A stretch of 64,000 bases of DNA from an uncultured Lachnospiraceae bacterium (GTDB taxonomy: Bacteria > Bacillota > Clostridia > Lachnospirales > Lachnospiraceae). A program made the position numbers and the translations under genes. Position 1 is the stretch's first letter. Each line of letters starts with the position of its first letter. The notes under the pieces are model-generated. The model made no database searches, had not been told where the DNA came from, and was given only the letters and a program-made list of their open reading frames with translations. The stretch lies in assembly GCA_902789175.1 (NCBI GenBank), contig CADANF010000012.1, positions 1-64,000 of the forward strand. Reading direction: 5' to 3'. Shown here one piece after another: positions 1 through 64,000 of this stretch.

Positions 1-96
1 TCCTCAGCGTAGCCCGCTACGCCTACGTTTTTTGAGACGCACTCTCGAGCAAGCATTCAGCGCATTAGTCCAGTTATTTTGCGAACGTTATACTAG
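1..96 (-). mobile_element. terminus of an IS630-like element, running off the left edge
   Basis: Bases 28-96 match 63879-63947 at 68 of 69 positions. Read on the minus strand the end begins TATAACGT directly beside a CTAG at 93-96 and carries AAATAACTGGAC. The same outward signature (TATAA, about 5-6 variable bases, then AAATAACT-GAC) occurs at 63948 and, beside an IS630-type transposase start, at 28736. Insertion at the TA of CTAG is the known target preference of IS630. No transposase is visible in this part, so the family call is inferred from the termini. The insertion trims the 3' end of the TPR gene next to it. Confidence 0.55.
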
Positions 97-420
97 ATTT
101 TTTATCTGGTCAAAGTATTTTTCATCTTCACTTTCAAAGAGATCATCTCCTGCAAGCATATATGCACGTATAAGGTATTCCGCTGCATCATCTTTTCCTA
201 ATTCAAATGAACACTGGCCCAGACGAAGCATTACGAACGGATTTGTGTATCCTTCTCCCGTTATATTTGATTTTGCATCCCACAAATATGGATATGCTTT
301 CTCATATTCTCCAAGCATGAAGTAAGCATCTGCAATAGATGTTTGAAACCAAACTGCTTCACTTTGCTTATTTAGAGGTTCGTTTAAAGAATTCAATCCT
401 TCAAGCCATAACCAGACAAA
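88..420 (-). pseudogene. truncated tetratricopeptide-repeat protein, both ends lost
   Basis: The open frame reads about 110 residues with a TPR-like pattern: AYFMLGEYEKAYPYLWDA, then NPFVMLRLGQ and AYMLAGDDLF, as in the C-terminal half of TPR proteins often found beside toxin-like genes. There is no proper start: the frame opens after a TAA at 421-423, right where the TPP riboswitch begins, and the best internal start is a TTG at 396 without a ribosome binding site. The last two residues and the stop come from the IS630-like terminus. It is most likely a non-functional fragment left by rearrangement on both sides. Confidence 0.6.
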
Positions 421-562
421 TTAAAGACGTGAATTAACCACGCCAAAGGGCTTATTTTACCGCTGGAGGAATTACTTGAGTGTCTTTTATATTTTGGCGT
501 CCAGTAAGCTTTGACCTGTAACCTGATTTGGGTAATGCCAACGTAGGGAAGATTTAGTTTGT
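415..562 (+). promoter_or_regulatory. TPP (thi-box) riboswitch
   Basis: The 3' half carries the thi-box signature: ACCTGA, then GGGTAATGCC, then AACGTAGGGAA, ending near 551. ACAAATTA at 416-423 can pair with TAGTTTGT at 555-562 to close P1. The 5' half is divergent: AAAGGGC and CTTGAG stand where GGGGTGC and CTGAGA are usual. A Rho-independent terminator follows before thiM, so TPP binding should favour termination and switch off the thi genes. The identity is supported by the conserved 3' core and the downstream thi genes. Confidence 0.88.
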
Positions 563-586
563 ATGCTATAACTAGGTTGATTTTTC

Positions 587-617
587 GCGCATTCCCTATG
601 GGGATGCGCTTTTTTTT
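587..617 (+). terminator. riboswitch-controlled terminator before thiM
   Basis: A perfect 10-bp stem (GCGCATTCCC / GGGGATGCGC with loop TAT, counting the G-T closing pair) is followed by eight T residues, and lies 17 bases before the thiM start. It is the expression platform of the TPP riboswitch. Confidence 0.9.
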
Positions 618-633
618 ATAGAGGAGAAGAACA

Positions 634-1455
634 ATGTTTAAAGAATGTTTTGATAATGTTAGAGAAAGAAAACCGCTGGTTCACAATATCACTAATTATG
701 TGACAGTAACTGATGTGGCAAATATAATCCTTGCCGCAGGAGCGAGTCCTATAATGTCTGATGAGCCGGAGGATGTGGAAGATATCACATCTATCTGCGG
801 AGGACTTAATATTAATATAGGAACCCTGCATAAAAGCTCTATTGAAGGAATGCTTAGAGCTGGTAAAAAATCAAATGAATTAGGACATGTAGTTCTTCTT
901 GATCCTGTTGGGGCAGGCGCATCAAAGCTTCGAACAGAGATTGCTGAAAAAATTGTAAATGAGATAAGGCTTGATGTTATAAGAGGAAATATTTCAGAGA
1001 TTAAGACTATAGCAAATGGAATCGGTACAACTCATGGCGTTGATGCAGATGTAAATGATAAAGTGACTGATGAGAATTTAGATGAGGCTGTATCATTTGT
1101 AAAGAATCTGGCTGATAGAATGGGATGTATCATAGCTATTACCGGAGCTATCGATCTGGTGGCAGATAAAGATAAATGCTATGTTATTAGAAATGGAAGA
1201 AGTGAAATGAGTTCAATCACAGGTACAGGTTGCCAGCTTTCGGGACTTATGACAGCATTTCTCATTGCAAACCCAAATGCAAAGCTTGAAGCTGCTGCAG
1301 CGGCTGTTTGTGCCATGGGAGTAGCAGGAGAGATCGGCTGGTCATATATGAAAGAGCAGGAAGGAAATTCTACATACAGAAATCGAATCATTGATGCAAT
1401 ATTTAATATGGATGGAGATATGTTAGAGAAGTACGCAAAGTATGAAATAAAATAA
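634..1455 (+). CDS. thiM: hydroxyethylthiazole kinase ThiM
   Basis: ThiM phosphorylates 4-methyl-5-(2-hydroxyethyl)thiazole, feeding the thiazole branch of thiamine phosphate salvage in the cytoplasm. The 273-residue length is normal for the ribokinase-like ThiM family. The N-terminal LVHNITNYV and the anion-hole/catalytic segment TGTGCQLSG (Thr196 to about Gly204, Cys200) are clear. A GAGGAG ribosome binding site at 622-627 precedes the ATG. It is the first gene behind the TPP riboswitch and lies two bases before the thiE reading frame opens, so it is part of one transcript with thiE. Confidence 0.96.
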   Translation: MFKECFDNVRERKPLVHNITNYVTVTDVANIILAAGASPIMSDEPEDVEDITSICGGLNINIGTLHKSSIEGMLRAGKKSNELGHVVLLDPVGAGASKLRTEIAEKIVNEIRLDVIRGNISEIKTIANGIGTTHGVDADVNDKVTDENLDEAVSFVKNLADRMGCIIAITGAIDLVADKDKCYVIRNGRSEMSSITGTGCQLSGLMTAFLIANPNAKLEAAAAAVCAMGVAGEIGWSYMKEQEGNSTYRNRIIDAIFNMDGDMLEKYAKYEIK

Positions 1456-1526
1456 TTATGCAGTTACGTGATAGGAGTTTTAGATGGATGCGTAGCAAGA
1501 TATCAGATGATTTTGAAGAGGAAAAA

Positions 1527-2195
1527 ATGTTAGTTAATAAGAAATTTTCAAAAGAAGATATAAAAAAATCAATGCTTCTTTATGGAGTAACAGATCGCCA
1601 TTGGTTAAAAGAGGAAGAAAAACTTTTTTGTAAAGTGAGACTTGCTCTTTTGGGCGGGGCAACATTTATCCAGTTAAGGGAAAAAAACATGGATAGAGAG
1701 GAAATGAAGCAGGAAGCCATTGAAATAAGAGACTTATGCAGAGAGTTTAATGTGCCGTTTGTGGTTAATGATGATGTGCTGCTCGCAAAAGAAATAGATG
1801 CAGACGGCGTTCATGTTGGACAGGAAGATATGGAAGCTATAAAGGCAAGAGAAATCCTGGGAGAAGGAAAGATTATTGGAGTTTCTGCCCAGACTGTAGA
1901 GGAAGCAATCATTGCTGAAAAAAATGGAGCAACGTATCTTGGCGTTGGAGCAGTATTCCCGACAGGTTCAAAGGATGATGCGATAATGGTAAGTAAAGAT
2001 ACTCTTAAAGCAATAACTAAGGCAGTATCAATTCCTGTGGTAGCTATAGGTGGAATCAGTAAAGAAAATGTTACTGAACTGTCAGGCTGCGGGTTGGATG
2101 GAATTTCAGTTATCAGTGCCATTTTTGGACAGGAAGATATAGAAGAAGCGACTAAAGAACTTAAGAAAAAAACTAAGAAAATCGTAGAATCTTAA
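1527..2195 (+). CDS. thiE: thiamine-phosphate synthase ThiE
   Basis: ThiE joins HMP pyrophosphate and thiazole phosphate to give thiamine phosphate. The 222 residues contain the TIM-barrel family motifs YGVTDRHWL, IQLREKN, VNDDVLLA, DGVHVGQED, YLGVGAVFPT (usually G-G-P-x-F-P-T) and AIGGI. I place the start at the ATG at 1527 because GAAGAGG lies five bases upstream and the product then starts close to the family N-terminus. The frame is open back to an ATG at 1458, but that start has no ribosome binding site and would add 23 unrelated residues. It follows thiM and shares its riboswitch. Confidence 0.94.
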   Translation: MLVNKKFSKEDIKKSMLLYGVTDRHWLKEEEKLFCKVRLALLGGATFIQLREKNMDREEMKQEAIEIRDLCREFNVPFVVNDDVLLAKEIDADGVHVGQEDMEAIKAREILGEGKIIGVSAQTVEEAIIAEKNGATYLGVGAVFPTGSKDDAIMVSKDTLKAITKAVSIPVVAIGGISKENVTELSGCGLDGISVISAIFGQEDIEEATKELKKKTKKIVES

Positions 2196-2297
2196 GTAGA
2201 TAAATAGTTAATACACGGCTTTATCGGGGGCACCACTTTAAAGTCGTTTAGCATATAAGCTAAGAAAAGTGCAAATCAAGTTAGGAGGACTTATACT

Positions 2298-3089
2298 ATG
2301 TACACAGCACTTACTATCGCTGGAAGTGATTCCAGTGGAGGCGCCGGAATTCAGGCAGATCTTAAGACCATGATAAGCAACAAGGTCTATGGAATGAGCG
2401 CAATCACAGCTCTAACTGCGCAAAATACTACCGGCGTAACAGGGATAATGAATGTAACTCCAGATTTCCTGGAGAAAGAGATTGATGCGGTATTTACTGA
2501 TATTTATCCTGATGCCGTAAAGATCGGAATGGTATCTGATAAGGAACTTATCGGAGTCATTGAAAAAAAATTAAAGCAGTATAAAGCAAAAAATATTGTT
2601 TTGGATCCAGTTATGGTGGCTACTAGTGGAGCTCGGCTTATAGAAAATGATGCAATGGATGCGTTAAAAAATAAGCTTATACCACTGGCAGATGTTATCA
2701 CACCAAATATTCCAGAAGCTGAGGAATTAGCCGGTTTCAGTATAAAGTCTGAAACAGATATGGAAAAGGCGGCAGAATCAATCAGTGAAAAATATGGAAA
2801 TGTAAGTGTTCTCATTAAGGGAGGACATAACTTAAATGATGCAAATGATTTCCTATATACAAAAGATAAAAAAGAGTGGTTCAAAGGAAATAGGATAGAT
2901 AATCCTAATACACACGGCACAGGCTGTACATTATCATCAGCTATAGCTTCAAATCTTGCAAAGGGATTTGATATGGTTGAAGCGGTAAAGAGAGCAAAGG
3001 ATTACATTTCAGGAGCTCTTGCTGCAGGACTTGATCTGGGCAAAGGCAGCGGACCTATGGATCACGGATTTTTTATCCCGGAAAATTAA
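2298..3089 (+). CDS. thiD: hydroxymethylpyrimidine/phosphomethylpyrimidine kinase ThiD
   Basis: ThiD phosphorylates HMP twice to HMP pyrophosphate, the partner substrate of ThiE. The 263 residues start with TIAGSDSSGGAGIQADLKT, the family signature, and carry the anion-hole motif HGTGCTLSSA (His206-Cys210). AGGAGG lies at 2284-2289. The roughly 100-base gap after thiE contains short dyads but no second thi box, so I treat the gene as part of the thi transcript. The adjacent cytX suggests HMP arrives by import; no thiC or thiG is present here. Confidence 0.96.
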   Translation: MYTALTIAGSDSSGGAGIQADLKTMISNKVYGMSAITALTAQNTTGVTGIMNVTPDFLEKEIDAVFTDIYPDAVKIGMVSDKELIGVIEKKLKQYKAKNIVLDPVMVATSGARLIENDAMDALKNKLIPLADVITPNIPEAEELAGFSIKSETDMEKAAESISEKYGNVSVLIKGGHNLNDANDFLYTKDKKEWFKGNRIDNPNTHGTGCTLSSAIASNLAKGFDMVEAVKRAKDYISGALAAGLDLGKGSGPMDHGFFIPEN

Positions 3090-3124
3090 CTTGAAGATCA
3101 ATTAAATATAGGAGATTAAATACT

Positions 3125-4315
3125 ATGGAGAATAAGAAAACCAGCACTTTTTCTAATGGCCTTATCTGGTTTGGAGCCGGAGTTTCTCTTGCTGAAATAG
3201 TAACAGGAACTTTTGTTGCACCTCTGGGAATGAAAAATGGATTAATTTCCATTGTTTTCGGACATGTTATAGGATGTATCCTGCTGTTCTTAGCAGGGCT
3301 TATTGGTGGCAGAGAAAAGAAAAGTTCCATGGAATCTGCAGGAATAGCATTTGGAAACAAAGGTATTATTCTTTTTGCGCTGTTAAATGTACTTCAGCTT
3401 GTGGGCTGGACAGGAATTATGATCTATGATGGTGCGGTATCTGCCAAAGGAATCCTTGATCTTCCAATTTTTATCTGGGCGATCATCATTGGTGGGCTTA
3501 TAGTTATCTGGATAATAGCAGGACTTAAAGACCTTGGTAAGATAAGTGTGATAGTAATGGCTGCATTATTTATCCTTACTATTGTTCTTTCAGTTGTAAT
3601 ATTTAGAAATCCTGATGGAGCACATTCAATTTCTGATAAGATAACTTTTGGAGCAGCTGTTGAATTATCAGTTGCTATGCCGCTTTCCTGGTTCCCTGTT
3701 ATAAGTGATTATACAAAGGATGCAAAGAATCCATTTGCGGCAACACTTACAAGTTCTGTTGTTTATGGAATGGTGAGTATGTGGATGTTTGTGATTGGAA
3801 TGGGAGCATCTATTTTTGCCGGAACAGGCGATATTTCTCAGATTATGCTTAAATCAGGGCTTGGAGTAGTAGGCCTTATCATAATAGTAACTTCAACAGT
3901 AACAACAACCTTTCTTGATGCATTTTCAGCAGGAATCTCAGCTGTTACGATTCATAAAAAGATCAGCCCTAAATGGGCTGGAGTTGTAGCGGGAGTTTTA
4001 GGTACTGTGGGAGCCGCCATTTTCAATATGGATGATATTACAGGATTTTTATATCTTATAGGCTCTGTATTTGCACCTATGATCGCTGTTCTTATTGCGG
4101 ATTATTTTATCATCCGTAAGGATTCTTCTGATAAAAAATTTGATTTTGTCAGCCTTTTTGTATGGTTTGTAGGCTTTGTAATCTATAGATTTTTGATGAA
4201 AATGGATATTCCTGTGGGGAATACTCTGCCTGACATGTTGATAACAATCTGTCTTACAGTCTTTGTCGAAATGGTTGTGAAAAAAGTCAATAGAAAGGTT
4301 GAAATCTTTGGCTAA
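3125..4315 (+). CDS. cytX: putative hydroxymethylpyrimidine transporter CytX (NCS1 family)
   Basis: This 396-residue integral membrane protein shows about twelve hydrophobic spans. It begins with a GLIWFGAGVSLAEI-type first helix, and PLSWFPVISDYT is the conserved NCS1 sixth-helix segment. CytX proteins are nucleobase:cation symporter-1 family members that occur with thi genes, often under TPP riboswitches, and are thought to import HMP. The gene lies 35 bases after thiD with GGAGA upstream, so it belongs to the same operon. The substrate is inferred from context. Confidence 0.88.
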   Translation: MENKKTSTFSNGLIWFGAGVSLAEIVTGTFVAPLGMKNGLISIVFGHVIGCILLFLAGLIGGREKKSSMESAGIAFGNKGIILFALLNVLQLVGWTGIMIYDGAVSAKGILDLPIFIWAIIIGGLIVIWIIAGLKDLGKISVIVMAALFILTIVLSVVIFRNPDGAHSISDKITFGAAVELSVAMPLSWFPVISDYTKDAKNPFAATLTSSVVYGMVSMWMFVIGMGASIFAGTGDISQIMLKSGLGVVGLIIIVTSTVTTTFLDAFSAGISAVTIHKKISPKWAGVVAGVLGTVGAAIFNMDDITGFLYLIGSVFAPMIAVLIADYFIIRKDSSDKKFDFVSLFVWFVGFVIYRFLMKMDIPVGNTLPDMLITICLTVFVEMVVKKVNRKVEIFG

Positions 4316-4406
4316 TATTCCGCCTTACGAAAGATGCTTCTTTAGTGTTAAAATGAATATTGCAGTGTTAATATTTGTTTTTGGATGAACAAAAAGGAGT
4401 GTTCAG

Positions 4407-4919
4407 ATGTTCAATGTAGGCGATTACGTTGTGTATGGAACTAACGGAGTTTGCAAAGTTACAAGCATTGGACCAATCGATTGCCCTGGCGTTTCAAGGG
4501 AAAGATTATACTATACCATGACGCCATGTTACATCAGAGACAGTTCTGTATCCACACCTGTTGATAATACCAGGGTTGTTATGAGAAAAGTCATGACAAG
4601 GGCTGAGGCTGAAAATCTAATCGACAGAATGGATGAAATTGATGAGTTAGAAGTCCGTGAGGAAAAAAAGAGAGAGATAGAATATAAGAGTATTCTTCTT
4701 TCGTGTGACCCTGAAGAAATTGTTGGACTCATCAAGACTATCTCTGAACGAATTAAGAAAAGGACCGATGAGGGCAAAAAGATTACAAGTTCTGACTCAA
4801 AGTATATCCACATTGCAGAGGATAGCCTGTATGGCGAACTTGCGATCGCTCTTGGAATGGAGCGAGATAATGTTGGAGATTATATTAAGTCAAGACTTGA
4901 GGAAAAACTTGGAGCATAA
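4407..4919 (+). CDS. CarD/CdnL-type transcriptional regulator
   Basis: The 170-residue protein opens with MFNVGDYVVYGTNGVCKV, the start of the CarD N-terminal domain (Tudor-like RNA polymerase beta-lobe interaction domain), followed by a charged helical C-terminal domain. CarD proteins bind RNA polymerase and tune open-complex stability at promoters. AAAGGAG precedes the ATG. It has its own terminator at 4951, so it is monocistronic or the end of the thi transcript. The direct target genes cannot be told from sequence. Confidence 0.88.
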   Translation: MFNVGDYVVYGTNGVCKVTSIGPIDCPGVSRERLYYTMTPCYIRDSSVSTPVDNTRVVMRKVMTRAEAENLIDRMDEIDELEVREEKKREIEYKSILLSCDPEEIVGLIKTISERIKKRTDEGKKITSSDSKYIHIAEDSLYGELAIALGMERDNVGDYIKSRLEEKLGA

Positions 4920-4950
4920 GTAAAACTAAGTTAATCTGTGACGTAGAAAA

Positions 4951-4974
4951 GTCCGGCGAGAGCCGGACTTTTTT
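4951..4974 (+). terminator. Rho-independent terminator after the CarD gene
   Basis: GTCCGGC / GCCGGAC stem with a GAGA tetraloop, followed by TTTTTT; lies between the CarD-type gene and rlmD. Confidence 0.92.
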
Positions 4975-5001
4975 AAAAAATAATAAGAAGCAGGAATTAA
5001 T

Positions 5002-6699
5002 ATGAATAAAGATGATATTTTCGAAATAGAAATTGAAGATTTAGGAAATGACGGAGAAGGCATAGGTCACGTTGATGGAATGACTATATTTGTAAAAGAT
5101 CTATGTCCGGGTGATGTAGCCAAAGTAAAAATAATAAAGGCAAAGAAGAATTATTGTTATGGCCGTGCTATGGAGATAATCAAGCCTTCGAAACAAAGGG
5201 TTGAAGCAAAATGTCCTGTGGCAAGACAGTGCGGTGGTTGTGTTCTACAGCATCTTTCATACGAGGAGCAGTTAAGAAGAAAAGATAAAAAAGTAAGAGA
5301 TTGTCTTAGCAGGATTGGTGGCATTAAAGATATAGATTCTTACATGGAGCCACCGGTGGGAATGGAGGATCCATATCATTACAGGAACAAGATGCAGTTC
5401 CCTGTAAGACGTAACAAGGAAGGTAAGTGTGTTGTTGGCTTTTATGCGGGAAGAACCCATAGTATTATTCCTGTGGATTCTTGTGTTATAGGACACAGTG
5501 TAAATGACAATATCATTAAGGCAGTTAAGGCTTTTGTAGATAAGTTTAATATTTCCTGCTATGACGAATTAACAGGAAAAGGATTTCTTAGACACATTTT
5601 AACCAGAGTTGGATTTACCACAAATGAACTTATGGTATGTCTTATTGTTAATGGTGAAAGTCTGCCACATAAGGAAGTCTTTACAGAAATGATAAATGAT
5701 GCAGTGGCTGAGTATAATATAGCGGCTGACAAAAAAGATGATAATTTTAAAGAGATAATACTTAAATCGATAGTCATCAATATCAATAAGGAAAAGACCA
5801 ACAGGATCCTGGGCTTTAATTCAAAAACTATTTATGGTGACGGTTTTATCACAGATTATATCGGGGATGTTAAATTTATGATATCTCCGGAATCATTTTT
5901 CCAGGTTAATCCGGTGCAGACTGTTAAATTATACAGTAAAGCTTTGGAATATGCGGCCCTTACTGGAAATGAAACTGTCTGGGATATGTATTGCGGTATA
6001 GGTACAATCTCATTGTTTCTATCTGATAAGGCAAAGAAGGTTTATGGGGTTGAGATTGTTCCTCAGGCTATTATTGATGCAAAGAAAAATGCAAAGTTAA
6101 ATAATAGAGATAATATAGAATTTTATACCGGTAAGGCAGAAGATGTTGTAACCGAAATATATGAAAAGAAGGTTGAAGGATCTACAGCAGACGTGGTTTG
6201 TGTTGATCCTCCAAGAAAAGGGTGTGATGAGAAACTGCTTAATACCATAATTTCGATGGCTCCTAAGAGAGTGGTTTATGTATCATGTGATCCAGCAACT
6301 CTCGCAAGGGATGTAAAATTCCTTAGTGAGCATGGTTATGAATTAAAGAAGGCGGTGGCGTTTGACCAGTTTTCTCATAGTATGCACGTGGAGACGTGCG
6401 TCCTCTTGTCCCACCAACAGGTCAAAAAGTCTGTAACCATTGATTATACGCCTGATGGAAGCTATATGAAAAATGTCAATAGACATGCCACATACAAAGA
6501 AATCAACGAATACGTTGAAAATAAGTATGGTTTTAAGCTTCATTCTGCCTTTATAGCACAAGTTAAACGAGAAATGGGAATAGAGATGGGAGAGAACTAT
6601 AATCTGTCTAAATCGGACGATTATGAGCCTAGAGAGGTGACACCTGAAAAGCGTGCTGCAATAATAGATGCTTTAAGGCACTTCAACATGATTGAATAA
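5002..6699 (+). CDS. rlmD: 23S rRNA (uracil-C5)-methyltransferase RlmD/RumA family, with replaced C-terminal tail
   Basis: SAM-dependent methylation of a 23S rRNA uridine (U1939 in E. coli numbering). Residues 1-60 form a TRAM domain (IEIEDLGNDGEGIGHV). CPVARQCGGC near residues 74-83 fits the iron-sulfur cluster cysteines. DPPRKG and VVYVSCDPATLARD are the catalytic motifs, and SHSMHVET near His462 ends the core. About 104 residues follow the core, a tail (IAQVKREMGIEMGENYNL, ALRHFNMIE) seen on clostridial RlmD proteins. A second copy of that tail ends the recombinase at 18231-20288. I infer that the tail here came in with the integrated element and restored the gene. Confidence 0.93.
   Translation: MNKDDIFEIEIEDLGNDGEGIGHVDGMTIFVKDLCPGDVAKVKIIKAKKNYCYGRAMEIIKPSKQRVEAKCPVARQCGGCVLQHLSYEEQLRRKDKKVRDCLSRIGGIKDIDSYMEPPVGMEDPYHYRNKMQFPVRRNKEGKCVVGFYAGRTHSIIPVDSCVIGHSVNDNIIKAVKAFVDKFNISCYDELTGKGFLRHILTRVGFTTNELMVCLIVNGESLPHKEVFTEMINDAVAEYNIAADKKDDNFKEIILKSIVININKEKTNRILGFNSKTIYGDGFITDYIGDVKFMISPESFFQVNPVQTVKLYSKALEYAALTGNETVWDMYCGIGTISLFLSDKAKKVYGVEIVPQAIIDAKKNAKLNNRDNIEFYTGKAEDVVTEIYEKKVEGSTADVVCVDPPRKGCDEKLLNTIISMAPKRVVYVSCDPATLARDVKFLSEHGYELKKAVAFDQFSHSMHVETCVLLSHQQVKKSVTIDYTPDGSYMKNVNRHATYKEINEYVENKYGFKLHSAFIAQVKREMGIEMGENYNLSKSDDYEPREVTPEKRAAIIDALRHFNMIE
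6384..6424 (+). other. left attachment junction (attL) inside rlmD
   Basis: The rlmD codons for HVETCVLLSHQQ (about 6385-6420) align with HDETVCLLSKLH at the end of the recombinase (about 19962-19997). The shared skeleton is CACG, two bases, GA-AC, then TTGTCC. Left of the core the sequence is the host methyltransferase; right of it the tail differs from the host-type tail at the other end. The exact crossover dinucleotide cannot be fixed without an empty-site sequence. Confidence 0.6.
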
Positions 6700-6708
6700 T
6701 AAAAAAAT

Positions 6709-6738
6709 GGGAACCCATAACGGGTTCCCTAATTTTTT
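6709..6738. terminator. bidirectional terminator between rlmD and the nuclease gene
   Basis: GGGAACCC / GGGTTCCC stem with T-rich sequence on the right for rlmD and A7 on the left for the oppositely transcribed DUF262-HNH gene. Confidence 0.85.
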
Positions 6739-7906
6739 AATACATATCTGACTTCTTGCTATTACAGTCTTTGCAAAGTAATTGCAGATTCTCTATTACT
6801 GTTTTACCGCCTTTACTCCAAGGTTTAATATGGTCGCCTGCCATTTCGGCATAAGTAAAAATACGTTTGCACATAGCACATTTATGATTTTGTTTTTCAA
6901 AGATAACCATCTTATCATCATCATCAAAAGTTCTAAGGCTTAATAACTTAGCTGCAAAAGGGTCATCATCTTTACTGAGCAAGTATTCATAAATGCCTGT
7001 TTTCTTTTGAACTTCTTTATCCTCATGAAGCTTCTTGACTTCATCGCTCATAGTAGTGGAATTATATGTTTTGCCATTATACTTGTTATATAGATGACAC
7101 CAATCAAGACCCTTCATATCAGCATAGTATTTAGGGAATATCTTTTGTACCCAATTGATAACATCTTGGAAATACTGCCATAGTTCATCTGAATCAGCAT
7201 CTGATTTGTGAGCAGCCATATAATCTGTGATATCTTTAAGACCTTGATACTCACAGATACCCTTCAATGCTTTTTCAAGCAATTCTTGTCTGATAGGGTC
7301 AGCTTTAATATATTTATCACTCAATCCTTTTGCCGCACAATTTCTTTTTGAAAAATGACGCTTGGCATCAGAGAGCCACGAACCTGTATAAACAGAGTTT
7401 CTAAGCTCTTGGTCAGTAAGTTTTTCACCACCGATATTTACAACTTCAAACCATTCAAGTTTTTCAGATTCAGTACCTTCACAGATATAAACCATGAACT
7501 CATAGTCCATAAGCTTATTATACATATCATCAGGTAGTGAATCTTCATAATAAGATTTACCATCTAAAGCGATTTGTAATTTGTGATTCAAAAAATACAT
7601 AGCAGATAGCGTTCTTTGCTGACCATCAAGAACTTCAAATTCCACATCATCAGAAAAAACAAGTTTTTTATCATCATCTTTAGTGATAGTTCCCTTAGTT
7701 AGAACCCAATACATAGTGTTGAGAGGAAATCCTTTTATCATGGTATGAAGAACATTTTCTTGTTTTTTTAAATCATATACGAATTCTCTTTGATATGGTG
7801 GTCTTATAGTGAGTTTTCCTCCATAAGCAAAAACACCATCTTCGCCATCATCTTTAAAACCATTGAAAACATCTTTTACTTTAACGTTATATAATTCAAT
7901 CTTCAT
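6737..7906 (-). CDS. DUF262 (GmrSD-like) plus HNH endonuclease protein
   Basis: 389 residues. The N-terminal half is a DUF262 domain: IRPPYQREFVYD, FPLNTMYWV and the nucleotide-site motif VLDGQQRTLSAMYF near residues 93-106. The C-terminus is an HNH zinc-finger nuclease: CAMC, then GDHIKPWSKGG, then CKDCNSKKSD. GmrSD and related DUF262-HNH proteins are nucleases that restrict modified or foreign DNA, with DUF262 thought to gate cleavage by nucleotide binding. Its start overlaps the end of the upstream methyltransferase by 11 bases, so the two should be co-translated. This makes it the candidate restriction partner of the two methyltransferases. It could also serve a wider anti-phage role. Confidence 0.85.
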   Translation of the reverse strand: MKIELYNVKVKDVFNGFKDDGEDGVFAYGGKLTIRPPYQREFVYDLKKQENVLHTMIKGFPLNTMYWVLTKGTITKDDDKKLVFSDDVEFEVLDGQQRTLSAMYFLNHKLQIALDGKSYYEDSLPDDMYNKLMDYEFMVYICEGTESEKLEWFEVVNIGGEKLTDQELRNSVYTGSWLSDAKRHFSKRNCAAKGLSDKYIKADPIRQELLEKALKGICEYQGLKDITDYMAAHKSDADSDELWQYFQDVINWVQKIFPKYYADMKGLDWCHLYNKYNGKTYNSTTMSDEVKKLHEDKEVQKKTGIYEYLLSKDDDPFAAKLLSLRTFDDDDKMVIFEKQNHKCAMCKRIFTYAEMAGDHIKPWSKGGKTVIENLQLLCKDCNSKKSDMY

Positions 7907-8969
7907 TATCTGATTCCTTTCTGCGAATAATTATCCTTGAGAAGGGTTTATGTAGTTTTCCGTTTTGGTCCCTATAAATAGGATTTCCAGCTCTAAAAGA
8001 TTTGTTTTCTTTAAAAAGAGCATCCTTCTCATCATCGGATAGATTTGCACTCATTCCGATACTTTTTCCAAGTTCACTTTCTGCTAGACCAATAATTTCA
8101 AATTGGTCTGGATTATATTTTTCAAGGAAACTATCAGGAACGCCCATATTCCCATAATAGTCCATTGGGATTTCAGCAACCTTTCCAACATCTATCGCAT
8201 CATAATTTATATACTTGATATATTCATCTTCATTATATTTGCGATACATTATCAATTCTTCGTGCCTTTTTGTTATATCAAGATTGGTATACCAAAGTAC
8301 ATTTCCGAATTTCTGTGTTGTACCGTCAGGCTTCAAAAATTCCTTAACATGATTATATCCAATCCAAAACTTATCGTTTTGGATTAATGGAAATATCTCT
8401 TTATAATGCAATGCATTTTGATTTCCAATGATAAGAAATTTCTTATCATATTCCATCAGAGAGTTGATATAATCTCTAAACAGACTAAAAGGTGGGTTTG
8501 TAACAACAATATCAGCCTGCTTTAAATATTCCACGCATTCTGCAGAACGGAAATCGCCTTCGCCTTCTAGCTTTTTTACTCCTCGTTTTTTCGATGTTAA
8601 GAGTTTTTCAATATCATCATCGGAAACACCTCTACCATTTGCCATTGGAACTTCTGTTATATCCATAACATAGCCATGACCTCTTTTTACAGGTTCATCA
8701 AGATAATCAAATATAGTCATTTGTGTTCCGACGACAGGCGAAGAAGTATATGATGTACATATAAGTCTTTTCAATCCTAAATAATTAAAGTTCTTTAGAA
8801 AGAACTTGCAGAAATTAGATTCAAAAGGGTCATCACAATTACAAAGAACTGTTTTATTTTTAAAGTGTTCTTCATAATGATTCAATTCAGCCTGAATATC
8901 TTCATAACGAGTATAAAATTCATCGTTCTTTGCATCTTTTGCTGCATTCAAGCTAGAATTCTTAGCCAT
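7896..8969 (-). CDS. EcoRI-family adenine-specific DNA methyltransferase, copy A
   Basis: 357 residues of the EcoRI-methylase family (N6-adenine). The catalytic motif NPPFSLFRDY lies near residue 155 within VVTNPPFSLF, and the start has the family pattern (KNDEFYTRYEDIQAEL, then LCNCDDPFESNF). I take the ATG at 8969 because AAAGGAG lies nine bases upstream; the ATG at 8978 abuts that site. It overlaps the end of copy B by 8 bases and the nuclease start by 11, giving a tightly coupled three-gene operon. The N-terminal 200 residues are nearly the same as copy B, while the part after about residue 195 differs and may set DNA specificity. Confidence 0.88.
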   Translation of the reverse strand: MAKNSSLNAAKDAKNDEFYTRYEDIQAELNHYEEHFKNKTVLCNCDDPFESNFCKFFLKNFNYLGLKRLICTSYTSSPVVGTQMTIFDYLDEPVKRGHGYVMDITEVPMANGRGVSDDDIEKLLTSKKRGVKKLEGEGDFRSAECVEYLKQADIVVTNPPFSLFRDYINSLMEYDKKFLIIGNQNALHYKEIFPLIQNDKFWIGYNHVKEFLKPDGTTQKFGNVLWYTNLDITKRHEELIMYRKYNEDEYIKYINYDAIDVGKVAEIPMDYYGNMGVPDSFLEKYNPDQFEIIGLAESELGKSIGMSANLSDDEKDALFKENKSFRAGNPIYRDQNGKLHKPFSRIIIRRKESDNED

Positions 8970-10032
8970 TATTTCCATCTCCTTTTGCTTTTATAACAAT
9001 ACGGTCATACATTCTTTTACCTTGAATATAGAATCTTCCTGACTTTTTCTTTCCGTTAATCATAATCGGTTTTGCTAAATCACCGCTTATTCCTACAATT
9101 TCAAATTGATTTGGATTAAATTTGTTCAAGAAGGTTATAGGAACACCCATTTCTCCTTTATAATCACAAGGTATTTCGGTGGTTTTATTTATATTGATAG
9201 CTTCGTAATTGTCATAATTTGGATAATCTTCCTCAGAACCATAGTATTTTCGATATAAATCAAGTTCTTCATGTCGTTTATTGTGGTCAAGATTTGTAAG
9301 CCACAAACAATTGTTTGTCGAAACTATCCGTTCACCATTTTCGCTAATACGAGCTTCAGTGCCATATAATTCATAACTATCAGGAACTATGAATCCTGAA
9401 ATCCATCTTCCCATTCCAGTTCCAAGCCAAACTTTATTGTCTTTAATGAGCGGAAATATCTCTTTGTACGTTATCGCATTAATATTTCCAATAATCAAGA
9501 ACTGCTTATCATACTCAATAAGAGTTGCAACATATTCTCTGAATAAACTAAATGGAGGATTAGTAACAACGATATCTGCTTGCTTAAGATATTCGAGACA
9601 TTCGTCAGAACGGAAATCGCCATCTCCTTCGAGTTTTTTTACTCCTCTTTTTGGAGACTTAAGCAATTTTTCAATATCGTCATCAGAAACACCTCTACCA
9701 TTTGCCATTGGAACTTCTGTTATATCCATAACATAGCCATGACCTCTTTTTACAGGTTCATCAAGATAATCAAATATGGTCATCTGTGTTCCCACAATAG
9801 GTGATGAAGTATATGATGTACAGATAAGTCTTTTCAACCCTAGATAATTAAAGTTCTTTAGAAAGAACTTGCAAAAGTTTGATTCAAAAGGGTCATCACA
9901 ATTGCAAAGAACAGTTTTGTCCTTAAAGTGTTTCTCATAATTGTTCAACTCTTTTTGAATATCTTCATAAAGAGTATAGAACTCATCTTTTTTATTGCTC
10001 TTTGCTGCTGTAAGAACATCCTGTCTTGGCAT
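8962..10032 (-). CDS. EcoRI-family adenine-specific DNA methyltransferase, copy B
   Basis: 356 residues, a paralogue of the gene downstream. It has the same N-terminal layout (KKDEFYTLYEDIQKEL, LCNCDDPFESNF) and catalytic NPPFSLFREY. From about residue 195 to 270 it carries a different segment (including GTGMGRWISGF and VPDSYELYGTE). Homology resumes near EIP-DY-G-MGVP and NP-QFEI. Nucleotide identity with copy A is very high at an offset of 1063 bases, so the pair arose by recent duplication or is being homogenised. The start overlaps the stop of the small RHH gene (TAATG). The recognition sequence cannot be deduced. Confidence 0.88.
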   Translation of the reverse strand: MPRQDVLTAAKSNKKDEFYTLYEDIQKELNNYEKHFKDKTVLCNCDDPFESNFCKFFLKNFNYLGLKRLICTSYTSSPIVGTQMTIFDYLDEPVKRGHGYVMDITEVPMANGRGVSDDDIEKLLKSPKRGVKKLEGDGDFRSDECLEYLKQADIVVTNPPFSLFREYVATLIEYDKQFLIIGNINAITYKEIFPLIKDNKVWLGTGMGRWISGFIVPDSYELYGTEARISENGERIVSTNNCLWLTNLDHNKRHEELDLYRKYYGSEEDYPNYDNYEAININKTTEIPCDYKGEMGVPITFLNKFNPNQFEIVGISGDLAKPIMINGKKKSGRFYIQGKRMYDRIVIKAKGDGNNG

Positions 10033-10205
10033 TATTTGCCACCACCTTTCATTTCTTCTTCATATTTTTCTTTAATCCATTGTGATAAAAGAGCGGAAGA
10101 AGTCATTTCATGTTTTATAGCCAATTCCTTGAGCTTTTCTTTATCATTAACGCTCAAAGAAACGGACATGACAGTTCTTTCAACAGCATCCTTACTCTTA
10201 GCCAT
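10032..10205 (-). CDS. small ribbon-helix-helix (CopG-like) protein
   Basis: 57 residues with VERTVMSVSLSVNDKEKLKELA, fitting a beta strand plus two helices of the RHH/CopG fold. GAAAGGAG sits seven bases before the ATG at 10205; the frame extends to 10226 but without a better start. It is the first gene of the methyltransferase-nuclease operon, with its stop overlapping the next start. It therefore probably acts as the operon's controller or as an antitoxin-like DNA-binding protein. DNA binding is inferred from the fold only. Confidence 0.65.
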   Translation of the reverse strand: MAKSKDAVERTVMSVSLSVNDKEKLKELAIKHEMTSSALLSQWIKEKYEEEMKGGGK

Positions 10206-10299
10206 AATAGTGCTCCTTTCGCACATGATTTTCTAAATAATATTTCAATAAAAATTATATAAAAATTATTGATGCTATTCAAGAATAAAGGATATGTTT

Positions 10300-10510
10300 T
10301 ATACGCTTTTTTATGTCATTTAATAGCTAAATAATTACAATTAAATAGTAATAAAATAGTTATTTATTGGCACTCTGGCATTAAATTACAATTAAATGCA
10401 CGTAAATAAGATAAAAACAGGATTTTAATAGCAATTAAATATCAGTTTTTATCCATGACGTAAAAAAATAGGTATTTAATGACAATTTAACTGCCATTAA
10501 ATACCTATTA
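10300..10510. repeat. AT-rich intergenic region with repeated CAATTAAAT motifs
   Basis: The 300-base gap between the RHH operon and the relaxase gene holds no gene. It contains three copies of CAATTAAAT (near 10340, 10389 and 10432) plus variants such as CATTTAAT, CATTAAAT and CAATTTAA, spaced about 40-50 bases apart. The last two arms belong to the terminator at 10461-10509. The repeats could be binding sites for the RHH protein encoded just left of them, or simply AT-rich drift. Confidence 0.45.
10461..10509 (-). terminator. terminator for the mobilization operon
   Basis: A perfect 13-bp inverted repeat TAGGTATTTAATG / CATTAAATACCTA (10469-10481 and 10495-10507, extendable by two A-T pairs) is followed on the minus strand by a run of seven T. 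It lies about 20 bases after the relaxase stop. The stem is AT-rich, so termination strength is uncertain. Confidence 0.6.
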
Positions 10511-10529
10511 AAATACAATTATTTATATA

Positions 10530-11879
10530 TTAAATTCCATAGTCTTCCTCATCATCAGGAAGTATGTCAAGAGGCATATTCATCTGCTCAACATCATGAT
10601 TGATTTTATCAATCAATTTTTGTTGATATGATTTTTGATAAGTGCTCTCAGATGCCTTATCAGCCATTTTTGAAGTTGTAGCCTTGCGGTGTGCCTTCAC
10701 AGGCTCTAAAACGTCTGTATGAAGCCCTGAACGTGTCTCAGGTACATTTGCTTGAGGATGACTCAAAAAGACTTTGTAAGCCTCTTGAGCACGTTCATAT
10801 GCATCTAAATCAAATTCACCATCATCTGAAAGATAAGCATATCCATTTTCGTAAGCCCAATCATTGAATTTATTAGCTTTTTCTTCCAGTTCTTTCTTCC
10901 CTGATTCAGAGATAACAGGAGCATCAGAAATAACCTCAGACTCATCATAATAAGCAGTAGCTTGATTATCATTCTGCTTCTCAGCAATCTTTTCATCAAG
11001 GGCTTTTGGCATATAATCTCCGCCAAGCTTATCACTTCTGATTTTCCTTTTACCTTTCGGAATCTCATCTTCCGATTTGATTTTGCTAGCATCTTGCATC
11101 GAATAAGTGAAATATTCACCATGTCTTTTGAGCGTTCCATTTCTTACAATTGTGACTCCACGGTCATTTAATTTGCTAAAAAAATCATCCCTTGATGTAG
11201 CTTCGTTCATTGCAAGTTTGATGCGACTTTTCAAATCATCTTCCCAAATGTAATGCGGAGCATCTTCTCCATTTTTGATTGCTTCTTGGTTCTCCTGACG
11301 CATCCTTCTAACGTGCCTAGAAACCTTATCTTTTGATAACTTTATTTGGCTCGTTTTATTATCAAAAATATCCTTATAATCCATATCAACATCGATGTAT
11401 TTTTTTGCAATTTCATCAGCACCTTTTGCAACATACGTAAATTTAGTTTGCTCATCAGAACAGCCTTTAAAATCTGTCATTGAAACGTTGTTCACAATAA
11501 TGTGACAGTGAAGTTTTCCACCTTCACCATCATTTTGAACACATATTAAAGTCTGTCTATTTGGGTAATATTTTTCTGCAAATTCTCTAGAAATCTCACC
11601 TGCAATAAGAGCAGAGTTTGGGTCTTTTGGGTCTAATTCTTGCTCACTAAAAGAGAGAACAATACGGCGAACTTGATTCTTATTTCTGCTTGAAGCACGA
11701 GACCAATATTCGTTCATTTGGTCAGCATAAGAAGGCGGCTGATTTGGAAACATTCCGACAGTAGTTACAAACAAATTTCGTTTCTCATTGTTGTTATGAC
11801 CTTTACTTTCTTTACCACCTAAAGCATAGTCAATAGCCGCTTTACCAAAAGCAGTTGCTGTTATTCGAGTATACGGCAT
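10530..11879 (-). CDS. relaxase / mobilization nuclease (MobA/VirD2-like)
   Basis: 449 residues. The relaxase domain occupies roughly the first 220 residues: an N-terminal MPYTRI start, RRIVLSFS, and the metal-binding HxHxxxN motif in LHCHIIVNN near residue 125. The C-terminal half is charged and helical, typical of relaxase tails. The protein should nick at oriT and lead the strand into a helper conjugation pore. Its start overlaps the end of mobC by 19 bases. The oriT-like hairpins lie just upstream of mobC, the standard arrangement. No coupling protein is encoded in the window. Confidence 0.9.
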   Translation of the reverse strand: MPYTRITATAFGKAAIDYALGGKESKGHNNNEKRNLFVTTVGMFPNQPPSYADQMNEYWSRASSRNKNQVRRIVLSFSEQELDPKDPNSALIAGEISREFAEKYYPNRQTLICVQNDGEGGKLHCHIIVNNVSMTDFKGCSDEQTKFTYVAKGADEIAKKYIDVDMDYKDIFDNKTSQIKLSKDKVSRHVRRMRQENQEAIKNGEDAPHYIWEDDLKSRIKLAMNEATSRDDFFSKLNDRGVTIVRNGTLKRHGEYFTYSMQDASKIKSEDEIPKGKRKIRSDKLGGDYMPKALDEKIAEKQNDNQATAYYDESEVISDAPVISESGKKELEEKANKFNDWAYENGYAYLSDDGEFDLDAYERAQEAYKVFLSHPQANVPETRSGLHTDVLEPVKAHRKATTSKMADKASESTYQKSYQQKLIDKINHDVEQMNMPLDILPDDEEDYGI

Positions 11880-12334
11880 AATTGCTCACCTACCTTCTTT
11901 GTAGCTTCTTCGTATCGGTTCATAATAGCGTCTAAATCTTTCGCAGGAAGACAGTCTTTTTTGATTTCTTCTTCCTCAGCCGCTTTCATCGCTATGTCAT
12001 CAAAATTACTTGAACCTGCATATTTTTTTTCGATATGTTTCAGTTTCAATTCTTGGTTATAATTGATACCAATTCGTTTCAACTCACTGCGAATTCCTTC
12101 CATTTCGGAATATAAGGCATATAGTGTTTTGTGATATTTTTCAGCATCATCATGTTCTACAAAATGAATTTTGGGAACATACCACAGAAGCCTTTTATCG
12201 ACTAAAAGTCTTAAAATTTCAGAATTACTTCTTCCGTTATTGGCAACTATTATATCTATCACAGACATAATCTCAGGGGAGAGTCTAATGCTAACAGGGA
12301 CGAGGGTGTTGGTTTCTTTTTCTTTATTATCCAT
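11861..12334 (-). CDS. MobC-like relaxosome accessory protein
   Basis: 157 residues. The N-terminal segment VPVSIRLSPEIMSVIDIIV resembles a ribbon-helix-helix DNA-binding unit, followed by a coiled helical region (YSEMEGIRSELKRIGINYNQELKL) like MobC proteins, which help the relaxase open oriT. AAAGGAG precedes the ATG at 12334; the open frame continues upstream to 12394 without a better start. It overlaps the relaxase gene, which supports joint function. Confidence 0.75.
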   Translation of the reverse strand: MDNKEKETNTLVPVSIRLSPEIMSVIDIIVANNGRSNSEILRLLVDKRLLWYVPKIHFVEHDDAEKYHKTLYALYSEMEGIRSELKRIGINYNQELKLKHIEKKYAGSSNFDDIAMKAAEEEEIKKDCLPAKDLDAIMNRYEEATKKVGEQLCRILE

Positions 12335-12356
12335 TTCAAAAACTCCTTTCCAAATA

Positions 12357-12575
12357 TGAGCGGTTGGTAAAAAGAGGGCAGAGCACGATTTCAACCGCAG
12401 AAAAAATGCAGGTAATGGGTTTGTATACGAAAAACGTATATCAAACCCTCAACCTGCTAGGGGACAGCCCTTTGGGCTTTCCCCTAGAACCCCTTTTAAC
12501 CGAAAACCGATGTATCTCCAAAAAGGAGATTCCGATCGGTTTTGGTAATTGCAAAAAACACTAGCAGAGCACGAG
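12357..12575. other. putative origin of transfer (oriT) with four hairpins
   Basis: The non-coding stretch between mobC and the next small gene is dense in dyads. These are GCGGTTG / CAACCGC (12360-12398), GGGTTTGTATACG with CGTATA-T-CAAACCC (12417-12448), CTAGGGGA / TCCCCTAG with an inner CAGCCC / GGGCTT (12457-12485), and ACCGAAAACCGAT / ATCGGTTTTGGT with inner ATCTCC / GGAGAT (12499-12546). A CAGAGCACGA direct repeat flanks the cluster (12379 and 12564). Position next to mobC-mobA and this structure fit an oriT. The nick site is not identified. Confidence 0.65.
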
Positions 12576-12582
12576 GGTTGAA

Positions 12583-12888
12583 TTATTGCAGAGCCGAAGT
12601 TGGAGCAACAGGTGTTGTAGCATTTTGAGACTTCTGAGGTTCTGCATCTAATTCTGTTTTTGCTTTTGAAAGAATCGAATCAAAGTTTGAAACGATGTCT
12701 TTTACAGCTTTTTTGAGAACAGCGTCATCAGCAGAAACTACTTTTTCTTGAAAAGCTTTCTTCTTAAATTCTTTCTCAAAAGCACTTGTAATAATATCAA
12801 GCTTCTGACCTTTTAAAGCATCAGCTTGTTCAATAAGTCTAGCGATATCACGCTGCAAATCCGTGTAAGTCTTTTTTGATTTTGACAT
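12583..12888 (-). CDS. small hypothetical protein of the mobile element
   Basis: About 101 residues, starting MSKSKKTYTDLQRDIARLIEQADALKG, with strongly helical, lysine/glutamate-rich content and a low-complexity Pro/Thr/Ala end (TTPVAPTSAL). The ATG at 12888 has AGGTAGG upstream; the open frame extends to 12909. No family is recognised. It sits between the primase gene and the oriT region in the same orientation, so it may be a replication or relaxosome accessory factor. Function unknown. Confidence 0.6.
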   Translation of the reverse strand: MSKSKKTYTDLQRDIARLIEQADALKGQKLDIITSAFEKEFKKKAFQEKVVSADDAVLKKAVKDIVSNFDSILSKAKTELDAEPQKSQNATTPVAPTSALQ

Positions 12889-12948
12889 AATTTTGTACCT
12901 ACCTTTCATTTGATACTCTGGCTCGTTTGGGAGCCAGAGCGTTAGTTT

Positions 12949-14613
12949 TTATTCTTCATTTGAATCATCTGTGGAGCCAATTCTTAAAATGCCTCTGTAT
13001 CTATCTGCTAAAACAGGTATAGCAAGTAAGTCCTTATTTCTGCCTTTATGAGTTGTACTCATCCACTCCTTTAGGTCATACTCAACGATAAGGGGTTCAG
13101 GACCATTCATGTTGTTTTGCGAAACTCTGATTTGCTTTCTTTTATCCTCACAAAACCAATTCCTATCATTTCTAATAACTGCTAATAAATCATTAGTGAA
13201 TGTTGATTTTCCAATGACAGTACCTGATGGATTATTCTTTCTGAACCATGCTGTAAACAAGTCATATAAAAATGGGAATGGAAGCAAATCCCACTTGAAT
13301 TCATCACGAAGCTCATTCCAAAATTGTCTCACAGGGTCGTTGTACTCTTTATATTCTTCAAGAGCGATTTTGCAGGACTCAGGTTCAGATAACTTATAAA
13401 AATTAGTCTCAAGAGCCTTCTTCATTACATACTCAAGAACTTCCTCTCTATGCAGGTAGTCATTCTTTATTTCAGGTATCTCTATACCTGTAAAGCATTT
13501 GGTCATTGGAATGAAAAGCTGTCTTCTGAAGAATGAATCAGATTTATCTTTTATTCTTGGCAAGTCATTCAAACACTGAACCACAAAGAGATGAGGTCTA
13601 TACTTTATTGGGTCTTTATTTTTTCGGTCTATGTAGACCATGTCAGATGTGATAACAGCTTTCAAGTTTGCAGCCTTATCCAAGTAACCTCCAACATCGT
13701 TTTCATCAGTTATGATTGCAGATTTTCCTATCAGCTGAGTCAATGCAAACCGTTCTGAAAAATCTGTAAGAGCAATAGAACAATGTGCTTCGTCACCAAG
13801 TAGAGAACGCCACATTTCAACTAAAGTTCCTTTGCCATTGGCACCAGTGCTACTCATAAGAAATGCACCCATATTCCATCTAACATGTGGTCTAAGGAGT
13901 GCTGATGTAATTTCCCAAAACAGATTTACAATCGCAGGGTCATCATTCAAATCAGACATCCATGTTTCCACTTCCCAATCCTCACCATTTGGCATTGTGA
14001 TTATGGGGCTTACAGCGTTAGGATTATAATTCACGCATGATTTTGTGAGGAATACATAATCAGGTGTGAAAGCTTCAAGTTCTTTTGTGTCGTAATGAAA
14101 AATGCCGTTATTAACAGCAATCAAATCTTTGTCATCGGTAGCACCGACTATGTCATCCCCAGACATATCAAACAGATAATCTTTAACGATACGTTTGTCT
14201 TTTGGTGTGATGCCTTCATCAACAAAATCTATCATTTCATTTACAATCAAATCTTCAGTACGATATAAACCACGATATTTTTCATATTTACCATTTGAAA
14301 TATTGATGACAACATCATTGATATAAATACCAAAAATGACACCATATTCTGTATCTTCACTTACACGAATTTTCCGTGTTTTGAAAACGAAATTTATAAT
14401 GCGTGCAACTTGGTATACTGTGATGTTATCTTCCAATTTCCACCAATTCTTTTTATCAGTAGGGAATTCGTTAATATTTCGCTCTTGATATTTTTGATTA
14501 GTAATACCAAGTAATTTATTTCTAGCATCTTTGATACTGTCGAGTGATGTGAATTTGTAATTTGATAGGAATTCATTTGTTGCGGCACATATAACATCTA
14601 GTTTAGTTAACAT
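12949..14613 (-). CDS. phage/plasmid primase-helicase, P4 family C-terminal type (SF3)
   Basis: 554 residues. The SF3 helicase core includes Walker A in STGANGKGTLVEMW (near residue 257), Walker B-like SAIITDENDV, and the sensor region FVVQCLNDLPRI with DSFFRRQLFIPM, as in P4 alpha-type proteins. The N-terminal part resembles the D5-N/primase-associated region and lacks a clear catalytic primase motif. Such proteins start replication of phage satellites and mobile elements at iteron origins. One lies about 700 bases away at 15316-15606. It is in one operon with the excisionase-like gene just upstream. Confidence 0.88.
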   Translation of the reverse strand: MLTKLDVICAATNEFLSNYKFTSLDSIKDARNKLLGITNQKYQERNINEFPTDKKNWWKLEDNITVYQVARIINFVFKTRKIRVSEDTEYGVIFGIYINDVVINISNGKYEKYRGLYRTEDLIVNEMIDFVDEGITPKDKRIVKDYLFDMSGDDIVGATDDKDLIAVNNGIFHYDTKELEAFTPDYVFLTKSCVNYNPNAVSPIITMPNGEDWEVETWMSDLNDDPAIVNLFWEITSALLRPHVRWNMGAFLMSSTGANGKGTLVEMWRSLLGDEAHCSIALTDFSERFALTQLIGKSAIITDENDVGGYLDKAANLKAVITSDMVYIDRKNKDPIKYRPHLFVVQCLNDLPRIKDKSDSFFRRQLFIPMTKCFTGIEIPEIKNDYLHREEVLEYVMKKALETNFYKLSEPESCKIALEEYKEYNDPVRQFWNELRDEFKWDLLPFPFLYDLFTAWFRKNNPSGTVIGKSTFTNDLLAVIRNDRNWFCEDKRKQIRVSQNNMNGPEPLIVEYDLKEWMSTTHKGRNKDLLAIPVLADRYRGILRIGSTDDSNEE

Positions 14614-14625
14614 CTAATACACCTC

Positions 14626-14874
14626 CTAAAGTTCGGAGACATCAGCAAGATATCGCTCAAATTTTTCTCGGTGAATAAAATTTTTTTTCTGACCTTTCAT
14701 CTTCACCACAAAATCACAATCGGGCTTGTTGATAATTGTGTAAAGCTGGTTATAAGCTATACCACTCAAAGCACTCGCTTCAGGTACTGTTAAGAATATC
14801 TTTTCGCTGATTCTAACTTGGTTTTTTAAACTCATTAGATTGGAGAGTTCATTTTTGTCTTTTTTTGTATTCAT
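14626..14874 (-). CDS. excisionase-like helix-turn-helix protein
   Basis: 82 residues. The segment TVPEASALSGIAYNQLYTIINKPDC followed by VVKMKGQKKNFIHREKFERYLA matches the MerR-like winged HTH of Tn916-type Xis and 'excisionase family' proteins. GAAAGGAAGG precedes the ATG at 14874. It is the first gene of the primase operon. It may direct excision by the serine recombinase, or regulate the operon. A structured leader with a terminator-like hairpin lies directly upstream. Confidence 0.72.
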   Translation of the reverse strand: MNTKKDKNELSNLMSLKNQVRISEKIFLTVPEASALSGIAYNQLYTIINKPDCDFVVKMKGQKKNFIHREKFERYLADVSEL

Positions 14875-14902
14875 AGTGACCTTCCTTTCTGAATTTGATA
14901 AT

Positions 14903-14966
14903 AAAAAAAGAGGATATGAACAGTAGTGGTTGTAAGTAACCAACTACTGCCCATATCCTCAGAATT
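14903..14966 (-). promoter_or_regulatory. leader hairpin / probable attenuator before the excisionase gene
   Basis: On the minus strand GAGGATATG...CATATCCTC plus CAGTAGT...ACTACTG and a short GGTT / AACC form a long, nearly continuous stem, directly followed by CTTTTTTT and then, 20 bases on, the gene's ribosome binding site. A second small stem (GGTGG / CCACC, 14973-14996) precedes it. A terminator between promoter and first gene suggests attenuation of the replication/excision operon. The + strand side also ends in TTTTTT. Confidence 0.6.
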
Positions 14967-15090
14967 TTTTAAGGTGGGTCTGCGATGCCTTCCACCGTCA
15001 CAGTTATAAAAGCGTAAAGTATATTTAATTTCTTCTAACATATTATCATAGTATCTAACTGTTTACAACACAAAAATATAAGAAAATTAT

Positions 15091-15118
15091 CTACGTGCTT
15101 CTCGTGTCCCACCAAAAG
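15091..15118 (+). other. internal attachment-like sequence
   Basis: ACGTGCTTCTCGTGTCCCAC followed by CAAAAGG resembles the rlmD junction at 6395-6422 (ACGTGCGTCCTCTTGTCCCA then CCAACAGG). Translated, it still reads VLLVSHQK, close to CVLLSHQQ in rlmD. It lies in the non-coding middle of the element. It may be a leftover attachment site from an older or nested element. Confidence 0.4.
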
Positions 15119-15315
15119 GGGGATAAAAAAAGAAGCGATGAACTAATCACCGCTTCCTAGACTAATGAACTAAACACGAGTCATATAGCCTGAATTCCTA
15201 TAAATATTTTATCAAAAATCACAGAGTAAATCAATTGAAACACTGATAAAATAAGGGTTTTTCTATATATTTTTAATCGCAAATCACACCTGAAAAAGAA
15301 GTGAGATAAAACTGA

Positions 15316-15606
15316 TGTCACCAAATGTCACAAAAATTGTCACCACGATTTTTAGCTGTATTGAATACGTCAAACCCTTGATTTTACAGGCTTTGATGCA
15401 CTTGTCACCAATGTCACCAATTTTTTTAAAAACTCCATCTATATATATGAAAATCACAGAAAAAATAAAAAAGTTATTTTTTGTGGTGACATTGGTGACA
15501 TTCATATATTTTTCTTAAAAAACCTTATAAAATCAGGGTTTCTACTTATAAAAGTCGTCACCAAAGCTGTCACCAAACATATTTTTTGTCACCAAAATTG
15601 GTGACA
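15316..15606. repeat. iteron array, candidate replication origin
   Basis: Eleven copies of TGTCACCAA or close variants lie within 291 bases. Direct copies start near 15316, 15326, 15338, 15403, 15412, 15556, 15568 and 15587; inverted copies (TTGGTGACA or GTGGTGACA) start near 15483, 15492 and 15598. The sequence between them is very AT-rich. No convincing gene overlaps. Iterons beside a P4-type primase-helicase gene are the known layout of satellite-phage origins, so I infer an origin and binding sites for that protein. The rest of 14967-15762 holds only short dyads (for example TGAGATT...AATCTCA around 15690-15730). Confidence 0.7.
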
Positions 15607-15762
15607 TTTTGTAGTTCTCGCTCTTTTTTCTGTGATTTTCGATTGGTGGAGCCACTCATCCCTTTACTTTTACTCAAACCTTTCATCTGTGAGATTACAG
15701 CCTAACGGCTGCGGTTTGAATCTCAGAACTAAGAATCACAATGAAAGGAATGGTATATCTAT

Positions 15763-16782
15763 ATGTCTATTACACATCCACCACCTGAAATTCCGTGGTA
15801 CGAATCCCGTTATTCATCTTTTTCTACTGATAAGAACCAATACGCTCATCTGTCAGTCAGAGAAATCCACGAGGCTCTCAATGCTTCCGTGATAGGTCAG
15901 ACAGAAGCGACAAAGCAAGCTGCTATGCAGATGTACTTAACACTTCACAATCACAGAAGTATATACGTTTATGCGGGTCACACAGCATCAGGAAAGACCT
16001 ATATGTTTGAACAACTTTCAAAACTATTTCCAGGGCTTTGCTATGTGATAGATGCTAGTGGTCTTACAGCCGAAGGCATTGTCGGCAATAAGAAATGGTC
16101 AAACCTCTTATCACCAATCCAGCCGCACACACATGCTCTTGTAGTTCTTGACGAGATTGATAAGAGCCTTGCATCGCACATAGTTAGTTCAGGAGAGAAT
16201 ATCGCCGCTACAACTATGAACGAAGGATTGAGCATTCTACAGGGTACAATGCTTGAAATATCTTGTGGTAAGAATAACCGCTATACGCTTGATACAAGCA
16301 AACTTTCTTTCGCTTTAACAGGAGCGTTCTCAAACACAGCAAAAGACGTAGCCAAAGCTGCATCAACATCAATCGGTTTTGGAGCATCCCAAACAAAAGA
16401 ATCCGCTTATGAAAAGCCTTTTGATTATGACACGCTCCGAGAACATGGTCTCACAGAAGAATTTTGTGGGAGAATCAACAAAATCATAACGCTCAATAAT
16501 CTGACTGCTTCCACCTATCTTCAAATGCTGAATGACACATCATCAGGTCCAATCCATAAACTCCAAAACGAATTTAACATCAGATTTCACCTTCCAAATT
16601 CTTTGAAAGAAGAAATCGCTACGAAAGCATTTGAGTCACAGCTTGGAACACGATATGTCATTTCACAGCTTCAAAATCTTATAGAAGATTCTATCTATGA
16701 AGATGCAGACACAGATTATGTTGAGCATCTAAAGGATGATGGCTTTGTAGATGCCACATACCTTGAAACACCATTTGACTGA
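15763..16782 (+). CDS. ClpX-like AAA+ ATPase of the mobile element
   Basis: 339 residues. Walker A is GHTASGKT at residues 72-79 (ClpX has a similar P-loop with T-G-S/C-G-K-T), and Walker B is VVLDEIDKS near residue 130. An asparagine/threonine-rich loop (IAATTMNEGLSILQGT) resembles the ClpX segment after Walker B, and EEFCGRINKIITL resembles its sensor region. It lacks the ClpX zinc domain and the IGF loop is not evident, so it is probably not a ClpP partner. Possible roles are remodelling of replication or recombination complexes. It is followed 22 bases later by the DUF5688 gene. Confidence 0.72.
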   Translation: MSITHPPPEIPWYESRYSSFSTDKNQYAHLSVREIHEALNASVIGQTEATKQAAMQMYLTLHNHRSIYVYAGHTASGKTYMFEQLSKLFPGLCYVIDASGLTAEGIVGNKKWSNLLSPIQPHTHALVVLDEIDKSLASHIVSSGENIAATTMNEGLSILQGTMLEISCGKNNRYTLDTSKLSFALTGAFSNTAKDVAKAASTSIGFGASQTKESAYEKPFDYDTLREHGLTEEFCGRINKIITLNNLTASTYLQMLNDTSSGPIHKLQNEFNIRFHLPNSLKEEIATKAFESQLGTRYVISQLQNLIEDSIYEDADTDYVEHLKDDGFVDATYLETPFD

Positions 16783-16804
16783 GAATACTAAGGAGAATTT
16801 AATC

Positions 16805-17665
16805 ATGGAAAACATTATTTCAATCGAATCTATCGTTTCAGCACTCAGAACTAAAAGACCTGACCTTGAAATCAGCGTCAATGAAACCATCAAGAACAAG
16901 CAGAAACTTCAGGGAATCACCATCAAATCACCTGCCACTAACATAGCACCGAATATCTACGTCGAAAATTATATAAAAACCTTCGATTCTGTAGATGCTA
17001 TCGCTAATGCGATACTGAATACATACGAAGAACATAAATGCTTTGATAATTTCAATGTATCTGATATCTTGAATAAGGATTATATCTGCGACCATGTCTA
17101 TCCGCTTTTACAGCAGGCAAGTGATGAACCACTAATTAAGATGCCAATTCCAGAGGCATTTCATGGAGCTGAGGCATATCTTGCTATCGTATCACATACC
17201 GATGATGAAAACACCTTCTCGATAAAGCTCACACCGCAGATTCTAGCATCTGCCAATGTAGATATCGAATCAGACCATCTCTTTGAACGTGCTCTTGCTA
17301 ATCTCAAAGAGCAGGTGGTCATCACATCACTCTACGAGACAATCAAACAGATGACAGGAATGCCTGATGATTGTGATATGCCGTTTCCTTTTGATGAACA
17401 ACTTTTTGTCATCACCAATAAATCGAAGACCAAAGGTGCATCAGCAATTCTTTGTGATGATATCCTCAGGGGTTTTGCAAAGGAACATAACATTGAGGAT
17501 GGATTTTTTATACTTCCATCGAGCACCTCGGAATGTATCATTGTTCTCGACAATCATGAGATGAATATCGATACATTATCTGAGATGGTTCAATCCGTAA
17601 ATCAAAATGAAGTAGCCAAAGAAGACTGGCTGGCATCTGAAGCTTGGTATTATTCTCTGAAATAA
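16805..17665 (+). CDS. DUF5688 family protein
   Basis: 286 residues. The C-terminal half fits the DUF5688 pattern: LFVITNKSKTKGASAILC, then a long gap to FILPSSTSECIIVLDN, then LSEMVQSVNQNEVA and a final Trp-Tyr-Tyr segment. The family is common in Lachnospiraceae mobile elements and has no known function. AAGGAG precedes the ATG at 16805; the frame extends to 16751 without support. It forms an operon with the AAA+ ATPase and is closed by a terminator at 17729. Confidence 0.75.
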   Translation: MENIISIESIVSALRTKRPDLEISVNETIKNKQKLQGITIKSPATNIAPNIYVENYIKTFDSVDAIANAILNTYEEHKCFDNFNVSDILNKDYICDHVYPLLQQASDEPLIKMPIPEAFHGAEAYLAIVSHTDDENTFSIKLTPQILASANVDIESDHLFERALANLKEQVVITSLYETIKQMTGMPDDCDMPFPFDEQLFVITNKSKTKGASAILCDDILRGFAKEHNIEDGFFILPSSTSECIIVLDNHEMNIDTLSEMVQSVNQNEVAKEDWLASEAWYYSLK

Positions 17666-17728
17666 TTGGCGACGCTCTCAGATGCTCACAGAGCAACTTT
17701 TTGAACAGTACACGAAGAAGAATCCATA

Positions 17729-17767
17729 AAGCCCCTAAAACGCCTAAAATCGGCTTCTAGGGGCTTT
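17729..17767 (+). terminator. terminator after the DUF5688 gene
   Basis: AAGCCCCTA / TAGGGGCTT stem with an inner GCC / GGC pair, followed by only a short T run, then AT-rich sequence. Confidence 0.6.
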
Positions 17768-17813
17768 AAAGCAAACATATCTCAATGAGCTATAATTTTA
17801 GGAGCAAAATAAC

Positions 17814-18152
17814 ATGAAAATCAGTTTTTATATCGAGGACGGGAGCAATCCCGTCCTTAATGTTCTTCCAAAATCGGAAGGGAACATCCAAAAGCTTCGA
17901 GAGCAGGTTCAAAATCTTGAAATCGAAAATCCTGCTCTAACCTTTGCAAAAGAATATCGTAAATACGAACATAACGAGCCATCTGCTTTCAGTAACCTGT
18001 CAGATGCACAGATTGAGCAGATTGCTAAAATAGCGGATTTTCTTGCAGACCTTTGGAAGACCAAAGAAGAACCTAAAGGTGAGCCAAGAATAAATGTTGT
18101 CAAATTACTTGAAATTCTTCTTAATATCACAGCTTCTAATATCAGTATTTAA
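17814..18152 (+). CDS. small hypothetical protein
   Basis: 112 residues, starting MKISFYIEDGSNPVLNVLPKSEGNI, rich in charged helical segments and ending in a hydrophobic stretch (LLEILLNITASNISI). AGGAG lies about 10 bases before the ATG. No family is recognised. It stands between the DUF5688 terminator and the recombinase gene, in the same direction as both, and may be an accessory protein of the recombination module. Confidence 0.5.
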   Translation: MKISFYIEDGSNPVLNVLPKSEGNIQKLREQVQNLEIENPALTFAKEYRKYEHNEPSAFSNLSDAQIEQIAKIADFLADLWKTKEEPKGEPRINVVKLLEILLNITASNISI

Positions 18153-18170
18153 TGGGTTTTAATTGCACTT

Positions 18171-18184
18171 TTCCATATATGGAA
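18171..18184. promoter_or_regulatory. perfect 14-bp palindrome before the recombinase gene
   Basis: TTCCATATATGGAA lies 47 bases before the recombinase start, in the short gap after the preceding gene. Its symmetry and position suggest an operator, but no regulator can be assigned. Confidence 0.4.
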
Positions 18185-18230
18185 ATATAATTGGTGGTAC
18201 AAGTGAATCACGCATAAAAGGAACAATTTA

Positions 18231-20288
18231 ATGAAGAAAGTAGAAAAGAAGAAGTGTTATTTCTATACACGAGTATCCACTGAAATACAGGTAGATGGTT
18301 ACTCTTTGGAAGCACAATATAATGAACTTGAGAAAGAAGCCAAGCACAGAGGCTTTGTTCTTGCTCATCACTATTCCGATGAGGGAAAGTCAGGTAAGAA
18401 CATCACCAACCGTGACCAATTCAGAGAAATGCTCAACGCCATTAAAGAGAACAGAGATGGTGTATCATACGTCTTTGTTTTTAAGCTTTCACGTTTTGGT
18501 AGAAACGCAGCCGATGTTCTTAACTCTGTTCAGTTAATGCAGGATTATGGTGTGAATCTCTATTGTGTGAAAGATAACATTGATTCAGCATCTTCATCAG
18601 GAAAGCTTATGATTTCAGTTCTTTCAGCTGTTGCTGAAATCGAACGTGAAAACATCCAAGAGCAGACAATGGCAGGCAGAAGACAGAAAGCAAGAGATGG
18701 AAAATGGAACGGTGGCTTTGCTCCATATGGGTATGCTCTTGTTGATGGCAAGCTTGTGATTGATGAAGAAGAAGCTGTAATAATCCGTGAAATCTTCAAC
18801 AAGTTCGCCGAAGGTGATATTGGTCTTGGTGGCGTAGCGAAGTGGCTAACCTCCAAAGGATATACCAAGAAAATCAGACAGAACGGTACTGTATCTAATT
18901 TTTCAGCACACTTTGTAAAAGGTGTTATTGATAATCCTGTTTACATGGGTAAAATCGCCTATGGCAGACGCAAGAACGAGAAGATAGAAGGCTCTCGTAA
19001 CGAATACCATGTGATTAAAAATAAAGACTATAATACATATTACGATGGTATTCACGAAGCTATCGTTTCTGAAGAACTTTGGTACAAGTGCCAAGAGAAA
19101 CGTAAAATCACAGGTGTGAAACATGAGAAAGTATATTCGTTAGAGCATCAGCATGTACTTAGTTCTATTTTGAAATGTCCTATCTGTGGAGCAGGCATGT
19201 ATGGAAACATTTCAAGAAAGAAAAAGAAAAAACTTGGTCCAAATGGAGAAACAGAATGGTATAAAGACCAGTTCACATACGTCTGCAAGCACCGTAAGTT
19301 AATTGATGGTTATAAATGCGATTTTAAGCGTCAGCCGAATCAAGACAAAATCAATGCTGAAGTCTATGCTATCGTAAAAGAGTTTATACAAAAAGCATAC
19401 GCAGAATCAAAAGAATCTCTTGATGCTTTCGCCGTAAGCGAAGCTAATGAAAAAATTTCAGAAGTAAATAACAATAGCATTTTAGAAGAAAGAAAAGCAG
19501 ACTTAGAACGTCTGAAAAAGACTTATGACCAAAAAGAAGCTGCAAAGAACAAATTCTTTGACAGGATGCAATCACTCGATATCTGTGATGTGAACTATGA
19601 TATCAAGTTTGATGATTTGCAAAAAATGCAAGATAAGCTTTATATTGAGCTGCAAGAAATTGATAAGCAAATCGCCGAACTCGAAGCTTCGATAAATGCA
19701 TCAACTGAAGAATCAGAGATGTTTGACTATGCTATGGAGTGCTTCCATGAGATGATGGAGAACGGAATAGAAAACTATCCTGACGCTGCAAAGAAAGATT
19801 TCTTTAAACAACTGATTGAGAGTGTGGAAATCTTTGAAGATGATAAGGAGCATGGTAGGTGGGTCAAGCACATTAGATTTAAAATACCGATTGCCTATGA
19901 GGATGATGGCGATGAAGTGCTTGATTATTATCCTGATGATAATTGGTGTGACACTGTGAATCACGATGAAACTGTATGTTTATTGTCCAAACTTCATGAG
20001 GCAAAGCATCATATTAATGTAAAAGTGGATATGGACGAACTGGACCTGACGAGTGCAGAAGCCAAGGCAACATATAAAGAGATTGAAGAATGGGTGCAGG
20101 AGCACTATGGGGTTCATGTGACAAATCTGAACATTGCTCAGGTGAAGCAGAAGCATGGGATCATAGAGTGTGAAAATTACAATAAGCCGAAATCTGAGAA
20201 TAGCAGACAGCCTGGATGTCCGGAAGAAAAGGTTAAAGCAATAGAGGATGCTTTGAGACATTTTCAGATGATTTCTGATGAATTATAA
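18231..20288 (+). CDS. large serine recombinase (integrase) fused to the RlmD tail
   Basis: 685 residues. Resolvase domain at 1-150 with the catalytic serine in YTRVSTEIQ (Ser16) and SRFGRN; the recombinase domain follows (GGFAPYGY, NPVYMGKIAYG), then a zinc-ribbon (CPICGAGMY...CKHR) and a coiled coil about residues 420-500. These are the parts of large serine integrases. Residues 578-685 are not recombinase but a clostridial RlmD tail: HDETVCLLSKLHEAKHH, IAQVKQKHGIIE, ALRHFQMI. I infer that integration into rlmD fused the displaced host tail in frame to the integrase. GGAAC before the ATG is a weak ribosome binding site. Confidence 0.92.
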   Translation: MKKVEKKKCYFYTRVSTEIQVDGYSLEAQYNELEKEAKHRGFVLAHHYSDEGKSGKNITNRDQFREMLNAIKENRDGVSYVFVFKLSRFGRNAADVLNSVQLMQDYGVNLYCVKDNIDSASSSGKLMISVLSAVAEIERENIQEQTMAGRRQKARDGKWNGGFAPYGYALVDGKLVIDEEEAVIIREIFNKFAEGDIGLGGVAKWLTSKGYTKKIRQNGTVSNFSAHFVKGVIDNPVYMGKIAYGRRKNEKIEGSRNEYHVIKNKDYNTYYDGIHEAIVSEELWYKCQEKRKITGVKHEKVYSLEHQHVLSSILKCPICGAGMYGNISRKKKKKLGPNGETEWYKDQFTYVCKHRKLIDGYKCDFKRQPNQDKINAEVYAIVKEFIQKAYAESKESLDAFAVSEANEKISEVNNNSILEERKADLERLKKTYDQKEAAKNKFFDRMQSLDICDVNYDIKFDDLQKMQDKLYIELQEIDKQIAELEASINASTEESEMFDYAMECFHEMMENGIENYPDAAKKDFFKQLIESVEIFEDDKEHGRWVKHIRFKIPIAYEDDGDEVLDYYPDDNWCDTVNHDETVCLLSKLHEAKHHINVKVDMDELDLTSAEAKATYKEIEEWVQEHYGVHVTNLNIAQVKQKHGIIECENYNKPKSENSRQPGCPEEKVKAIEDALRHFQMISDEL
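19961..19998 (+). other. right attachment junction (attR) in the recombinase C-terminus
   Basis: CACGATGAAAC at 19962-19972 begins the RlmD-like tail fused to the recombinase, aligning with CACGTGGAGAC at 6385-6395. Everything from TGTATG rightwards reads like the C-terminus of a Lachnospiraceae RlmD, which marks the host side of the junction. Confidence 0.6.
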
Positions 20289-20318
20289 AACTATAATGTT
20301 CATGGAAAGGAGGAGCTT

Positions 20319-21032
20319 ATGAAATATAAGATTGCTGTTTGTGATGACAACAATGTGGATCAGGACTATGTCATAGGCTTCCTAAATACATGGGCACGTT
20401 TAAATGACAGATCTATTGAAATTCATACTTTTATCTCTGCAGAGGAATTTCTTTTTCAATATGCCGACGAAAAAGATTATCATGTTTTGATCCTTGATAT
20501 TGAAATGGGAAAAATGAATGGGGTGGAGCTTGCCAGAGAACTTCGGATGGGAAACAGCGAGTTGCAAATCGTTTTTGTTACAGGTTTTCCTGATTTTATA
20601 GCAGAAGGATATGATGTTGACGCTATTCATTACTTAATGAAGCCTTTGGAACGAGATAGATTCTATAAAGCTATGGATAAAGCAATAGAGCGTATAAGGC
20701 TTGTTGAACCTTATATCATATTGCAGGAAAAGGGCGAGACTCTCAGGCTAAATTTAAGAAATATATTATATGTTGAAGTGTTTTCGCATTCCTGCGTGAT
20801 TCATACAACAGGCGGTTTGATTGAACAAAAAGTATCCATAACTGAACTGGAGAATAGTTTCGGAGAGCAGTTTGTTAGAGTGCATCGTTCTTATCTTGTC
20901 AATCTTGAAAGGGTTAAGCAAATCGGCAAAACAGAAATTGTTTTGGAAAACGATGAAATAGTGCCACTGTCCAGGCGAAAATATAACGAAGTGAATCTTG
21001 CATTTATCCGGTATTTTAAAGGAAAGATATAA
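20319..21032 (+). CDS. LytTR-family response regulator (AgrA/ComE type)
   Basis: 237 residues. The N-terminal receiver domain has the acidic pocket CDDN, phospho-acceptor Asp in LILDIEMGKMNG and the KP motif in LMKPLER. The C-terminal LytTR DNA-binding domain carries LRNILYVEVFSHSCVIHT and RVHRSYLVNLERVKQI. Regulators of this type control peptide-linked traits. GGAGG lies before the ATG. It starts 30 bases after the recombinase stop, so it was probably the gene next to rlmD before integration. The kinase gene follows 6 bases later. Confidence 0.92.
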   Translation: MKYKIAVCDDNNVDQDYVIGFLNTWARLNDRSIEIHTFISAEEFLFQYADEKDYHVLILDIEMGKMNGVELARELRMGNSELQIVFVTGFPDFIAEGYDVDAIHYLMKPLERDRFYKAMDKAIERIRLVEPYIILQEKGETLRLNLRNILYVEVFSHSCVIHTTGGLIEQKVSITELENSFGEQFVRVHRSYLVNLERVKQIGKTEIVLENDEIVPLSRRKYNEVNLAFIRYFKGKI

Positions 21033-21038
21033 AAGGCA

Positions 21039-21713
21039 ATGAATTTATTTAATAGGCTATTTGGAAGAATGATAGACAGACGTATCGCTGAATATCAGTC
21101 TGACTTGATAGAAAAACACTGTGAAGAAGTTCAGCATATTTATAAAACTATGCGCGGTTGGAGACATGATTATCATAATCATATTCAGACTTTGCTCGCT
21201 TTGTGCGAGGATGAAGAGAAGACCAGGGAGTATCTATGGAATCTGAATGCTGATCTGACAACTGTAGATACAGTCATAAAGACCGGAAATGTAATGGTAG
21301 ATGCAATACTAAACAGTAAAATCTCAGTAATGAACTCAAAAGGTATAGAGGTTAATGCAAAAGCTATTGTTCCTGAAAAGCTTTCTGTTTCAGAGATAGA
21401 TTTATGTACAATCATCGGAAATCTTTTAGATAATGCAATGGAAGCAGTAATGCGTGAGGAACAGGATTCCAAAAGATTTGTGAGAATATTTGTCGGTATT
21501 TTGAAAGAGCAGTTATACATATCTGTTTATAATTCTATGAACGGGAAACCCCAAAAGGGCAAAAAGAATCAGTATTTATCGACGAAGGGTGGAGATAATC
21601 ATGGATTTGGACTCTCACGTATTGATTATATAGTAGAAAAGAATAACGGATTTATAAACCGTCAGCATGAGGATGGTGTATTTGCTACAGAAATATTATT
21701 GCCTATGAATTAG
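21039..21713 (+). CDS. GHKL-domain histidine kinase lacking a sensor domain
   Basis: 224 residues. The phospho-acceptor box is RGWRHDYHNHIQTL, followed by the GHKL ATPase: N-box NLLDNAMEAV and the G-box region GGDNHGFGLSRI. AgrC-type kinases of about 430 residues have six or seven membrane spans before this; here there are none, only about 45 residues upstream of the H box. The protein is therefore cytosolic and either works with a separate sensor, senses an internal cue, or has lost its input domain. It shares an operon with the response regulator. Confidence 0.85.
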   Translation: MNLFNRLFGRMIDRRIAEYQSDLIEKHCEEVQHIYKTMRGWRHDYHNHIQTLLALCEDEEKTREYLWNLNADLTTVDTVIKTGNVMVDAILNSKISVMNSKGIEVNAKAIVPEKLSVSEIDLCTIIGNLLDNAMEAVMREEQDSKRFVRIFVGILKEQLYISVYNSMNGKPQKGKKNQYLSTKGGDNHGFGLSRIDYIVEKNNGFINRQHEDGVFATEILLPMN

Positions 21714-21737
21714 ATGCCATTCAGGTGCATATTACGA

Positions 21738-21768
21738 CCACTCGCGAAACAAACGTGAGTGGCTTTTT
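21738..21768 (+). terminator. terminator after the two-component genes
   Basis: CCACTCGCG / CGTGAGTGG stem (one G-T pair) with loop AAACAAA, followed by CTTTTTAT. Confidence 0.82.
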
Positions 21769-21816
21769 ATTTGTGGTATATTGATGCAAGCATAAGAAAT
21801 TCGAAAGGACAAAGGG

Positions 21817-23649
21817 ATGAATCAAGATAAAAAGTATACAATCCTGCAAAATCTGGCCTATTGTGTGAAGGTTACAAAAGAAAAGTATCCTCCGCTTTTG
21901 GTATATTGCTCATGCATTATCGTGATAAATGCACTTATTCCGGTGATTACGGCTTTTTTGCCAAAAACAGTAATAGAAATGATTACTGGAAAACGCCAAA
22001 TGATGAATCTGCTATTAGTGACGGCAGCATTTACATTATCTCTGGCTATATTGACAGGCCTGCAGAAGTATTTAGATAAACTGATCTATTGGAACAAGTT
22101 TACAATGAATGACTTTTTCCTGCAGATGGTTTCTCGAAAAGGACTTACGACAGATTACAGGAATCAGGAGAATGAGCATTTCAGAAAATTGCAGAGTGAA
22201 AGCTTTTCAAGCTGCAATGGCAATTTTTCATATTATGCACAGACCTATGATTCGGCAGTGTTATTTTTCTCAAATTTAGCAGGGTTTGTGGCATTTACAG
22301 GTATTCTGATGAGCCTGAATCCGCTACTGATTTTGTTTTTGTGTGCAACTACGCTTATAAGCTTCATCTTAAACAGAAGATTGTTAAAGTGGGTTGATAC
22401 AAATAACGAGGAAAAAGTCGGATATGAACAACGGATGCAGTATATCATCCGCGCATCAGACGATATTCAGGCAGCTAAGGATATCAGGCTTTACCATATG
22501 ACTGACTGGATGGATCGAATCTACAAAGAGAACATGACAGGACTTCTTTCCTGGTATCGTAGATACACTGCAAAATTATTTGGAGTATCTGCAGTAGACA
22601 GCGGCCTGACATTTATCAGAGAGGGAATAACCTATATAGTTTTGATCGGAATGATATGGAAAAATCAGATAACTGTAGCTGAGTTTGTTTTGTATTTCAA
22701 TCTGGTTGCCGGTTTTTCAGTGTGGCTTAGCAGTATTCTTGGACAGATGAATAATCTTAAAAGACTAAGCATGGCAATGAACCGTTTCCGTTCTTATCTG
22801 GAGTATCCTGAGTACTATAAAAGGGAAGATGGAATTCCTGTCGAGAAAACCGATGCTCCGGGAGTGATAACCTTTGAAAATGTTAGCTTTAGCTATACTG
22901 ATGACGGTGAAGCTATTATCAAGGATATGAACCTTAATATAAAAGCCGGAGAGCACCTTGCAATTGTTGGATTAAATGGTGCGGGAAAGACGACGCTTGC
23001 GAAGCTCATCTGTGGGCTGACAGACCCTACCAAAGGCCGGATATTGTACAATGGAACTGACGTAAAAAAACTTAACCGAATTCAGTACTATAAACTCTTT
23101 GGTGCTGTTTTTCAGGATTATTCTATTTTGCCGGTAACAATAGAAGAAATAGTAGCGGAAGAAACTGAAGAAAATGTGGATTCTGATTTAGTGGAAAAAT
23201 GCTTAAAACAGGCGGGGCTGTGGGAGAAGATATCGGCACTGGATAATGGAATCAAGACCAAGTTTGACAGGGCATTTTGGGATGATGGTATCAATCTGTC
23301 CGGTGGAGAAAAGCAGAAGCTTTTGCTGGCTAGAGCGCTGTATAAACAGGCACCTGTTGTTATATTGGATGAGCCGACAGCAGCATTGGATCCCATAGCG
23401 GAGAACAATTTATATGAGTCATACGATGAAATCATGAAGAATAAAACTACAGTGTTTATTTCTCACAGATTAGCATCTACACGATTCTGCAATCGTATTT
23501 TGCTTATAGAAAACGGAAAGATTGTGGAAGAAGGGACTCACGACCTACTTCTTAAAAAAGGAGGCATATACAGTAAGTTGTTTGAAACTCAGGCTAAATA
23601 TTATAGAGAAGGAAAGGAGAGCACCGATGAAGATTCAAAAGAGAATTGA
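21817..23649 (+). CDS. ABC exporter subunit 1 (membrane domain plus ATPase)
   Basis: 610 residues: about six membrane spans in the first 330 residues, then an ATPase domain with Walker A GLNGAGKTTLAKL, Q-loop FQDYSI, signature LSGGEKQKLLLARAL and Walker B VVILDEPTAALDP. This is the layout of half-size ABC exporters. The second half-transporter overlaps its end by 23 bases, so the two likely form a heterodimer. The position behind a LytTR/GHKL pair suggests export of, or protection from, a peptide. No precursor peptide or peptidase domain is seen. Confidence 0.9.
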   Translation: MNQDKKYTILQNLAYCVKVTKEKYPPLLVYCSCIIVINALIPVITAFLPKTVIEMITGKRQMMNLLLVTAAFTLSLAILTGLQKYLDKLIYWNKFTMNDFFLQMVSRKGLTTDYRNQENEHFRKLQSESFSSCNGNFSYYAQTYDSAVLFFSNLAGFVAFTGILMSLNPLLILFLCATTLISFILNRRLLKWVDTNNEEKVGYEQRMQYIIRASDDIQAAKDIRLYHMTDWMDRIYKENMTGLLSWYRRYTAKLFGVSAVDSGLTFIREGITYIVLIGMIWKNQITVAEFVLYFNLVAGFSVWLSSILGQMNNLKRLSMAMNRFRSYLEYPEYYKREDGIPVEKTDAPGVITFENVSFSYTDDGEAIIKDMNLNIKAGEHLAIVGLNGAGKTTLAKLICGLTDPTKGRILYNGTDVKKLNRIQYYKLFGAVFQDYSILPVTIEEIVAEETEENVDSDLVEKCLKQAGLWEKISALDNGIKTKFDRAFWDDGINLSGGEKQKLLLARALYKQAPVVILDEPTAALDPIAENNLYESYDEIMKNKTTVFISHRLASTRFCNRILLIENGKIVEEGTHDLLLKKGGIYSKLFETQAKYYREGKESTDEDSKEN

Positions 23650-25468
23650 GATAACCAAACGCGGTTATGCTCTTTTAAATAAATATGTACCGGGGCTTGT
23701 CAGGGCAAAAACAATCGCAGCTGTGCTCGAAACCCTTTCTCCGTTTGTAACAGTCTGGTTTTCTGCAAGAATTATCAATGAACTAATGAATGACAGAAGA
23801 CAGAATGTACTTGTCCTTTATGTAATTTTGGTAATAGGAATTCATTTGTTGTTCTCCATGATAAAGGACATAATGGATAAGATCGTCAATGACAAAGAAT
23901 CCGGAATGTGGAATTACTTTAATAAGATCTTCTCAGATAAACAAATGAGCATGGACTACGCCATTCTTGAAAATAAAGACATTCAGAAAATGAGGCAGAA
24001 AGCAGAAGAAAATCTGTTTATGTTTGGAAATGGGTTAGGGCAGCTCATCTGGGATACAACGAGCCTTGTAAAAGTAATAGTTGGAATTGTTGCTTCCATC
24101 TCATTGACAGCTTCTCTTTTTATGTCAAAGTCGGGGGACAGTATTACAGATTCTAAGCTTTGGGTACTGGGAATCATTATCGTGCTCGTCTTTTTTGGGT
24201 TTATTAACAACTACCTGACACACAAAGAAAATGTGGTTTTTGAGCAGTGGACCAAGGGAACGGTATGGTATAATAGAGCCTTTATGTTTTATGGACATGA
24301 GCTATATAACAGTACTGTAAGAGCGAAGGATGTACGAATTTATGGCCAGGAAAAAATCGCTGACAGAGAAATGAAAAAAATGGAGGAGCATAACCGAAGT
24401 GATAATGCATTCATTAGAAAAATGAGTTTTTGTCAGGGACGGCTCTATTTTGCTCAGGGAATCTGTAACGCATTATGCTACTTGTTCGTGGTTGCCAAAG
24501 CTTCTACGGGAGCTTTTGATGTTGGAAGTATTGTGCAGTACGTAGGTGCACTTACTGAACTTGTGGGATGCGTGGGTTTGCTCACATGGATTTATTCTGA
24601 AAACAAAGTATATACAAGGCATTTGGAAAAACTGTTTGAATATCTTGATATTCCCAATAATAAGTATCAGGGGAAATTACCGGTTCCCAAAGACTATTTT
24701 TGTGATAATGGTGAGAATGATTATAGTATTGAATTTAAAAATGTTTCCTTCAAATATCCGGGAAGTGATACATATGCTTTAAAGAACATAAATACAAAAT
24801 TAAGTATAGGGAAAAAGCAGGCGTTTGTAGGAACGAACGGAGCCGGCAAAACTACTTTTGTCAAACTGCTTTGCAGATTGTATGATCCGACGGAAGGAGA
24901 GATACTCCTAAACGGTATTGATATTAAGAAGTACGATTATGAAGAATACTTAAAACTCTTCTCATTTGTTTTTCAGGACTTTAAACTTTTTGCATTTACT
25001 TTGGGGCAAAATATCGCAGCGGATACAAGTTACGATAAAGAGAAGCTTGAAGAGTGTATGAAAAAAGTATCTTTTTACGAAAGATACCAGTCTATGGAGA
25101 ATGGACCTGATACATATTTGTATAAAGATATCTCGGAAAACGGAGTGGAAGTATCAGGAGGAGAAGCACAAAAGATTGCTTTGGCCAGAGCTCTTTACAA
25201 AGGTACGCCTATGATTATTCTTGATGAGCCTACGGCAGCACTTGATCCTTTGGCTGAGGCACAGGTTTATGAAGACTTCAGTAATATGGTCGAAAATAAA
25301 ACAGCCATATATATCAGTCATAGGTTGTCATCCTGTCAGTTCTGCGATGAAATAACAGTTTTTGATCAGGGACAAATCGTGCAAAAGGGCGCACACTCTA
25401 AGCTGGTAGAAGAAACAGATGGTCAGTATTTCAAACTTTGGAATGCACAGGCACAGTATTATGCATGA
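23627..25468 (+). CDS. ABC exporter subunit 2 (membrane domain plus ATPase)
   Basis: 613 residues from the ATG at 23627, which has GGAAAGGAG seven bases upstream; the frame is open back to 23522 inside the preceding gene but without a start signal. Membrane spans occupy roughly residues 20-320. The ATPase has Walker A GTNGAGKTTFVKLL, FQDFKLF, signature VSGGEAQKIALARAL and Walker B MIILDEPTAALDP, with an H-loop in YISHRLSS. Both subunits keep catalytic glutamates, so both sites may hydrolyse ATP. Substrate unknown. Confidence 0.9.
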   Translation: MKIQKRIEITKRGYALLNKYVPGLVRAKTIAAVLETLSPFVTVWFSARIINELMNDRRQNVLVLYVILVIGIHLLFSMIKDIMDKIVNDKESGMWNYFNKIFSDKQMSMDYAILENKDIQKMRQKAEENLFMFGNGLGQLIWDTTSLVKVIVGIVASISLTASLFMSKSGDSITDSKLWVLGIIIVLVFFGFINNYLTHKENVVFEQWTKGTVWYNRAFMFYGHELYNSTVRAKDVRIYGQEKIADREMKKMEEHNRSDNAFIRKMSFCQGRLYFAQGICNALCYLFVVAKASTGAFDVGSIVQYVGALTELVGCVGLLTWIYSENKVYTRHLEKLFEYLDIPNNKYQGKLPVPKDYFCDNGENDYSIEFKNVSFKYPGSDTYALKNINTKLSIGKKQAFVGTNGAGKTTFVKLLCRLYDPTEGEILLNGIDIKKYDYEEYLKLFSFVFQDFKLFAFTLGQNIAADTSYDKEKLEECMKKVSFYERYQSMENGPDTYLYKDISENGVEVSGGEAQKIALARALYKGTPMIILDEPTAALDPLAEAQVYEDFSNMVENKTAIYISHRLSSCQFCDEITVFDQGQIVQKGAHSKLVEETDGQYFKLWNAQAQYYA

Positions 25469-25505
25469 TATGAGTGATTTACTGATGAAACGATGAATTA
25501 TATAT

Positions 25506-25859
25506 TCATGAGAAACGTAGATAAAAAATATAATGGCGCACTTCAGTCTGTTCAATCATTTTGTTGATGTTTCGAAATTGCATTCCTGCAAGATTATCAA
25601 ACAGATGTTGTTCTTTTTTTTCAGTAAGTCCCAAAAGATAGTCTGATGTTACTCCATAAAAATCTGCAAGCGTGATTATAGTCTTGTGAGAGATTTCTTT
25701 GTAATCATCCGTTTCATAATTTCCAAGCGATGCTCTGGATATTCCGGTCTGCTCTGACAATTCTTGCAGAGACAGACCTTTTTCTATTCTCAAATCTTTT
25801 AGTTTTTCCTGAATTGATAATTTACACTTCAATGCTTTATTCCCCCAGTGCTTTTTCAT
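25506..25859 (-). CDS. XRE-family HTH regulator, probably C-terminally truncated
   Basis: 117 residues with a clear Cro/C1-type HTH: IQEKLKDLRIEKGLSLQELSEQTGISRASLGNYE, then ISHKTIITLADFYGVTSDYLLGLTE. In related Lachnospiraceae proteins a longer C-terminal domain follows; here the sequence runs out in VRHYIFYLRFS, which looks like read-through into unrelated DNA. The start has no good ribosome binding site. It faces the ABC genes and borders decayed mobile DNA, so it may be a remnant. Confidence 0.6.
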   Translation of the reverse strand: MKKHWGNKALKCKLSIQEKLKDLRIEKGLSLQELSEQTGISRASLGNYETDDYKEISHKTIITLADFYGVTSDYLLGLTEKKEQHLFDNLAGMQFRNINKMIEQTEVRHYIFYLRFS

Positions 25860-25901
25860 AAGTTCTTGTATATGTAAATCATAACAGAATGTAAGTTTGC
25901 T

Positions 25902-26072
25902 ATGGATGATATAGACTATGACTATTGCGTATATATTGGCAATACGACGGTCACAATTGTTTATTCATACGAAAAAATTGGTAACCGACTCAAAGATTAT
26001 TATAGGCAATGTTATCACAATCAAGACTCAGGGATGAAATCAGAAAAGAGCATGTGCCAAAAAGCAAGTTGA
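25902..26072 (+). CDS. small ORF in decayed mobile region
   Basis: A 56-codon frame (MDDIDYDYCVYIGNTTVTIV start). The IGNTT segment resembles small proteins encoded before serine recombinases in clostridial transposons. No ribosome binding site is visible, and similarity is only by eye. It precedes a coiled-coil/HTH gene and a KilA-N gene that lead into a broken recombinase. Confidence 0.3.
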   Translation: MDDIDYDYCVYIGNTTVTIVYSYEKIGNRLKDYYRQCYHNQDSGMKSEKSMCQKAS

Positions 26073-26123
26073 CAGTGACGCAGTGCAGAATTACAATGGT
26101 GTCAGAAAGCGAGGTGGCACAAG

Positions 26124-26420
26124 ATGAAGATTACAACTCTTGATGAAGCCCTTAAGAGAATAAAGGAATTAGAAAAAGAGGTTGCTGAGCTTAAATCAGA
26201 AAATGAGACTCTCCGTAATCGTAACTTCGGTGGACGTAAAAAACACGATGATGCATGGATGTCTGCATACAATGATTTCATTTTGAAGTATGAGAGCGGA
26301 AAGACTCTTGTAGAGATTGTTGCAGAAGGTGATGTCAGCCGGAGGACAGCTTATCGCTACCTGGCATATTACAGAGAATTGAAGAAAATTGCAGATAATT
26401 CAAAAAGTGTTCGAAAATAA
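26124..26420 (+). CDS. coiled-coil plus resolvase-like HTH protein
   Basis: 98 residues. The N-terminal third is a coiled coil (LDEALKRIKELEKEVAELKSENETL). The C-terminal part (YESGKTLVEIVAEGDVSRRTAYRYLAYYREL) has the helix-turn-helix of resolvase/Hin-like proteins. GAGGTGG lies a few bases before the ATG. There is no catalytic domain, so it is likely a DNA-binding accessory protein of a mobile element, consistent with the KilA-N gene and recombinase fragment that follow. Confidence 0.6.
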   Translation: MKITTLDEALKRIKELEKEVAELKSENETLRNRNFGGRKKHDDAWMSAYNDFILKYESGKTLVEIVAEGDVSRRTAYRYLAYYRELKKIADNSKSVRK

Positions 26421-26450
26421 ACACTATATTCGAATTCTATTGGAGGATAT

Positions 26451-27305
26451 ATGGCAAAGACAATAAAAAAAGAGACTATACATGCTGCCGGCATTGATAT
26501 AGGTATTTACACAACTGATTTTAAGAATGAATTTATATCATTGACAGATATAGCTAGGTATAAAAGCATTGATCCTAGAATTACAATTCATAACTGGTTG
26601 CGTGGAAGAGACGTGGTAGAATTTCTTGGGCTTTGGGAGATTTTACATAATCCTGATTTTAAACGTATCGATTTCGATACGTTTAAAGAAGATGCAGGGA
26701 CAAACGCGTTTGTATTTTCAATAAAGAATTGGACAGATGAATTAGACGCTATAGGTTTGTTCACAAAATCCGGAAGATATGGCGGTGGGATATATGCACA
26801 CATTGATATAGCTTTTGAATTTGCATCTTGGATTTCTCCGGAATTTAAGCTTTATATCATCAAAGATTACCAACGGCTCAAGTCCGACGAAAACAGCCGT
26901 CTGTCTTTGAATTGGAATCTGAATCGTGAGATAGCTAAGTTGAATTATCGTATTCATACAGATGCTATTAAGGATAATCTTATTTTGCAGGAGCTTACAC
27001 CGGAGCAGATCTCATATAAATATGCAAATGAAGCAGATATCCTGAATGTGGCATTGTTTGGCATGACGGCAAAACAGTGGCGTGAAAATAATGCTGATAA
27101 GAAAGGTAACATTCGAGATGATGCAACGCTGAATCAACTTCTTGTACTAGCAAATATGGAAAGCTATAACGCAATTCTTATAGAACAGGGGAAAGCAATG
27201 TCGGATCGTCTTGTATTGCTTAGAGAATTAGCTCTTAAGCAGATGGAGACTTTATCTGCTGTCAGTATGGATGCTATCAAAAGGCTTCCAGGAGGAGATT
27301 CGTAA
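26451..27305 (+). CDS. KilA-N domain protein
   Basis: 284 residues. The N-terminal region, FISLTDIARYKSIDPRITIHNWLRGRDVVEFLGLWE and later GGGIYAHIDIAFEFASWISPEF, is the KilA-N DNA-binding domain of phage and mobile-element proteins. The C-terminus is helical. GGAGG lies about 10 bases before the ATG. It ends one base before the broken recombinase frame, the usual order (KilA-N then recombinase) in clostridial integrative elements. Confidence 0.85.
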   Translation: MAKTIKKETIHAAGIDIGIYTTDFKNEFISLTDIARYKSIDPRITIHNWLRGRDVVEFLGLWEILHNPDFKRIDFDTFKEDAGTNAFVFSIKNWTDELDAIGLFTKSGRYGGGIYAHIDIAFEFASWISPEFKLYIIKDYQRLKSDENSRLSLNWNLNREIAKLNYRIHTDAIKDNLILQELTPEQISYKYANEADILNVALFGMTAKQWRENNADKKGNIRDDATLNQLLVLANMESYNAILIEQGKAMSDRLVLLRELALKQMETLSAVSMDAIKRLPGGDS

Positions 27306-27596
27306 ATGGAAAAGAAACAAAAATGCTAAATCTATACTCGTGTCTCTACAGCAGTTCAAGTTGACGGATATAGTTTGGATGCCCAACGTGATAAACTCAC
27401 TAAATATGCTGAATATCAGAACATGGAAGTTGTAAAAGAATTTTCAGATGCAGGTCACTCCGGCAAAAATATAAATGGTAGACCGGAGTTCTCAAGGATG
27501 CATGAACATATTTTATCGGGAATACTACGGTGCCCTGTTTGTCATGGTGCCATGTATTCCAATGTTAATCGTAAAAAGAAACCTGACGGTACATAA
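27306..27596 (+). pseudogene. broken serine recombinase
   Basis: The frame begins MEKKQKC, then a TAA replaces the usual tyrosine codon, then IYTRVSTAVQVDGYSLDAQ continues as a normal resolvase N-terminus. After EFSRM it jumps straight to HEHILSGILRCPVCHGAMY, the zinc-ribbon region, so several hundred codons are deleted, and it stops at 27594-27596 after KPDGT. A nonsense codon plus a large internal deletion rule out activity. It resembles the intact recombinase at 18231 in the same segments. Confidence 0.88.
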
Positions 27597-27622
27597 GAAA
27601 GATACTCATATAGAAGTTTTAA

Positions 27623-27668
27623 GCCATAGTATTTCTGATTTACAGTCAGAAGTACTATGGCGTTTTTA
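27623..27668 (+). terminator. terminator after the recombinase remnant
   Basis: GCCATAGTA / TACTATGGC stem with inner CTGA / TCAG pairing, followed by GTTTTTA. Confidence 0.78.
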
Positions 27669-27738
27669 TTGACAATGCAGCAATGCGATGCTGTAATTAT
27701 AAAGAACATAAATCGGAATTTAATAAGGCGGTGACAGA

Positions 27739-28668
27739 ATGATACCACAAAAATTGAAACCAGAAGATGAGATTCGCATTATCGCTCCGTCAAGCAGTTT
27801 GACGAGGGTTCGTCCTGATATTTATGACAACGCATTCACTTTTCTGAAGGACAAGGGCTTCAATGTAACCTTTTCCAAAAATTGCAGAGAAACTAATATG
27901 TTTTTATCTTCGTCTATTCGCTCTCGTGTCGATGATATACATGAAGCATTTGCAGATAAAAACGTCAAGGCAGTAATGGCTTGTATCGGTGGATTTAATG
28001 CAAATGAAATATTGCCGTATCTTGATTATGAGCTGATAAGAGCAAATCCGAAGATACTTTGCGGATATTCGGATATAACAGCTTTACTTAATGCCGTTTA
28101 TGCAAAAACGGGCTTGGTGACATATCATGCACCTCACCTTGCGGCACTCGGATTTCTTAACGAGCGTGAATATACGGAAAAATACTTTTCGGAATGTATA
28201 ATGAGTGACGCTTCTTTCGTTGTCACACCGTCATTAGCTTCGCAAAGTTATACAGTCATTCAGAAAGGAAAATGTGATGGCGAGATAATAGGAGGAAATC
28301 TTTGTACGTTGAATCTATTACAGGGGACGCCTTATATGCCTGAGATTGAAAATAGAGTATTGTTCCTTGAAGATGATAATATCATTGGCGATTGCTTTGT
28401 GTGCGAATTTGACCGTAATCTGCAATCGCTTCTTCAAATCAGCGGAGCAGACACGATAAGAGGAATTGTGTTCGGCAGATTTGATGAAAGCTGCAAAATG
28501 ACCGAAAACATTGTAAAAGCAATCGTCAAGGACAAAGTATCTCCTGACATTCCAATTGTATTTGGTGTAGATTTCGGTCATGTATTTCCGATGTTCTCTT
28601 TTCCTATCGGTGGAAGAGTTCGTTTATCGGTAAATAATAGCATTGACCTTAAAATCATAGAGCATTAA
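27739..28668 (+). CDS. S66-family LD-carboxypeptidase (MccF-like)
   Basis: 309 residues. The S66 nucleophile serine lies in LCGYSDITALLNAVYAKTG near residue 115, preceded by ACIGGFNANEILPYLDYELI. The N-terminal IIAPSSSL and a later IIGGNLCTLNLLQGTPYMP, with a Glu in LFLEDD, complete the Ser-Glu-His pattern. Family members cleave L,D bonds in peptidoglycan stem peptides or, as MccF, inactivate microcin C-type peptide-nucleotides; GGFNANEIL fits the MccF-like group. The role here is either immunity or wall recycling. It is a single gene between mobile remnants, which hints at acquisition. Confidence 0.85.
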   Translation: MIPQKLKPEDEIRIIAPSSSLTRVRPDIYDNAFTFLKDKGFNVTFSKNCRETNMFLSSSIRSRVDDIHEAFADKNVKAVMACIGGFNANEILPYLDYELIRANPKILCGYSDITALLNAVYAKTGLVTYHAPHLAALGFLNEREYTEKYFSECIMSDASFVVTPSLASQSYTVIQKGKCDGEIIGGNLCTLNLLQGTPYMPEIENRVLFLEDDNIIGDCFVCEFDRNLQSLLQISGADTIRGIVFGRFDESCKMTENIVKAIVKDKVSPDIPIVFGVDFGHVFPMFSFPIGGRVRLSVNNSIDLKIIEH

Positions 28669-28731
28669 ATGACAGAAAATATGATGATATGCAGGAGCTC
28701 ATGAATAAGCTATATGAGGAATAGACCGACA

Positions 28732-28880
28732 CTAGTATAAATGTCTTTAAATAACTCGACTGTATTGGTGTCCTCATGATATAATCTTTATATATTTATT
28801 TGGAGGTTATATCATGGGCAGAAAAGCAGAAGCAATAATACTTACAACAGAGGAACGAGAATACTTGGACAGATGCAGCG
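28732..28880 (+). mobile_element. IS630-family element remnant (terminus and transposase start)
   Basis: CTAG at 28732-28735 is followed by TATAA and TTTAAATAACT-C-GAC, matching the ends at the window's edges. A GGAGG ribosome binding site precedes an ATG at 28814 whose first 20 or so residues (MGRKAEAIILTTEEREYLD) are the start of IS630-family transposases. The family pattern breaks near 28875 and the frame runs into unrelated sequence, so only the left end of the element is left. Confidence 0.65.
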
Positions 28881-29036
28881 TTTTATTATGTTTGAAAAAG
28901 TTTAAAGAAGGCGGTGTTGAAAGAGAGCTTTCGTCAGATAGAGGAACATATCAGCCAGGCAGTGGACAAGGCAAAACTAAGTGATATCGAGCTGGATGAA
29001 TTGCTTGATATAATGAAGACAATATACATGGAATAA
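28881..29036 (+). pseudogene. gene fragment after the IS630 remnant
   Basis: An open stretch without a start reads LKESFRQIEEHISQAVDKAK then LSDIELDELLDIMKTIYME and a stop at 29034-29036. It looks like the helical C-terminus of a lost gene. Just left of the IS remnant (28669-28722) another short frame ends in MQELMNKLYEE. Neither is recognised. Together they show that 28.67-29.04 kb is scar tissue rather than functional genes. Confidence 0.4.
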
Positions 29037-29086
29037 GTGGAATTACAGACTGTAGTAATGTCCACTCCTGTTGATTTTGTTCTTTT

Positions 29087-30460
29087 TTATTCACAAGAGA
29101 GTGGTTCAGCTTCTGCATTAAAAAGTTCAGAATTCTTAGAATAGTATGTAAACATAAGTAATGCTCCTGCTCCGAACCATGCAATAACATCTGCAAATAA
29201 AACACCATTCTTTCCTACGTAGATTGGAAGCCATGAAGCAACTGCCAGGCGGATAAGTAATTCTACGATACCAGATATCATTGGAATGAATGTTTTACCA
29301 CTTCCAAGTAATGCGGCACGATAGGTGTATAATGCATATACCACAAAGAGGAACATGCATTGAATTATCAGGTAATAATATGCGGTGCGAAGAATAGTAT
29401 CATTTAAAGCAGCGGACTGTTCGTTTGTGTTTAAAAACAGGCTAAGGGCGGGCTTTCCTATCAGTATAAAAACCAGGCTGGAGATTACAGCGAGACTTAT
29501 ATTGATCTTTAAGCAGACTCCAACGCCATGTTTAACACGTTCCATCTTTCTGGCTCCGAGATTCTGGGCAACATAGGTTCCGAGGGCAACAGAGAAAGAT
29601 ACTCCGGCCTGCTGGATGAGATTCACTAATTTGCTGGTGAGAGATACAGCAGTGGTAAATACATAGCCGTAGGAATTGACGATGCCCTGCATTATAAGGC
29701 CGCCAATGGAAATTACAATATTCTGTGTAGCCAAAGGAAGGCCGGCCTTAAATAATTCTTTGGAACATTTGAGGTTAAAAGACCAGTCGCTGGCACATAA
29801 ATGAAGCACATCCCATTTTTTTATCTTAATGAAACAAACAACGCAGGAAAATACCTGGGAGATCAATGTGGCTACAGCAACACCGGTAACACCTAAATTA
29901 AAGTGAATAACAAATACAGCATCCAAAACAATATTTATTATTGATGAAATGATCAATGCTATAAATGCAGTCTGCGTATCTCCTAAAGACCTTAAAATAG
30001 AGGACAGCAGATTGTAAAGCATGGTGATAAAAACACCGGCTGTTACAATATTTAAATATAAAATGGACATATCTATGACATTTTCAGGTGTCTTTAAAAT
30101 AACCAGCAGATCAGGTATAAAAAATAAAGCTGCGACGGTGATGAAGACAGTTAATACAAATGATAAAATGCATGACATAGCAATACTTTTTCTCATTTTG
30201 GTATAATCTTTTGCCCCGTATTGCTGTGAGATAATTATAGAAAAACCCTGAGTAAAACCTGTAAAGATATTAAGAATCAGCCAGTATATCCAGCTGGTGC
30301 AGCTGACTGCTGTGAGAGCTTCGGTACTGACGTATCTTCCTAACATCATAGAATCAACAAGAGTATATGCCTGTTGAATAAGGCTTCCGGCTAGTATTGG
30401 AAGGGCAAAAGAGAATAATAATTTTGCTGGGTTTCCGCTGGTCATATCATTTATATGCAT
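29087..30460 (-). CDS. MATE-family efflux transporter
   Basis: 457 residues with about twelve membrane spans in two similar halves, the MATE layout. MTSGNPAKLLFSFALPILAG opens the protein, with DSMMLGRYVSTEALTAV and GFTQGFSIIISQQYGA typical of the first half. MATE proteins export cationic drugs or metabolites with sodium or protons. It is transcribed alone to the left, back-to-back with the BtrH-like gene across a 100-base gap. Confidence 0.93.
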   Translation of the reverse strand: MHINDMTSGNPAKLLFSFALPILAGSLIQQAYTLVDSMMLGRYVSTEALTAVSCTSWIYWLILNIFTGFTQGFSIIISQQYGAKDYTKMRKSIAMSCILSFVLTVFITVAALFFIPDLLVILKTPENVIDMSILYLNIVTAGVFITMLYNLLSSILRSLGDTQTAFIALIISSIINIVLDAVFVIHFNLGVTGVAVATLISQVFSCVVCFIKIKKWDVLHLCASDWSFNLKCSKELFKAGLPLATQNIVISIGGLIMQGIVNSYGYVFTTAVSLTSKLVNLIQQAGVSFSVALGTYVAQNLGARKMERVKHGVGVCLKINISLAVISSLVFILIGKPALSLFLNTNEQSAALNDTILRTAYYYLIIQCMFLFVVYALYTYRAALLGSGKTFIPMISGIVELLIRLAVASWLPIYVGKNGVLFADVIAWFGAGALLMFTYYSKNSELFNAEAEPLSCE

Positions 30461-30560
30461 TTTTTATAAATTCCCCCTAGAAATTTTCTTTTTTTTATAT
30501 ATAATAATATACGTGTGTGTGTATGAAAAGGATTTTTTTTATGAATAAGGGGACTTGGAT

Positions 30561-32195
30561 ATGAAATATATTGTTAACTATGACGAAATAGACAAGTATT
30601 GGAAAAATGATTATTTTTTCTGTGAAGATAAAATACTAGCTACTATGGCCGAGAAATTTGGCTGTAAGTATGATCTTATGTTTGCCGGAGCTTTTGATTT
30701 TGGATATAACAAAGGACGAAATAAAGAAGTTGGAAGTAATATGGTGGTCAGATATTTTGATCAGGACATGTTATTGAAAAAATATTATGGAATCCATATA
30801 AACAAATTTGATGAGGCTTATGGCGGAGCTGACTTTTTAGAACGTTCTAAAGAGGAATTGTTAAAAGGTATACCTACTGCTGTAGAATTAACGAGAGATG
30901 GAATATGGGATATTAAGCCTGGAGAAGATTTAGTCGAGGCAACCATCTTTTTACTTGTGGAGATAACTGATGAAACAGTCACAGTTATTGATCCTCATGA
31001 ACTTGGAATTAGAAGAGTAGTTTCGAAAGAAATATTTATAAGAAATTTCGCCTGGGGCGTTACATTCGAATGCGATAAAAATAAAGTTGATAAGGAAATT
31101 GATGTAAAAGATTTTCTTAAGTATGTTATCTGCAATTGTCATCGTACACTGATATCAAATGAGGGATGCATCGATGCCACTACTATTTTTCCATCAATGC
31201 AAAGTGGCAAAGATAATCTTTTACGCCGCAAGGTGGAAGATCCTTATGAAGAAATGCTTCAATTTGCAGAGGATGTTATTTCCATGGATTTTGATGCAGA
31301 AATAAATGGATTAGAGAGCGTGTTATTTACACCGTTTTATTATGGACTTTTATATACATATCGTTCTCGTCTTGTATTTACAAAAGCTCTTCGTGAATTA
31401 GAGGAAAGAATTCATTTAGAGATTTTTGAGCCGATAATTGAAAAGCTTATCGTTACATCTTCTAAATGGAATTACCTTAGAATGGTATTTACGAATTGTT
31501 ATCATAATGGGGGAATGTCTCAGAAGATAAAAGATGAAATGAGCTCAGTGATAAGGGAGATTGCTGAGATAGAAAAGATTGTCATGGCTGATCTTCAGAA
31601 AATGTATGACAGCTTTGATGACTATAAGAAAGAGATTGATCTTTCTGAACAGTTCAATACATACTTGTTCGATAATGAAAATTGGAAAAGTATAGATGAG
31701 GGGAAGGCTGTTTATGGAAGATATTATTATGAACCATTAACAGAGAATGAAAGTAAAAATATAAGGTGGAATTTTAATTTTATTCTGCCGGAACCAAACG
31801 AAAAGGGTGATAGTTTAGTTTGCTTGGGACAAGAACTTTCTGTTGATGAAGAAATCACTACTGCAGAATTTAATAAATTTTATCTGTATGGAACAGTTTT
31901 ATATAACGAGATGATCTATGATCAAATGGAGATTCTATATACAGATGGAAGCAAAGAAAAAGTGCTGATCGGGTTTGATGGCTGGATCGAAAATGATTAT
32001 AAGCTTTGTGAAGGCGCAAAGGCTGTATGGCAGGGAAAGATCATCAAACGAAACAGTAAAGAAGCTCCTGATGTCAGAAGAAAAGCTGTTATATATGAAA
32101 AGAGCTATTCCATTTCAAAGGGTAAAAAAGTGCAGGGGTTTGTTTTACCAAATAATCCGTTCATAAATATAATTAAAGTTATATTTACAAAATAA
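30561..32195 (+). CDS. BtrH/C39-fold-like protein with C-terminal beta domain (function unknown)
   Basis: About 544 residues from the ATG at 30561 with AAGGGGA upstream. The N-terminal about 160 residues resemble the BtrH N-terminal (papain/C39-like) fold seen in natural-product clusters: a Cys in YFFCEDKILATMAEKFGC, then LMFAGAFDFGY, then a turn like the second catalytic region (TVIDPHELGIRRVV). The middle is alpha-helical. The last about 140 residues look like a beta-sandwich ending GFVLPNNPFINIIKVIF. BtrH enzymes transfer acyl groups from carrier proteins, but no carrier or NRPS gene is here. A glycosyltransferase follows after 35 bases. The assignment is by pattern only. Confidence 0.5.
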   Translation: MKYIVNYDEIDKYWKNDYFFCEDKILATMAEKFGCKYDLMFAGAFDFGYNKGRNKEVGSNMVVRYFDQDMLLKKYYGIHINKFDEAYGGADFLERSKEELLKGIPTAVELTRDGIWDIKPGEDLVEATIFLLVEITDETVTVIDPHELGIRRVVSKEIFIRNFAWGVTFECDKNKVDKEIDVKDFLKYVICNCHRTLISNEGCIDATTIFPSMQSGKDNLLRRKVEDPYEEMLQFAEDVISMDFDAEINGLESVLFTPFYYGLLYTYRSRLVFTKALRELEERIHLEIFEPIIEKLIVTSSKWNYLRMVFTNCYHNGGMSQKIKDEMSSVIREIAEIEKIVMADLQKMYDSFDDYKKEIDLSEQFNTYLFDNENWKSIDEGKAVYGRYYYEPLTENESKNIRWNFNFILPEPNEKGDSLVCLGQELSVDEEITTAEFNKFYLYGTVLYNEMIYDQMEILYTDGSKEKVLIGFDGWIENDYKLCEGAKAVWQGKIIKRNSKEAPDVRRKAVIYEKSYSISKGKKVQGFVLPNNPFINIIKVIFTK

Positions 32196-32229
32196 AAAAA
32201 TGAAGTTAAGTGTATTAGGAGGACCAGGT

Positions 32230-33255
32230 ATGAAAAGAGGTATTTGTACAATTGTATCATTGAATTATTTTGCGCAGGCAGTGAGCCTGATGAAAAACGT
32301 GAAAAAGTTTCATCCGGAAGCAGAGCTTCATGTTTTACTTGTGGATAGGGTACAGAGTGCAGAAGTAACTGAAAAATTAAAGGAATATGAGGGGGTTGCA
32401 AAACTATATACTGTAGAAGAGATAGGAATTCCTGACATGATCAGTATGGCATTTAAGTATGATGTAGTAGAGTTAAATACTGCAGTTAAGCCATTTTTTA
32501 TGGAATTTTTACTTTCTGAATATCAGTATGATAATCTTATCTATATTGATGCGGACATTTTACTGTTCCACAAAATGGATAGAATCTATGAGGAATTAGA
32601 AAAGCATTCAGTAATCTTAACACCACATCTTATTTCTGTTGAGGAAGATGTAGATACTCGTATTTCAAAGACACAGGATTTCTTAAGATATGGCATCTAC
32701 AATCTTGGATTTATTGCGGTTCGCAATAATGAAGCAGGAAGAGAAGCGGTTCGCTGGTGGAAGCATAAGCTTCATGAGAAGTGCTATTTAAGCAAAGAAG
32801 AATTCCTTGCATGGGATCAGAAGTGGATGGATTTTGCGCCTGCATTATTAGATGATGTCTATATTTTAAGAGATAAGGGGCATAATGTGGCATTCTGGAA
32901 TATTCAGGGAAGAGTTATTTCAGAAAAGGATGGAGAGTATTTTGTAAATGATACAGTTCCACTTGTTTTCTACCATTTCAGTCATTACCGTTTAGTAAAT
33001 AGGGATAAGATTGCAAATGTTGAGCAAAAGACTCGTAGAATATCATTATCTGAGAGAAAGGATTTAGAGCCGCTCTTTGATATCTATTATCAGAGTGTAA
33101 TGGAAAATGATTTTGATTTCTTTAGCAAGATTCCTTATGGATATAAATTCTATGATGATGGTGAAGTTATCAGTAAGGAAGATAGAGATGCTTATAAGAA
33201 GCTATTAGAGAATGGAAAAGTAGGAAAAGAAAATCCATTTGCTATTGCTATATAA
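32230..33255 (+). CDS. glycosyltransferase (GT-A fold, GT8-like)
   Basis: 341 residues from the ATG at 32230, which has AGGAGG seven bases upstream; the frame is open to 32200 without a start signal. GICTIVSLNYFAQAVSLMKN opens a nucleotide-sugar-binding fold, and the metal-binding DxD motif lies in LIYIDADILLF near residue 97. GFIAVRNNEAG and WDQKWMDFAPALL fit GT8-type and related transferases. It is co-transcribed with the BtrH-like gene and closed by a strong terminator, so the two probably act on one product. Confidence 0.72.
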   Translation: MKRGICTIVSLNYFAQAVSLMKNVKKFHPEAELHVLLVDRVQSAEVTEKLKEYEGVAKLYTVEEIGIPDMISMAFKYDVVELNTAVKPFFMEFLLSEYQYDNLIYIDADILLFHKMDRIYEELEKHSVILTPHLISVEEDVDTRISKTQDFLRYGIYNLGFIAVRNNEAGREAVRWWKHKLHEKCYLSKEEFLAWDQKWMDFAPALLDDVYILRDKGHNVAFWNIQGRVISEKDGEYFVNDTVPLVFYHFSHYRLVNRDKIANVEQKTRRISLSERKDLEPLFDIYYQSVMENDFDFFSKIPYGYKFYDDGEVISKEDRDAYKKLLENGKVGKENPFAIAI

Positions 33256-33281
33256 ACGTACGTAAAAAATAGAAATGTCAA

Positions 33282-33322
33282 AAAACCCCGTCAGCGGGCA
33301 TTAGCCCGCTGACGGGGTTTTT
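33282..33322. terminator. strong bidirectional terminator
   Basis: An 18-bp stem (AAAACCCCGTCAGCGGGC pairing with GCCCGCTGACGGGGTTTT) with loop ATTA and T runs on both strands. It ends the glycosyltransferase transcript and may also serve the leftward gene at 33353. Confidence 0.95.
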
Positions 33323-33352
33323 TGCGGTCTTTATTCTATGTTTTGCTGGTTA

Positions 33353-33640
33353 TTAAAAAAACTGATTTATGAAATAACCGCTCACTCCAAGTCCTATGAT
33401 TGAAAGAATAAGTCCTATGATCAAAATAACCTTGATCAGTTTAGCTGCGATCCGCTGCCATTTAACTTCTGAATTACAGTATTTCTTAAATAACCCTGTT
33501 GCGCCGCCTATTATAAGCAGGACAGTTGAAATCAGAAGTCCTGCAACAGAAGCAAATATTGTACCAGCCAGCAGTAATAAGATAACGATCAAAGCTGGTA
33601 TCATAAAGAGTAAGAGAACAATAACAAGACACCCGCCCAT
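33353..33640 (-). CDS. small membrane protein
   Basis: 95 residues with three hydrophobic spans: one at the N-terminus (VIVLLLFMIPALIVILLLLA), one in the middle (GLLISTVLLIIGG) and one at the end (VILIIGLILSIIGLGVSGYF), with a basic loop between. AAGGAGG lies nine bases before the ATG. No family is recognised. It sits alone between the glycosyltransferase and ArsC-like genes. Confidence 0.6.
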   Translation of the reverse strand: MGGCLVIVLLLFMIPALIVILLLLAGTIFASVAGLLISTVLLIIGGATGLFKKYCNSEVKWQRIAAKLIKVILIIGLILSIIGLGVSGYFINQFF

Positions 33641-33760
33641 ATCATTTTTCCTCCTTAAAGGTATGATCCCAAAGTATAGTTTCCTGAAAAATTATATTAT
33701 ATAATGGCAGAAGGTGTCAAAGTTTAGACATAAAGTAAAAGATAAGGAAGTGTTTAGTGT

Positions 33761-34102
33761 ATGAATATACAGATCTTTGGAACAAAAAAATGCAGCGATA
33801 CAAGAAAAGCTGAGAGATTTTTTAAGGAACGTGGGATTAAATTTCAATTTGTTGATATGAAAGAAAAAGGTATGAGTAAGGGGGAATTCAATTCTGTAGC
33901 CGGGGCTAACGGCGGCATCGATAATATGATAGATACAAACTCGAAGGATAAGGATACTCTTCTTATGATCCAATATATAGCAGAGGAAGATAAGTTAGAA
34001 AAAATATTAGAAAATCCTCAGGTGATAAAAACTCCTGTAGTAAGAAATGGTAAACAGTCGACTATTGGTTATCAGCCGGAAATTTGGAAAAAATGGAATT
34101 AG
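33761..34102 (+). CDS. ArsC/Spx-family thioredoxin-fold protein
   Basis: 113 residues. FGTKKCSDTRKAERFFKERGI has the single N-terminal Cys of ArsC-family reductases (CxxT rather than CxxC), and KTPVVRNGKQSTIGYQPE contains the family's conserved 'P-V' and 'G-x-x-P-E' region. Arsenate reductases, Spx regulators and YffB-like proteins share the fold. No ars genes are near, so a role in redox regulation or an uncharacterised reductase is as likely. It has its own start signals and precedes the NAD operon promoter. Confidence 0.75.
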   Translation: MNIQIFGTKKCSDTRKAERFFKERGIKFQFVDMKEKGMSKGEFNSVAGANGGIDNMIDTNSKDKDTLLMIQYIAEEDKLEKILENPQVIKTPVVRNGKQSTIGYQPEIWKKWN

Positions 34103-34123
34103 AATTTTAAGTTTATTTTCAAA

Positions 34124-34191
34124 TTAAGTATTGACATAATACCTAAGCGGTGTATAATGAAGTCATACTTAAGTATTGAACTAATACTTAA
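34124..34191 (+). promoter_or_regulatory. promoter with two matching operators for the NAD salvage operon
   Basis: TTGACA (34131-34136) and TATAAT (34153-34158) are spaced by 16 bases with an extended TG. Operator 1 at 34124-34146 is TTAAGTATT, five bases, AATACCTAA, overlapping the -35 box. Operator 2 at 34169-34191 is TTAAGTATT, five bases, AATACTTAA, a perfect dyad just before the ribosome binding site. Identical arms and spacers 45 bases apart flank the -10 box, ideal for repression. The next gene encodes an NrtR-like regulator, so self-regulation is likely. Confidence 0.85.
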
Positions 34192-34204
34192 AAGGAGGAG
34201 GAGA

Positions 34205-35029
34205 ATGAAGAAAGCAGTAAATAAGGATGGACTTACAGAAGAAGAATTTTTAAAACAGTATGATCCAGGGGATTATAACAGACCTTCTGTAACGGCTGAT
34301 ATACTTATCCTTGGGATGAATGAAGATTATTCGTCTCTTAAGTTACTTCTTATAAAGAGGGGGAATCATCCATTTCTTGGTTCCTGGGCTTTGCCTGGAG
34401 GATTTGTAGAGGAAAATGAAACAGCTCACAAGGCTGCTAAAAGAGAGCTTGAAGAAGAGACAGGACTTACAGGAATATATCTTGATCAGATCTATACTTT
34501 TTCAAAACCAAAGAGAGATCCAAGAACCTGGGTAATAACAATTGCATATCTTGCTCTTGTTCCTAACCTTGCAGAAGTTGAAGGAAGAGATGATGCTGAT
34601 GACTGTGCCTGGTTTGATCTTAAGTTTACGGATAAAGCTATTGAACTTTATAACGAAGAAAGAGATGTACAGATAGTTTATGATCTTCGCAAGGAAAGCT
34701 TTAAGAATGGGGCCATAAGATATGAAAATTATATTCCAAGCCTTGTAAGTGAAGAAAGACTTGCTTTTGACCATGTAGAGATACTTATTGAAGCAATAAA
34801 AAAATTAAGAGAACAGATCAATTATAATAATCAGGCTTTTTGTCTTGTGGATGAAACATTTACATTGCCGGAATTACAGGCGGTATATGAGACGGTTCTT
34901 GGAAGGCCATTATATAAGAAAAGTTTTAGAGATATGATAAGCGACCGGGTGGAAGAAACCGGAAATGATAAAACCTCTAAAACAAAGAGTGGAAGAAAGT
35001 GTAAAGAATATAGATTTAAGGAGGAATAG
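34205..35029 (+). CDS. nrtR: NrtR-like Nudix-domain transcriptional regulator
   Basis: 274 residues from the ATG at 34205 with AGGAGGAGG before it; the longer frame from 34157 runs through the operator. Residues 35-165 are a Nudix domain (LLLIKRGNHPFLGSWALPGGFVEENE then the box RELEEETGL); the C-terminal part is the winged HTH of NrtR regulators (TLPELQAVYETVLGRPLYKKSFRDMI). NrtR proteins repress NAD genes and sense ADP-ribose-related ligands. Here it is the first gene of the NAD salvage operon, 3 bases before pncA. Confidence 0.9.
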   Translation: MKKAVNKDGLTEEEFLKQYDPGDYNRPSVTADILILGMNEDYSSLKLLLIKRGNHPFLGSWALPGGFVEENETAHKAAKRELEEETGLTGIYLDQIYTFSKPKRDPRTWVITIAYLALVPNLAEVEGRDDADDCAWFDLKFTDKAIELYNEERDVQIVYDLRKESFKNGAIRYENYIPSLVSEERLAFDHVEILIEAIKKLREQINYNNQAFCLVDETFTLPELQAVYETVLGRPLYKKSFRDMISDRVEETGNDKTSKTKSGRKCKEYRFKEE

Positions 35030-35032
35030 TTT

Positions 35033-35560
35033 ATGAAGAATGTATTAGTTGTGATTGATATGCAGAAGGATTTTATCACAGACGCATTAAGAAATGAGGA
35101 TGCAATAAAGATCGTACCTTATGTTAAGAAAAAAATAGATGAAGCTAAAGAAAATGGTGATACTATCATTTATACAAGAGATACTCATGGTGAGGATTAT
35201 ATGGAAACAGTGGAAGGAAAGAATCTTCCGGTTAAACACTGTATCAAGGGAAGTGATGGATGGCAGATAATCCCAGAACTGAATTCTAAGGAAAATGCTA
35301 CAATGATAATCGATAAGGAAACATTTGGTTCAAGAGATCTGGCTGAGTATTTTAAGGAAAATGCAGACGATATAGATGAAGTAGAATTTATCGGAGTATG
35401 CACAGATATCTGTGTTATCTCAAATGTACTTCTTACAAAGGCTATGATCCCCAATAAGAATATCATAGTTGATGCAAAAGGATGTGCTGGTGTTACAAAG
35501 GAATCACATGATACAGCACTTGCTGCTATGAAGGCTTGTCACATAAAGATCCTTGATTAA
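35033..35560 (+). CDS. pncA: nicotinamidase / isochorismatase-family hydrolase
   Basis: 175 residues. It has the catalytic triad pattern of the family: Asp9 in VVIDMQKDF, a Lys in the middle region, and the nucleophile Cys127 in GVCTDICV. Nicotinamidase converts nicotinamide to nicotinate. Its place between nrtR and the nicotinate-mononucleotide genes makes PncA the likely function over other isochorismatase-like activities. AAGGAGG precedes the ATG. Confidence 0.9.
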   Translation: MKNVLVVIDMQKDFITDALRNEDAIKIVPYVKKKIDEAKENGDTIIYTRDTHGEDYMETVEGKNLPVKHCIKGSDGWQIIPELNSKENATMIIDKETFGSRDLAEYFKENADDIDEVEFIGVCTDICVISNVLLTKAMIPNKNIIVDAKGCAGVTKESHDTALAAMKACHIKILD

Positions 35561-35575
35561 GAAGGGAAGAAGAAT

Positions 35576-36097
35576 ATGAAAAAAGTTGGAATCGTATTTG
35601 GATGCTTTATTCCTCTTCATGAGGGGCATGTAAAGAGTATGATACGTCCTGCATTAGAACAAAATGATGAGATAATCCTTGGAGTGTGTGGATATGATGA
35701 GGATAGAGGTAAGTTATTTTTACCTTTCAGAAAAAGAATTGAACTGATGCAAAAAAAGTATAAGAAGAATAAAAAAGTTACTATTTCTGTTGTTGATGAC
35801 AGGAAGATAGGACTTACAGGTACATTTTCAGAAGAAGCTTGGCGTATTTGGTCTAATGAATTATTTAAAAACGCAGGCTATAATGAAAATGAGGAAGATA
35901 TTGCTTATACATGGTATACTGGGGAAGACAGCTACATAGAAAAACTGGAAAAGATATTCCCGCATCATAAATTTATAAAACTGGATAGGGGAGAGATAAA
36001 TATCTCAGGGACAGAGATAAGAAATGATCCAAAAAAATATGTAGATGTTATAGATAAAACGTTTAGAGATTATCTTAAAGAGCAAAAACTAATATAA
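35576..36097 (+). CDS. NMN/NaMN adenylyltransferase-like nucleotidyltransferase (NadR/NadM type)
   Basis: 173 residues. GCFIPLHEGH is the nucleotidyltransferase HxGH-type motif (G-x-F-x-P-x-H-x-G-H), and ISGTEIRNDP fits the second conserved motif (I-S-x-T-x-x-R). The size and motifs fit the NadR N-terminal/NadM group rather than NadD. It should make the dinucleotide from the mononucleotide produced by PncB. Strict substrate preference (NMN or NaMN) cannot be told. It lies between pncA and pncB in the operon. Confidence 0.8.
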   Translation: MKKVGIVFGCFIPLHEGHVKSMIRPALEQNDEIILGVCGYDEDRGKLFLPFRKRIELMQKKYKKNKKVTISVVDDRKIGLTGTFSEEAWRIWSNELFKNAGYNENEEDIAYTWYTGEDSYIEKLEKIFPHHKFIKLDRGEINISGTEIRNDPKKYVDVIDKTFRDYLKEQKLI

Positions 36098-36115
36098 GTT
36101 GGAGGAAGGTGCGTT

Positions 36116-37324
36116 ATGAAATTACCACAGATAATTAAGAGTTTATTGGAGACAGATCTATACAAGTTTAGTATGGGAATGACAATCTATCATCAGTTCC
36201 CTTCATATACAACAACCTGGACATTTAAATGCAGAAATAAAGATGTTCATTTTACAAAGGAAATGGTTGAAGAAATAAGAGAACAGATAAAGGCTTATTG
36301 TGAGCTGCATTTTAAAGAAGATGAGCTGGATTATTTAAGGACCATCAAATGGTTAAAGCCTGACTATATTGATTTCTTAAGATTGTGGCATCCCAGATAT
36401 GAGGATTTTGAGATCACAGAAGATGCAGAATGCGGACTTGCAATTGATGCAAGAGGAACATGGCTTAATTCTTCTATGTATGAGATCCCTACTCTTGCTA
36501 TAGTAAATGAAGTATATTTTAAAATGGCTTATGATTATAACGAATTACTTGAGTCATTTAAGGAAAGACTGGATGCTAAGGTAAAGAGAATCTATGATAA
36601 TTCAATCTATCTTGGAACATTTTCAGAATTTGGACTTCGCCGTAGATTATCTGCAGAAGCTCAGGAGCTGGCAGTTAAGAAACTTGTGGAAGTATCTGGA
36701 AGATCCAGTTCGAATTTTATCGGAACATCAAATGTTTATCTTGCAAGAAAGTATAATCTGCTTCCTGTTGGTACCATGGCTCATGAATATATCATGTGCG
36801 TAGGACAGGGAGAAAATAAGCATAATGCAGCATATTCAAACTGGTATGCACTTAATGCCTGGATCAAGGAATATTCAGTACTTAATGGTATCGCACTTAC
36901 TGATACCATTACAACAGATGTATTCCTGAAGGATTTCCAGCTTACGTTTGCAACAATGTTCAATGGTGTACGTCATGATTCAGGTGACCCATATGAATGG
37001 GGTGAAAAGATGATAAAGCATTATGAAAGCCTTGGAATTGATCCAAAGACAAAGACACTTCTTTTCTCAGATAGTCTGGATTTTGACAGAGCATCTAAAC
37101 TGTTCTATCACTTCAATAACAGGATCAAGGTAGCATTTGGTATAGGAACTTATATTTCAAATGATACTAAGGTTCCAGCTCTTAATATTGTTATGAAAAC
37201 CACAGAATGTAACGGACATCCTGTGGCAAAGATTTCTGATACACCAGGTAAGGGAATGTGTAAAGATGCAGAATATGTTGATTATCTTAAACGTACTCTT
37301 AAATGGAGAATGGATCACGAATAA
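36116..37324 (+). CDS. pncB: nicotinate phosphoribosyltransferase
   Basis: 402 residues. LLETDLYKFSMGMTIYHQFP is the PncB N-terminal signature, and GTSNVYLARKYNLLPVGTMAHEYIM contains the conserved His-bearing region; FNGVRHDSGDPYEWGEKMI is the phosphoribosyl-binding segment. It makes nicotinate mononucleotide from nicotinate and PRPP. GGAGGAAGG precedes the ATG. Gaps to its neighbours are under 20 bases, supporting one transcript with nrtR-pncA-nadE. Confidence 0.94.
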   Translation: MKLPQIIKSLLETDLYKFSMGMTIYHQFPSYTTTWTFKCRNKDVHFTKEMVEEIREQIKAYCELHFKEDELDYLRTIKWLKPDYIDFLRLWHPRYEDFEITEDAECGLAIDARGTWLNSSMYEIPTLAIVNEVYFKMAYDYNELLESFKERLDAKVKRIYDNSIYLGTFSEFGLRRRLSAEAQELAVKKLVEVSGRSSSNFIGTSNVYLARKYNLLPVGTMAHEYIMCVGQGENKHNAAYSNWYALNAWIKEYSVLNGIALTDTITTDVFLKDFQLTFATMFNGVRHDSGDPYEWGEKMIKHYESLGIDPKTKTLLFSDSLDFDRASKLFYHFNNRIKVAFGIGTYISNDTKVPALNIVMKTTECNGHPVAKISDTPGKGMCKDAEYVDYLKRTLKWRMDHE

Positions 37325-37341
37325 AAAAAGAGAGGTGTAAA

Positions 37342-38112
37342 ATGCTTAATTTTAATGTAGAAGAAGTAGTAGAAAAAAATACTAACTATTTAAGAGATTT
37401 CTTTAACGGATTTTCAGAAAAGTCAGTAGCAGTTATAGGAATTTCCGGCGGTAAGGATTCAACAGTCGCAGCGGCAATGCTCGCAAAGGCTCTGGGTAAG
37501 GAAAGAGTTATCGGTGTTATGATGCCTAATGGAGTTCAGGCGGATATTGAAGATTCAAAGCAGGTTTGTGAAGCAATAGGTATAAAGCATACGACTGTTA
37601 ATATCGAGGCTATGTTTAATGCAGCTCGTGCTACATTTGAAGCAGATGAAAATATTACCTTAACTCCACAGCTTTTAACAAATTTAGCACCTCGTCTCAG
37701 AATGACTACTCTTTATGCAGTAGCTCAGGGACAGGAAGTTCCAGCTTTTGTTATAAATACATGCAATCGTTCTGAAGATTATGTTGGATATTCAACAAAG
37801 TATGGAGATGCTGCTGGCGATGTATCAGTATTACAGGATCTTCTTGTTACAGAAGTGAGAGCAGTGGGGGATTATTTAGGACTTCCTTCTTTTCTGGTTC
37901 ATAAGACTCCAAGTGACGGACTTTGCGGAAAGACAGATGAGGATAATCTGGGCTTTACATATGATGAGCTGGATAAATATATAATGTGGATCGATGAAGG
38001 AGAGAATGGTGAGTGCCCTATCAGTGCTGAACTTAAGGAAAAGATCGATAGAAAGCATACAGCAAATCTTCACAAATTAAAAACAATTCCTTCATTTGCA
38101 AGAAATAACTAA
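37342..38112 (+). CDS. nadE: NAD synthase, ammonia-dependent type
   Basis: 256 residues from the ATG at 37342 (AGAGAGG upstream); the frame is open to 37303 inside pncB. The ATP pyrophosphatase P-loop is ISGGKDSTVAAAML, followed by NLAPRLRMTTLYAVAQ and TCNRSEDYVGYSTKYGD, and KTPSDGLCGKTDEDNLGFTYDELD near the end. There is no glutaminase (nitrilase) domain, so it uses ammonia. It completes the pathway from nicotinamide to NAD. Confidence 0.95.
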   Translation: MLNFNVEEVVEKNTNYLRDFFNGFSEKSVAVIGISGGKDSTVAAAMLAKALGKERVIGVMMPNGVQADIEDSKQVCEAIGIKHTTVNIEAMFNAARATFEADENITLTPQLLTNLAPRLRMTTLYAVAQGQEVPAFVINTCNRSEDYVGYSTKYGDAAGDVSVLQDLLVTEVRAVGDYLGLPSFLVHKTPSDGLCGKTDEDNLGFTYDELDKYIMWIDEGENGECPISAELKEKIDRKHTANLHKLKTIPSFARNN

Positions 38113-38148
38113 ATAAGATATCATTAAACATGAGATGATAAATATTTT

Positions 38149-38172
38149 CTGGCGGCGCAAGCCGCCAGTTTA
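38149..38172 (+). terminator. hairpin after the NAD operon
   Basis: CTGGCGGC / GCCGCCAG stem with a GCAA loop followed by TTTAATTTTA; the T run is weak but the position directly after nadE fits a terminator. Confidence 0.7.
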
Positions 38173-38198
38173 ATTTTATTTAGGAAGGGGATAAGACG

Positions 38199-39209
38199 GT
38201 GTTTAAAAGGGGATATCTAAAACTTGCAGCAGGACTCTTGGTGCTATGTCTCGCGGGATGCAGCATTGAAGGTGTCAGCGGTGGTAAAGATAATGGTGAG
38301 ATCGCTGGAAATGTAAGAGCCGATTCAGATAACAGCAATATTAATAACGATAAGTATGAGATAAATCCAGAAGAAGGAAAAGATATGATAGAGAAAGATA
38401 AACCAGTACCATTTTCTTATATACCAAATCAGAAAGATGCAGAAGACGAAAGAGAGATAGTATGCTGGGGAGACAGCATGACAGAAGGATATGGTTCAAC
38501 AGAAGGGGCAGTTGAAAGAGACGGAGTTGTTTATGATATATCAGGGCTTTCATATCCGGAAATGCTGGCTGGTCTTACAGGACTTCATACATTTAATTTT
38601 GGAGTGAGCGGTGCTAATTCCCTTGAGATCTGTATGATGCAGGGAGCTTATCCAATGAATACAGAAAATATGGAAAAGATAACAGCAGATGGAAGAAACA
38701 GCAGAATAAGAGCTTCAGTTGTAAAAGAAGGCAAAGATCATTTAGGAGACATTCTCATTCTTGAAATAGGAAGTAACGGTGGATGGGAAGACGATTATCA
38801 GGTCCTTATTGACCAGTACAGGGCGATGATCGAGCATTCCGGATGTGAGGATTATATTATAGTTGGCGATACGGATGATATGGGTAATTCAGCTTCATCA
38901 AAAGTTGTTGAAGAGGAAGATGTTTCCTATACTGAGGAAAATGGATATAAAGCAATTTATGAAACATCATGGGACAAGGCTTTAGAGGATGCTTTTGGAG
39001 AACATTTTATCAATATGAGAGCATATATATTACAAAATGGTATGGATATGTGTCATCTTACACCATCTGAGGAAGAGGAATATCAGCTTTCAGCAGGAAT
39101 GATCCCGGATCAGTTAAGAAGCGACTGGACACATTTTACCTGTTATGGATATTATGTTCAGGCAGTTGGTATTTATGAAAAAGGAGTTGAGCTGGGATAC
39201 TGGAAATAA
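38199..39209 (+). CDS. lipoprotein SGNH/GDSL-type hydrolase
   Basis: 336 residues from a GTG with AGGAAGGGG upstream. The signal LKLAAGLLVLCLAGC carries a lipobox, so Cys21 or so should be lipid-anchored. After a Ser/Asn/Asp-rich linker, VCWGDSMTEGYG is the SGNH block I (G-D-S), NFGVSGANS contains the oxyanion Gly, ILEIGSNGGW the G-x-N block and DWTHFTCYG a final D-x-x-H. Such enzymes deacylate carbohydrates or lipids at the cell surface. It precedes the GH94 genes but has a separate start. Confidence 0.85.
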   Translation: MFKRGYLKLAAGLLVLCLAGCSIEGVSGGKDNGEIAGNVRADSDNSNINNDKYEINPEEGKDMIEKDKPVPFSYIPNQKDAEDEREIVCWGDSMTEGYGSTEGAVERDGVVYDISGLSYPEMLAGLTGLHTFNFGVSGANSLEICMMQGAYPMNTENMEKITADGRNSRIRASVVKEGKDHLGDILILEIGSNGGWEDDYQVLIDQYRAMIEHSGCEDYIIVGDTDDMGNSASSKVVEEEDVSYTEENGYKAIYETSWDKALEDAFGEHFINMRAYILQNGMDMCHLTPSEEEEYQLSAGMIPDQLRSDWTHFTCYGYYVQAVGIYEKGVELGYWK

Positions 39210-39231
39210 GCCTTATTCCTGCGGCAATAAT

Positions 39232-39245
39232 TGGAAACGTTATCA
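39232..39245. promoter_or_regulatory. cre-like / LacI-family operator
   Basis: TGGAAACGTTATCA matches the catabolite-responsive element pattern TGWNANCGNTNWCA with one mismatch. It lies about 115 bases before the first GH94 gene, in the only gap of this operon large enough for a promoter. CcpA or a LacI-family sugar regulator is a plausible binder. Sequence match only. Confidence 0.5.
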
Positions 39246-39360
39246 ATTCAAATTAGTTCATGATTTTGATAAGAGTTTCATAAATGTGATATAGTTTTTA
39301 ACTTCGATTTAGTAATTTAGGGTTGAGGGTAAGCACCTATTTTATTAAATTGGAGGAAAC

Positions 39361-42054
39361 ATGGATAAGATAAGGATTTTAGATTCAAATGGTACATTTC
39401 AGCTGGATAAGGCAGAAGATTATAATTATCTCTTCTTTCCTATTGCCAGTTGTTGTGGCCTGAAGGGAGCTGTAACTCCAAATCTTGGAGGCGATTCTAA
39501 AATATCTCAGGAATCATTTTTACTTGAACCTGTCAGCGTTGAAAATCTTCATAATAACAGAAGTACAAGAAATGTATGGTGCCTAACTAAAGGTAAGAAA
39601 CCCTGGTCCCTTACAGGTAATTCTGCGGAAGCTGAAAATGCCAGATTTACCGAAGATGAGGAAGAAAGTTCGGTTACAGCCGGATTCTTATGGCATAAAA
39701 TAAATAGAAAAAGAAAAGACCATTCATTATCTTCAGAGATAACATCATTTGTTCCATGGAATGCAAATGTAGAGATAATGATCATAAAAATAACTAATGA
39801 AACTAACGAAGCTATGGACATAAGGCTTGTCAGTGCAGCTCCTATCTATGGAAGAAGTGCGGACAATATAAGAGATCATAGAAATGTTACATCCATGCTT
39901 CATCGTATAAATACCGTGGATAACGGTGTCATAGTAAAACCTACCATGTCATTTGATGAGAGAGGACATGTCTTAAATCATACGATTTATTATGCATTTG
40001 GAACTGATGAAAATGGTAATAATCCGGAGGGTTTTATCCCAACAGTTGAAAAATATATAGGAGAAGGCGGAACGTTTACGCATCCAAAGTCAATCTATAA
40101 GGATTTAGAAAGCGTCATGGTTAAAGAGGGTGAAGCTTTTGAAGGAAGAGAAGCATGCGGAGCTATCTGTTTTAAGAAGGCTGCACTGCCGGCACAAGGA
40201 TCACTTTATTATGTCATAATGATGGGAATTGCAGATGATACAGATGATATTTACGCAGTCACTGAAAAATATGGAAGTTATGACAAGGCTGCAGCTGCTT
40301 TAGAAGAGACTAAGGAATATTGGAAAAATAAGGCTAATGTGGATTTTAATACAGGAAACCTTGAATATGATAATTTCCTTAAGTGGGTAAGTTTTCAGCC
40401 TTTCCTAAGAGCAATATATGGCTGCAGCTTCCTTCCTTATCATGACTACGGCCGTGGAGGAAGAGGCTGGAGAGATTTATGGCAGGACTGTCTTTCCCTG
40501 CTTATAATGGATCCGGGGGATGTGCGGTATAATCTTCTTAATAATATAAAAGGTGTAAGGATAGATGGAACCAATGCTACTATAATAGGCACAAAGCCAG
40601 GAGAATTTATTGCAGATAGAAATGGTATCCAGAGAGTATGGATGGATCATGGTGTATGGCCATTTAAGACAATCCTTTTTTATATAAATCAGACTGGAGA
40701 TACTGAAATCTTATCTCAGATGGCTCCATATTTTAAAGATGCAGCTGCTCTTAGGGCAGAAGGAACTGACGAAGAATGGAATAAAGAGCAGGGATCAAAG
40801 CAGCTTGATAAAAAGAAAAATATCTATCAGGGTACAGTGCTTGAACATATTCTTGTACAGCATATCATCTCTTTCTTTGAAGTAGGTGAACATGGAATGC
40901 TTAGGCTAAGAGGTGCTGACTGGAATGATGCACTTGATATGGCTGATAAAAATGGTGAAAGTGTTGCATTTACAGCGGCTTTCGCAGGAAATATGGGAGA
41001 ACTTTCAAAGCTCTTAAAGAAGCTCTCTGATTCAGGAATAAAAAGCGTTAAATTATTTAAAGAACTGGCAGATGTTATAGATTGCTATGATATAAATCTT
41101 TCTGTGGAAGAAAAGAAAAAAATATTAAGAGAATACCTTCTTTTGGTAAAGCATGATATTTCTGGTGAGCAGGTGGAAGTTGATGTATTACACCTGGCTA
41201 GGGTTTTATCATCCATGAGAGAAAGCCTTATGGAAGATATAATCAAAAATGAATGGCTTATGGAATCAGAGGATCTAGGCTGGTTCAACAGTTATTACGA
41301 TAATAGTAAGAATAAAGTTGAGAGAGTAGGAACTGATATAGAAGAGGCACGTATGATGCTTACGGGACAGGTTTTTACTATTATGAGCGGTTATCTTGAA
41401 AAGAAACGGATTAAGGCAATATGTAATGCGGCAGATAAATATCTCTATAAGAAAGAGATCGGTGGTTATAGACTTAATACTGATTTTAAGGAAGTAAAAA
41501 CTGACTTAGGAAGAATGTTTGGCTTTAGTTATGGAGATAAGGAAAATGGCGCAGTATTCTCTCATATGGCTGTAATGTATGCAGCGGCTCTTTACAGTCA
41601 GGGATTTAGTCATGAAGGATTTAAGGTACTTAAGTCCCTTTCTGATACGGCCATGGATTTTGAAACATCTGTTATTTATCCAGGTATTCCGGAATATTTC
41701 AGGGCTGATGGAAGAGGAATGTATCATTATCTTACAGGAGCTGCCAGCTGGTATCTTATGACAATGGTAACAGAGGTATTCGGAGTAAGAGGTAGTTTCG
41801 GAAATCTTCTCATTGATCCGAAACTTGTAAGAGAACAGTTTAGTGATGAAGGAAAAGCGGTGATCCATTTAACATTTGCTGGAAAGAAGATAGAGATCAG
41901 GTTTATAAATGACGGCCTTTTGGATGCAGGAGAATACTCTGTAAATGCTATAAAGATCTGTGATGAATTATTCCAGAAAAATGAGATTGATAAAAACACA
42001 TTAAGTAAATTAAGCGATGAAGATGTGAATGTTATTGAAGTGATCCTTAAATGA
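39361..42054 (+). CDS. GH94-type glycoside phosphorylase, specificity unknown
   Basis: 897 residues, longer than the 800 of cellobiose or chitobiose phosphorylases. The catalytic barrel carries GRGGRGWRDLWQDCLSLL and WMDHGVWPFKT, and the general-acid aspartate lies in RGADWNDALDM (Asp520). An N-terminal beta domain is seen in the first 300 residues and a C-terminal domain near YLTGAASWYLMTMVTEVFGV. Phosphorylases of this family split beta-linked oligosaccharides with phosphate, saving ATP. Its low resemblance to the neighbour at 42226 suggests another substrate, possibly longer oligosaccharides. GGAGG precedes the ATG. Confidence 0.8.
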   Translation: MDKIRILDSNGTFQLDKAEDYNYLFFPIASCCGLKGAVTPNLGGDSKISQESFLLEPVSVENLHNNRSTRNVWCLTKGKKPWSLTGNSAEAENARFTEDEEESSVTAGFLWHKINRKRKDHSLSSEITSFVPWNANVEIMIIKITNETNEAMDIRLVSAAPIYGRSADNIRDHRNVTSMLHRINTVDNGVIVKPTMSFDERGHVLNHTIYYAFGTDENGNNPEGFIPTVEKYIGEGGTFTHPKSIYKDLESVMVKEGEAFEGREACGAICFKKAALPAQGSLYYVIMMGIADDTDDIYAVTEKYGSYDKAAAALEETKEYWKNKANVDFNTGNLEYDNFLKWVSFQPFLRAIYGCSFLPYHDYGRGGRGWRDLWQDCLSLLIMDPGDVRYNLLNNIKGVRIDGTNATIIGTKPGEFIADRNGIQRVWMDHGVWPFKTILFYINQTGDTEILSQMAPYFKDAAALRAEGTDEEWNKEQGSKQLDKKKNIYQGTVLEHILVQHIISFFEVGEHGMLRLRGADWNDALDMADKNGESVAFTAAFAGNMGELSKLLKKLSDSGIKSVKLFKELADVIDCYDINLSVEEKKKILREYLLLVKHDISGEQVEVDVLHLARVLSSMRESLMEDIIKNEWLMESEDLGWFNSYYDNSKNKVERVGTDIEEARMMLTGQVFTIMSGYLEKKRIKAICNAADKYLYKKEIGGYRLNTDFKEVKTDLGRMFGFSYGDKENGAVFSHMAVMYAAALYSQGFSHEGFKVLKSLSDTAMDFETSVIYPGIPEYFRADGRGMYHYLTGAASWYLMTMVTEVFGVRGSFGNLLIDPKLVREQFSDEGKAVIHLTFAGKKIEIRFINDGLLDAGEYSVNAIKICDELFQKNEIDKNTLSKLSDEDVNVIEVILK

Positions 42055-42225
42055 AGTGTTTAAAAGAATCAGTTTTAAATAAAGAGTTTTAAAATAAAGA
42101 GTTCTAACATGATTATGGGATTAAAGCTTCACATATATTGCATAATAGGATAAAATAAAAAACACACAACACACTACACACAACACACAAATTTATAAGA
42201 AATTAAAAAGGAAGGGATTAACAAC

Positions 42226-44631
42226 ATGAATTATGGCATTTTTGATGCAAAGAACAGGGAATATGTGATCACTAGACCTGATACACCTGCTCCTTGGGCA
42301 AATTATCTTGGATCTCCTGAATATGGAGCACTCATTTCAGGAAATGCGGGAGGTTACAGCTTTAGAAAATCCGGAGCTGATGGAAGAATACTCAGATATG
42401 TATTTAACGGGCTTGATGAGCCGGGAAGATATCTTTACATTCGTGATAATGATGATAAAGATTACTGGTCAGTATCATGGAAGCCTGTCTGCAAAGAATT
42501 AGATCAATTTAAGACCAGGACACGTCATGGACTTGGATATTCAATATTTGAAACTGAATATAAGAATATAAAGGCAGAAGCTTCTTATTTTGTTCCAAAG
42601 GATAAGACATATGAGGTTTGGGAGCTTACTGTAACAAATGCTTCAGATGTAGATAGAGATCTTACTCTTACTGGCTATGCTGAATTTACAAATCATGATA
42701 ATTATGAGCAGGATCAGGTTAATCTTCAGTATTCAAGATTTATAACAAGAACAAAATTTGAAGAAAACCGTATCATGCATATTCTTCATGGAAATCTTGA
42801 CTCACAGGATGAAGAAGTTGATAAAAAGGTTGTTACTAAGAGATTTTTCGGACTTGTAGGTTCAAAGGTTGATTCATACACAGGAGACAGAGATACATTC
42901 CTTGGATGTGGAAGAAGATATGGTAATCCTATAGGTGTTGCTGAAGGTGATCTTAAAAATGTGGAAGGCTTTAATGAGTATAACTGTGGGGCACTTTCTA
43001 CTAAGATCATTCTTAAACCAGGCGAATCAAAGACAGTAGCATTTTTACTGGGAATGCATTATTCAAAAGAAGCTGCGGTTATCCTTTCTGGATATGATGA
43101 TGTAAAGGCTGTTTGTGATAAAGAGATTGAAGAACTTAAAGGTCAGTGGGAAGACAGATTAAAGGGGCTTCAGGTAAATACACCTGATGAGGATTTCAAT
43201 GTAATGATCAATACATGGAATGCTTATAACTGCTTTATGACATTTATCTGGTCAAGAGCTGCATCATTTGTATATTGCGGACTTCGTAACGGATATGGAT
43301 ATCGTGATACAGTTCAGGATATTCAGGGTATCATCCACTTAAAGCCTGAAATGGCAAAAGAAAAGATCCGTTTTATGCTTTCTGCCCAGGTTGATAATGG
43401 CGGCGGACTTCCTCTCGTTAAATTTACTCATAATCCTGGACATGAGGATACACCAGATGATGAATCTTATGTAAGAGCAACAGGACATCCTGCATACAGA
43501 GCAGACGATGCATTATGGCTCTTCCCAACAATTTATAAATATATTGCAGAATCAGGAGATTTAGCTTTCTTTGATGAGGATATTCTCTATGCAAATAAGG
43601 ATCATGGAACAGTTTATGATCATTTAAAGAGAGCAATCCAGTTCTCATTTGATCATTTAGGTCCACACAATATGCCGGCCGGACTTTATGCTGACTGGAA
43701 TGACTGCCTCAGACTTGGCAAGAATGGTGAATCAACATTCGTAGCATTACAGTTCTATTATGCACTTAATATGATGGAAGAAATTGCTGAGTATAAAAAG
43801 GATGAGGAATATAAGGCATTTGCTTCAAAGAAGAAAGAAGAATTAAAAGAAATAATCAACAAATGCTGTTGGAATGAGGACAGATTCACAAGAGGATATA
43901 CAGAGGCAGGAGAAGTAATAGGAGAAAGAACAGCTCCTGAAGCTAATATGTGGCTCAATCCTCAGAGCTGGTCTGTTATAAGTGGTCTTGCTACAAAAGA
44001 GCAGGCAGAGGCTGCTATGGAGAATGTAAACAGCAGACTTAATTCTGATTTTGGTGCAGCTCTTATGGATCCTCCATATCATAGCCATGCATTTGAAGGC
44101 GCACTTGGTGTTATATATAATCAGGGAACAAAGGAAAATGCCGGCATTTTCTCCCAGACTCAAGGGTGGCTTATTCTTGCAGAAGCTCTTATGGGACACG
44201 GAAATAGAGCATATCAGTATTATCATGAAAACTGTCCTGCATCACAGAATGATAAAGCGGAGATAAGAAGACTTGAACCATATTGCTATGGACAGTTTAC
44301 AGAAGGACCTAAGAGCGTTCATTTTGGAAGAAGCCATGTACACTGGCTTACAGGAACAGCATCAACTGTAATGGTAGGAAGTGTGGAAGGAATACTCGGA
44401 CTTCGCCCTGATCTTTATGGCCTTAGACTTTCACCAAGTATTTCATCTGAATGGGGGGAATTTACTATGGAGAAAATCTTCAGGGGAAAGAAATTAAATA
44501 TCAAAGTACTTAATCCGCTTAAGAAAGAATCTGGATTTACATCTCTTACTGTTAATGGAGAAGAAATGAAGGAGGGTTATATCCCTGCAGAGATTCTTAA
44601 GGATGAAAATGAAGTAATCTATACAATGTAG
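42226..44631 (+). CDS. GH94 phosphorylase, N,N'-diacetylchitobiose phosphorylase-like
   Basis: 801 residues, the standard length for the chitobiose phosphorylase branch. The N-terminus (YGIFDAKNREYVITRPDTPAP then WANYLGSPEYGALIS) and C-terminus (SHVHWLTGTASTVMVGSVEGILGLRP) look like that branch. The general acid is Asp490 in ADWNDCL. Chitobiose phosphorylase converts (GlcNAc)2 and phosphate to GlcNAc-1-phosphate and GlcNAc. The NagZ-type gene downstream supports an amino-sugar role; cellobiose is the main alternative. The 170-base gap before it holds an ACACAC-rich run and no gene. Confidence 0.82.
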   Translation: MNYGIFDAKNREYVITRPDTPAPWANYLGSPEYGALISGNAGGYSFRKSGADGRILRYVFNGLDEPGRYLYIRDNDDKDYWSVSWKPVCKELDQFKTRTRHGLGYSIFETEYKNIKAEASYFVPKDKTYEVWELTVTNASDVDRDLTLTGYAEFTNHDNYEQDQVNLQYSRFITRTKFEENRIMHILHGNLDSQDEEVDKKVVTKRFFGLVGSKVDSYTGDRDTFLGCGRRYGNPIGVAEGDLKNVEGFNEYNCGALSTKIILKPGESKTVAFLLGMHYSKEAAVILSGYDDVKAVCDKEIEELKGQWEDRLKGLQVNTPDEDFNVMINTWNAYNCFMTFIWSRAASFVYCGLRNGYGYRDTVQDIQGIIHLKPEMAKEKIRFMLSAQVDNGGGLPLVKFTHNPGHEDTPDDESYVRATGHPAYRADDALWLFPTIYKYIAESGDLAFFDEDILYANKDHGTVYDHLKRAIQFSFDHLGPHNMPAGLYADWNDCLRLGKNGESTFVALQFYYALNMMEEIAEYKKDEEYKAFASKKKEELKEIINKCCWNEDRFTRGYTEAGEVIGERTAPEANMWLNPQSWSVISGLATKEQAEAAMENVNSRLNSDFGAALMDPPYHSHAFEGALGVIYNQGTKENAGIFSQTQGWLILAEALMGHGNRAYQYYHENCPASQNDKAEIRRLEPYCYGQFTEGPKSVHFGRSHVHWLTGTASTVMVGSVEGILGLRPDLYGLRLSPSISSEWGEFTMEKIFRGKKLNIKVLNPLKKESGFTSLTVNGEEMKEGYIPAEILKDENEVIYTM

Positions 44632-44680
44632 TAGATATTCATGTACTTGTTTAAGATAATATTAAAAAATAAGTAAATTC

Positions 44681-44721
44681 AAGGCACTTTCTAAAAAAAA
44701 TATTTAGAAAGTGCCTTTCTT
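44681..44721 (+). terminator. hairpin between the GH94 and GH3 genes
   Basis: A 13-bp stem AAGGCACTTTCTA / TAGAAAGTGCCTT with an A-rich loop; only a short T-rich tail follows, so termination may be partial. Confidence 0.6.
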
Positions 44722-44768
44722 CGGTTATAATAGCAGAAACAGACTTAAAATGATGGAGACAAAGTAAG

Positions 44769-46082
44769 ATGGGGAAATATAAGGACCTTATGTTTAAGGT
44801 GGCGACGATTGTAATTGTTTTAGCAAGTCTTGCCATGGTGCTTATAATATATATTTCGCTGGAACGGGATGTTAAAGAGAATGACAGAAAAAGTGCCATT
44901 TTAATAACACCAAATAAAACTAAAAAAGAGGGCGCTGTAGTAGATGATATAAAACCTTATAATTTTAAATGGGTTTATAATGGAGTTTTAGCTGTTGACA
45001 GTGAAAGTATAAGAGACTATAAAATCGAAAATATAATAAGTCAAATGACCTTAGAAGAAAAAGTTGCTCAGATGTTCTTTGTAGGAATTGATGGGATTTC
45101 GGGGGTTAAAGGAACTACCGCTTTAAATGACGATATTAAGAAACGTTTGGAGAAATTTCCGGTAGGTGGAATTATTATTTTTGGAAAGAATATATCCGGA
45201 AAAGAACAGTTAAAAAAACTTAATGAAGAACTGGCTTTAGAATGTGAGAGTAGAAATAATATTCCGCTTTTCATCGGAATCGATGAAGAGGGAGGGAGTA
45301 TTACAAGAATCTCTTCTAAAGATGGTTTTGATGATATAAAAAACGTAGGAAACATGGGGGATATAGGAAACACGGGAGATTTTTTGAATTCCTATGATGC
45401 AGCTGTATATATTGCAAGGTATCTTAAAGAATATAATATCAATCTGGATTTTGCTCCTGTGGCAGATATTAATTCTAATCCCAGGAATCCTATAATCGGA
45501 TCCAGAGCCTTTGGATCAGAACCTAAGGAAGTATCGGATATGGTGGAAGCCTTTAGAAAAGGACTTAATGATGAAGGGGTTGTTTCCTGTATCAAACATT
45601 TTCCGGGACATGGAGATACGGAAACAGATTCTCACAAAGGCATTGCTGTTTCAAATAGAACTTTAGAGGAATTGAAACAAAGTGAATTTATTCCTTACTA
45701 TAGAGCAATTGAAAATGATGTGGACATGATAATGGTGGCACATATATCAGTGCCTAAAGTAACCGGAGATGATGTTCCAGCCTCGTTATCAAAAAAAGTG
45801 GTTACAGATATTCTTAGAAATGATTTGGAATATGACGGAGTTGTGATAACAGATGCTATGGATATGAAGGCTATAACCAATTATTATGGACAGGGAGATG
45901 CAGCGGTGCTGGCAGTGAATTCGGGATGTGATTTTATTCTTGAATCTCAGGCTTGCTCAGAAGCATATAAGGCAGTGTTAAATTCCGTTAGAAATGGAGA
46001 CATTTCCGAGGAAAGGATAAATGAATCAGTAAGGCGAATACTTAGATTAAAATATAAATATAAGAAAGAGGTTTTTGAATGA
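44769..46082 (+). CDS. nagZ: membrane-anchored GH3 beta-N-acetylhexosaminidase (NagZ-like)
   Basis: 437 residues. An N-terminal hydrophobic helix at about 9-29 (VATIVIVLASLAMVLIIYI) without a cleavage or lipobox signal anchors the enzyme outside. The GH3 domain has KHFPGHGDTETDSHKG, the flexible catalytic His/Asp loop of NagZ, and the nucleophile Asp in VVITDAMDM; GIDEEGGSITRI is also typical. NagZ releases GlcNAc from muropeptides or chitooligosaccharides. Its stop overlaps the next start (ATGA), so the dehydrogenase is translationally coupled. Confidence 0.9.
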   Translation: MGKYKDLMFKVATIVIVLASLAMVLIIYISLERDVKENDRKSAILITPNKTKKEGAVVDDIKPYNFKWVYNGVLAVDSESIRDYKIENIISQMTLEEKVAQMFFVGIDGISGVKGTTALNDDIKKRLEKFPVGGIIIFGKNISGKEQLKKLNEELALECESRNNIPLFIGIDEEGGSITRISSKDGFDDIKNVGNMGDIGNTGDFLNSYDAAVYIARYLKEYNINLDFAPVADINSNPRNPIIGSRAFGSEPKEVSDMVEAFRKGLNDEGVVSCIKHFPGHGDTETDSHKGIAVSNRTLEELKQSEFIPYYRAIENDVDMIMVAHISVPKVTGDDVPASLSKKVVTDILRNDLEYDGVVITDAMDMKAITNYYGQGDAAVLAVNSGCDFILESQACSEAYKAVLNSVRNGDISEERINESVRRILRLKYKYKKEVFE

Positions 46083-47035
46083 AGATAGTTGTGCTTGAGG
46101 CGGACTCAGTGGGAACAGATGTGAGTTTTAAGCTTTTGGAAGAATTTGGAGAGGTGGTTCTTTATAATTCAACCCCAAATGAAAAAGTGGCAGAACGAAT
46201 AGCAGACGCAGATATTGTCTGTGCCAACAAGTGCATTCTAAATGAGAAAAGTCTTGAAAAAGCCAATAATTTAAAGCTTATTGCAGAAGCAGCTACAGGT
46301 TATAATAATATTGATACTAAGTATTGCAATATGAGAGGAATAGCTGTAGCCAATGTAAGTGGATATTCAACAGAAGCAGTGGCACAGCATACATTTGCAT
46401 TGCTTTTAGCACTAAATAATAAATTGGCATATTACTCGGATTATGTTAACTCGGGAGAATATTCAAAACAGGAATCATTTTGTAATATAAGCAATGTGTT
46501 TCATGATCTTTCAGGTAAAACCATGGGTATTATAGGCCTGGGAAATATTGGAAGAAGAGTGGCAGAAATTGCAAAAGCTTTTGGAATGAAAGTTATATAT
46601 CATTCTGTAAGCGGAAATAAACAGGATGTAGATTATCCTATGGTGGATTTGTCGGAGCTTCTTTTGCAATCAGATGTGGTATCAGTGCATGTTCCGCTTA
46701 ATGAAAAAACAAGAGGACTTATAGATAAAGCGGCGTTTGAAAAAATGAAGAAAACCGCAATTCTTATTAATGTAGCCAGAGGCCCTGTGGTAAATGAAAA
46801 TGATCTGGTGGATGCTTTAAATAATGGAGATATAATGGCAGCGGGAATTGATGTATATGAGAAAGAACCATTGTCAGGTGAAAGCCCGTTGCTTTATATA
46901 AAAGATAAAAATAAGCTTCTTCTTACACCGCATCAGGCCTGGGGAAGTTATGAAGCAAGAGCAAGACTTGTTATGGAGATTTCGGATAATATAAGAGAAT
47001 TCCTTAAGGGGAATAAAAGAAATCGTATTGTTTAG
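46079..47035 (+). CDS. D-isomer-specific 2-hydroxyacid dehydrogenase
   Basis: 318 residues. The NAD-binding motif is GLGNIGRRVAEIAKAFG; the catalytic Arg lies in NVARGPVVNENDL, the Glu in DVYEKEPLSG and the His in LTPHQAWGS. The family reduces 2-oxoacids to D-hydroxyacids or the reverse (lactate, glycerate, hydroxypyruvate). The substrate is not determined by sequence. It overlaps nagZ by four bases, an odd pairing unless the acid derives from the same substrate (for example the lactyl group of MurNAc). Confidence 0.88.
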   Translation: MKIVVLEADSVGTDVSFKLLEEFGEVVLYNSTPNEKVAERIADADIVCANKCILNEKSLEKANNLKLIAEAATGYNNIDTKYCNMRGIAVANVSGYSTEAVAQHTFALLLALNNKLAYYSDYVNSGEYSKQESFCNISNVFHDLSGKTMGIIGLGNIGRRVAEIAKAFGMKVIYHSVSGNKQDVDYPMVDLSELLLQSDVVSVHVPLNEKTRGLIDKAAFEKMKKTAILINVARGPVVNENDLVDALNNGDIMAAGIDVYEKEPLSGESPLLYIKDKNKLLLTPHQAWGSYEARARLVMEISDNIREFLKGNKRNRIV

Positions 47036-47060
47036 ATTAAGTATAGAAAGGTGGAATAAT

Positions 47061-47699
47061 ATGGATAAGAGTAAGAAGACATTTTACAAAAACCAGGCAG
47101 AGACAATAATAAAAAAATTAGAGCCAAGAAAGATGAAAGGGTATTATTGTGAGAATCTTAAAGAGGCAGAGAAATTAGTGCTTTCACTTGTGGGTGAAGG
47201 AGAAAAGAAAATAGCCTATGGCGGTTCCATGACAATAGATAATTCAGAAATAAAAGCAAAACTTGAAAATGCTGGACATAAACTAATAAAGAGAGAGAAC
47301 TACAAAACAGAGGAAGAAATTGAAGAACTGAACAGTCTTACAATAAATGCAGATACATTTCTTATGAGTACTAATGCTATTACTCTTGATGGTGAACTCA
47401 TCAATATAGATGGCAGAGGAAACAGAGTATGCTATCTTATATATGGCCCAAAACAGGTAATAATTGTGGCAGGTATGAATAAGGTTGTAAGTGATATTCC
47501 ATCAGGAATAGCGAGAATAAAGAACTTTTCCTCACCTGCCAATACAGTTCGTTTAAATTGTGATACACCATGCAGCACCACGGGAAGATGCGGCAATTGT
47601 TTAACAAATACAATATGCTGTGAAGAAGTTATAACAAGAGCTTCCCGGGTACCGGATAGAATAAAAGTTATTCTTGTAGGTGAAGAATTAGGTTACTAA
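47061..47699 (+). CDS. LUD-domain protein (lactate utilisation/LutC-like)
   Basis: 212 residues from the ATG at 47061 with AAAGGTGG upstream. IAYGGSMTIDNSEIKAKL and TFLMSTNAITLDGELINIDGRGNRV fit the LUD/DUF162 domain of LutB/LutC-type proteins, and a Cys-rich region near the end (CDTPCSTTGRCGNC) suggests metal binding. LutC proteins take part in L-lactate oxidation. Next to a 2-hydroxyacid dehydrogenase and NagZ this hints at handling of lactate. It converges with the mocR-like gene, their stops overlapping by four bases. Confidence 0.8.
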   Translation: MDKSKKTFYKNQAETIIKKLEPRKMKGYYCENLKEAEKLVLSLVGEGEKKIAYGGSMTIDNSEIKAKLENAGHKLIKRENYKTEEEIEELNSLTINADTFLMSTNAITLDGELINIDGRGNRVCYLIYGPKQVIIVAGMNKVVSDIPSGIARIKNFSSPANTVRLNCDTPCSTTGRCGNCLTNTICCEEVITRASRVPDRIKVILVGEELGY

Positions 47700-49105
47700 T
47701 CTTCATGGGATGGAAATAATAAAGAGGCGATGGTTTCGCATACTTCTGGCATTTTTTTCATATCTAAATTTGAATAATTGATTATAAAATAATGATCGCT
47801 GGATTTATCTTCTGTTTGAAAATACTGAGATAAAGGGGCAATCTTTATTTTATTTTTTAAAAGTCTTGTATAAACAGTTTTATCTGAAAGGGAGGTATCA
47901 AGTTTTATCAGGAAATGAAGCCCTGATTCATTATCTATTATATTAAAATGTCCCTGTAGTGAACTGTTGATAAGGATTTCTTTTAATTCTTCTCTTTGTT
48001 TTGAGTAATATAACCTCATACGGTTAATATGTTTTTCAAAATATCCCTGTTTTATAAAGGCTGCTAAAGTATACTGCTCAAAATTAGATACCGTACAGGA
48101 ATAAAAAGAAAGCTTTTTATAATATTGGCTGGCAAGACTACAAGGAAGTACCATGTAACTTATTCTAATGGTAGGTGAAAGAGATTTTGAAAAAGTATTT
48201 ATGTAGATTACTTTTTCCCTTTGATCCATGGAAAATAGCGTTGGAATAGGTTTTCCATTAGTCCTGAATTCACTGTCGTAATCATCCTCAATTATAAAGC
48301 GGTCATTGGAACGGGAAGCCCATTCAAGTATTTCGTAGCGTCTGCTGGCAGGCATGGTTATTCCTGTAGGAAAATGATGATTAGGGCAAATGTGGACTAC
48401 AGAAGCTTTGGAATGGTTTAAGGCGTTAATTGAGATTCCGTTATCGTCCATATCCAGATACTTACATTTGGTATGGTATTGAGAATAGATTTTTGAAAGC
48501 TTATCATATCCGGGATTCTCTGTAGAGTATAGTTTGTCAAAGCCTAATAGTTGCAGAATAAGACTATATAAATACTCTGTTCCGGCTCCTATTACAATCT
48601 GATCAGGAGAGACAGACATGCCACGAAAAGAAGAAAGATGACTGGAAATGGCACTTCTAAGCTCGTAGGTACCATTTCCAGGGCATACTTCCATCAGTTC
48701 ACGTTCTAAGTTAGAGATTATCTGTCTGGAAAGTTTTGCCCATATAGAGAATGGAAAGCTGTAAGGGTTAATTATATTGCTGGATAAGTCAATATCAATA
48801 TCTTCTTTTGCAGGAAGATCAACTGGGTGTTTTATGCCAGAATGTTTTTCAGTAGGCTTTAAACTTTGAATCTTTGATACATAATAACCACTTCTCGGTT
48901 TAGAATAAACAAAACCTTCAGAAAGCAGCAGGTCGTAAGCATTTTGAATAGTTATTATACTGACACCATTATTTTCGGCGAAAGTTCTTTTTGAGGGGAG
49001 TTTCTCGTTTGATTTTAAGTTTCCTGACAAAATATCACTTTTGATAAACTCGTAAGCTTGCAGATATAAAGGCTTTTTTTTATCTTTAAAATTATAGGTT
49101 AACAT
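47696..49105 (-). CDS. MocR/PdxR-type regulator (GntR HTH plus aminotransferase-like domain)
   Basis: 469 residues from the ATG at 49105, with TAGGAG upstream; the open frame reaches 49198. The N-terminal GntR winged HTH is PLYLQAYEFIKSDILSGNLK then LPSKRTFAENNGVSIITIQNAYDLL. The rest is a fold-type I aminotransferase-like domain with the PLP lysine in INTFSKSLSPTIRISY and VIGAGTEYLYSLILQL. MocR regulators sense PLP or amino compounds and often control a divergent gene; the large surface-protein gene lies divergently with a palindromic promoter site between them. Confidence 0.9.
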   Translation of the reverse strand: MLTYNFKDKKKPLYLQAYEFIKSDILSGNLKSNEKLPSKRTFAENNGVSIITIQNAYDLLLSEGFVYSKPRSGYYVSKIQSLKPTEKHSGIKHPVDLPAKEDIDIDLSSNIINPYSFPFSIWAKLSRQIISNLERELMEVCPGNGTYELRSAISSHLSSFRGMSVSPDQIVIGAGTEYLYSLILQLLGFDKLYSTENPGYDKLSKIYSQYHTKCKYLDMDDNGISINALNHSKASVVHICPNHHFPTGITMPASRRYEILEWASRSNDRFIIEDDYDSEFRTNGKPIPTLFSMDQREKVIYINTFSKSLSPTIRISYMVLPCSLASQYYKKLSFYSCTVSNFEQYTLAAFIKQGYFEKHINRMRLYYSKQREELKEILINSSLQGHFNIIDNESGLHFLIKLDTSLSDKTVYTRLLKNKIKIAPLSQYFQTEDKSSDHYFIINYSNLDMKKMPEVCETIASLLFPSHED

Positions 49106-49266
49106 AAGGGAACTCCTATTTGGTATTATTGAACATTCTAAAAATGCATAAAAAAATAATATCAGATTAGTATAATACCTGATATTAGTGCAATGCAATA
49201 TGGCAAAATATAGGAAACTGCTATGGGAAATTGATTGAAAATGTATATATTTTAAAGAGTTTTATG

Positions 49267-49301
49267 TTGATTACATATGTAATCTACTATATAATGTAAT
49301 C
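49267..49301 (+). promoter_or_regulatory. promoter and palindromic operator of the giant surface-protein gene
   Basis: TTGATT (49267-49272) and TATAAT (49290-49295) are spaced by 17 bases. The perfect 16-bp palindrome GATTACATATGTAATC (49269-49284) covers the -35 box and spacer, and a further TGTAATC half-site lies at 49295-49301. A regulator bound there would block the polymerase. The adjacent MocR-type gene is a candidate. A TCCGG / CCGGA dyad occurs further on near 49331-49355. Confidence 0.7.
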
Positions 49302-49399
49302 TGTTTTAGTATAGGGTAACTCTGCTTTGTGTCCGGAAAATATAATGAAAACCGGATTTTATCTTATAGACAATAAACTAATGGGAAAGAGGAGAAACT

Positions 49400-52300
49400 A
49401 TGGAGACCAAAAAGCGATTCAAACTTACGGGTAGGCGCATTATTGCCATACTTATGGCTCTTTTAATGTGTTTTACTATCATTGTTCCTGCAGGAGGCGG
49501 GGGTAATGGATTGGGATGGGTAAATGCCCAAACTGAAGATGTTGGTAATGCCAGCTCCGGAAAACTTGTAAGGTTTACAACTATTACCTTAAAAGATGTT
49601 ACTACCGGAGAATTAATTGTAGAAAAAGGTATTCCAACGGGTAACAGAGTTAATGAAAATGATAATGTTACCATAATGTTTGAATTTTTAATTGGTGAGA
49701 TGGATACAATTGAAAAGGATGAAAATGGTAACTATCTTACATTCTCTACAGAGGTGAATACTTCTGGCGGAAAATTAAAAGAGACTGGTTCAGATTACCT
49801 TCCTGATACAGGTAATTCAAACAGAGATATGGGTGATTGGTCTCTTACCAGCGATGGAAAATTAACTGTAAATATTAATGATAAAGGCGCTGACTCTGCA
49901 ACAGAGCAGGGTAACGGTTATGTATTCCTTAAAGGAACAGGTAAGTCTATCTGGGTAACCTGGGAAGGAAAACTTGATTTCTCTGGCGTAGAAGATGCAG
50001 AAACAGGTGAAGGAATGATTGACGTAATTGTTGCTGGAGAAAAAACAGCAGTTCCCGTTAATCTTGATGATAATAAAGTTTCTGTTTCTAAAGAAATAAT
50101 CCAGAAAGATGGCAATGACGTTTATTATGATAAAAAAACAGGAAAATATTTTGTTGATTATCAGATAAATGTAAAAACAAATAAAGGATATGCATTTATT
50201 GACTCTATTGAGGATAAAGCAGGTACCACTATAGGAGATGATTTTTATAATCTTCAGATATCTTTAAAAACTGCCTATGGAAGTGTATCAAAGATAGAGG
50301 GCGCAACATTAGCTGATTTAAATACAGCCATAAGAACAGATGAAGAACTTATCATTACCTATTCAAGGGAAGTTAAACCTGATTTCTTAAATGGCTCAGA
50401 TAAGTATTATGATTCAGATGGAAGTCGTACTAACAAGGCTATAGTACATGGTATAACAAATCATGGTACTAAGGTTTCTCCAGAATCAAATCCTGTTATT
50501 TATTCAAATGCTTCTCCTGGTATTGGAAAAGAAGGAAAGTATGAAGATGGAAAAATTAACTGGACATGTTATATAGAAATTCCGAAGGACTCAGGAATTA
50601 GTGTTAAAACAATAGAAGATGAGATTTCTCATACTATAACACCAAATACAGCCACAGATGGAAATATTGGGTCGGCTCCTTCAGGTATAAAAAATATTGC
50701 AAACTGGAACAAGGTTTCTGACAATCCTATTAGATATGAATATAGTTACTCTACTGATGTAAGTGAACTTCTTCTTGAAGAAAAAAATATAAAAGCAGCT
50801 CTTATAAAGAATGAGCTTAATGTTGTATTTAGAGATCAGAATGGCGAAGAAGTTACAAGATATATAGCGCCGGTTGTAGAAGTTAATCCTGGGACAGGAG
50901 AGTCAATTCATACATCTAAGGCGACAGTTCAAAAAACATTTGAGGAATATAATAAGTTTAAACAGGTTTCAACTAAATATAGACTTTTAAAGTGGGAGAT
51001 AACTGTAACAACTCCTTCTGAAGAAGACTGGAATGATTTAAGTTACATAGATATTATTGATGATCCTCAAACATGGCAGCATCATTACCTGGCAAGAAGG
51101 GTTGAATTTGAAGATGGAACACTTCTTTATTCAGATTCAGGTTTCAACAGAGGACAGTCAAGTAATACAGGTTTTTTTACAGATGAAGGTAAGAAATATT
51201 TTGACACTTCACTTGCTGAAGCGGACAAAACTCAATATCCTTTTGATATAAATGATGGTTGTTTAAAACTTAGATTAAAGAAAGATAATCTCAGTCCTGA
51301 GAAGGATTATACATTTGTTGTATATACACGTGTTACAGATGATTCAAAACTTAGTAAAAGATCCTTTAAAAATGATGTTCAGGTATTAACAACTTTTAAG
51401 GACACACTTACTGTTGAGGAAGATAAAGACTCAGATGAATCAGGAGTACTTAAAACAACTGAAAAGTTCGGTGAACCAGTTGGTAAAGGTGGAGAAGTAG
51501 AATACACTGTTACATTTGATCTTGGCGCATATGCAAAAAATTTACATATGCAAAATAGAACACTTTATCCAAATGATAAGATCGTTTTCTATGATGAGAT
51601 AAAAAATGGCTACCTTGAATATGTTCCAGATTCTGCAGTGTTATCCTGTGATATGTTCCAAAATGAATATTATAAGATACCATATTTAGAATTTACAGGT
51701 AATCTGGAAGTGTCAACCGATGGAGGTAAAACAACATTTACTTACACCATGACAGATGAGTTGATGAAACTTTTTGATTACACCACTGGTACTTTCACAT
51801 ATCATGGCTCACAATTTAATCCAATCCTTAAAATAAATTATCTTGCAAAACTGACTGATGAGGAAGCAAGAGAACTTACTCTTTCTGAAGAAAAAGAAAA
51901 TAACTATAGTAATGAAGTTAAAGTTTCTTATAATGGTGTGGTTGTAGGTCAGGATACTGAAGATGTATTTTTAACAGCAAATAAAGTACTTGATAAACAG
52001 TATGTTCATCAGGGAGCAAAATTAACTTATACAGTAACAGTTAATCCGGATGCGGTTAAATTTAATGATGATGGTTCAAGACTTTATGCAAAGGATGTAG
52101 CCGGAGCTAACTTAAGAATCATAAAGAATAGTATAAAAGTATCTGATGAGAACGGAGAACTTGAAATTGGTTCTGGAAAAAATCAGTATGATTATAAGAT
52201 TGAAAAAGACCAGAACGGTGATAATGTATTAAAGTTTGATATACCTGATGGTAAAGCTCTTACAATTACATATTCAGCGCTTATTGATGTTGCGGGTAAT

Positions 52301-55300
52301 ATAATTCAGCCATCAGATAGAGTTGCAAATACTTTCTATTTATATAAGCATGAAGATGTAATGGAGATTGACAGAGTAAGTAAAAGTATTGAATCTGGTG
52401 ATTTCGTTCAGGATTCAGGTGGTTCAAGTGCAAGAGCAACAGTAAGACTGTCAAAAGTATGGTTTAACGGACAAAAGTATGTTTCTCTTAGTGATTGTAA
52501 GTTTGAATTATACGAATGCCGTGTGAAAGATGGCATAGTTTTAATTGGCGATAGAGTAACATTTAATAGAGATAACAATATTTATATGGCCAACGTTGAC
52601 GGTGCTAATACTGAAATTTCAATTGCTGAAGAAGGTATAAGTGTTAAGGAACTTGACTTTGCAAAGTTATACCTCTTACATGAAACAGAAGCACCTAATC
52701 CGCTTAATAAAACAGATTATTACTTTATAGTTTCAAATGATTCCGGAAATGATGATTCGCTTAAGATAACTGATGAACAGTTTAAGGAAAAGTATCTTAA
52801 CGTGACTGATGAAGATGGAAACAGCATTAAGATCAATAAATATAAAGATTCTAATGCAGAGTTTGAAATCGAAGATTTTGTTGAATTTGAATTAGAAGCA
52901 AAGAAAACAGTAGTATTTGATAATGGAGAGGCAGCGCCAATTGGAACATATTCATTTAATATAGATGAAGTAGATGTTGATTTGGCGAATGCTGAAGTAA
53001 TCGAGGGTGGTTATACAGCATCAAAACAGAATGATGCAGAAGGAAACGTAGAGTTTGATCCTATCAAAGTAACCATGACAAGCGATGAGGAATACTACTA
53101 TTATAAGGTATACGAAGATCAGACAAGTGTTCCTGAGGGAGTAACTCCTGATGATACATACTACATTATTACAATGCATGTAAAGAGACGGGATAATGGA
53201 GAGTTTACACATAATCTTGCCTATACAAAGTATGAGAGAGATGGAAAAGACTCAGAATATTCAGCAAGCTATGTAAATGCTGATGACATCAAGTTTAAGA
53301 ATGTAGTAGAAAGCAATGATAAAGGTTCATTAGAAATCAGCAAGTCTGTTTATGTTGATGGAAATGACAGAACAAATACATATAAGGATAAGGCTTATTC
53401 TTTCACTGTACAGGATAAAGATAAAAACTATTATGATACTGATGGAACAAAGACATCAGATGAAAAGATTATTTCTGTATATCCTGGAGAAGTGGTTACA
53501 GTATCAGGATTAAAACCTGGAAAGTATACTGTTAAGGAAAAAACTGATGATTTAAATCTTGCTAATTATAAATATGTCGGACTTACAACAAATCCAGAAG
53601 ATGGAGTTGTAGATGTTGTTAAGAACGAGATAGCAAAATATGAAGCTAAGAATGACTATGAAACAAAGACAACATCAGTGAAAATTATTAAGACCGATGC
53701 AGCTGATTTAGATGCAAGGATCGGTGGAGCTGAATTTACATTAACAGGATCAACTCTTGATACTCCTGTAGTAAAGACAACTCTTGAAGCAACAGGACAG
53801 CTTCAGTTTGATGGACTTTTATATGGTGCCACATATGAGCTTGCAGAAACAAAAGCTCCTGAAGGTTACCGTGTATCTGGAAGTTCACCATGGACAATAA
53901 GTGTTGCAGATAATGGTGTCATAACAATAACTGATAAAGATGGAAAAGAATCAACTTATACATCTGCAGGTTATACAATTGCAGATGAGAAGAAGAAATC
54001 TGAACTGATTGTAACAAAGACTTTCAGTGGTGATATTAGTGATGATGAAAAAGATAAGGTTTCTTTCCAGATTTATGCTGAAAATGGTGATAAGTTAGCA
54101 GACTTTACTTATGCAGAAATGGAGAATGGAAGCAAGAGCTTTAACCTTAATCCTGGAAAGTATACAGTAAAGGAAACAACAGAAACTGTAGATGGTTATA
54201 CATTAACAAGAACCTACACAGTAGATTCTTCTGTTAATACAAAGGATGTATCAAAGACTTCTTATACAGATGCAGGTGTTGCTGTTGAAATTGATGATAA
54301 AGAATCAGTTACAGTTGCATTTAAGAATGATTATGTAAAAGATACTGGTAATCTTAAGATTACAAAGAAGTTTATAAATATTGATGATAATTCATCAATC
54401 GATATCAGTAAATTAACTGATGCTGAAAAGGCAAAGGTTATTTTTGAAATTGAAGGACCTGATTCATTTGATGAGATCATCACATTAAAAGATTTTTCAT
54501 CAGATTTTACTTATACTTTTGAAAATATTCCTGTTGGGGAATATACAATTACTGAGGATAATCAGCTGACAGATACAAAAGAGTACACATTTGTTGATTA
54601 TGTAGTAAGTTATAAAGATGGTGAATCAGAAATTGAGCCTGACTTTAATAAAGTTAAAGTTACAAAGAATTCTACAACAGAATCTACAGTAACTAATGCT
54701 TATGAAAAGAAGATGGCAGTGCTTGCTGTTTCAAAGACATTTGAAGGAACTGTAAACGAAACAGATAAGAATAAGGTTGCTTTTGAAATTTATGATGCTG
54801 AGAGTAAATTATACGCAGCTTTTACATATGAAGATATGGAATCTGGTATAAAGACACTTGAAGTGCTTCCTGGAGAATATACTGTTAAGGAAGTAGCAAA
54901 TGATATTAAAGGCATTACTATTTCAAAATCTTATAAGGTTGAATCCAGCGATTCAGACCATAATGCATCAGGTACATACACAGCTTCTGGAGTTACTGTT
55001 ACACTTGCTAATAAAGAAAAGGCAGAAGTAGCATTTAATAATAATTATGTAAGAGACAGTGGAAAACTTGAAATCACCAAGGTTTTTGCCAACGGAAATG
55101 AGACAGTTGATATTAGTGGCCTTACAGATGAAGAAAAAGCGTCAGTAAAATTCACTATTACAGGTCCTGCAGATTACGAAACAAAGACAATCTCACTGCT
55201 TGATTTCGATAGTGATATGAAGTATCAGGAGACAAATGTTCCTACAGGTAATTATAAGGTTACTGAAACAGGAGCTGATGGACTTAAGATTTCTGGATAT

Positions 55301-58300
55301 ACTTTCGTATCTTCAAAGGTAGGAATGAAGGATGGAACAGCAGTTCCTGATGAAGGTGCAGTGCTTGCTAAGGATGAGACTGTAAGCTTTAAAGTAGTAA
55401 ATAACTATTCAAGAAAAGCTTACATTGTAGTATCTAAAGCGGTTTCAGGAGATTATACAAATCTTACTGATGCAGAAAAGAAAAATATAAAGTTTACTGT
55501 TAAGGATGCATCTGAAAATGAAGTAGCAAGCTTTACTCTTTATGAGATGGTAGATTTAAAGAAGACTATTGAAGTTGAGCCTGATAAGGAATATTTCGTA
55601 GTTGAGAGTGCTTCAGATCTTACTAACTACAAGCTTACTGCTACATATGAAAGAAAGTCAGATTTAGACAGTACAAATAATATAAGTGCGGTATATACTA
55701 TTGGCGATAAGGTAGCTACAAACACTGTTCATGCAGCAGAGACTGTAACTGTTAAGTTTACTAATAGTTATACAAGCAAAAAAGGAAGTCTTGTTATAAA
55801 GAAGAATTTACTTCTTGATAATGAGGAAAAGAAAGATAATACAAAAGAATTTGTCTTTAATGTAAGAAATAAGGAAACAGGAATTTTTTATAACAAGGTT
55901 GCAACTGCATCAGAAAAACCACAGGATATAAAGGTTGCTGCTGGCGGAACAGTTACAATTGAAGACCTTCCTGTTGGAACTTATGAAATTACAGAGGTAA
56001 CAGATAAGAATCCTGAAATTGAAGGATATACATATCAGACAACAAAGGTAGGAACAGAAGAGAAGGTTGTAGCTGAAGTTACAGTTAAGGATGGCCTTAC
56101 TAATGATCCTGCAGAAGTATCATTTATTAATGAATATACTCGTGATAAGGGATATTTACAGATTGTTAAGTCTTTTGAAGATGAAAAGGGAAATGCAATT
56201 GACGAATCAAGTATTGATAAGTCAAAGATCAGCTTTACAATTACAGGACCTGACGGATATGAAAAGACAGTAGCTTACAGCGAATTTACAGATGGTAAGT
56301 ATCTTCTTACTAATATCAACACAGGTAACTACAGTATTAAGGAAACAGTAAGTGATGGTTCAGTAGAAAATTACACCATTAGCACAAATCTTAGTACTAT
56401 GTCAAAGAAAGATGTAGCAGTTACAAGTGATACAACTGAAGGTGCTCCTGAAGTTGCTGAATTAAAGAATGTTTATACTCGTGATAAGGGTAAGTTAAAG
56501 ATTAAGAAGAGCTTCTCATTTACAAAGATTGATGGAAGCGAGGCTAATCCTTCTCTTACTGATGAAATAAAGGAAAACATTAAGTTTACTATTACAGGAC
56601 CAGATGACTACAGTTTAGTAGTAACATATAAGGATTTCACCAATGGTGAATATGAGGTTTCAGGTCTTGCAGCTGGTACATATTCTGTTAAAGAAACAGG
56701 TTATGATACTGAAAAATTAATTGAAAATTATTCATTCGTTACTGATTCATCAGATGTGGCTGTGAAGTCAGATCTTAATGTAACAGCAACAAATGAACCT
56801 GTAGCAACATTTAAGAATGTATATACAGAAGATTATGGATACCTTAATATCAGTAAGACTGTAAAGGTAGACAGCGACAGTGACATTTCAAATGCAGATA
56901 GCAACATAGTTGATAAGACATTTAAGATTACTGTTAAGAATGCTGATGGCAAATATGTTTCAGCTGAAGTTGATACAAATAATAATGCAGTTCTTAAGGA
57001 CAATAAGAATGATGCAGTAATCAGCATTAAGAATGGTGAAGACCTTACACTTGGAAGACTTGCAGCTGGTGTATATACAGTTGAAGAAGATAAGGACGCA
57101 GCTCTTGCAGGAGACAGTGAAACAGCTGGTATAACACTTAAAGATCTGTATGGACTTGATGTAACAGGAACTGGTGAAGTTACTGTTTCAAAAGAAAATG
57201 CAGCAAGTGACAGCCCTGCAAAGACAGAAGTTGTAAATAATTATCTTACAAGAAAATTTGTAAAGATTATAAAGACTGATATTGAGGGTAATAAGCTTAG
57301 CGGTGCTAAGTTAGAGATCCTTTCATCTGATGGAACAACTGTCATTGACAGCTGGACATCTGATAAGGATAAAGATTACTTTATAACAGGTCTTGAGGCC
57401 GGAAAGACTTATATTCTTAAGGAGACAGTAGCTCCAAATGGATATAAGATTACAACAGATTCTACTATCTCATTTGATGATGAAGGAAGAGTAACTGTAA
57501 ATGGTGCAGCATCTTTAACAACTGAAGGTAAGATTCAGACTATACTTGTTAAGGATGAAGCAACAAAGGTTAGCATTAGTAAAGTGGATGTTACAAATGA
57601 AAAAGAACTTGAAGGCGCAACAATCCAGATCCTTGATGAAAATGGAAATGTAGTAGAACTTAATGGTAAAAAGGCAGAATGGGTATCAACAAATGAGCCT
57701 CATGTAATTGAAGGACTTGATGTTGAAAAAACATATACCTTAAGAGAAACAGTTGCACCAGAAGGTTACACTATTGCAACAGATACAAAGTTTGAGCTTA
57801 ATGCAGACGGAACTGTTAACAAGACAAAGACTACAACAAAGACTAACAGCGAGGGTGTACTTCTTATTGAAGATAAGAAGACATCAGTAAAGATTAGCAA
57901 GGTGGATATTGCAAACGGAAAAGAAGTTGAAGGAGCAACAATCCAGATCCTTGATAAAGATGGAAATGTTGTAAAAGTTGATGGTGAAAGACTTGAGTGG
58001 GTATCAACAAAGACACCTCATGAAATAAAAGGTCTTGCAACAGGAAAGACATATACATTAAAAGAAGTTATTGCCCCAGAAGGCTATACAATTGCAACAG
58101 AGACTGAGTTTAAGCTTAATGCAGACGGAACTATTAATACATCAGAAACAACTACATCTATTAATGATGACGGCGTGCTTCTTGTTGAAGATGGCAAGAT
58201 ATCAGTAAAGATTAGTAAAGTTGATGTTGTTGGTGGCGCTGAAATTGAAGGAGCAACAATTCAGATCCTTGATAAGGATGGAAATGTTGTAAGAGTTAAC

Positions 58301-61300
58301 GGTAAAAAACTTGAGTGGGTATCAAGCAATAAGCCTTATATCATTTCAGGGCTTTCTTCAGGAGAGACATATACCTTAAGAGAAACAGTTGCACCTGATG
58401 GATATACAGTAGCAACAGATACTACATTTGTATTAAAGGCTGATGGAATTGTTGATAAGGAAAGAACAACAACTAAGACTGATAGCAAGGGCGTTCTTCT
58501 TGTAGAAGATAAGATGACATCTGTAAAGATCAGTAAAGTTGATGTTGCTAATAATGAGGAACTTGAAGGAGCAACAATCCAGATCCTTGATGAAAACGGA
58601 AATGTTGTTGTAGCAAATGGTGAGACTCTCGAATGGGTATCAACTAAGACACCTAAGGAAATTAAGGGACTTGCAGTTGGAAAGACATATACCTTAAGAG
58701 AAACAGCAGCGCCAGCAGGATATAAAGTTGCAACAGATAAAAAGTTTGAGCTTAATCTTGATGGAACTATTAATACAGTAAATACTACAGCATATACTGC
58801 TGATGGAGTAATATTCGTTAATGATAGTCTTACATCTGTAAAGATTAGTAAGAAAGATATTACTAACGGAGAAGAGCTTGAAGGAGCAACAATCCAGATT
58901 CTTGATGAAGAAGGAAAAGTAGTAGAACTTAATGGCAAAAAGTTAGAGTGGGTATCAACTAAGGAAGCTCATGAAATTGTAGGACTTACAACAAATAAGC
59001 CTTACACATTAAGAGAAACTATAGCACCAGATGGATACAGTGTTGCAACAGATACAAAGTTTGAATTAAATGCTGATGGAACTGTTAATAAGCAGAAGAC
59101 TGAGACTATTATTGATAGCCATGACAATCTGGTTATAAATGATAAAAAGACTTCAGTTAAAATCAGTAAAGTAGATGTAACAACTAAGGAAGAACTTGAA
59201 GGAGCAACAATCCAGATCCTTGATAGCGAAGGTAAGGTTGTAGTACTTGATGGTAAAAAGTTAGAGTGGGTATCAACTAAGGAAGCTCATGAAATAGTTG
59301 GACTTAAGACAGAAACAACTTATACCTTAAGAGAAACAGTAGCACCAGAAGGATATACAATTGCAGCAGATACAAAGTTCGAATTAAATAAGGACGGAAG
59401 TATCAACAGTGATAAGACAACTGCAACAACAGATAATGGAATACTTCTTGTTAATGATGATATGACATCAGTAAAAGTTAGCAAGGTAGATATTACCAGT
59501 GACGAAGAACTTGAAGGTGCTCGTATCCAGATCCTTGATAAGGATGGAAATGTTGTTGATGAGTGGGTATCAACTAAGGAAGCTCACGAGATAACAGGTC
59601 TTAAGACAGGAGAAACATATACATTAAGAGAAACAGTAGCACCTGATGGATATGCAATTGCTACAAATACAAAGTTTGAACTTAATGCTGATGGAACAAT
59701 CAACAAAGATAAGACAACAACTGTAACTGATTCAACTGGAAGAATGCTTGTACAGGATAAGAAGACATCAGTAAAGATCAGTAAAGTTGACATTGCTAAT
59801 GGAGAAGAACTTGAAGGAGCAACAATCCAGATTCTCGATGGTGATGGAAAAGTTGTAGTACTTGATGGTAAAAAGGCAGAGTGGGTATCAACTAAGGAGC
59901 CTCACGAAGTAGTTGGACTTACTGTAGGAAAGACATATACATTAAGAGAAACAGTAGCACCAGCAGGTTACACTGTAGCAACAGATACAAAGTTTGAGCT
60001 TAATCTTGATGGAACTGTAAATACGGTAAATACAACAGCAACTATTGATAATGGAGTCATTCTTGTAGAAGACAGTATGACATCAGTTAAGATTAGCAAA
60101 ACTGATATTGCTAATGGAGAAGAACTTGAAGGAGCAAAAATCCAGATTCTTGATGAAAACGGAAAGATTGTTACTATAAATGGTGAAAAGATAGAGTGGG
60201 TATCAACTAAGGAAGCTCATGAAATCAAGGGACTTGAAACAAAGAAGAAGTACATTCTCCGTGAAACAGTAGCGCCGGATGGATACGCTATTACAACAGA
60301 TACTTATTTCGAGTTAAATGCTGATGGAACTGTTAATCAAGATGCAACTACAACAAATACTGACAAGGGTGTTCTTCTTGTAGAAGATAAGATGACTTCA
60401 GTTAAGATAAGCAAGGTGGATATTGCTGGCGGAGAAGAAATCGAAGGAGCAACAATCCAGATCCTTGATGAAAATGAAAATATTGTTACTATAAATGGTG
60501 AAAAGGTAGAGTGGGTTTCAACTAAGGAAGCTCATGAAATCAAGGGACTTGAAACAAAGAAGAAGTATATCCTTCGTGAAACAATAGCACCGGATGGATA
60601 TAGTATTGCAACAGATACTTACTTCGAGTTAAATGCTGACGGAACTGTTAATACAGATAAGACAACTTCAAAGATAACAGATGAAGAAAGTAATTCACTT
60701 GTAATCGAGGATGAACTTACAAATGTTTATATCAGTAAGAGAGATATAAGCGGTGAGGTAATTCTTAAGGGAGCTGTTATCCAGATTTTAAATGCTGATA
60801 AGACAGTAGCAAAAGATAAGGATGGAAATGAAATAGAATTCACAACAACAGAAGATGAGTTCTACAAGATTTCAGGACTTACAGTTGGAAAGAATTATTA
60901 TATTCATGAAGCAAAAGCTCCAGAAGGATATAAACTTACAGCTGATGTAAGCTTCTATCTTAATAAGAATGGACAGGTTGAATTTAATGGTTCAACAAAG
61001 GAAGTTTCTGGTAATACAGTAATGTTACTGAAAGATGCAGTTACAGAACTTAACTTCACTAAGGTAGGAAGAGTTAATGAAGATTGCTCAGACAATCCAA
61101 ATGAAACTACTCCACTTGAAGGTGTTGAATTTACAGCAGAACTTCTTGATAATGATGGAAATGTTCAGACTGGTGAAAAAGCTTATAAAGCAGTAGCAGT
61201 TTCAAATAATATGGGTACAGTTGTGTTTAACAATCTCCCAGCAGGTGATTATATCATCAGAGAGACAGCAACAATTGATTCATATAAGTTATCAGATAAC

Positions 61301-62257
61301 AGCTACTATGCACATGTAAGTGATGCTGAAGATGCTGTATTTGAAGGCCTTACTACAGACTTTGAAGGTACAGACAAGGTACAGAATAATACAGTTGTTA
61401 ATAACAAATATAAGGCTGACATCAAGCTTCAGAAGGTTTCAGAAGCAGATCCTGATGTTAAGTTACCAGGTTCAATCTTTGAGCTTTCAAAAGAAGTTGA
61501 AGATGAAGAAGGTAATAAGAGTCGCGTTGTTGTTGCAAGTGCAAAGACTGGAATTGATGGTGTTCTTATTCTTAAGGGAGTATTTGCTGATGTAAAATAT
61601 ACTCTTACAGAAGTTGAATCACCTAATGGTTATTATGTTTCAAAGAATCCTATAAAGGTTTCATTTAAGGTTGTACCGGATCCAGAAGATCCAAGTAAGA
61701 ATGAAGTTGTATTTGATACAGATTCATTTGATAGTGGTGATGGAACTGCAACAATAGATGAAAATGGAAATGTTACATGGTTAGAGCCAGTAACTATCGT
61801 TAGATTTGCTAAGTTAGACGAAGCAGGTAACCATCTTTCAGGAGCAACTCTTCAGGTTGTTGATGAAAATGGCGATGTTGTAGTTGGACCATGGCTTTCA
61901 ACTGAAGAGGACTATGAAGTATCTGGATTATTTGATGCAAACGATGACAAGACATATAAGCTTGTTGAAGTTTCAGCACCAAAGGGATATGAAGTAGCAG
62001 CCCCAGTTGAGTTTAAGGTGGATGATAAGAAGATTGGACCTGATGAGAATTATGTCATTACAGTAAGTATGACAGATAAGAAGAGTAATACACCACATAG
62101 GTCTGATACACCTGAAACACCAAATGATAATCCAGGCAATAATCCACAGACAGGAGATGATTCACCAATTATCCCTGTTGCAGGACTTATGCTTGTATCA
62201 TTTACAGGACTTTTCATTATAGGAAAGAAAAAGAGAAACAAAAGAAAAGCTAATTAA
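49400..62257 (+). CDS. giant cell-wall surface protein (4285 residues) with prealbumin-fold repeats
   Basis: A signal peptide (RRIIAILMALLMCFTIIVPA, residues 12-31) leads the protein. Residues 50-1150 hold large beta-rich domains. About 1160-1308 resemble a Spy0128/FctA-type pilin isopeptide domain. Then come many Cna-B/SpaA-like units with GKYTVKE or TYTLRET beta strands, including ten near-identical repeats at residues 2722-3773 and three further units. The end has NPQTG (4248-4252), a hydrophobic span and KKKRNKRK, a sortase anchor signal. GAGGAG lies before the ATG. It is likely an adhesin or matrix-binding protein; the ligand is unknown. No sortase gene is in the window. Confidence 0.93.
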   Translation: METKKRFKLTGRRIIAILMALLMCFTIIVPAGGGGNGLGWVNAQTEDVGNASSGKLVRFTTITLKDVTTGELIVEKGIPTGNRVNENDNVTIMFEFLIGEMDTIEKDENGNYLTFSTEVNTSGGKLKETGSDYLPDTGNSNRDMGDWSLTSDGKLTVNINDKGADSATEQGNGYVFLKGTGKSIWVTWEGKLDFSGVEDAETGEGMIDVIVAGEKTAVPVNLDDNKVSVSKEIIQKDGNDVYYDKKTGKYFVDYQINVKTNKGYAFIDSIEDKAGTTIGDDFYNLQISLKTAYGSVSKIEGATLADLNTAIRTDEELIITYSREVKPDFLNGSDKYYDSDGSRTNKAIVHGITNHGTKVSPESNPVIYSNASPGIGKEGKYEDGKINWTCYIEIPKDSGISVKTIEDEISHTITPNTATDGNIGSAPSGIKNIANWNKVSDNPIRYEYSYSTDVSELLLEEKNIKAALIKNELNVVFRDQNGEEVTRYIAPVVEVNPGTGESIHTSKATVQKTFEEYNKFKQVSTKYRLLKWEITVTTPSEEDWNDLSYIDIIDDPQTWQHHYLARRVEFEDGTLLYSDSGFNRGQSSNTGFFTDEGKKYFDTSLAEADKTQYPFDINDGCLKLRLKKDNLSPEKDYTFVVYTRVTDDSKLSKRSFKNDVQVLTTFKDTLTVEEDKDSDESGVLKTTEKFGEPVGKGGEVEYTVTFDLGAYAKNLHMQNRTLYPNDKIVFYDEIKNGYLEYVPDSAVLSCDMFQNEYYKIPYLEFTGNLEVSTDGGKTTFTYTMTDELMKLFDYTTGTFTYHGSQFNPILKINYLAKLTDEEARELTLSEEKENNYSNEVKVSYNGVVVGQDTEDVFLTANKVLDKQYVHQGAKLTYTVTVNPDAVKFNDDGSRLYAKDVAGANLRIIKNSIKVSDENGELEIGSGKNQYDYKIEKDQNGDNVLKFDIPDGKALTITYSALIDVAGNIIQPSDRVANTFYLYKHEDVMEIDRVSKSIESGDFVQDSGGSSARATVRLSKVWFNGQKYVSLSDCKFELYECRVKDGIVLIGDRVTFNRDNNIYMANVDGANTEISIAEEGISVKELDFAKLYLLHETEAPNPLNKTDYYFIVSNDSGNDDSLKITDEQFKEKYLNVTDEDGNSIKINKYKDSNAEFEIEDFVEFELEAKKTVVFDNGEAAPIGTYSFNIDEVDVDLANAEVIEGGYTASKQNDAEGNVEFDPIKVTMTSDEEYYYYKVYEDQTSVPEGVTPDDTYYIITMHVKRRDNGEFTHNLAYTKYERDGKDSEYSASYVNADDIKFKNVVESNDKGSLEISKSVYVDGNDRTNTYKDKAYSFTVQDKDKNYYDTDGTKTSDEKIISVYPGEVVTVSGLKPGKYTVKEKTDDLNLANYKYVGLTTNPEDGVVDVVKNEIAKYEAKNDYETKTTSVKIIKTDAADLDARIGGAEFTLTGSTLDTPVVKTTLEATGQLQFDGLLYGATYELAETKAPEGYRVSGSSPWTISVADNGVITITDKDGKESTYTSAGYTIADEKKKSELIVTKTFSGDISDDEKDKVSFQIYAENGDKLADFTYAEMENGSKSFNLNPGKYTVKETTETVDGYTLTRTYTVDSSVNTKDVSKTSYTDAGVAVEIDDKESVTVAFKNDYVKDTGNLKITKKFINIDDNSSIDISKLTDAEKAKVIFEIEGPDSFDEIITLKDFSSDFTYTFENIPVGEYTITEDNQLTDTKEYTFVDYVVSYKDGESEIEPDFNKVKVTKNSTTESTVTNAYEKKMAVLAVSKTFEGTVNETDKNKVAFEIYDAESKLYAAFTYEDMESGIKTLEVLPGEYTVKEVANDIKGITISKSYKVESSDSDHNASGTYTASGVTVTLANKEKAEVAFNNNYVRDSGKLEITKVFANGNETVDISGLTDEEKASVKFTITGPADYETKTISLLDFDSDMKYQETNVPTGNYKVTETGADGLKISGYTFVSSKVGMKDGTAVPDEGAVLAKDETVSFKVVNNYSRKAYIVVSKAVSGDYTNLTDAEKKNIKFTVKDASENEVASFTLYEMVDLKKTIEVEPDKEYFVVESASDLTNYKLTATYERKSDLDSTNNISAVYTIGDKVATNTVHAAETVTVKFTNSYTSKKGSLVIKKNLLLDNEEKKDNTKEFVFNVRNKETGIFYNKVATASEKPQDIKVAAGGTVTIEDLPVGTYEITEVTDKNPEIEGYTYQTTKVGTEEKVVAEVTVKDGLTNDPAEVSFINEYTRDKGYLQIVKSFEDEKGNAIDESSIDKSKISFTITGPDGYEKTVAYSEFTDGKYLLTNINTGNYSIKETVSDGSVENYTISTNLSTMSKKDVAVTSDTTEGAPEVAELKNVYTRDKGKLKIKKSFSFTKIDGSEANPSLTDEIKENIKFTITGPDDYSLVVTYKDFTNGEYEVSGLAAGTYSVKETGYDTEKLIENYSFVTDSSDVAVKSDLNVTATNEPVATFKNVYTEDYGYLNISKTVKVDSDSDISNADSNIVDKTFKITVKNADGKYVSAEVDTNNNAVLKDNKNDAVISIKNGEDLTLGRLAAGVYTVEEDKDAALAGDSETAGITLKDLYGLDVTGTGEVTVSKENAASDSPAKTEVVNNYLTRKFVKIIKTDIEGNKLSGAKLEILSSDGTTVIDSWTSDKDKDYFITGLEAGKTYILKETVAPNGYKITTDSTISFDDEGRVTVNGAASLTTEGKIQTILVKDEATKVSISKVDVTNEKELEGATIQILDENGNVVELNGKKAEWVSTNEPHVIEGLDVEKTYTLRETVAPEGYTIATDTKFELNADGTVNKTKTTTKTNSEGVLLIEDKKTSVKISKVDIANGKEVEGATIQILDKDGNVVKVDGERLEWVSTKTPHEIKGLATGKTYTLKEVIAPEGYTIATETEFKLNADGTINTSETTTSINDDGVLLVEDGKISVKISKVDVVGGAEIEGATIQILDKDGNVVRVNGKKLEWVSSNKPYIISGLSSGETYTLRETVAPDGYTVATDTTFVLKADGIVDKERTTTKTDSKGVLLVEDKMTSVKISKVDVANNEELEGATIQILDENGNVVVANGETLEWVSTKTPKEIKGLAVGKTYTLRETAAPAGYKVATDKKFELNLDGTINTVNTTAYTADGVIFVNDSLTSVKISKKDITNGEELEGATIQILDEEGKVVELNGKKLEWVSTKEAHEIVGLTTNKPYTLRETIAPDGYSVATDTKFELNADGTVNKQKTETIIDSHDNLVINDKKTSVKISKVDVTTKEELEGATIQILDSEGKVVVLDGKKLEWVSTKEAHEIVGLKTETTYTLRETVAPEGYTIAADTKFELNKDGSINSDKTTATTDNGILLVNDDMTSVKVSKVDITSDEELEGARIQILDKDGNVVDEWVSTKEAHEITGLKTGETYTLRETVAPDGYAIATNTKFELNADGTINKDKTTTVTDSTGRMLVQDKKTSVKISKVDIANGEELEGATIQILDGDGKVVVLDGKKAEWVSTKEPHEVVGLTVGKTYTLRETVAPAGYTVATDTKFELNLDGTVNTVNTTATIDNGVILVEDSMTSVKISKTDIANGEELEGAKIQILDENGKIVTINGEKIEWVSTKEAHEIKGLETKKKYILRETVAPDGYAITTDTYFELNADGTVNQDATTTNTDKGVLLVEDKMTSVKISKVDIAGGEEIEGATIQILDENENIVTINGEKVEWVSTKEAHEIKGLETKKKYILRETIAPDGYSIATDTYFELNADGTVNTDKTTSKITDEESNSLVIEDELTNVYISKRDISGEVILKGAVIQILNADKTVAKDKDGNEIEFTTTEDEFYKISGLTVGKNYYIHEAKAPEGYKLTADVSFYLNKNGQVEFNGSTKEVSGNTVMLLKDAVTELNFTKVGRVNEDCSDNPNETTPLEGVEFTAELLDNDGNVQTGEKAYKAVAVSNNMGTVVFNNLPAGDYIIRETATIDSYKLSDNSYYAHVSDAEDAVFEGLTTDFEGTDKVQNNTVVNNKYKADIKLQKVSEADPDVKLPGSIFELSKEVEDEEGNKSRVVVASAKTGIDGVLILKGVFADVKYTLTEVESPNGYYVSKNPIKVSFKVVPDPEDPSKNEVVFDTDSFDSGDGTATIDENGNVTWLEPVTIVRFAKLDEAGNHLSGATLQVVDENGDVVVGPWLSTEEDYEVSGLFDANDDKTYKLVEVSAPKGYEVAAPVEFKVDDKKIGPDENYVITVSMTDKKSNTPHRSDTPETPNDNPGNNPQTGDDSPIIPVAGLMLVSFTGLFIIGKKKRNKRKAN
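57563..60718 (+). repeat. ten tandem ~316-bp repeats in the surface-protein gene
   Basis: Ten units of about 105 residues follow the pattern TSVKISKVD, EELEGATIQILD, NGKKLEWVSTKEAHEI, GLTYTLRET, VAPDGY and FELNADGT. They total 3156 bases. The seventh unit lacks about 7-8 residues at the NGKKLE position. A divergent unit precedes (KFVKIIKTDIEGNKLSG) and another follows (TNVYISKRDISGEV). Units share long identical DNA words (GAAGGAGCAACAATCCAGAT), a sign of expansion by recombination. The lysine in KISK and the Glu in LRET sit where prealbumin domains form isopeptide bonds, so the repeats may be cross-linked. Confidence 0.92.
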
Positions 62258-62268
62258 TTAGCTGCTTT

Positions 62269-62300
62269 AAGGCATAGGTTTTTCCACCTATGCCTTTTTT
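62269..62300 (+). terminator. terminator after the giant surface-protein gene
   Basis: AAGGCATAGGT / ACCTATGCCTT stem with loop TTTTCC, followed by TTTT. The next 190 bases up to metY hold no gene and no recognisable SAM or T-box element. Confidence 0.92.
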
Positions 62301-62492
62301 AATATGAATAATTCCTTGAGTCAGGGGGGAGCTTAGATAATGAAAAATATCCCTTATAGGCTAAGATTATAATTAAGCCTTGAAACAAAGACGTTTAATA
62401 TATATAATTACTTTAGTTAAACAGAGTTTAAAATAAATATTTGCTTTGAGATTTATTTTGGAATTATTGAAAACAAAGCAAAAGGAGGAAAA

Positions 62493-63770
62493 ATGAGACA
62501 GGAAACAAAATGTATTCAGGCTGGATATATGCCTAAAAATGGCGAGTCAAGAATGATACCTATCATTCAGAGTACAACATTTAAGTATGATACAAGTGAA
62601 GATATGGGTAAACTTTTTGACCTTGAAGCAGAAGGCTATTTCTATACAAGACTTCAGAATCCTACAAATGATTATGTAGCTGCAAAGATTGCATCACTTG
62701 AAGGTGGTACAGCTGCAATGCTTACATCATCAGGTCAGGCTGCATCTTTCTTCTCAGTATTTAATATTGCAAATGCAGGAGATCATGTTATAGCATCAGC
62801 ATCTATCTATGGCGGAACATTTAATCTTTTTAATGTAACTATGAAGAAGATGGGAATTGATTTTACATTTGTAGATCCTGACTGTACAGATGAAGAACTT
62901 GAAGCTGCATTTAAGCCTAATACGAAGGCAGTTTTTGGTGAGACTATTGCAAATCCTGCTCTCATTGTATTTGATATAGAAAGATTCGCAAATGCTGCAC
63001 ATAAACATGGAGTTCCTCTTATCGTTGATAATACTTTTGCAACTCCTATAAACTGCAGACCATTTGAATTTGGGGCAGATATTGTTATTCATTCAACAAC
63101 AAAATATATGGATGGACATGATGCATCAGTTGGTGGTGTTATTGTTGATTCTGGTAAGTTTGATTGGATGGCTCATAAAGACAAATTCCCTGGACTTACA
63201 ACTCCTGATGAGTCTTACCATGGAATTACATATGCTGAAAAATTTGGAAATGCAGGGGCATTTATTACAAAGTGTACTGCTCAGTTAATGAGAGATTTAG
63301 GATCTATTCAGGCTCCTATGAATGCATATTTACTTAACCTTGGACTTGAGTCTCTGGCAGTAAGAATGGAAAGACATTGCAGCAATGCCCAAAAGGTAGC
63401 TGAATTCCTTGAAGGAAATGAAAAAGTTGCCTGGGTTAATTATCCTGGACTTGAGTCAAATAAATATTATGAAAGAGCAAAGAAATATCTGCCTAATGGA
63501 ACTTGTGGTGTTGTATCTTTCGGTGTTAAGGGCGGAAGAAAGGCTGCAGAAGAATTTATGAAGCATCTTAAGGTAGCTATTATTGCTACTCATGTTGCAG
63601 ATGCTCATACCTGTGTCCTTCATCCAGCTTCATCAACACATAGACAGCTTACAGACGAAGAGCTTGTTAAAGGTGGAGTACTTCCAGATCTTATCAGACT
63701 TTCTGTTGGTATTGAAAATGTGGATGATATTATCGAAGACATTCAGCAGGCATTAGATGCAGTAAAATAA
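62493..63770 (+). CDS. metY: O-acetylhomoserine sulfhydrylase MetY (PLP enzyme)
   Basis: 425 residues of the Cys/Met metabolism PLP family. The N-terminus, TKCIQAGYMPKNGESRMIPIIQSTTFKYDT, and GYFYTRLQNPTNDYVAAKIA are MetY features; the PLP lysine is in HSTTKYMDGHDASVGG, and HVADAHTCVLHPASSTHRQL is near the end. MetY condenses O-acetylhomoserine with sulfide to homocysteine. AGGAGG precedes the ATG. It stands alone, with terminators on both sides. Confidence 0.94.
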   Translation: MRQETKCIQAGYMPKNGESRMIPIIQSTTFKYDTSEDMGKLFDLEAEGYFYTRLQNPTNDYVAAKIASLEGGTAAMLTSSGQAASFFSVFNIANAGDHVIASASIYGGTFNLFNVTMKKMGIDFTFVDPDCTDEELEAAFKPNTKAVFGETIANPALIVFDIERFANAAHKHGVPLIVDNTFATPINCRPFEFGADIVIHSTTKYMDGHDASVGGVIVDSGKFDWMAHKDKFPGLTTPDESYHGITYAEKFGNAGAFITKCTAQLMRDLGSIQAPMNAYLLNLGLESLAVRMERHCSNAQKVAEFLEGNEKVAWVNYPGLESNKYYERAKKYLPNGTCGVVSFGVKGGRKAAEEFMKHLKVAIIATHVADAHTCVLHPASSTHRQLTDEELVKGGVLPDLIRLSVGIENVDDIIEDIQQALDAVK

Positions 63771-63790
63771 TATATCTTTAATATAAAAAG

Positions 63791-63833
63791 CAATATTCCC
63801 GGGTTAAGTGCAGCCCGGGAATATTGTTTTTTT
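63791..63833 (+). terminator. terminator after metY
   Basis: CAATATTCCCGGG / CCCGGGAATATTG stem with a 10-base loop, overlapped and followed by seven T. Confidence 0.93.
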
Positions 63834-63878
63834 GCCATTACTTACTTTTAGGATAGTATATTACAAAAAAGTGCATAC

Positions 63879-64000
63879 TTTTTTGAGACGCACTCTCGAG
63901 CAAGCATTCAGCGCATTAGTCCAGTTGTTTTGCGAACGTTATACTAGTATAACGTCACTTAAATAACTGGACCGAATGCTTGCCTGCTTACATCGATAGC
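63879..64000. mobile_element. two IS630-like ends meeting at CTAG (right edge)
   Basis: 63879-63947 is the 69-bp copy of 28-96 (one mismatch), ending GTTATAC-TAG. Directly right of CTAG (63944-63947) a second end begins TATAACGTCAC...TTAAATAACTGGACCGAATGCTTGC. The two arms are imperfect inverted copies (GCAAGCATTC / GAATGCTTGC, GTCCAGTT / AACTGGAC, CGTTATAC / GTATAACG). This looks like two element ends facing each other, the second continuing beyond the window. No transposase is visible here. Confidence 0.6.

Follow-up and report, generated by a model that had tools for sequence, protein, structure and literature searches.

Two EcoRI-type adenine methylases with divergent, TRD-like segments share an operon with a DUF262-HNH nuclease in a Lachnospiraceae bacterium

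The window, that is, the whole 64,000-nt stretch of DNA analysed here, comes from an uncultured Lachnospiraceae bacterium and carries four overlapping open reading frames (ORFs) on the minus strand at 6737-10205. The first gene of the operon encodes a small CopG-like RHH protein (10032..10205) and is followed by the genes for two EcoRI-type adenine methylases, MB (8962..10032, 356 aa) and MA (7896..8978, 360 aa), and for a DUF262-HNH nuclease, R (6737..7906, 389 aa), with frame overlaps of 1 nt (RHH/MB), 17 nt (MB/MA) and 11 nt (MA/R). The original prediction of four overlapping or abutting genes was confirmed by the ORFs and by Pfam-type profile matches. The longest RHH frame begins in frame upstream at 10226 (64 aa); the start at 10205 (57 aa) is likelier because a ribosome-binding-like sequence, AAAGGAG, precedes it. 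The RHH protein matched PF01402 with an E value of 0.0012, just below the family cut-off, and its homologues lie directly upstream of the methylase in few relatives only; timing of expression after transfer is a role that the original prediction suggests for it. A terminator-like hairpin (6709..6729), flanked by T-rich tails on either strand, separates the operon from an RlmD-like gene, and the region contains 5 terminator-like sites against a mean of 1.4 in shuffled sequences.

Beyond the operon, genes of the remainder of a presumed mobile element lie at 10530..20288, among them those for a relaxase (10530-11879), a second RHH protein (11861-12394), a P4-type primase (12949-14613) and a Tn916-Xis-like protein (14626-14943) on the minus strand, and for an AAA protein (15763-16782) and a large serine recombinase (18231-20288) on the plus strand. 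No direct repeats were found within either element end, and blastn of the ends against each other returned a weak 36-nt match of 75% identity. The operon may be cargo of an integrative mobilizable element adjoining the RlmD-like gene, and would then contribute to host defence as well as to the stability of the element.

R combines a GmrSD_N (DUF262) domain with a DGQQR motif (7388..7807, minus strand; PF03235, E = 9.3e-19, 68.8 bits against a cut-off of 33.2) and a C-terminal HNH domain (6746..6880, minus strand; PF01844, E = 1.6e-14), in which the Cys pairs and the DH, N and N positions are invariant (alignments A1 and A3). A profile search up to E 0.1 gave no match to a DUF1524 nuclease domain, and no helicase family, as in type III Res subunits, occurred among the profile matches of R. 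Residues 1-387 matched the PADLOC type II profile PDLC03418 (REase_II) over positions 1-371 of 372 (1.5e-109). The predicted fold of R (AlphaFold mean pLDDT 91.6) had BrxU (7p9k) as its top-ranked PDB match (E = 2.5e-5), but with a TM-score of only 0.21. The methylase partner in this operon is therefore a GmrSD_N-HNH protein and not an EcoRI-type restriction enzyme, as a classical EcoRI restriction-modification (R-M) system would have.

Both methylases cover the whole PF13651 EcoRI_methylase profile (E = 2.7e-124 and 3.8e-142; 415 and 474 bits; cut-off 26.4), retain an intact NPPF motif and match the PADLOC profile PDLC03297 (MB, 1.5e-135, positions 8-328 of 332; MA, 1.3e-105, positions 5-310 of 332). 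Described as two different methylases in the original prediction, they share an N-terminal core of 83% identity and a stretch of 61% between their variable parts, and differ in a central segment (15%) and in the C-terminal segment (13%). On the minus strand, with boundaries set by alignment, the TRD-like central segment (segment 1) lies at 8298..8381 in MA and 9307..9444 in MB, and the C-terminal module at 7899..8096 in MA and 8965..9099 in MB. Segment 1 of MB is of EcoRI type, being 76% identical to that of a methylase partnering an EcoRI-type nuclease, and its C-terminal module is not (20%). These segments probably read DNA sequence, that is, they are candidate target recognition domains. 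For MB, the predicted fold reached a mean pLDDT of 81.4; neither an AlphaFold fold search at E 0.001 nor a PDB sequence search returned a PDB relative of the methylase, and the variable segments therefore cannot be placed on DNA by homology.

A copy of the operon in another genome (L028) is 94-100% identical in DNA per gene, and in this single comparison all four genes are intact. The changes are mostly synonymous in R (59 synonymous, 7 non-synonymous; dN/dS 0.02; dS 0.33), MB (53 and 7; dN/dS 0.03; dS 0.30) and MA (9 and 3; dN/dS 0.08; dS 0.04), and the RHH proteins are identical. The dS of MA is far below those of MB and R, and the operon is therefore a mosaic. Decay of one methylase into a pseudogene was ruled out by the intact frames and mostly synonymous changes in this L028 comparison. 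Another contig of the same genome carries a second methylase-methylase-nuclease set, in which the R frame is interrupted.

The joining of an HNH nuclease to methylases, regarded as unusual in the original prediction, proved to be common. A complete EcoRI-type methylase accompanies the nuclease in 157 of 160 distinct relatives, and fragments only in the other 3; this count required at least 1250 nt upstream, by which 18 of 178 loci were dropped, and 13 partial nucleases and 11 exact duplicates had been removed beforehand. Initially 152 relatives were scored with one complete methylase and 5 with two; wider stretches revealed a second methylase in two of the 152 (L211 and L212), giving 7 two-methylase loci and 150 of 160 with one only. 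From methylase stop to nuclease start the median distance is 1 nt, and 30 nt or less in 124 of 156 loci. PADLOC type II profiles also exist for both proteins, and rarity of the combination itself was rejected on the 157/160 linkage. Homologous loci do not usually lack the nuclease, a check named with the original prediction: when 392 genomes were surveyed starting from the methylase, 23 had it, and of these 15 also had the DUF262-HNH nuclease, 2 had an adjoining EcoRI-type nuclease, 1 had a nuclease fragment and 5 had no nuclease in the sequence surveyed. A DUF262-HNH nuclease with an EcoRI-type methylase is a standing architecture of a widespread R-M subfamily, and the unusual features are the second methylase and methylase segments that change while the nuclease stays constant. 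In the titles and abstract openings of openly licensed PMC papers, neither this pairing nor a repeat-switched EcoRI-type methylase was found.

The constancy of R and the variability of the methylase are seen most directly in close relatives. Among 135 single-methylase loci (five copies dropped, two-methylase loci left out, L013 included), 31 pairs have R at least 90% identical, with median identities of 94% for R, 81% for the methylase core, 24% for segment 1 and 28% for the C-terminal module; most loci come from metagenome assemblies, and pairs inside one cluster are not independent of each other. Segment 1 falls below 50% in 22 of the pairs and the C-terminal module in 27 (both in 21, just one in 7, neither in 3), leaving segment 1 at 50% or above in 9 and the C-terminal module in 4. 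With no copies dropped there are 38 pairs, and the corresponding counts are 22 and 27, with neither segment below 50% in 10, most of which are copies of a single locus. One pair from separate genomes, L013 and L085, keeps both segments with R at 93%, which counts against uncoupling. Differences in R between close relatives are scattered, and no block is comparable to the methylase segments. The same uncoupling would be expected if R were sequence-blind or modification-dependent and never read the methylase motif.

Methylases beside EcoRI-type nucleases behave otherwise. In the eight such loci, a small set of which two are near-identical and from which L249, with a different methylase, was left out, conservation is higher in segment 1 than in the core in 28 of 28 pairs; the C-terminal module likewise exceeds the core in 22 of 28, and the six pairs in which it falls below all involve L248. 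The two EcoRI-type segments occur separately beside the DUF262-HNH nuclease: MB has the first with another C-terminal module, the EcoRI-type C-terminal module is joined to another segment 1 in six rows (five loci), and both together are found in 0 of 156 rows at cut-offs of 50% and 45%.

Moreover, 14 distinct relatives carry one methylase, a repeat and then alternative C-termini in different reading frames (switch loci). Behind the repeat, a C-terminal module end closes all three frames in 9 of these loci, two in 4 and one in 1; for L038, L039 and a single frame of L033 the ends were assigned by eye. None of 140 methylase rows outside this list, scored across the C-terminal module and not from a repeat, had both alternative frames open over it. 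In the R tree, the clade nearest to the window nuclease (14 rows, SH-aLRT 100) holds 10 switch loci, 2 two-methylase loci and 2 that are neither. No populations with differing repeat lengths were seen. Some relatives have a simple sequence repeat within or next to the methylase gene. The window operon has none, and a repeat switch inside it was rejected, since 6700-10300 contains only one tandem repeat, an 11-mer in two copies that lies upstream of the operon.

Together, these patterns suggest that the target sequence in this family is set by the methylase and not by the nuclease. We consider it somewhat probable (about 0.6) that the locus is an R-M operon in which a methylase acts as an address label and R as a common nuclease that lacks its own address, the two methylases supplying two addresses. 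All enzymatic activities of the operon proteins are predicted from sequence. Each methylase would read DNA through its central segment and its C-terminal module and methylate an adenine in its own motif; R, with a ParB/Srx-type NTPase-like domain and HNH, would take its specificity from the methylase and act with or through it on DNA lacking that mark, so that with two complete methylases a single nuclease would have two addresses simultaneously. In relatives, one gene may provide equal flexibility, slippage at the repeat picking an alternative C-terminal module. The suggestion in the original prediction of an R-M system with two specificities fits best because exactly those segments with target-recognition-like behaviour set MA and MB apart.

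Other readings were weighed against this one. That one methylase is a passenger, either an orphan of recent capture or the remains of a specificity exchange, so that only one works with R, would agree with the mosaic operon and low dS of MA and with the small number of two-methylase loci, for which the R tree demands 4 or more changes. Both methylases nevertheless remain intact with mostly synonymous changes, and a second such set exists in the genome, although its R frame is interrupted, making this reading unlikely. Retention of both intact methylases would be explained by a classical type II (LlaJI- or IIS-like) system, in which R alone recognises one asymmetric site, with one strand protected by MA and the other by MB. 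Two methylases per asymmetric site are an established design, as described for LlaJI (PMC12707154) and for MhoVII with GATG/CATC (PMC12898733), and LlaJI likewise joins an NTPase-containing restriction enzyme to two methylases (PMC12707154). Its McrBC-like enzyme itself reads the unmodified asymmetric site. In the window family, by contrast, one-methylase loci prevail; the methylase segments change among loci whose R proteins are 90-99% identical, a pattern that an R with intrinsic specificity should not tolerate; and a changed C-terminal module in a one-methylase switch locus would expose the host; we therefore regard this design as slightly less plausible still.

Alternatively, R could accompany the methylases as a modification-dependent (type IV, GmrSD/BrxU-like) nuclease and cut DNA with foreign modification or a wrong methylation pattern, no sequence match being needed; the defence system reading methylation state, which the original prediction also considered, would in the GmrSD sense be of this kind. 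This would accommodate its GmrSD_N domain, the ranking of BrxU despite the low TM-score, and tolerance of any methylase specificity. Like GmrSD, BrxU and SspE, R places a His-Me finger nuclease behind a DUF262 domain; unlike them, it is shorter, ends in a PF01844 HNH domain and is coupled to a methylase. By published description (PMC12707154) and general knowledge, GmrSD enzymes attack modified DNA and have no methylase as partner, whereas linkage to an EcoRI-type methylase is near-universal and usually tight in the relatives of R, which would moreover have to ignore its partner's own 6mA. This is the least probable of the three.

Several known systems are close to this family. EcoRI R-M shares with it the methylase family (M.EcoRI, PF13651), and MB even has the EcoRI-type central segment (76%). 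The differences are a DUF262-HNH partner in place of an EcoRI-type nuclease, methylase segments that vary freely between loci where those of EcoRI systems are conserved, and, in the window, the second methylase. In type I systems with duplicated or phase-variable hsdS and in type III Mod/Res systems, an exchangeable recognition module likewise serves a constant nuclease; the window operon has no HsdS and no helicase-type R, and the recognition parts would sit inside the EcoRI-type methylase. NgoAV is an example of such exchange (PMC6789123), and duplicated hsdS has been reported for type I systems (PMC7394358). The nearest frameshift switch is that of the Helicobacter pylori type IIG systems JHP1272 and HP1353-HP1354, where, as reported in PMC3936762, a change in repeat length adds an alternative C-terminal recognition region and alters the methylated motif; the same source argues that a specificity switch is harmful unless the nuclease specificity switches too. 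There methylase and nuclease form one polypeptide with two states, whereas here the nuclease is a separate protein, the relatives hold alternatives in up to three frames and the window holds them as two whole genes.

In summary, the odds are about even that EcoRI-type methylases of this family serve as interchangeable guides of a GmrSD-like nuclease, with a two-part code (central segment and C-terminal module) diversified by segment swapping between strains, by two guides, or by flipping among up to three C-terminal modules in three frames behind a slippery repeat. If the methylase does address the nuclease, a textbook methylase family has a second role as guide subunit, and type II-looking annotations conceal guide-like logic. 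The family would also offer a modular code for adenine-methylation motifs, in which MB has one of the two EcoRI-type recognition parts. The alternative C-termini in three frames behind one repeat would be a new specificity switch in clonal populations, yielding subpopulations that differ in their barriers to phages and plasmids.

In the window, a single overlapping operon is formed by four minus-strand frames: RHH, a small CopG-like protein (start 10205, or 10226 in the longest frame; end 10032), the methylases MB (10032-8962) and MA (8978-7896), both matching the EcoRI-type adenine methylase family PF13651 across the whole Pfam profile, and the nuclease R (7906-6737), with GmrSD_N (DUF262) and HNH matches in Pfam. 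R matched the PADLOC type II profile PDLC03418 over positions 1-371 of 372, and MA and MB matched PDLC03297. The operon was compared with that of L028, a Butyrivibrio locus from roe deer rumen in another assembly, which shares a 96% identical stretch spanning approximately window positions 6388-12515. This one comparison shows intact R, MA and MB genes and gives dN/dS values of 0.02, 0.08 and 0.03, respectively. Because synonymous divergence is about 0.04 in MA versus 0.30-0.33 in MB and R, the sequences indicate that the operon is a mosaic. Homologues of RHH lie upstream of the methylase in L028, L029, L188, L008, L009, L189 and L010 (all at E 1.4e-5 or below), with a weak one in L044, and RHH has a putative regulatory role. 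A promoter scan gave 18 sites against 20.4 expected from shuffles, no excess.

The operon adjoins an RlmD-like gene and looks like part of a presumed integrative mobilizable element with genes for a relaxase, a P4-type primase, a Tn916-Xis-like protein and a large serine recombinase. The last ~85 residues of the recombinase (18231-20288) are similar to the C-terminus of the RlmD-like protein (6400-6699), with a shared pattern that ends in DALRHFxMI and DNA-level likeness limited to 36 nt at 75%. It is as if the recombinase carried a duplicate of the 3' end of the gene that it targets. Elsewhere in the window, 49400-62257 encodes a putative surface protein of 4285 residues, in which SpaA (prealbumin-like) domains match 18 times and an LPXTG anchor matches weakly. 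Besides MA and MB, two further PF13651 genes bring the total in the window's genome to four; these two sit on a 5-kb contig, likewise upstream of a GmrSD_N-HNH gene. The frame of this gene is interrupted by an in-frame stop, and its product is distant from R in the R tree.

At E 1e-30, PDLC03418 was found in 15/392 genomes of the order sample, 9/391 of the class, 8/398 of the phylum and 11/397 of the family, these samples overlapping and each including the window's genome. Relatives of R, mostly from metagenome assemblies, were collected from genome contigs (the best 80 of 559 confirmed relatives), viral contigs (80, the last two matching in the DUF262 part only, at 26-27%) and plasmids (86 records, 43 covering at least 80% of R). 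The pooled loci contained 178 distinct complete R genes, 160 of them with at least 1250 nt upstream. The count over these loci gave one complete EcoRI-type methylase in 152, two in five (the window, the C66 contig, L028, L109 and L152) and fragments only in three (L072, L087 and L140); wider stretches, in which a second methylase became visible in L211 and L212, gave one in 150, two in seven and fragments only in three. The median distance from methylase stop to R start is 1 nt, and it is at most 30 nt in 124/156; in L171 the order is reversed, with the methylase downstream. When the methylase was searched first, PF13651 at E 1e-20 occurred in 23/392 genomes, including all 15 R-bearing genomes of the order sample. 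The other eight comprise two with a neighbouring EcoRI-type nuclease (L230 and L237), one with an R fragment (L227) and five with no nuclease in the stretches covered, some of them cut short by contig ends. In Mycobacterium phage Hami1 (L252), an EcoRI-type methylase is followed by a 50-codon gene whose likeness to the nuclease (60%) is confined to the nuclease's first 43 residues; the phage may have kept the methylase and cut the nuclease down. Contig C20 of a sampled genome, G250 (L215 and L216), carries methylase and nuclease pieces at intervals of roughly 13 kb (near 11, 25 and 38 kb), the later copies fragmented.

Specificity is predicted to sit in the methylase. The methylase alignment was divided into the N-core, a central segment 1, the middle part and the C-module, over which MA and MB are 83, 15, 61 and 13% identical, respectively. 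Among 135 single-methylase loci, with five copies removed, R identity reached 90% or more in 31 pairs (leaving out L013, 30 pairs falling into six clusters; pairs inside one cluster are non-independent). Median identity in the 31 pairs was 94% for R, 81% for the N-core, 24% for segment 1, 69% for the middle part and 28% for the C-module. Segment 1 fell below 50% in 22 pairs and the C-module in 27, that is, both in 21, exactly one in seven and neither in three (L062/L068, L054/L090 and L013/L085). In four Bacteroidales loci (L056, L057, L067 and L068), R is 98-99% identical and both segments differ, and in L068/L081 segment 1 is kept (98%) and the C-module changed (28%). R differences in close pairs are scattered over the protein, with no block like the methylase segments. 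In L056, L057, L062 and L067, a nearly unchanged 318-residue gene, with what we take to be a Fic-like motif, lies between R and the methylase, and the methylase beyond it is exchanged.

The contrast set consists of eight methylases encoded next to EcoRI-type nucleases; six are from plasmids (two of these near-identical) and two from genomes, and L249 was excluded as a different methylase. In this set, segment 1 is more conserved than the N-core in 28/28 pairs, and the C-module in 22/28; all six exceptions involve L248, with its long-tailed frame. This contrast indicates that the segments are held where the nuclease reads the site itself and are free to vary in DUF262-HNH systems. MB has a segment 1 that matches the EcoRI kind at 76% identity, the top of 156 rows jointly with L028, and a C-module of another kind (20%). 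An EcoRI-like C-module (45% or more) accompanies another segment 1 in six rows from five loci (L012=L085, L013, L180, L061 and L042), and none of the 156 rows combines both EcoRI-like parts.

Of 186 loci (counting duplicates), 23 were picked out by a scan for repeats and for module starts occurring more than once, and three-frame translation of the DNA after each repeat defined 14 distinct candidate switch loci, in which one methylase has a di-, tetra- or pentanucleotide repeat within the C-module region, 12 nt (L098, below the scan threshold) to 80 nt long, followed by alternative C-termini. All three frames are open to a C-module end in nine (L018, L029, L035, L036, L038, L039, L053, L063 and L213), two frames in four (L032, L033, L037 and L098) and one in L014; one frame end each in L038, L039 and L033 was judged by eye. 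Outside this list, none of 140 methylase rows had both alternative frames open over the C-module (+1 open in one, +2 in three; 8 stops per 100 codons). L036 and L063 are from isolate genomes according to their record titles, and the sequences of L018, L033 and L053 start within the repeat, at the end of a contig. Module types recur across loci and positions. The window's set in the R tree (14 rows, SH-aLRT 100, quick method) includes ten switch loci, two two-methylase loci and two that are neither. Repeats on the methylase 5' side, the ordinary on/off phase-variation layout, occur in L041 (ACGC x23), L047, L071 and L128, which come from a Pasteurellaceae bacterium, an assembly of Neisseria and two further sources. 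In L060, from a Coriobacteriales assembly, a CA x37 repeat (~33-106) ends ~90 nt before the nuclease match, the contig starting just upstream.

We infer the functions of R and of the methylases from sequence throughout. Were R sequence-specific in its own right, a methylase motif that changed through slippage or from one strain to another would expose the host, an argument also made in a passage of PMC3936762 for the type IIG switch of H. pylori. Compared with that switch, R is a separate protein, and therefore either is given its address by the methylase or can do without one; the former is favoured by linkage to a methylase that is nearly universal and in most cases tight. Among PDB fold matches of R, BrxU ranked best (E 2.5e-5, TM 0.21), followed by entries of ParB-like and HNH type with E values over 0.001, which makes nucleotide-dependent action plausible. 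The structure predicted for the methylase is of fair quality (mean pLDDT 81.4) and had no PDB neighbour at E 0.001. The rival explanations are a LlaJI-like type II system with an asymmetric site, a type IV nuclease that keeps company with methylases, and, for the window, that one of the two methylases is a passenger. If R is instead addressed by the methylase, the two full methylases of the window would provide two addresses for one nuclease.
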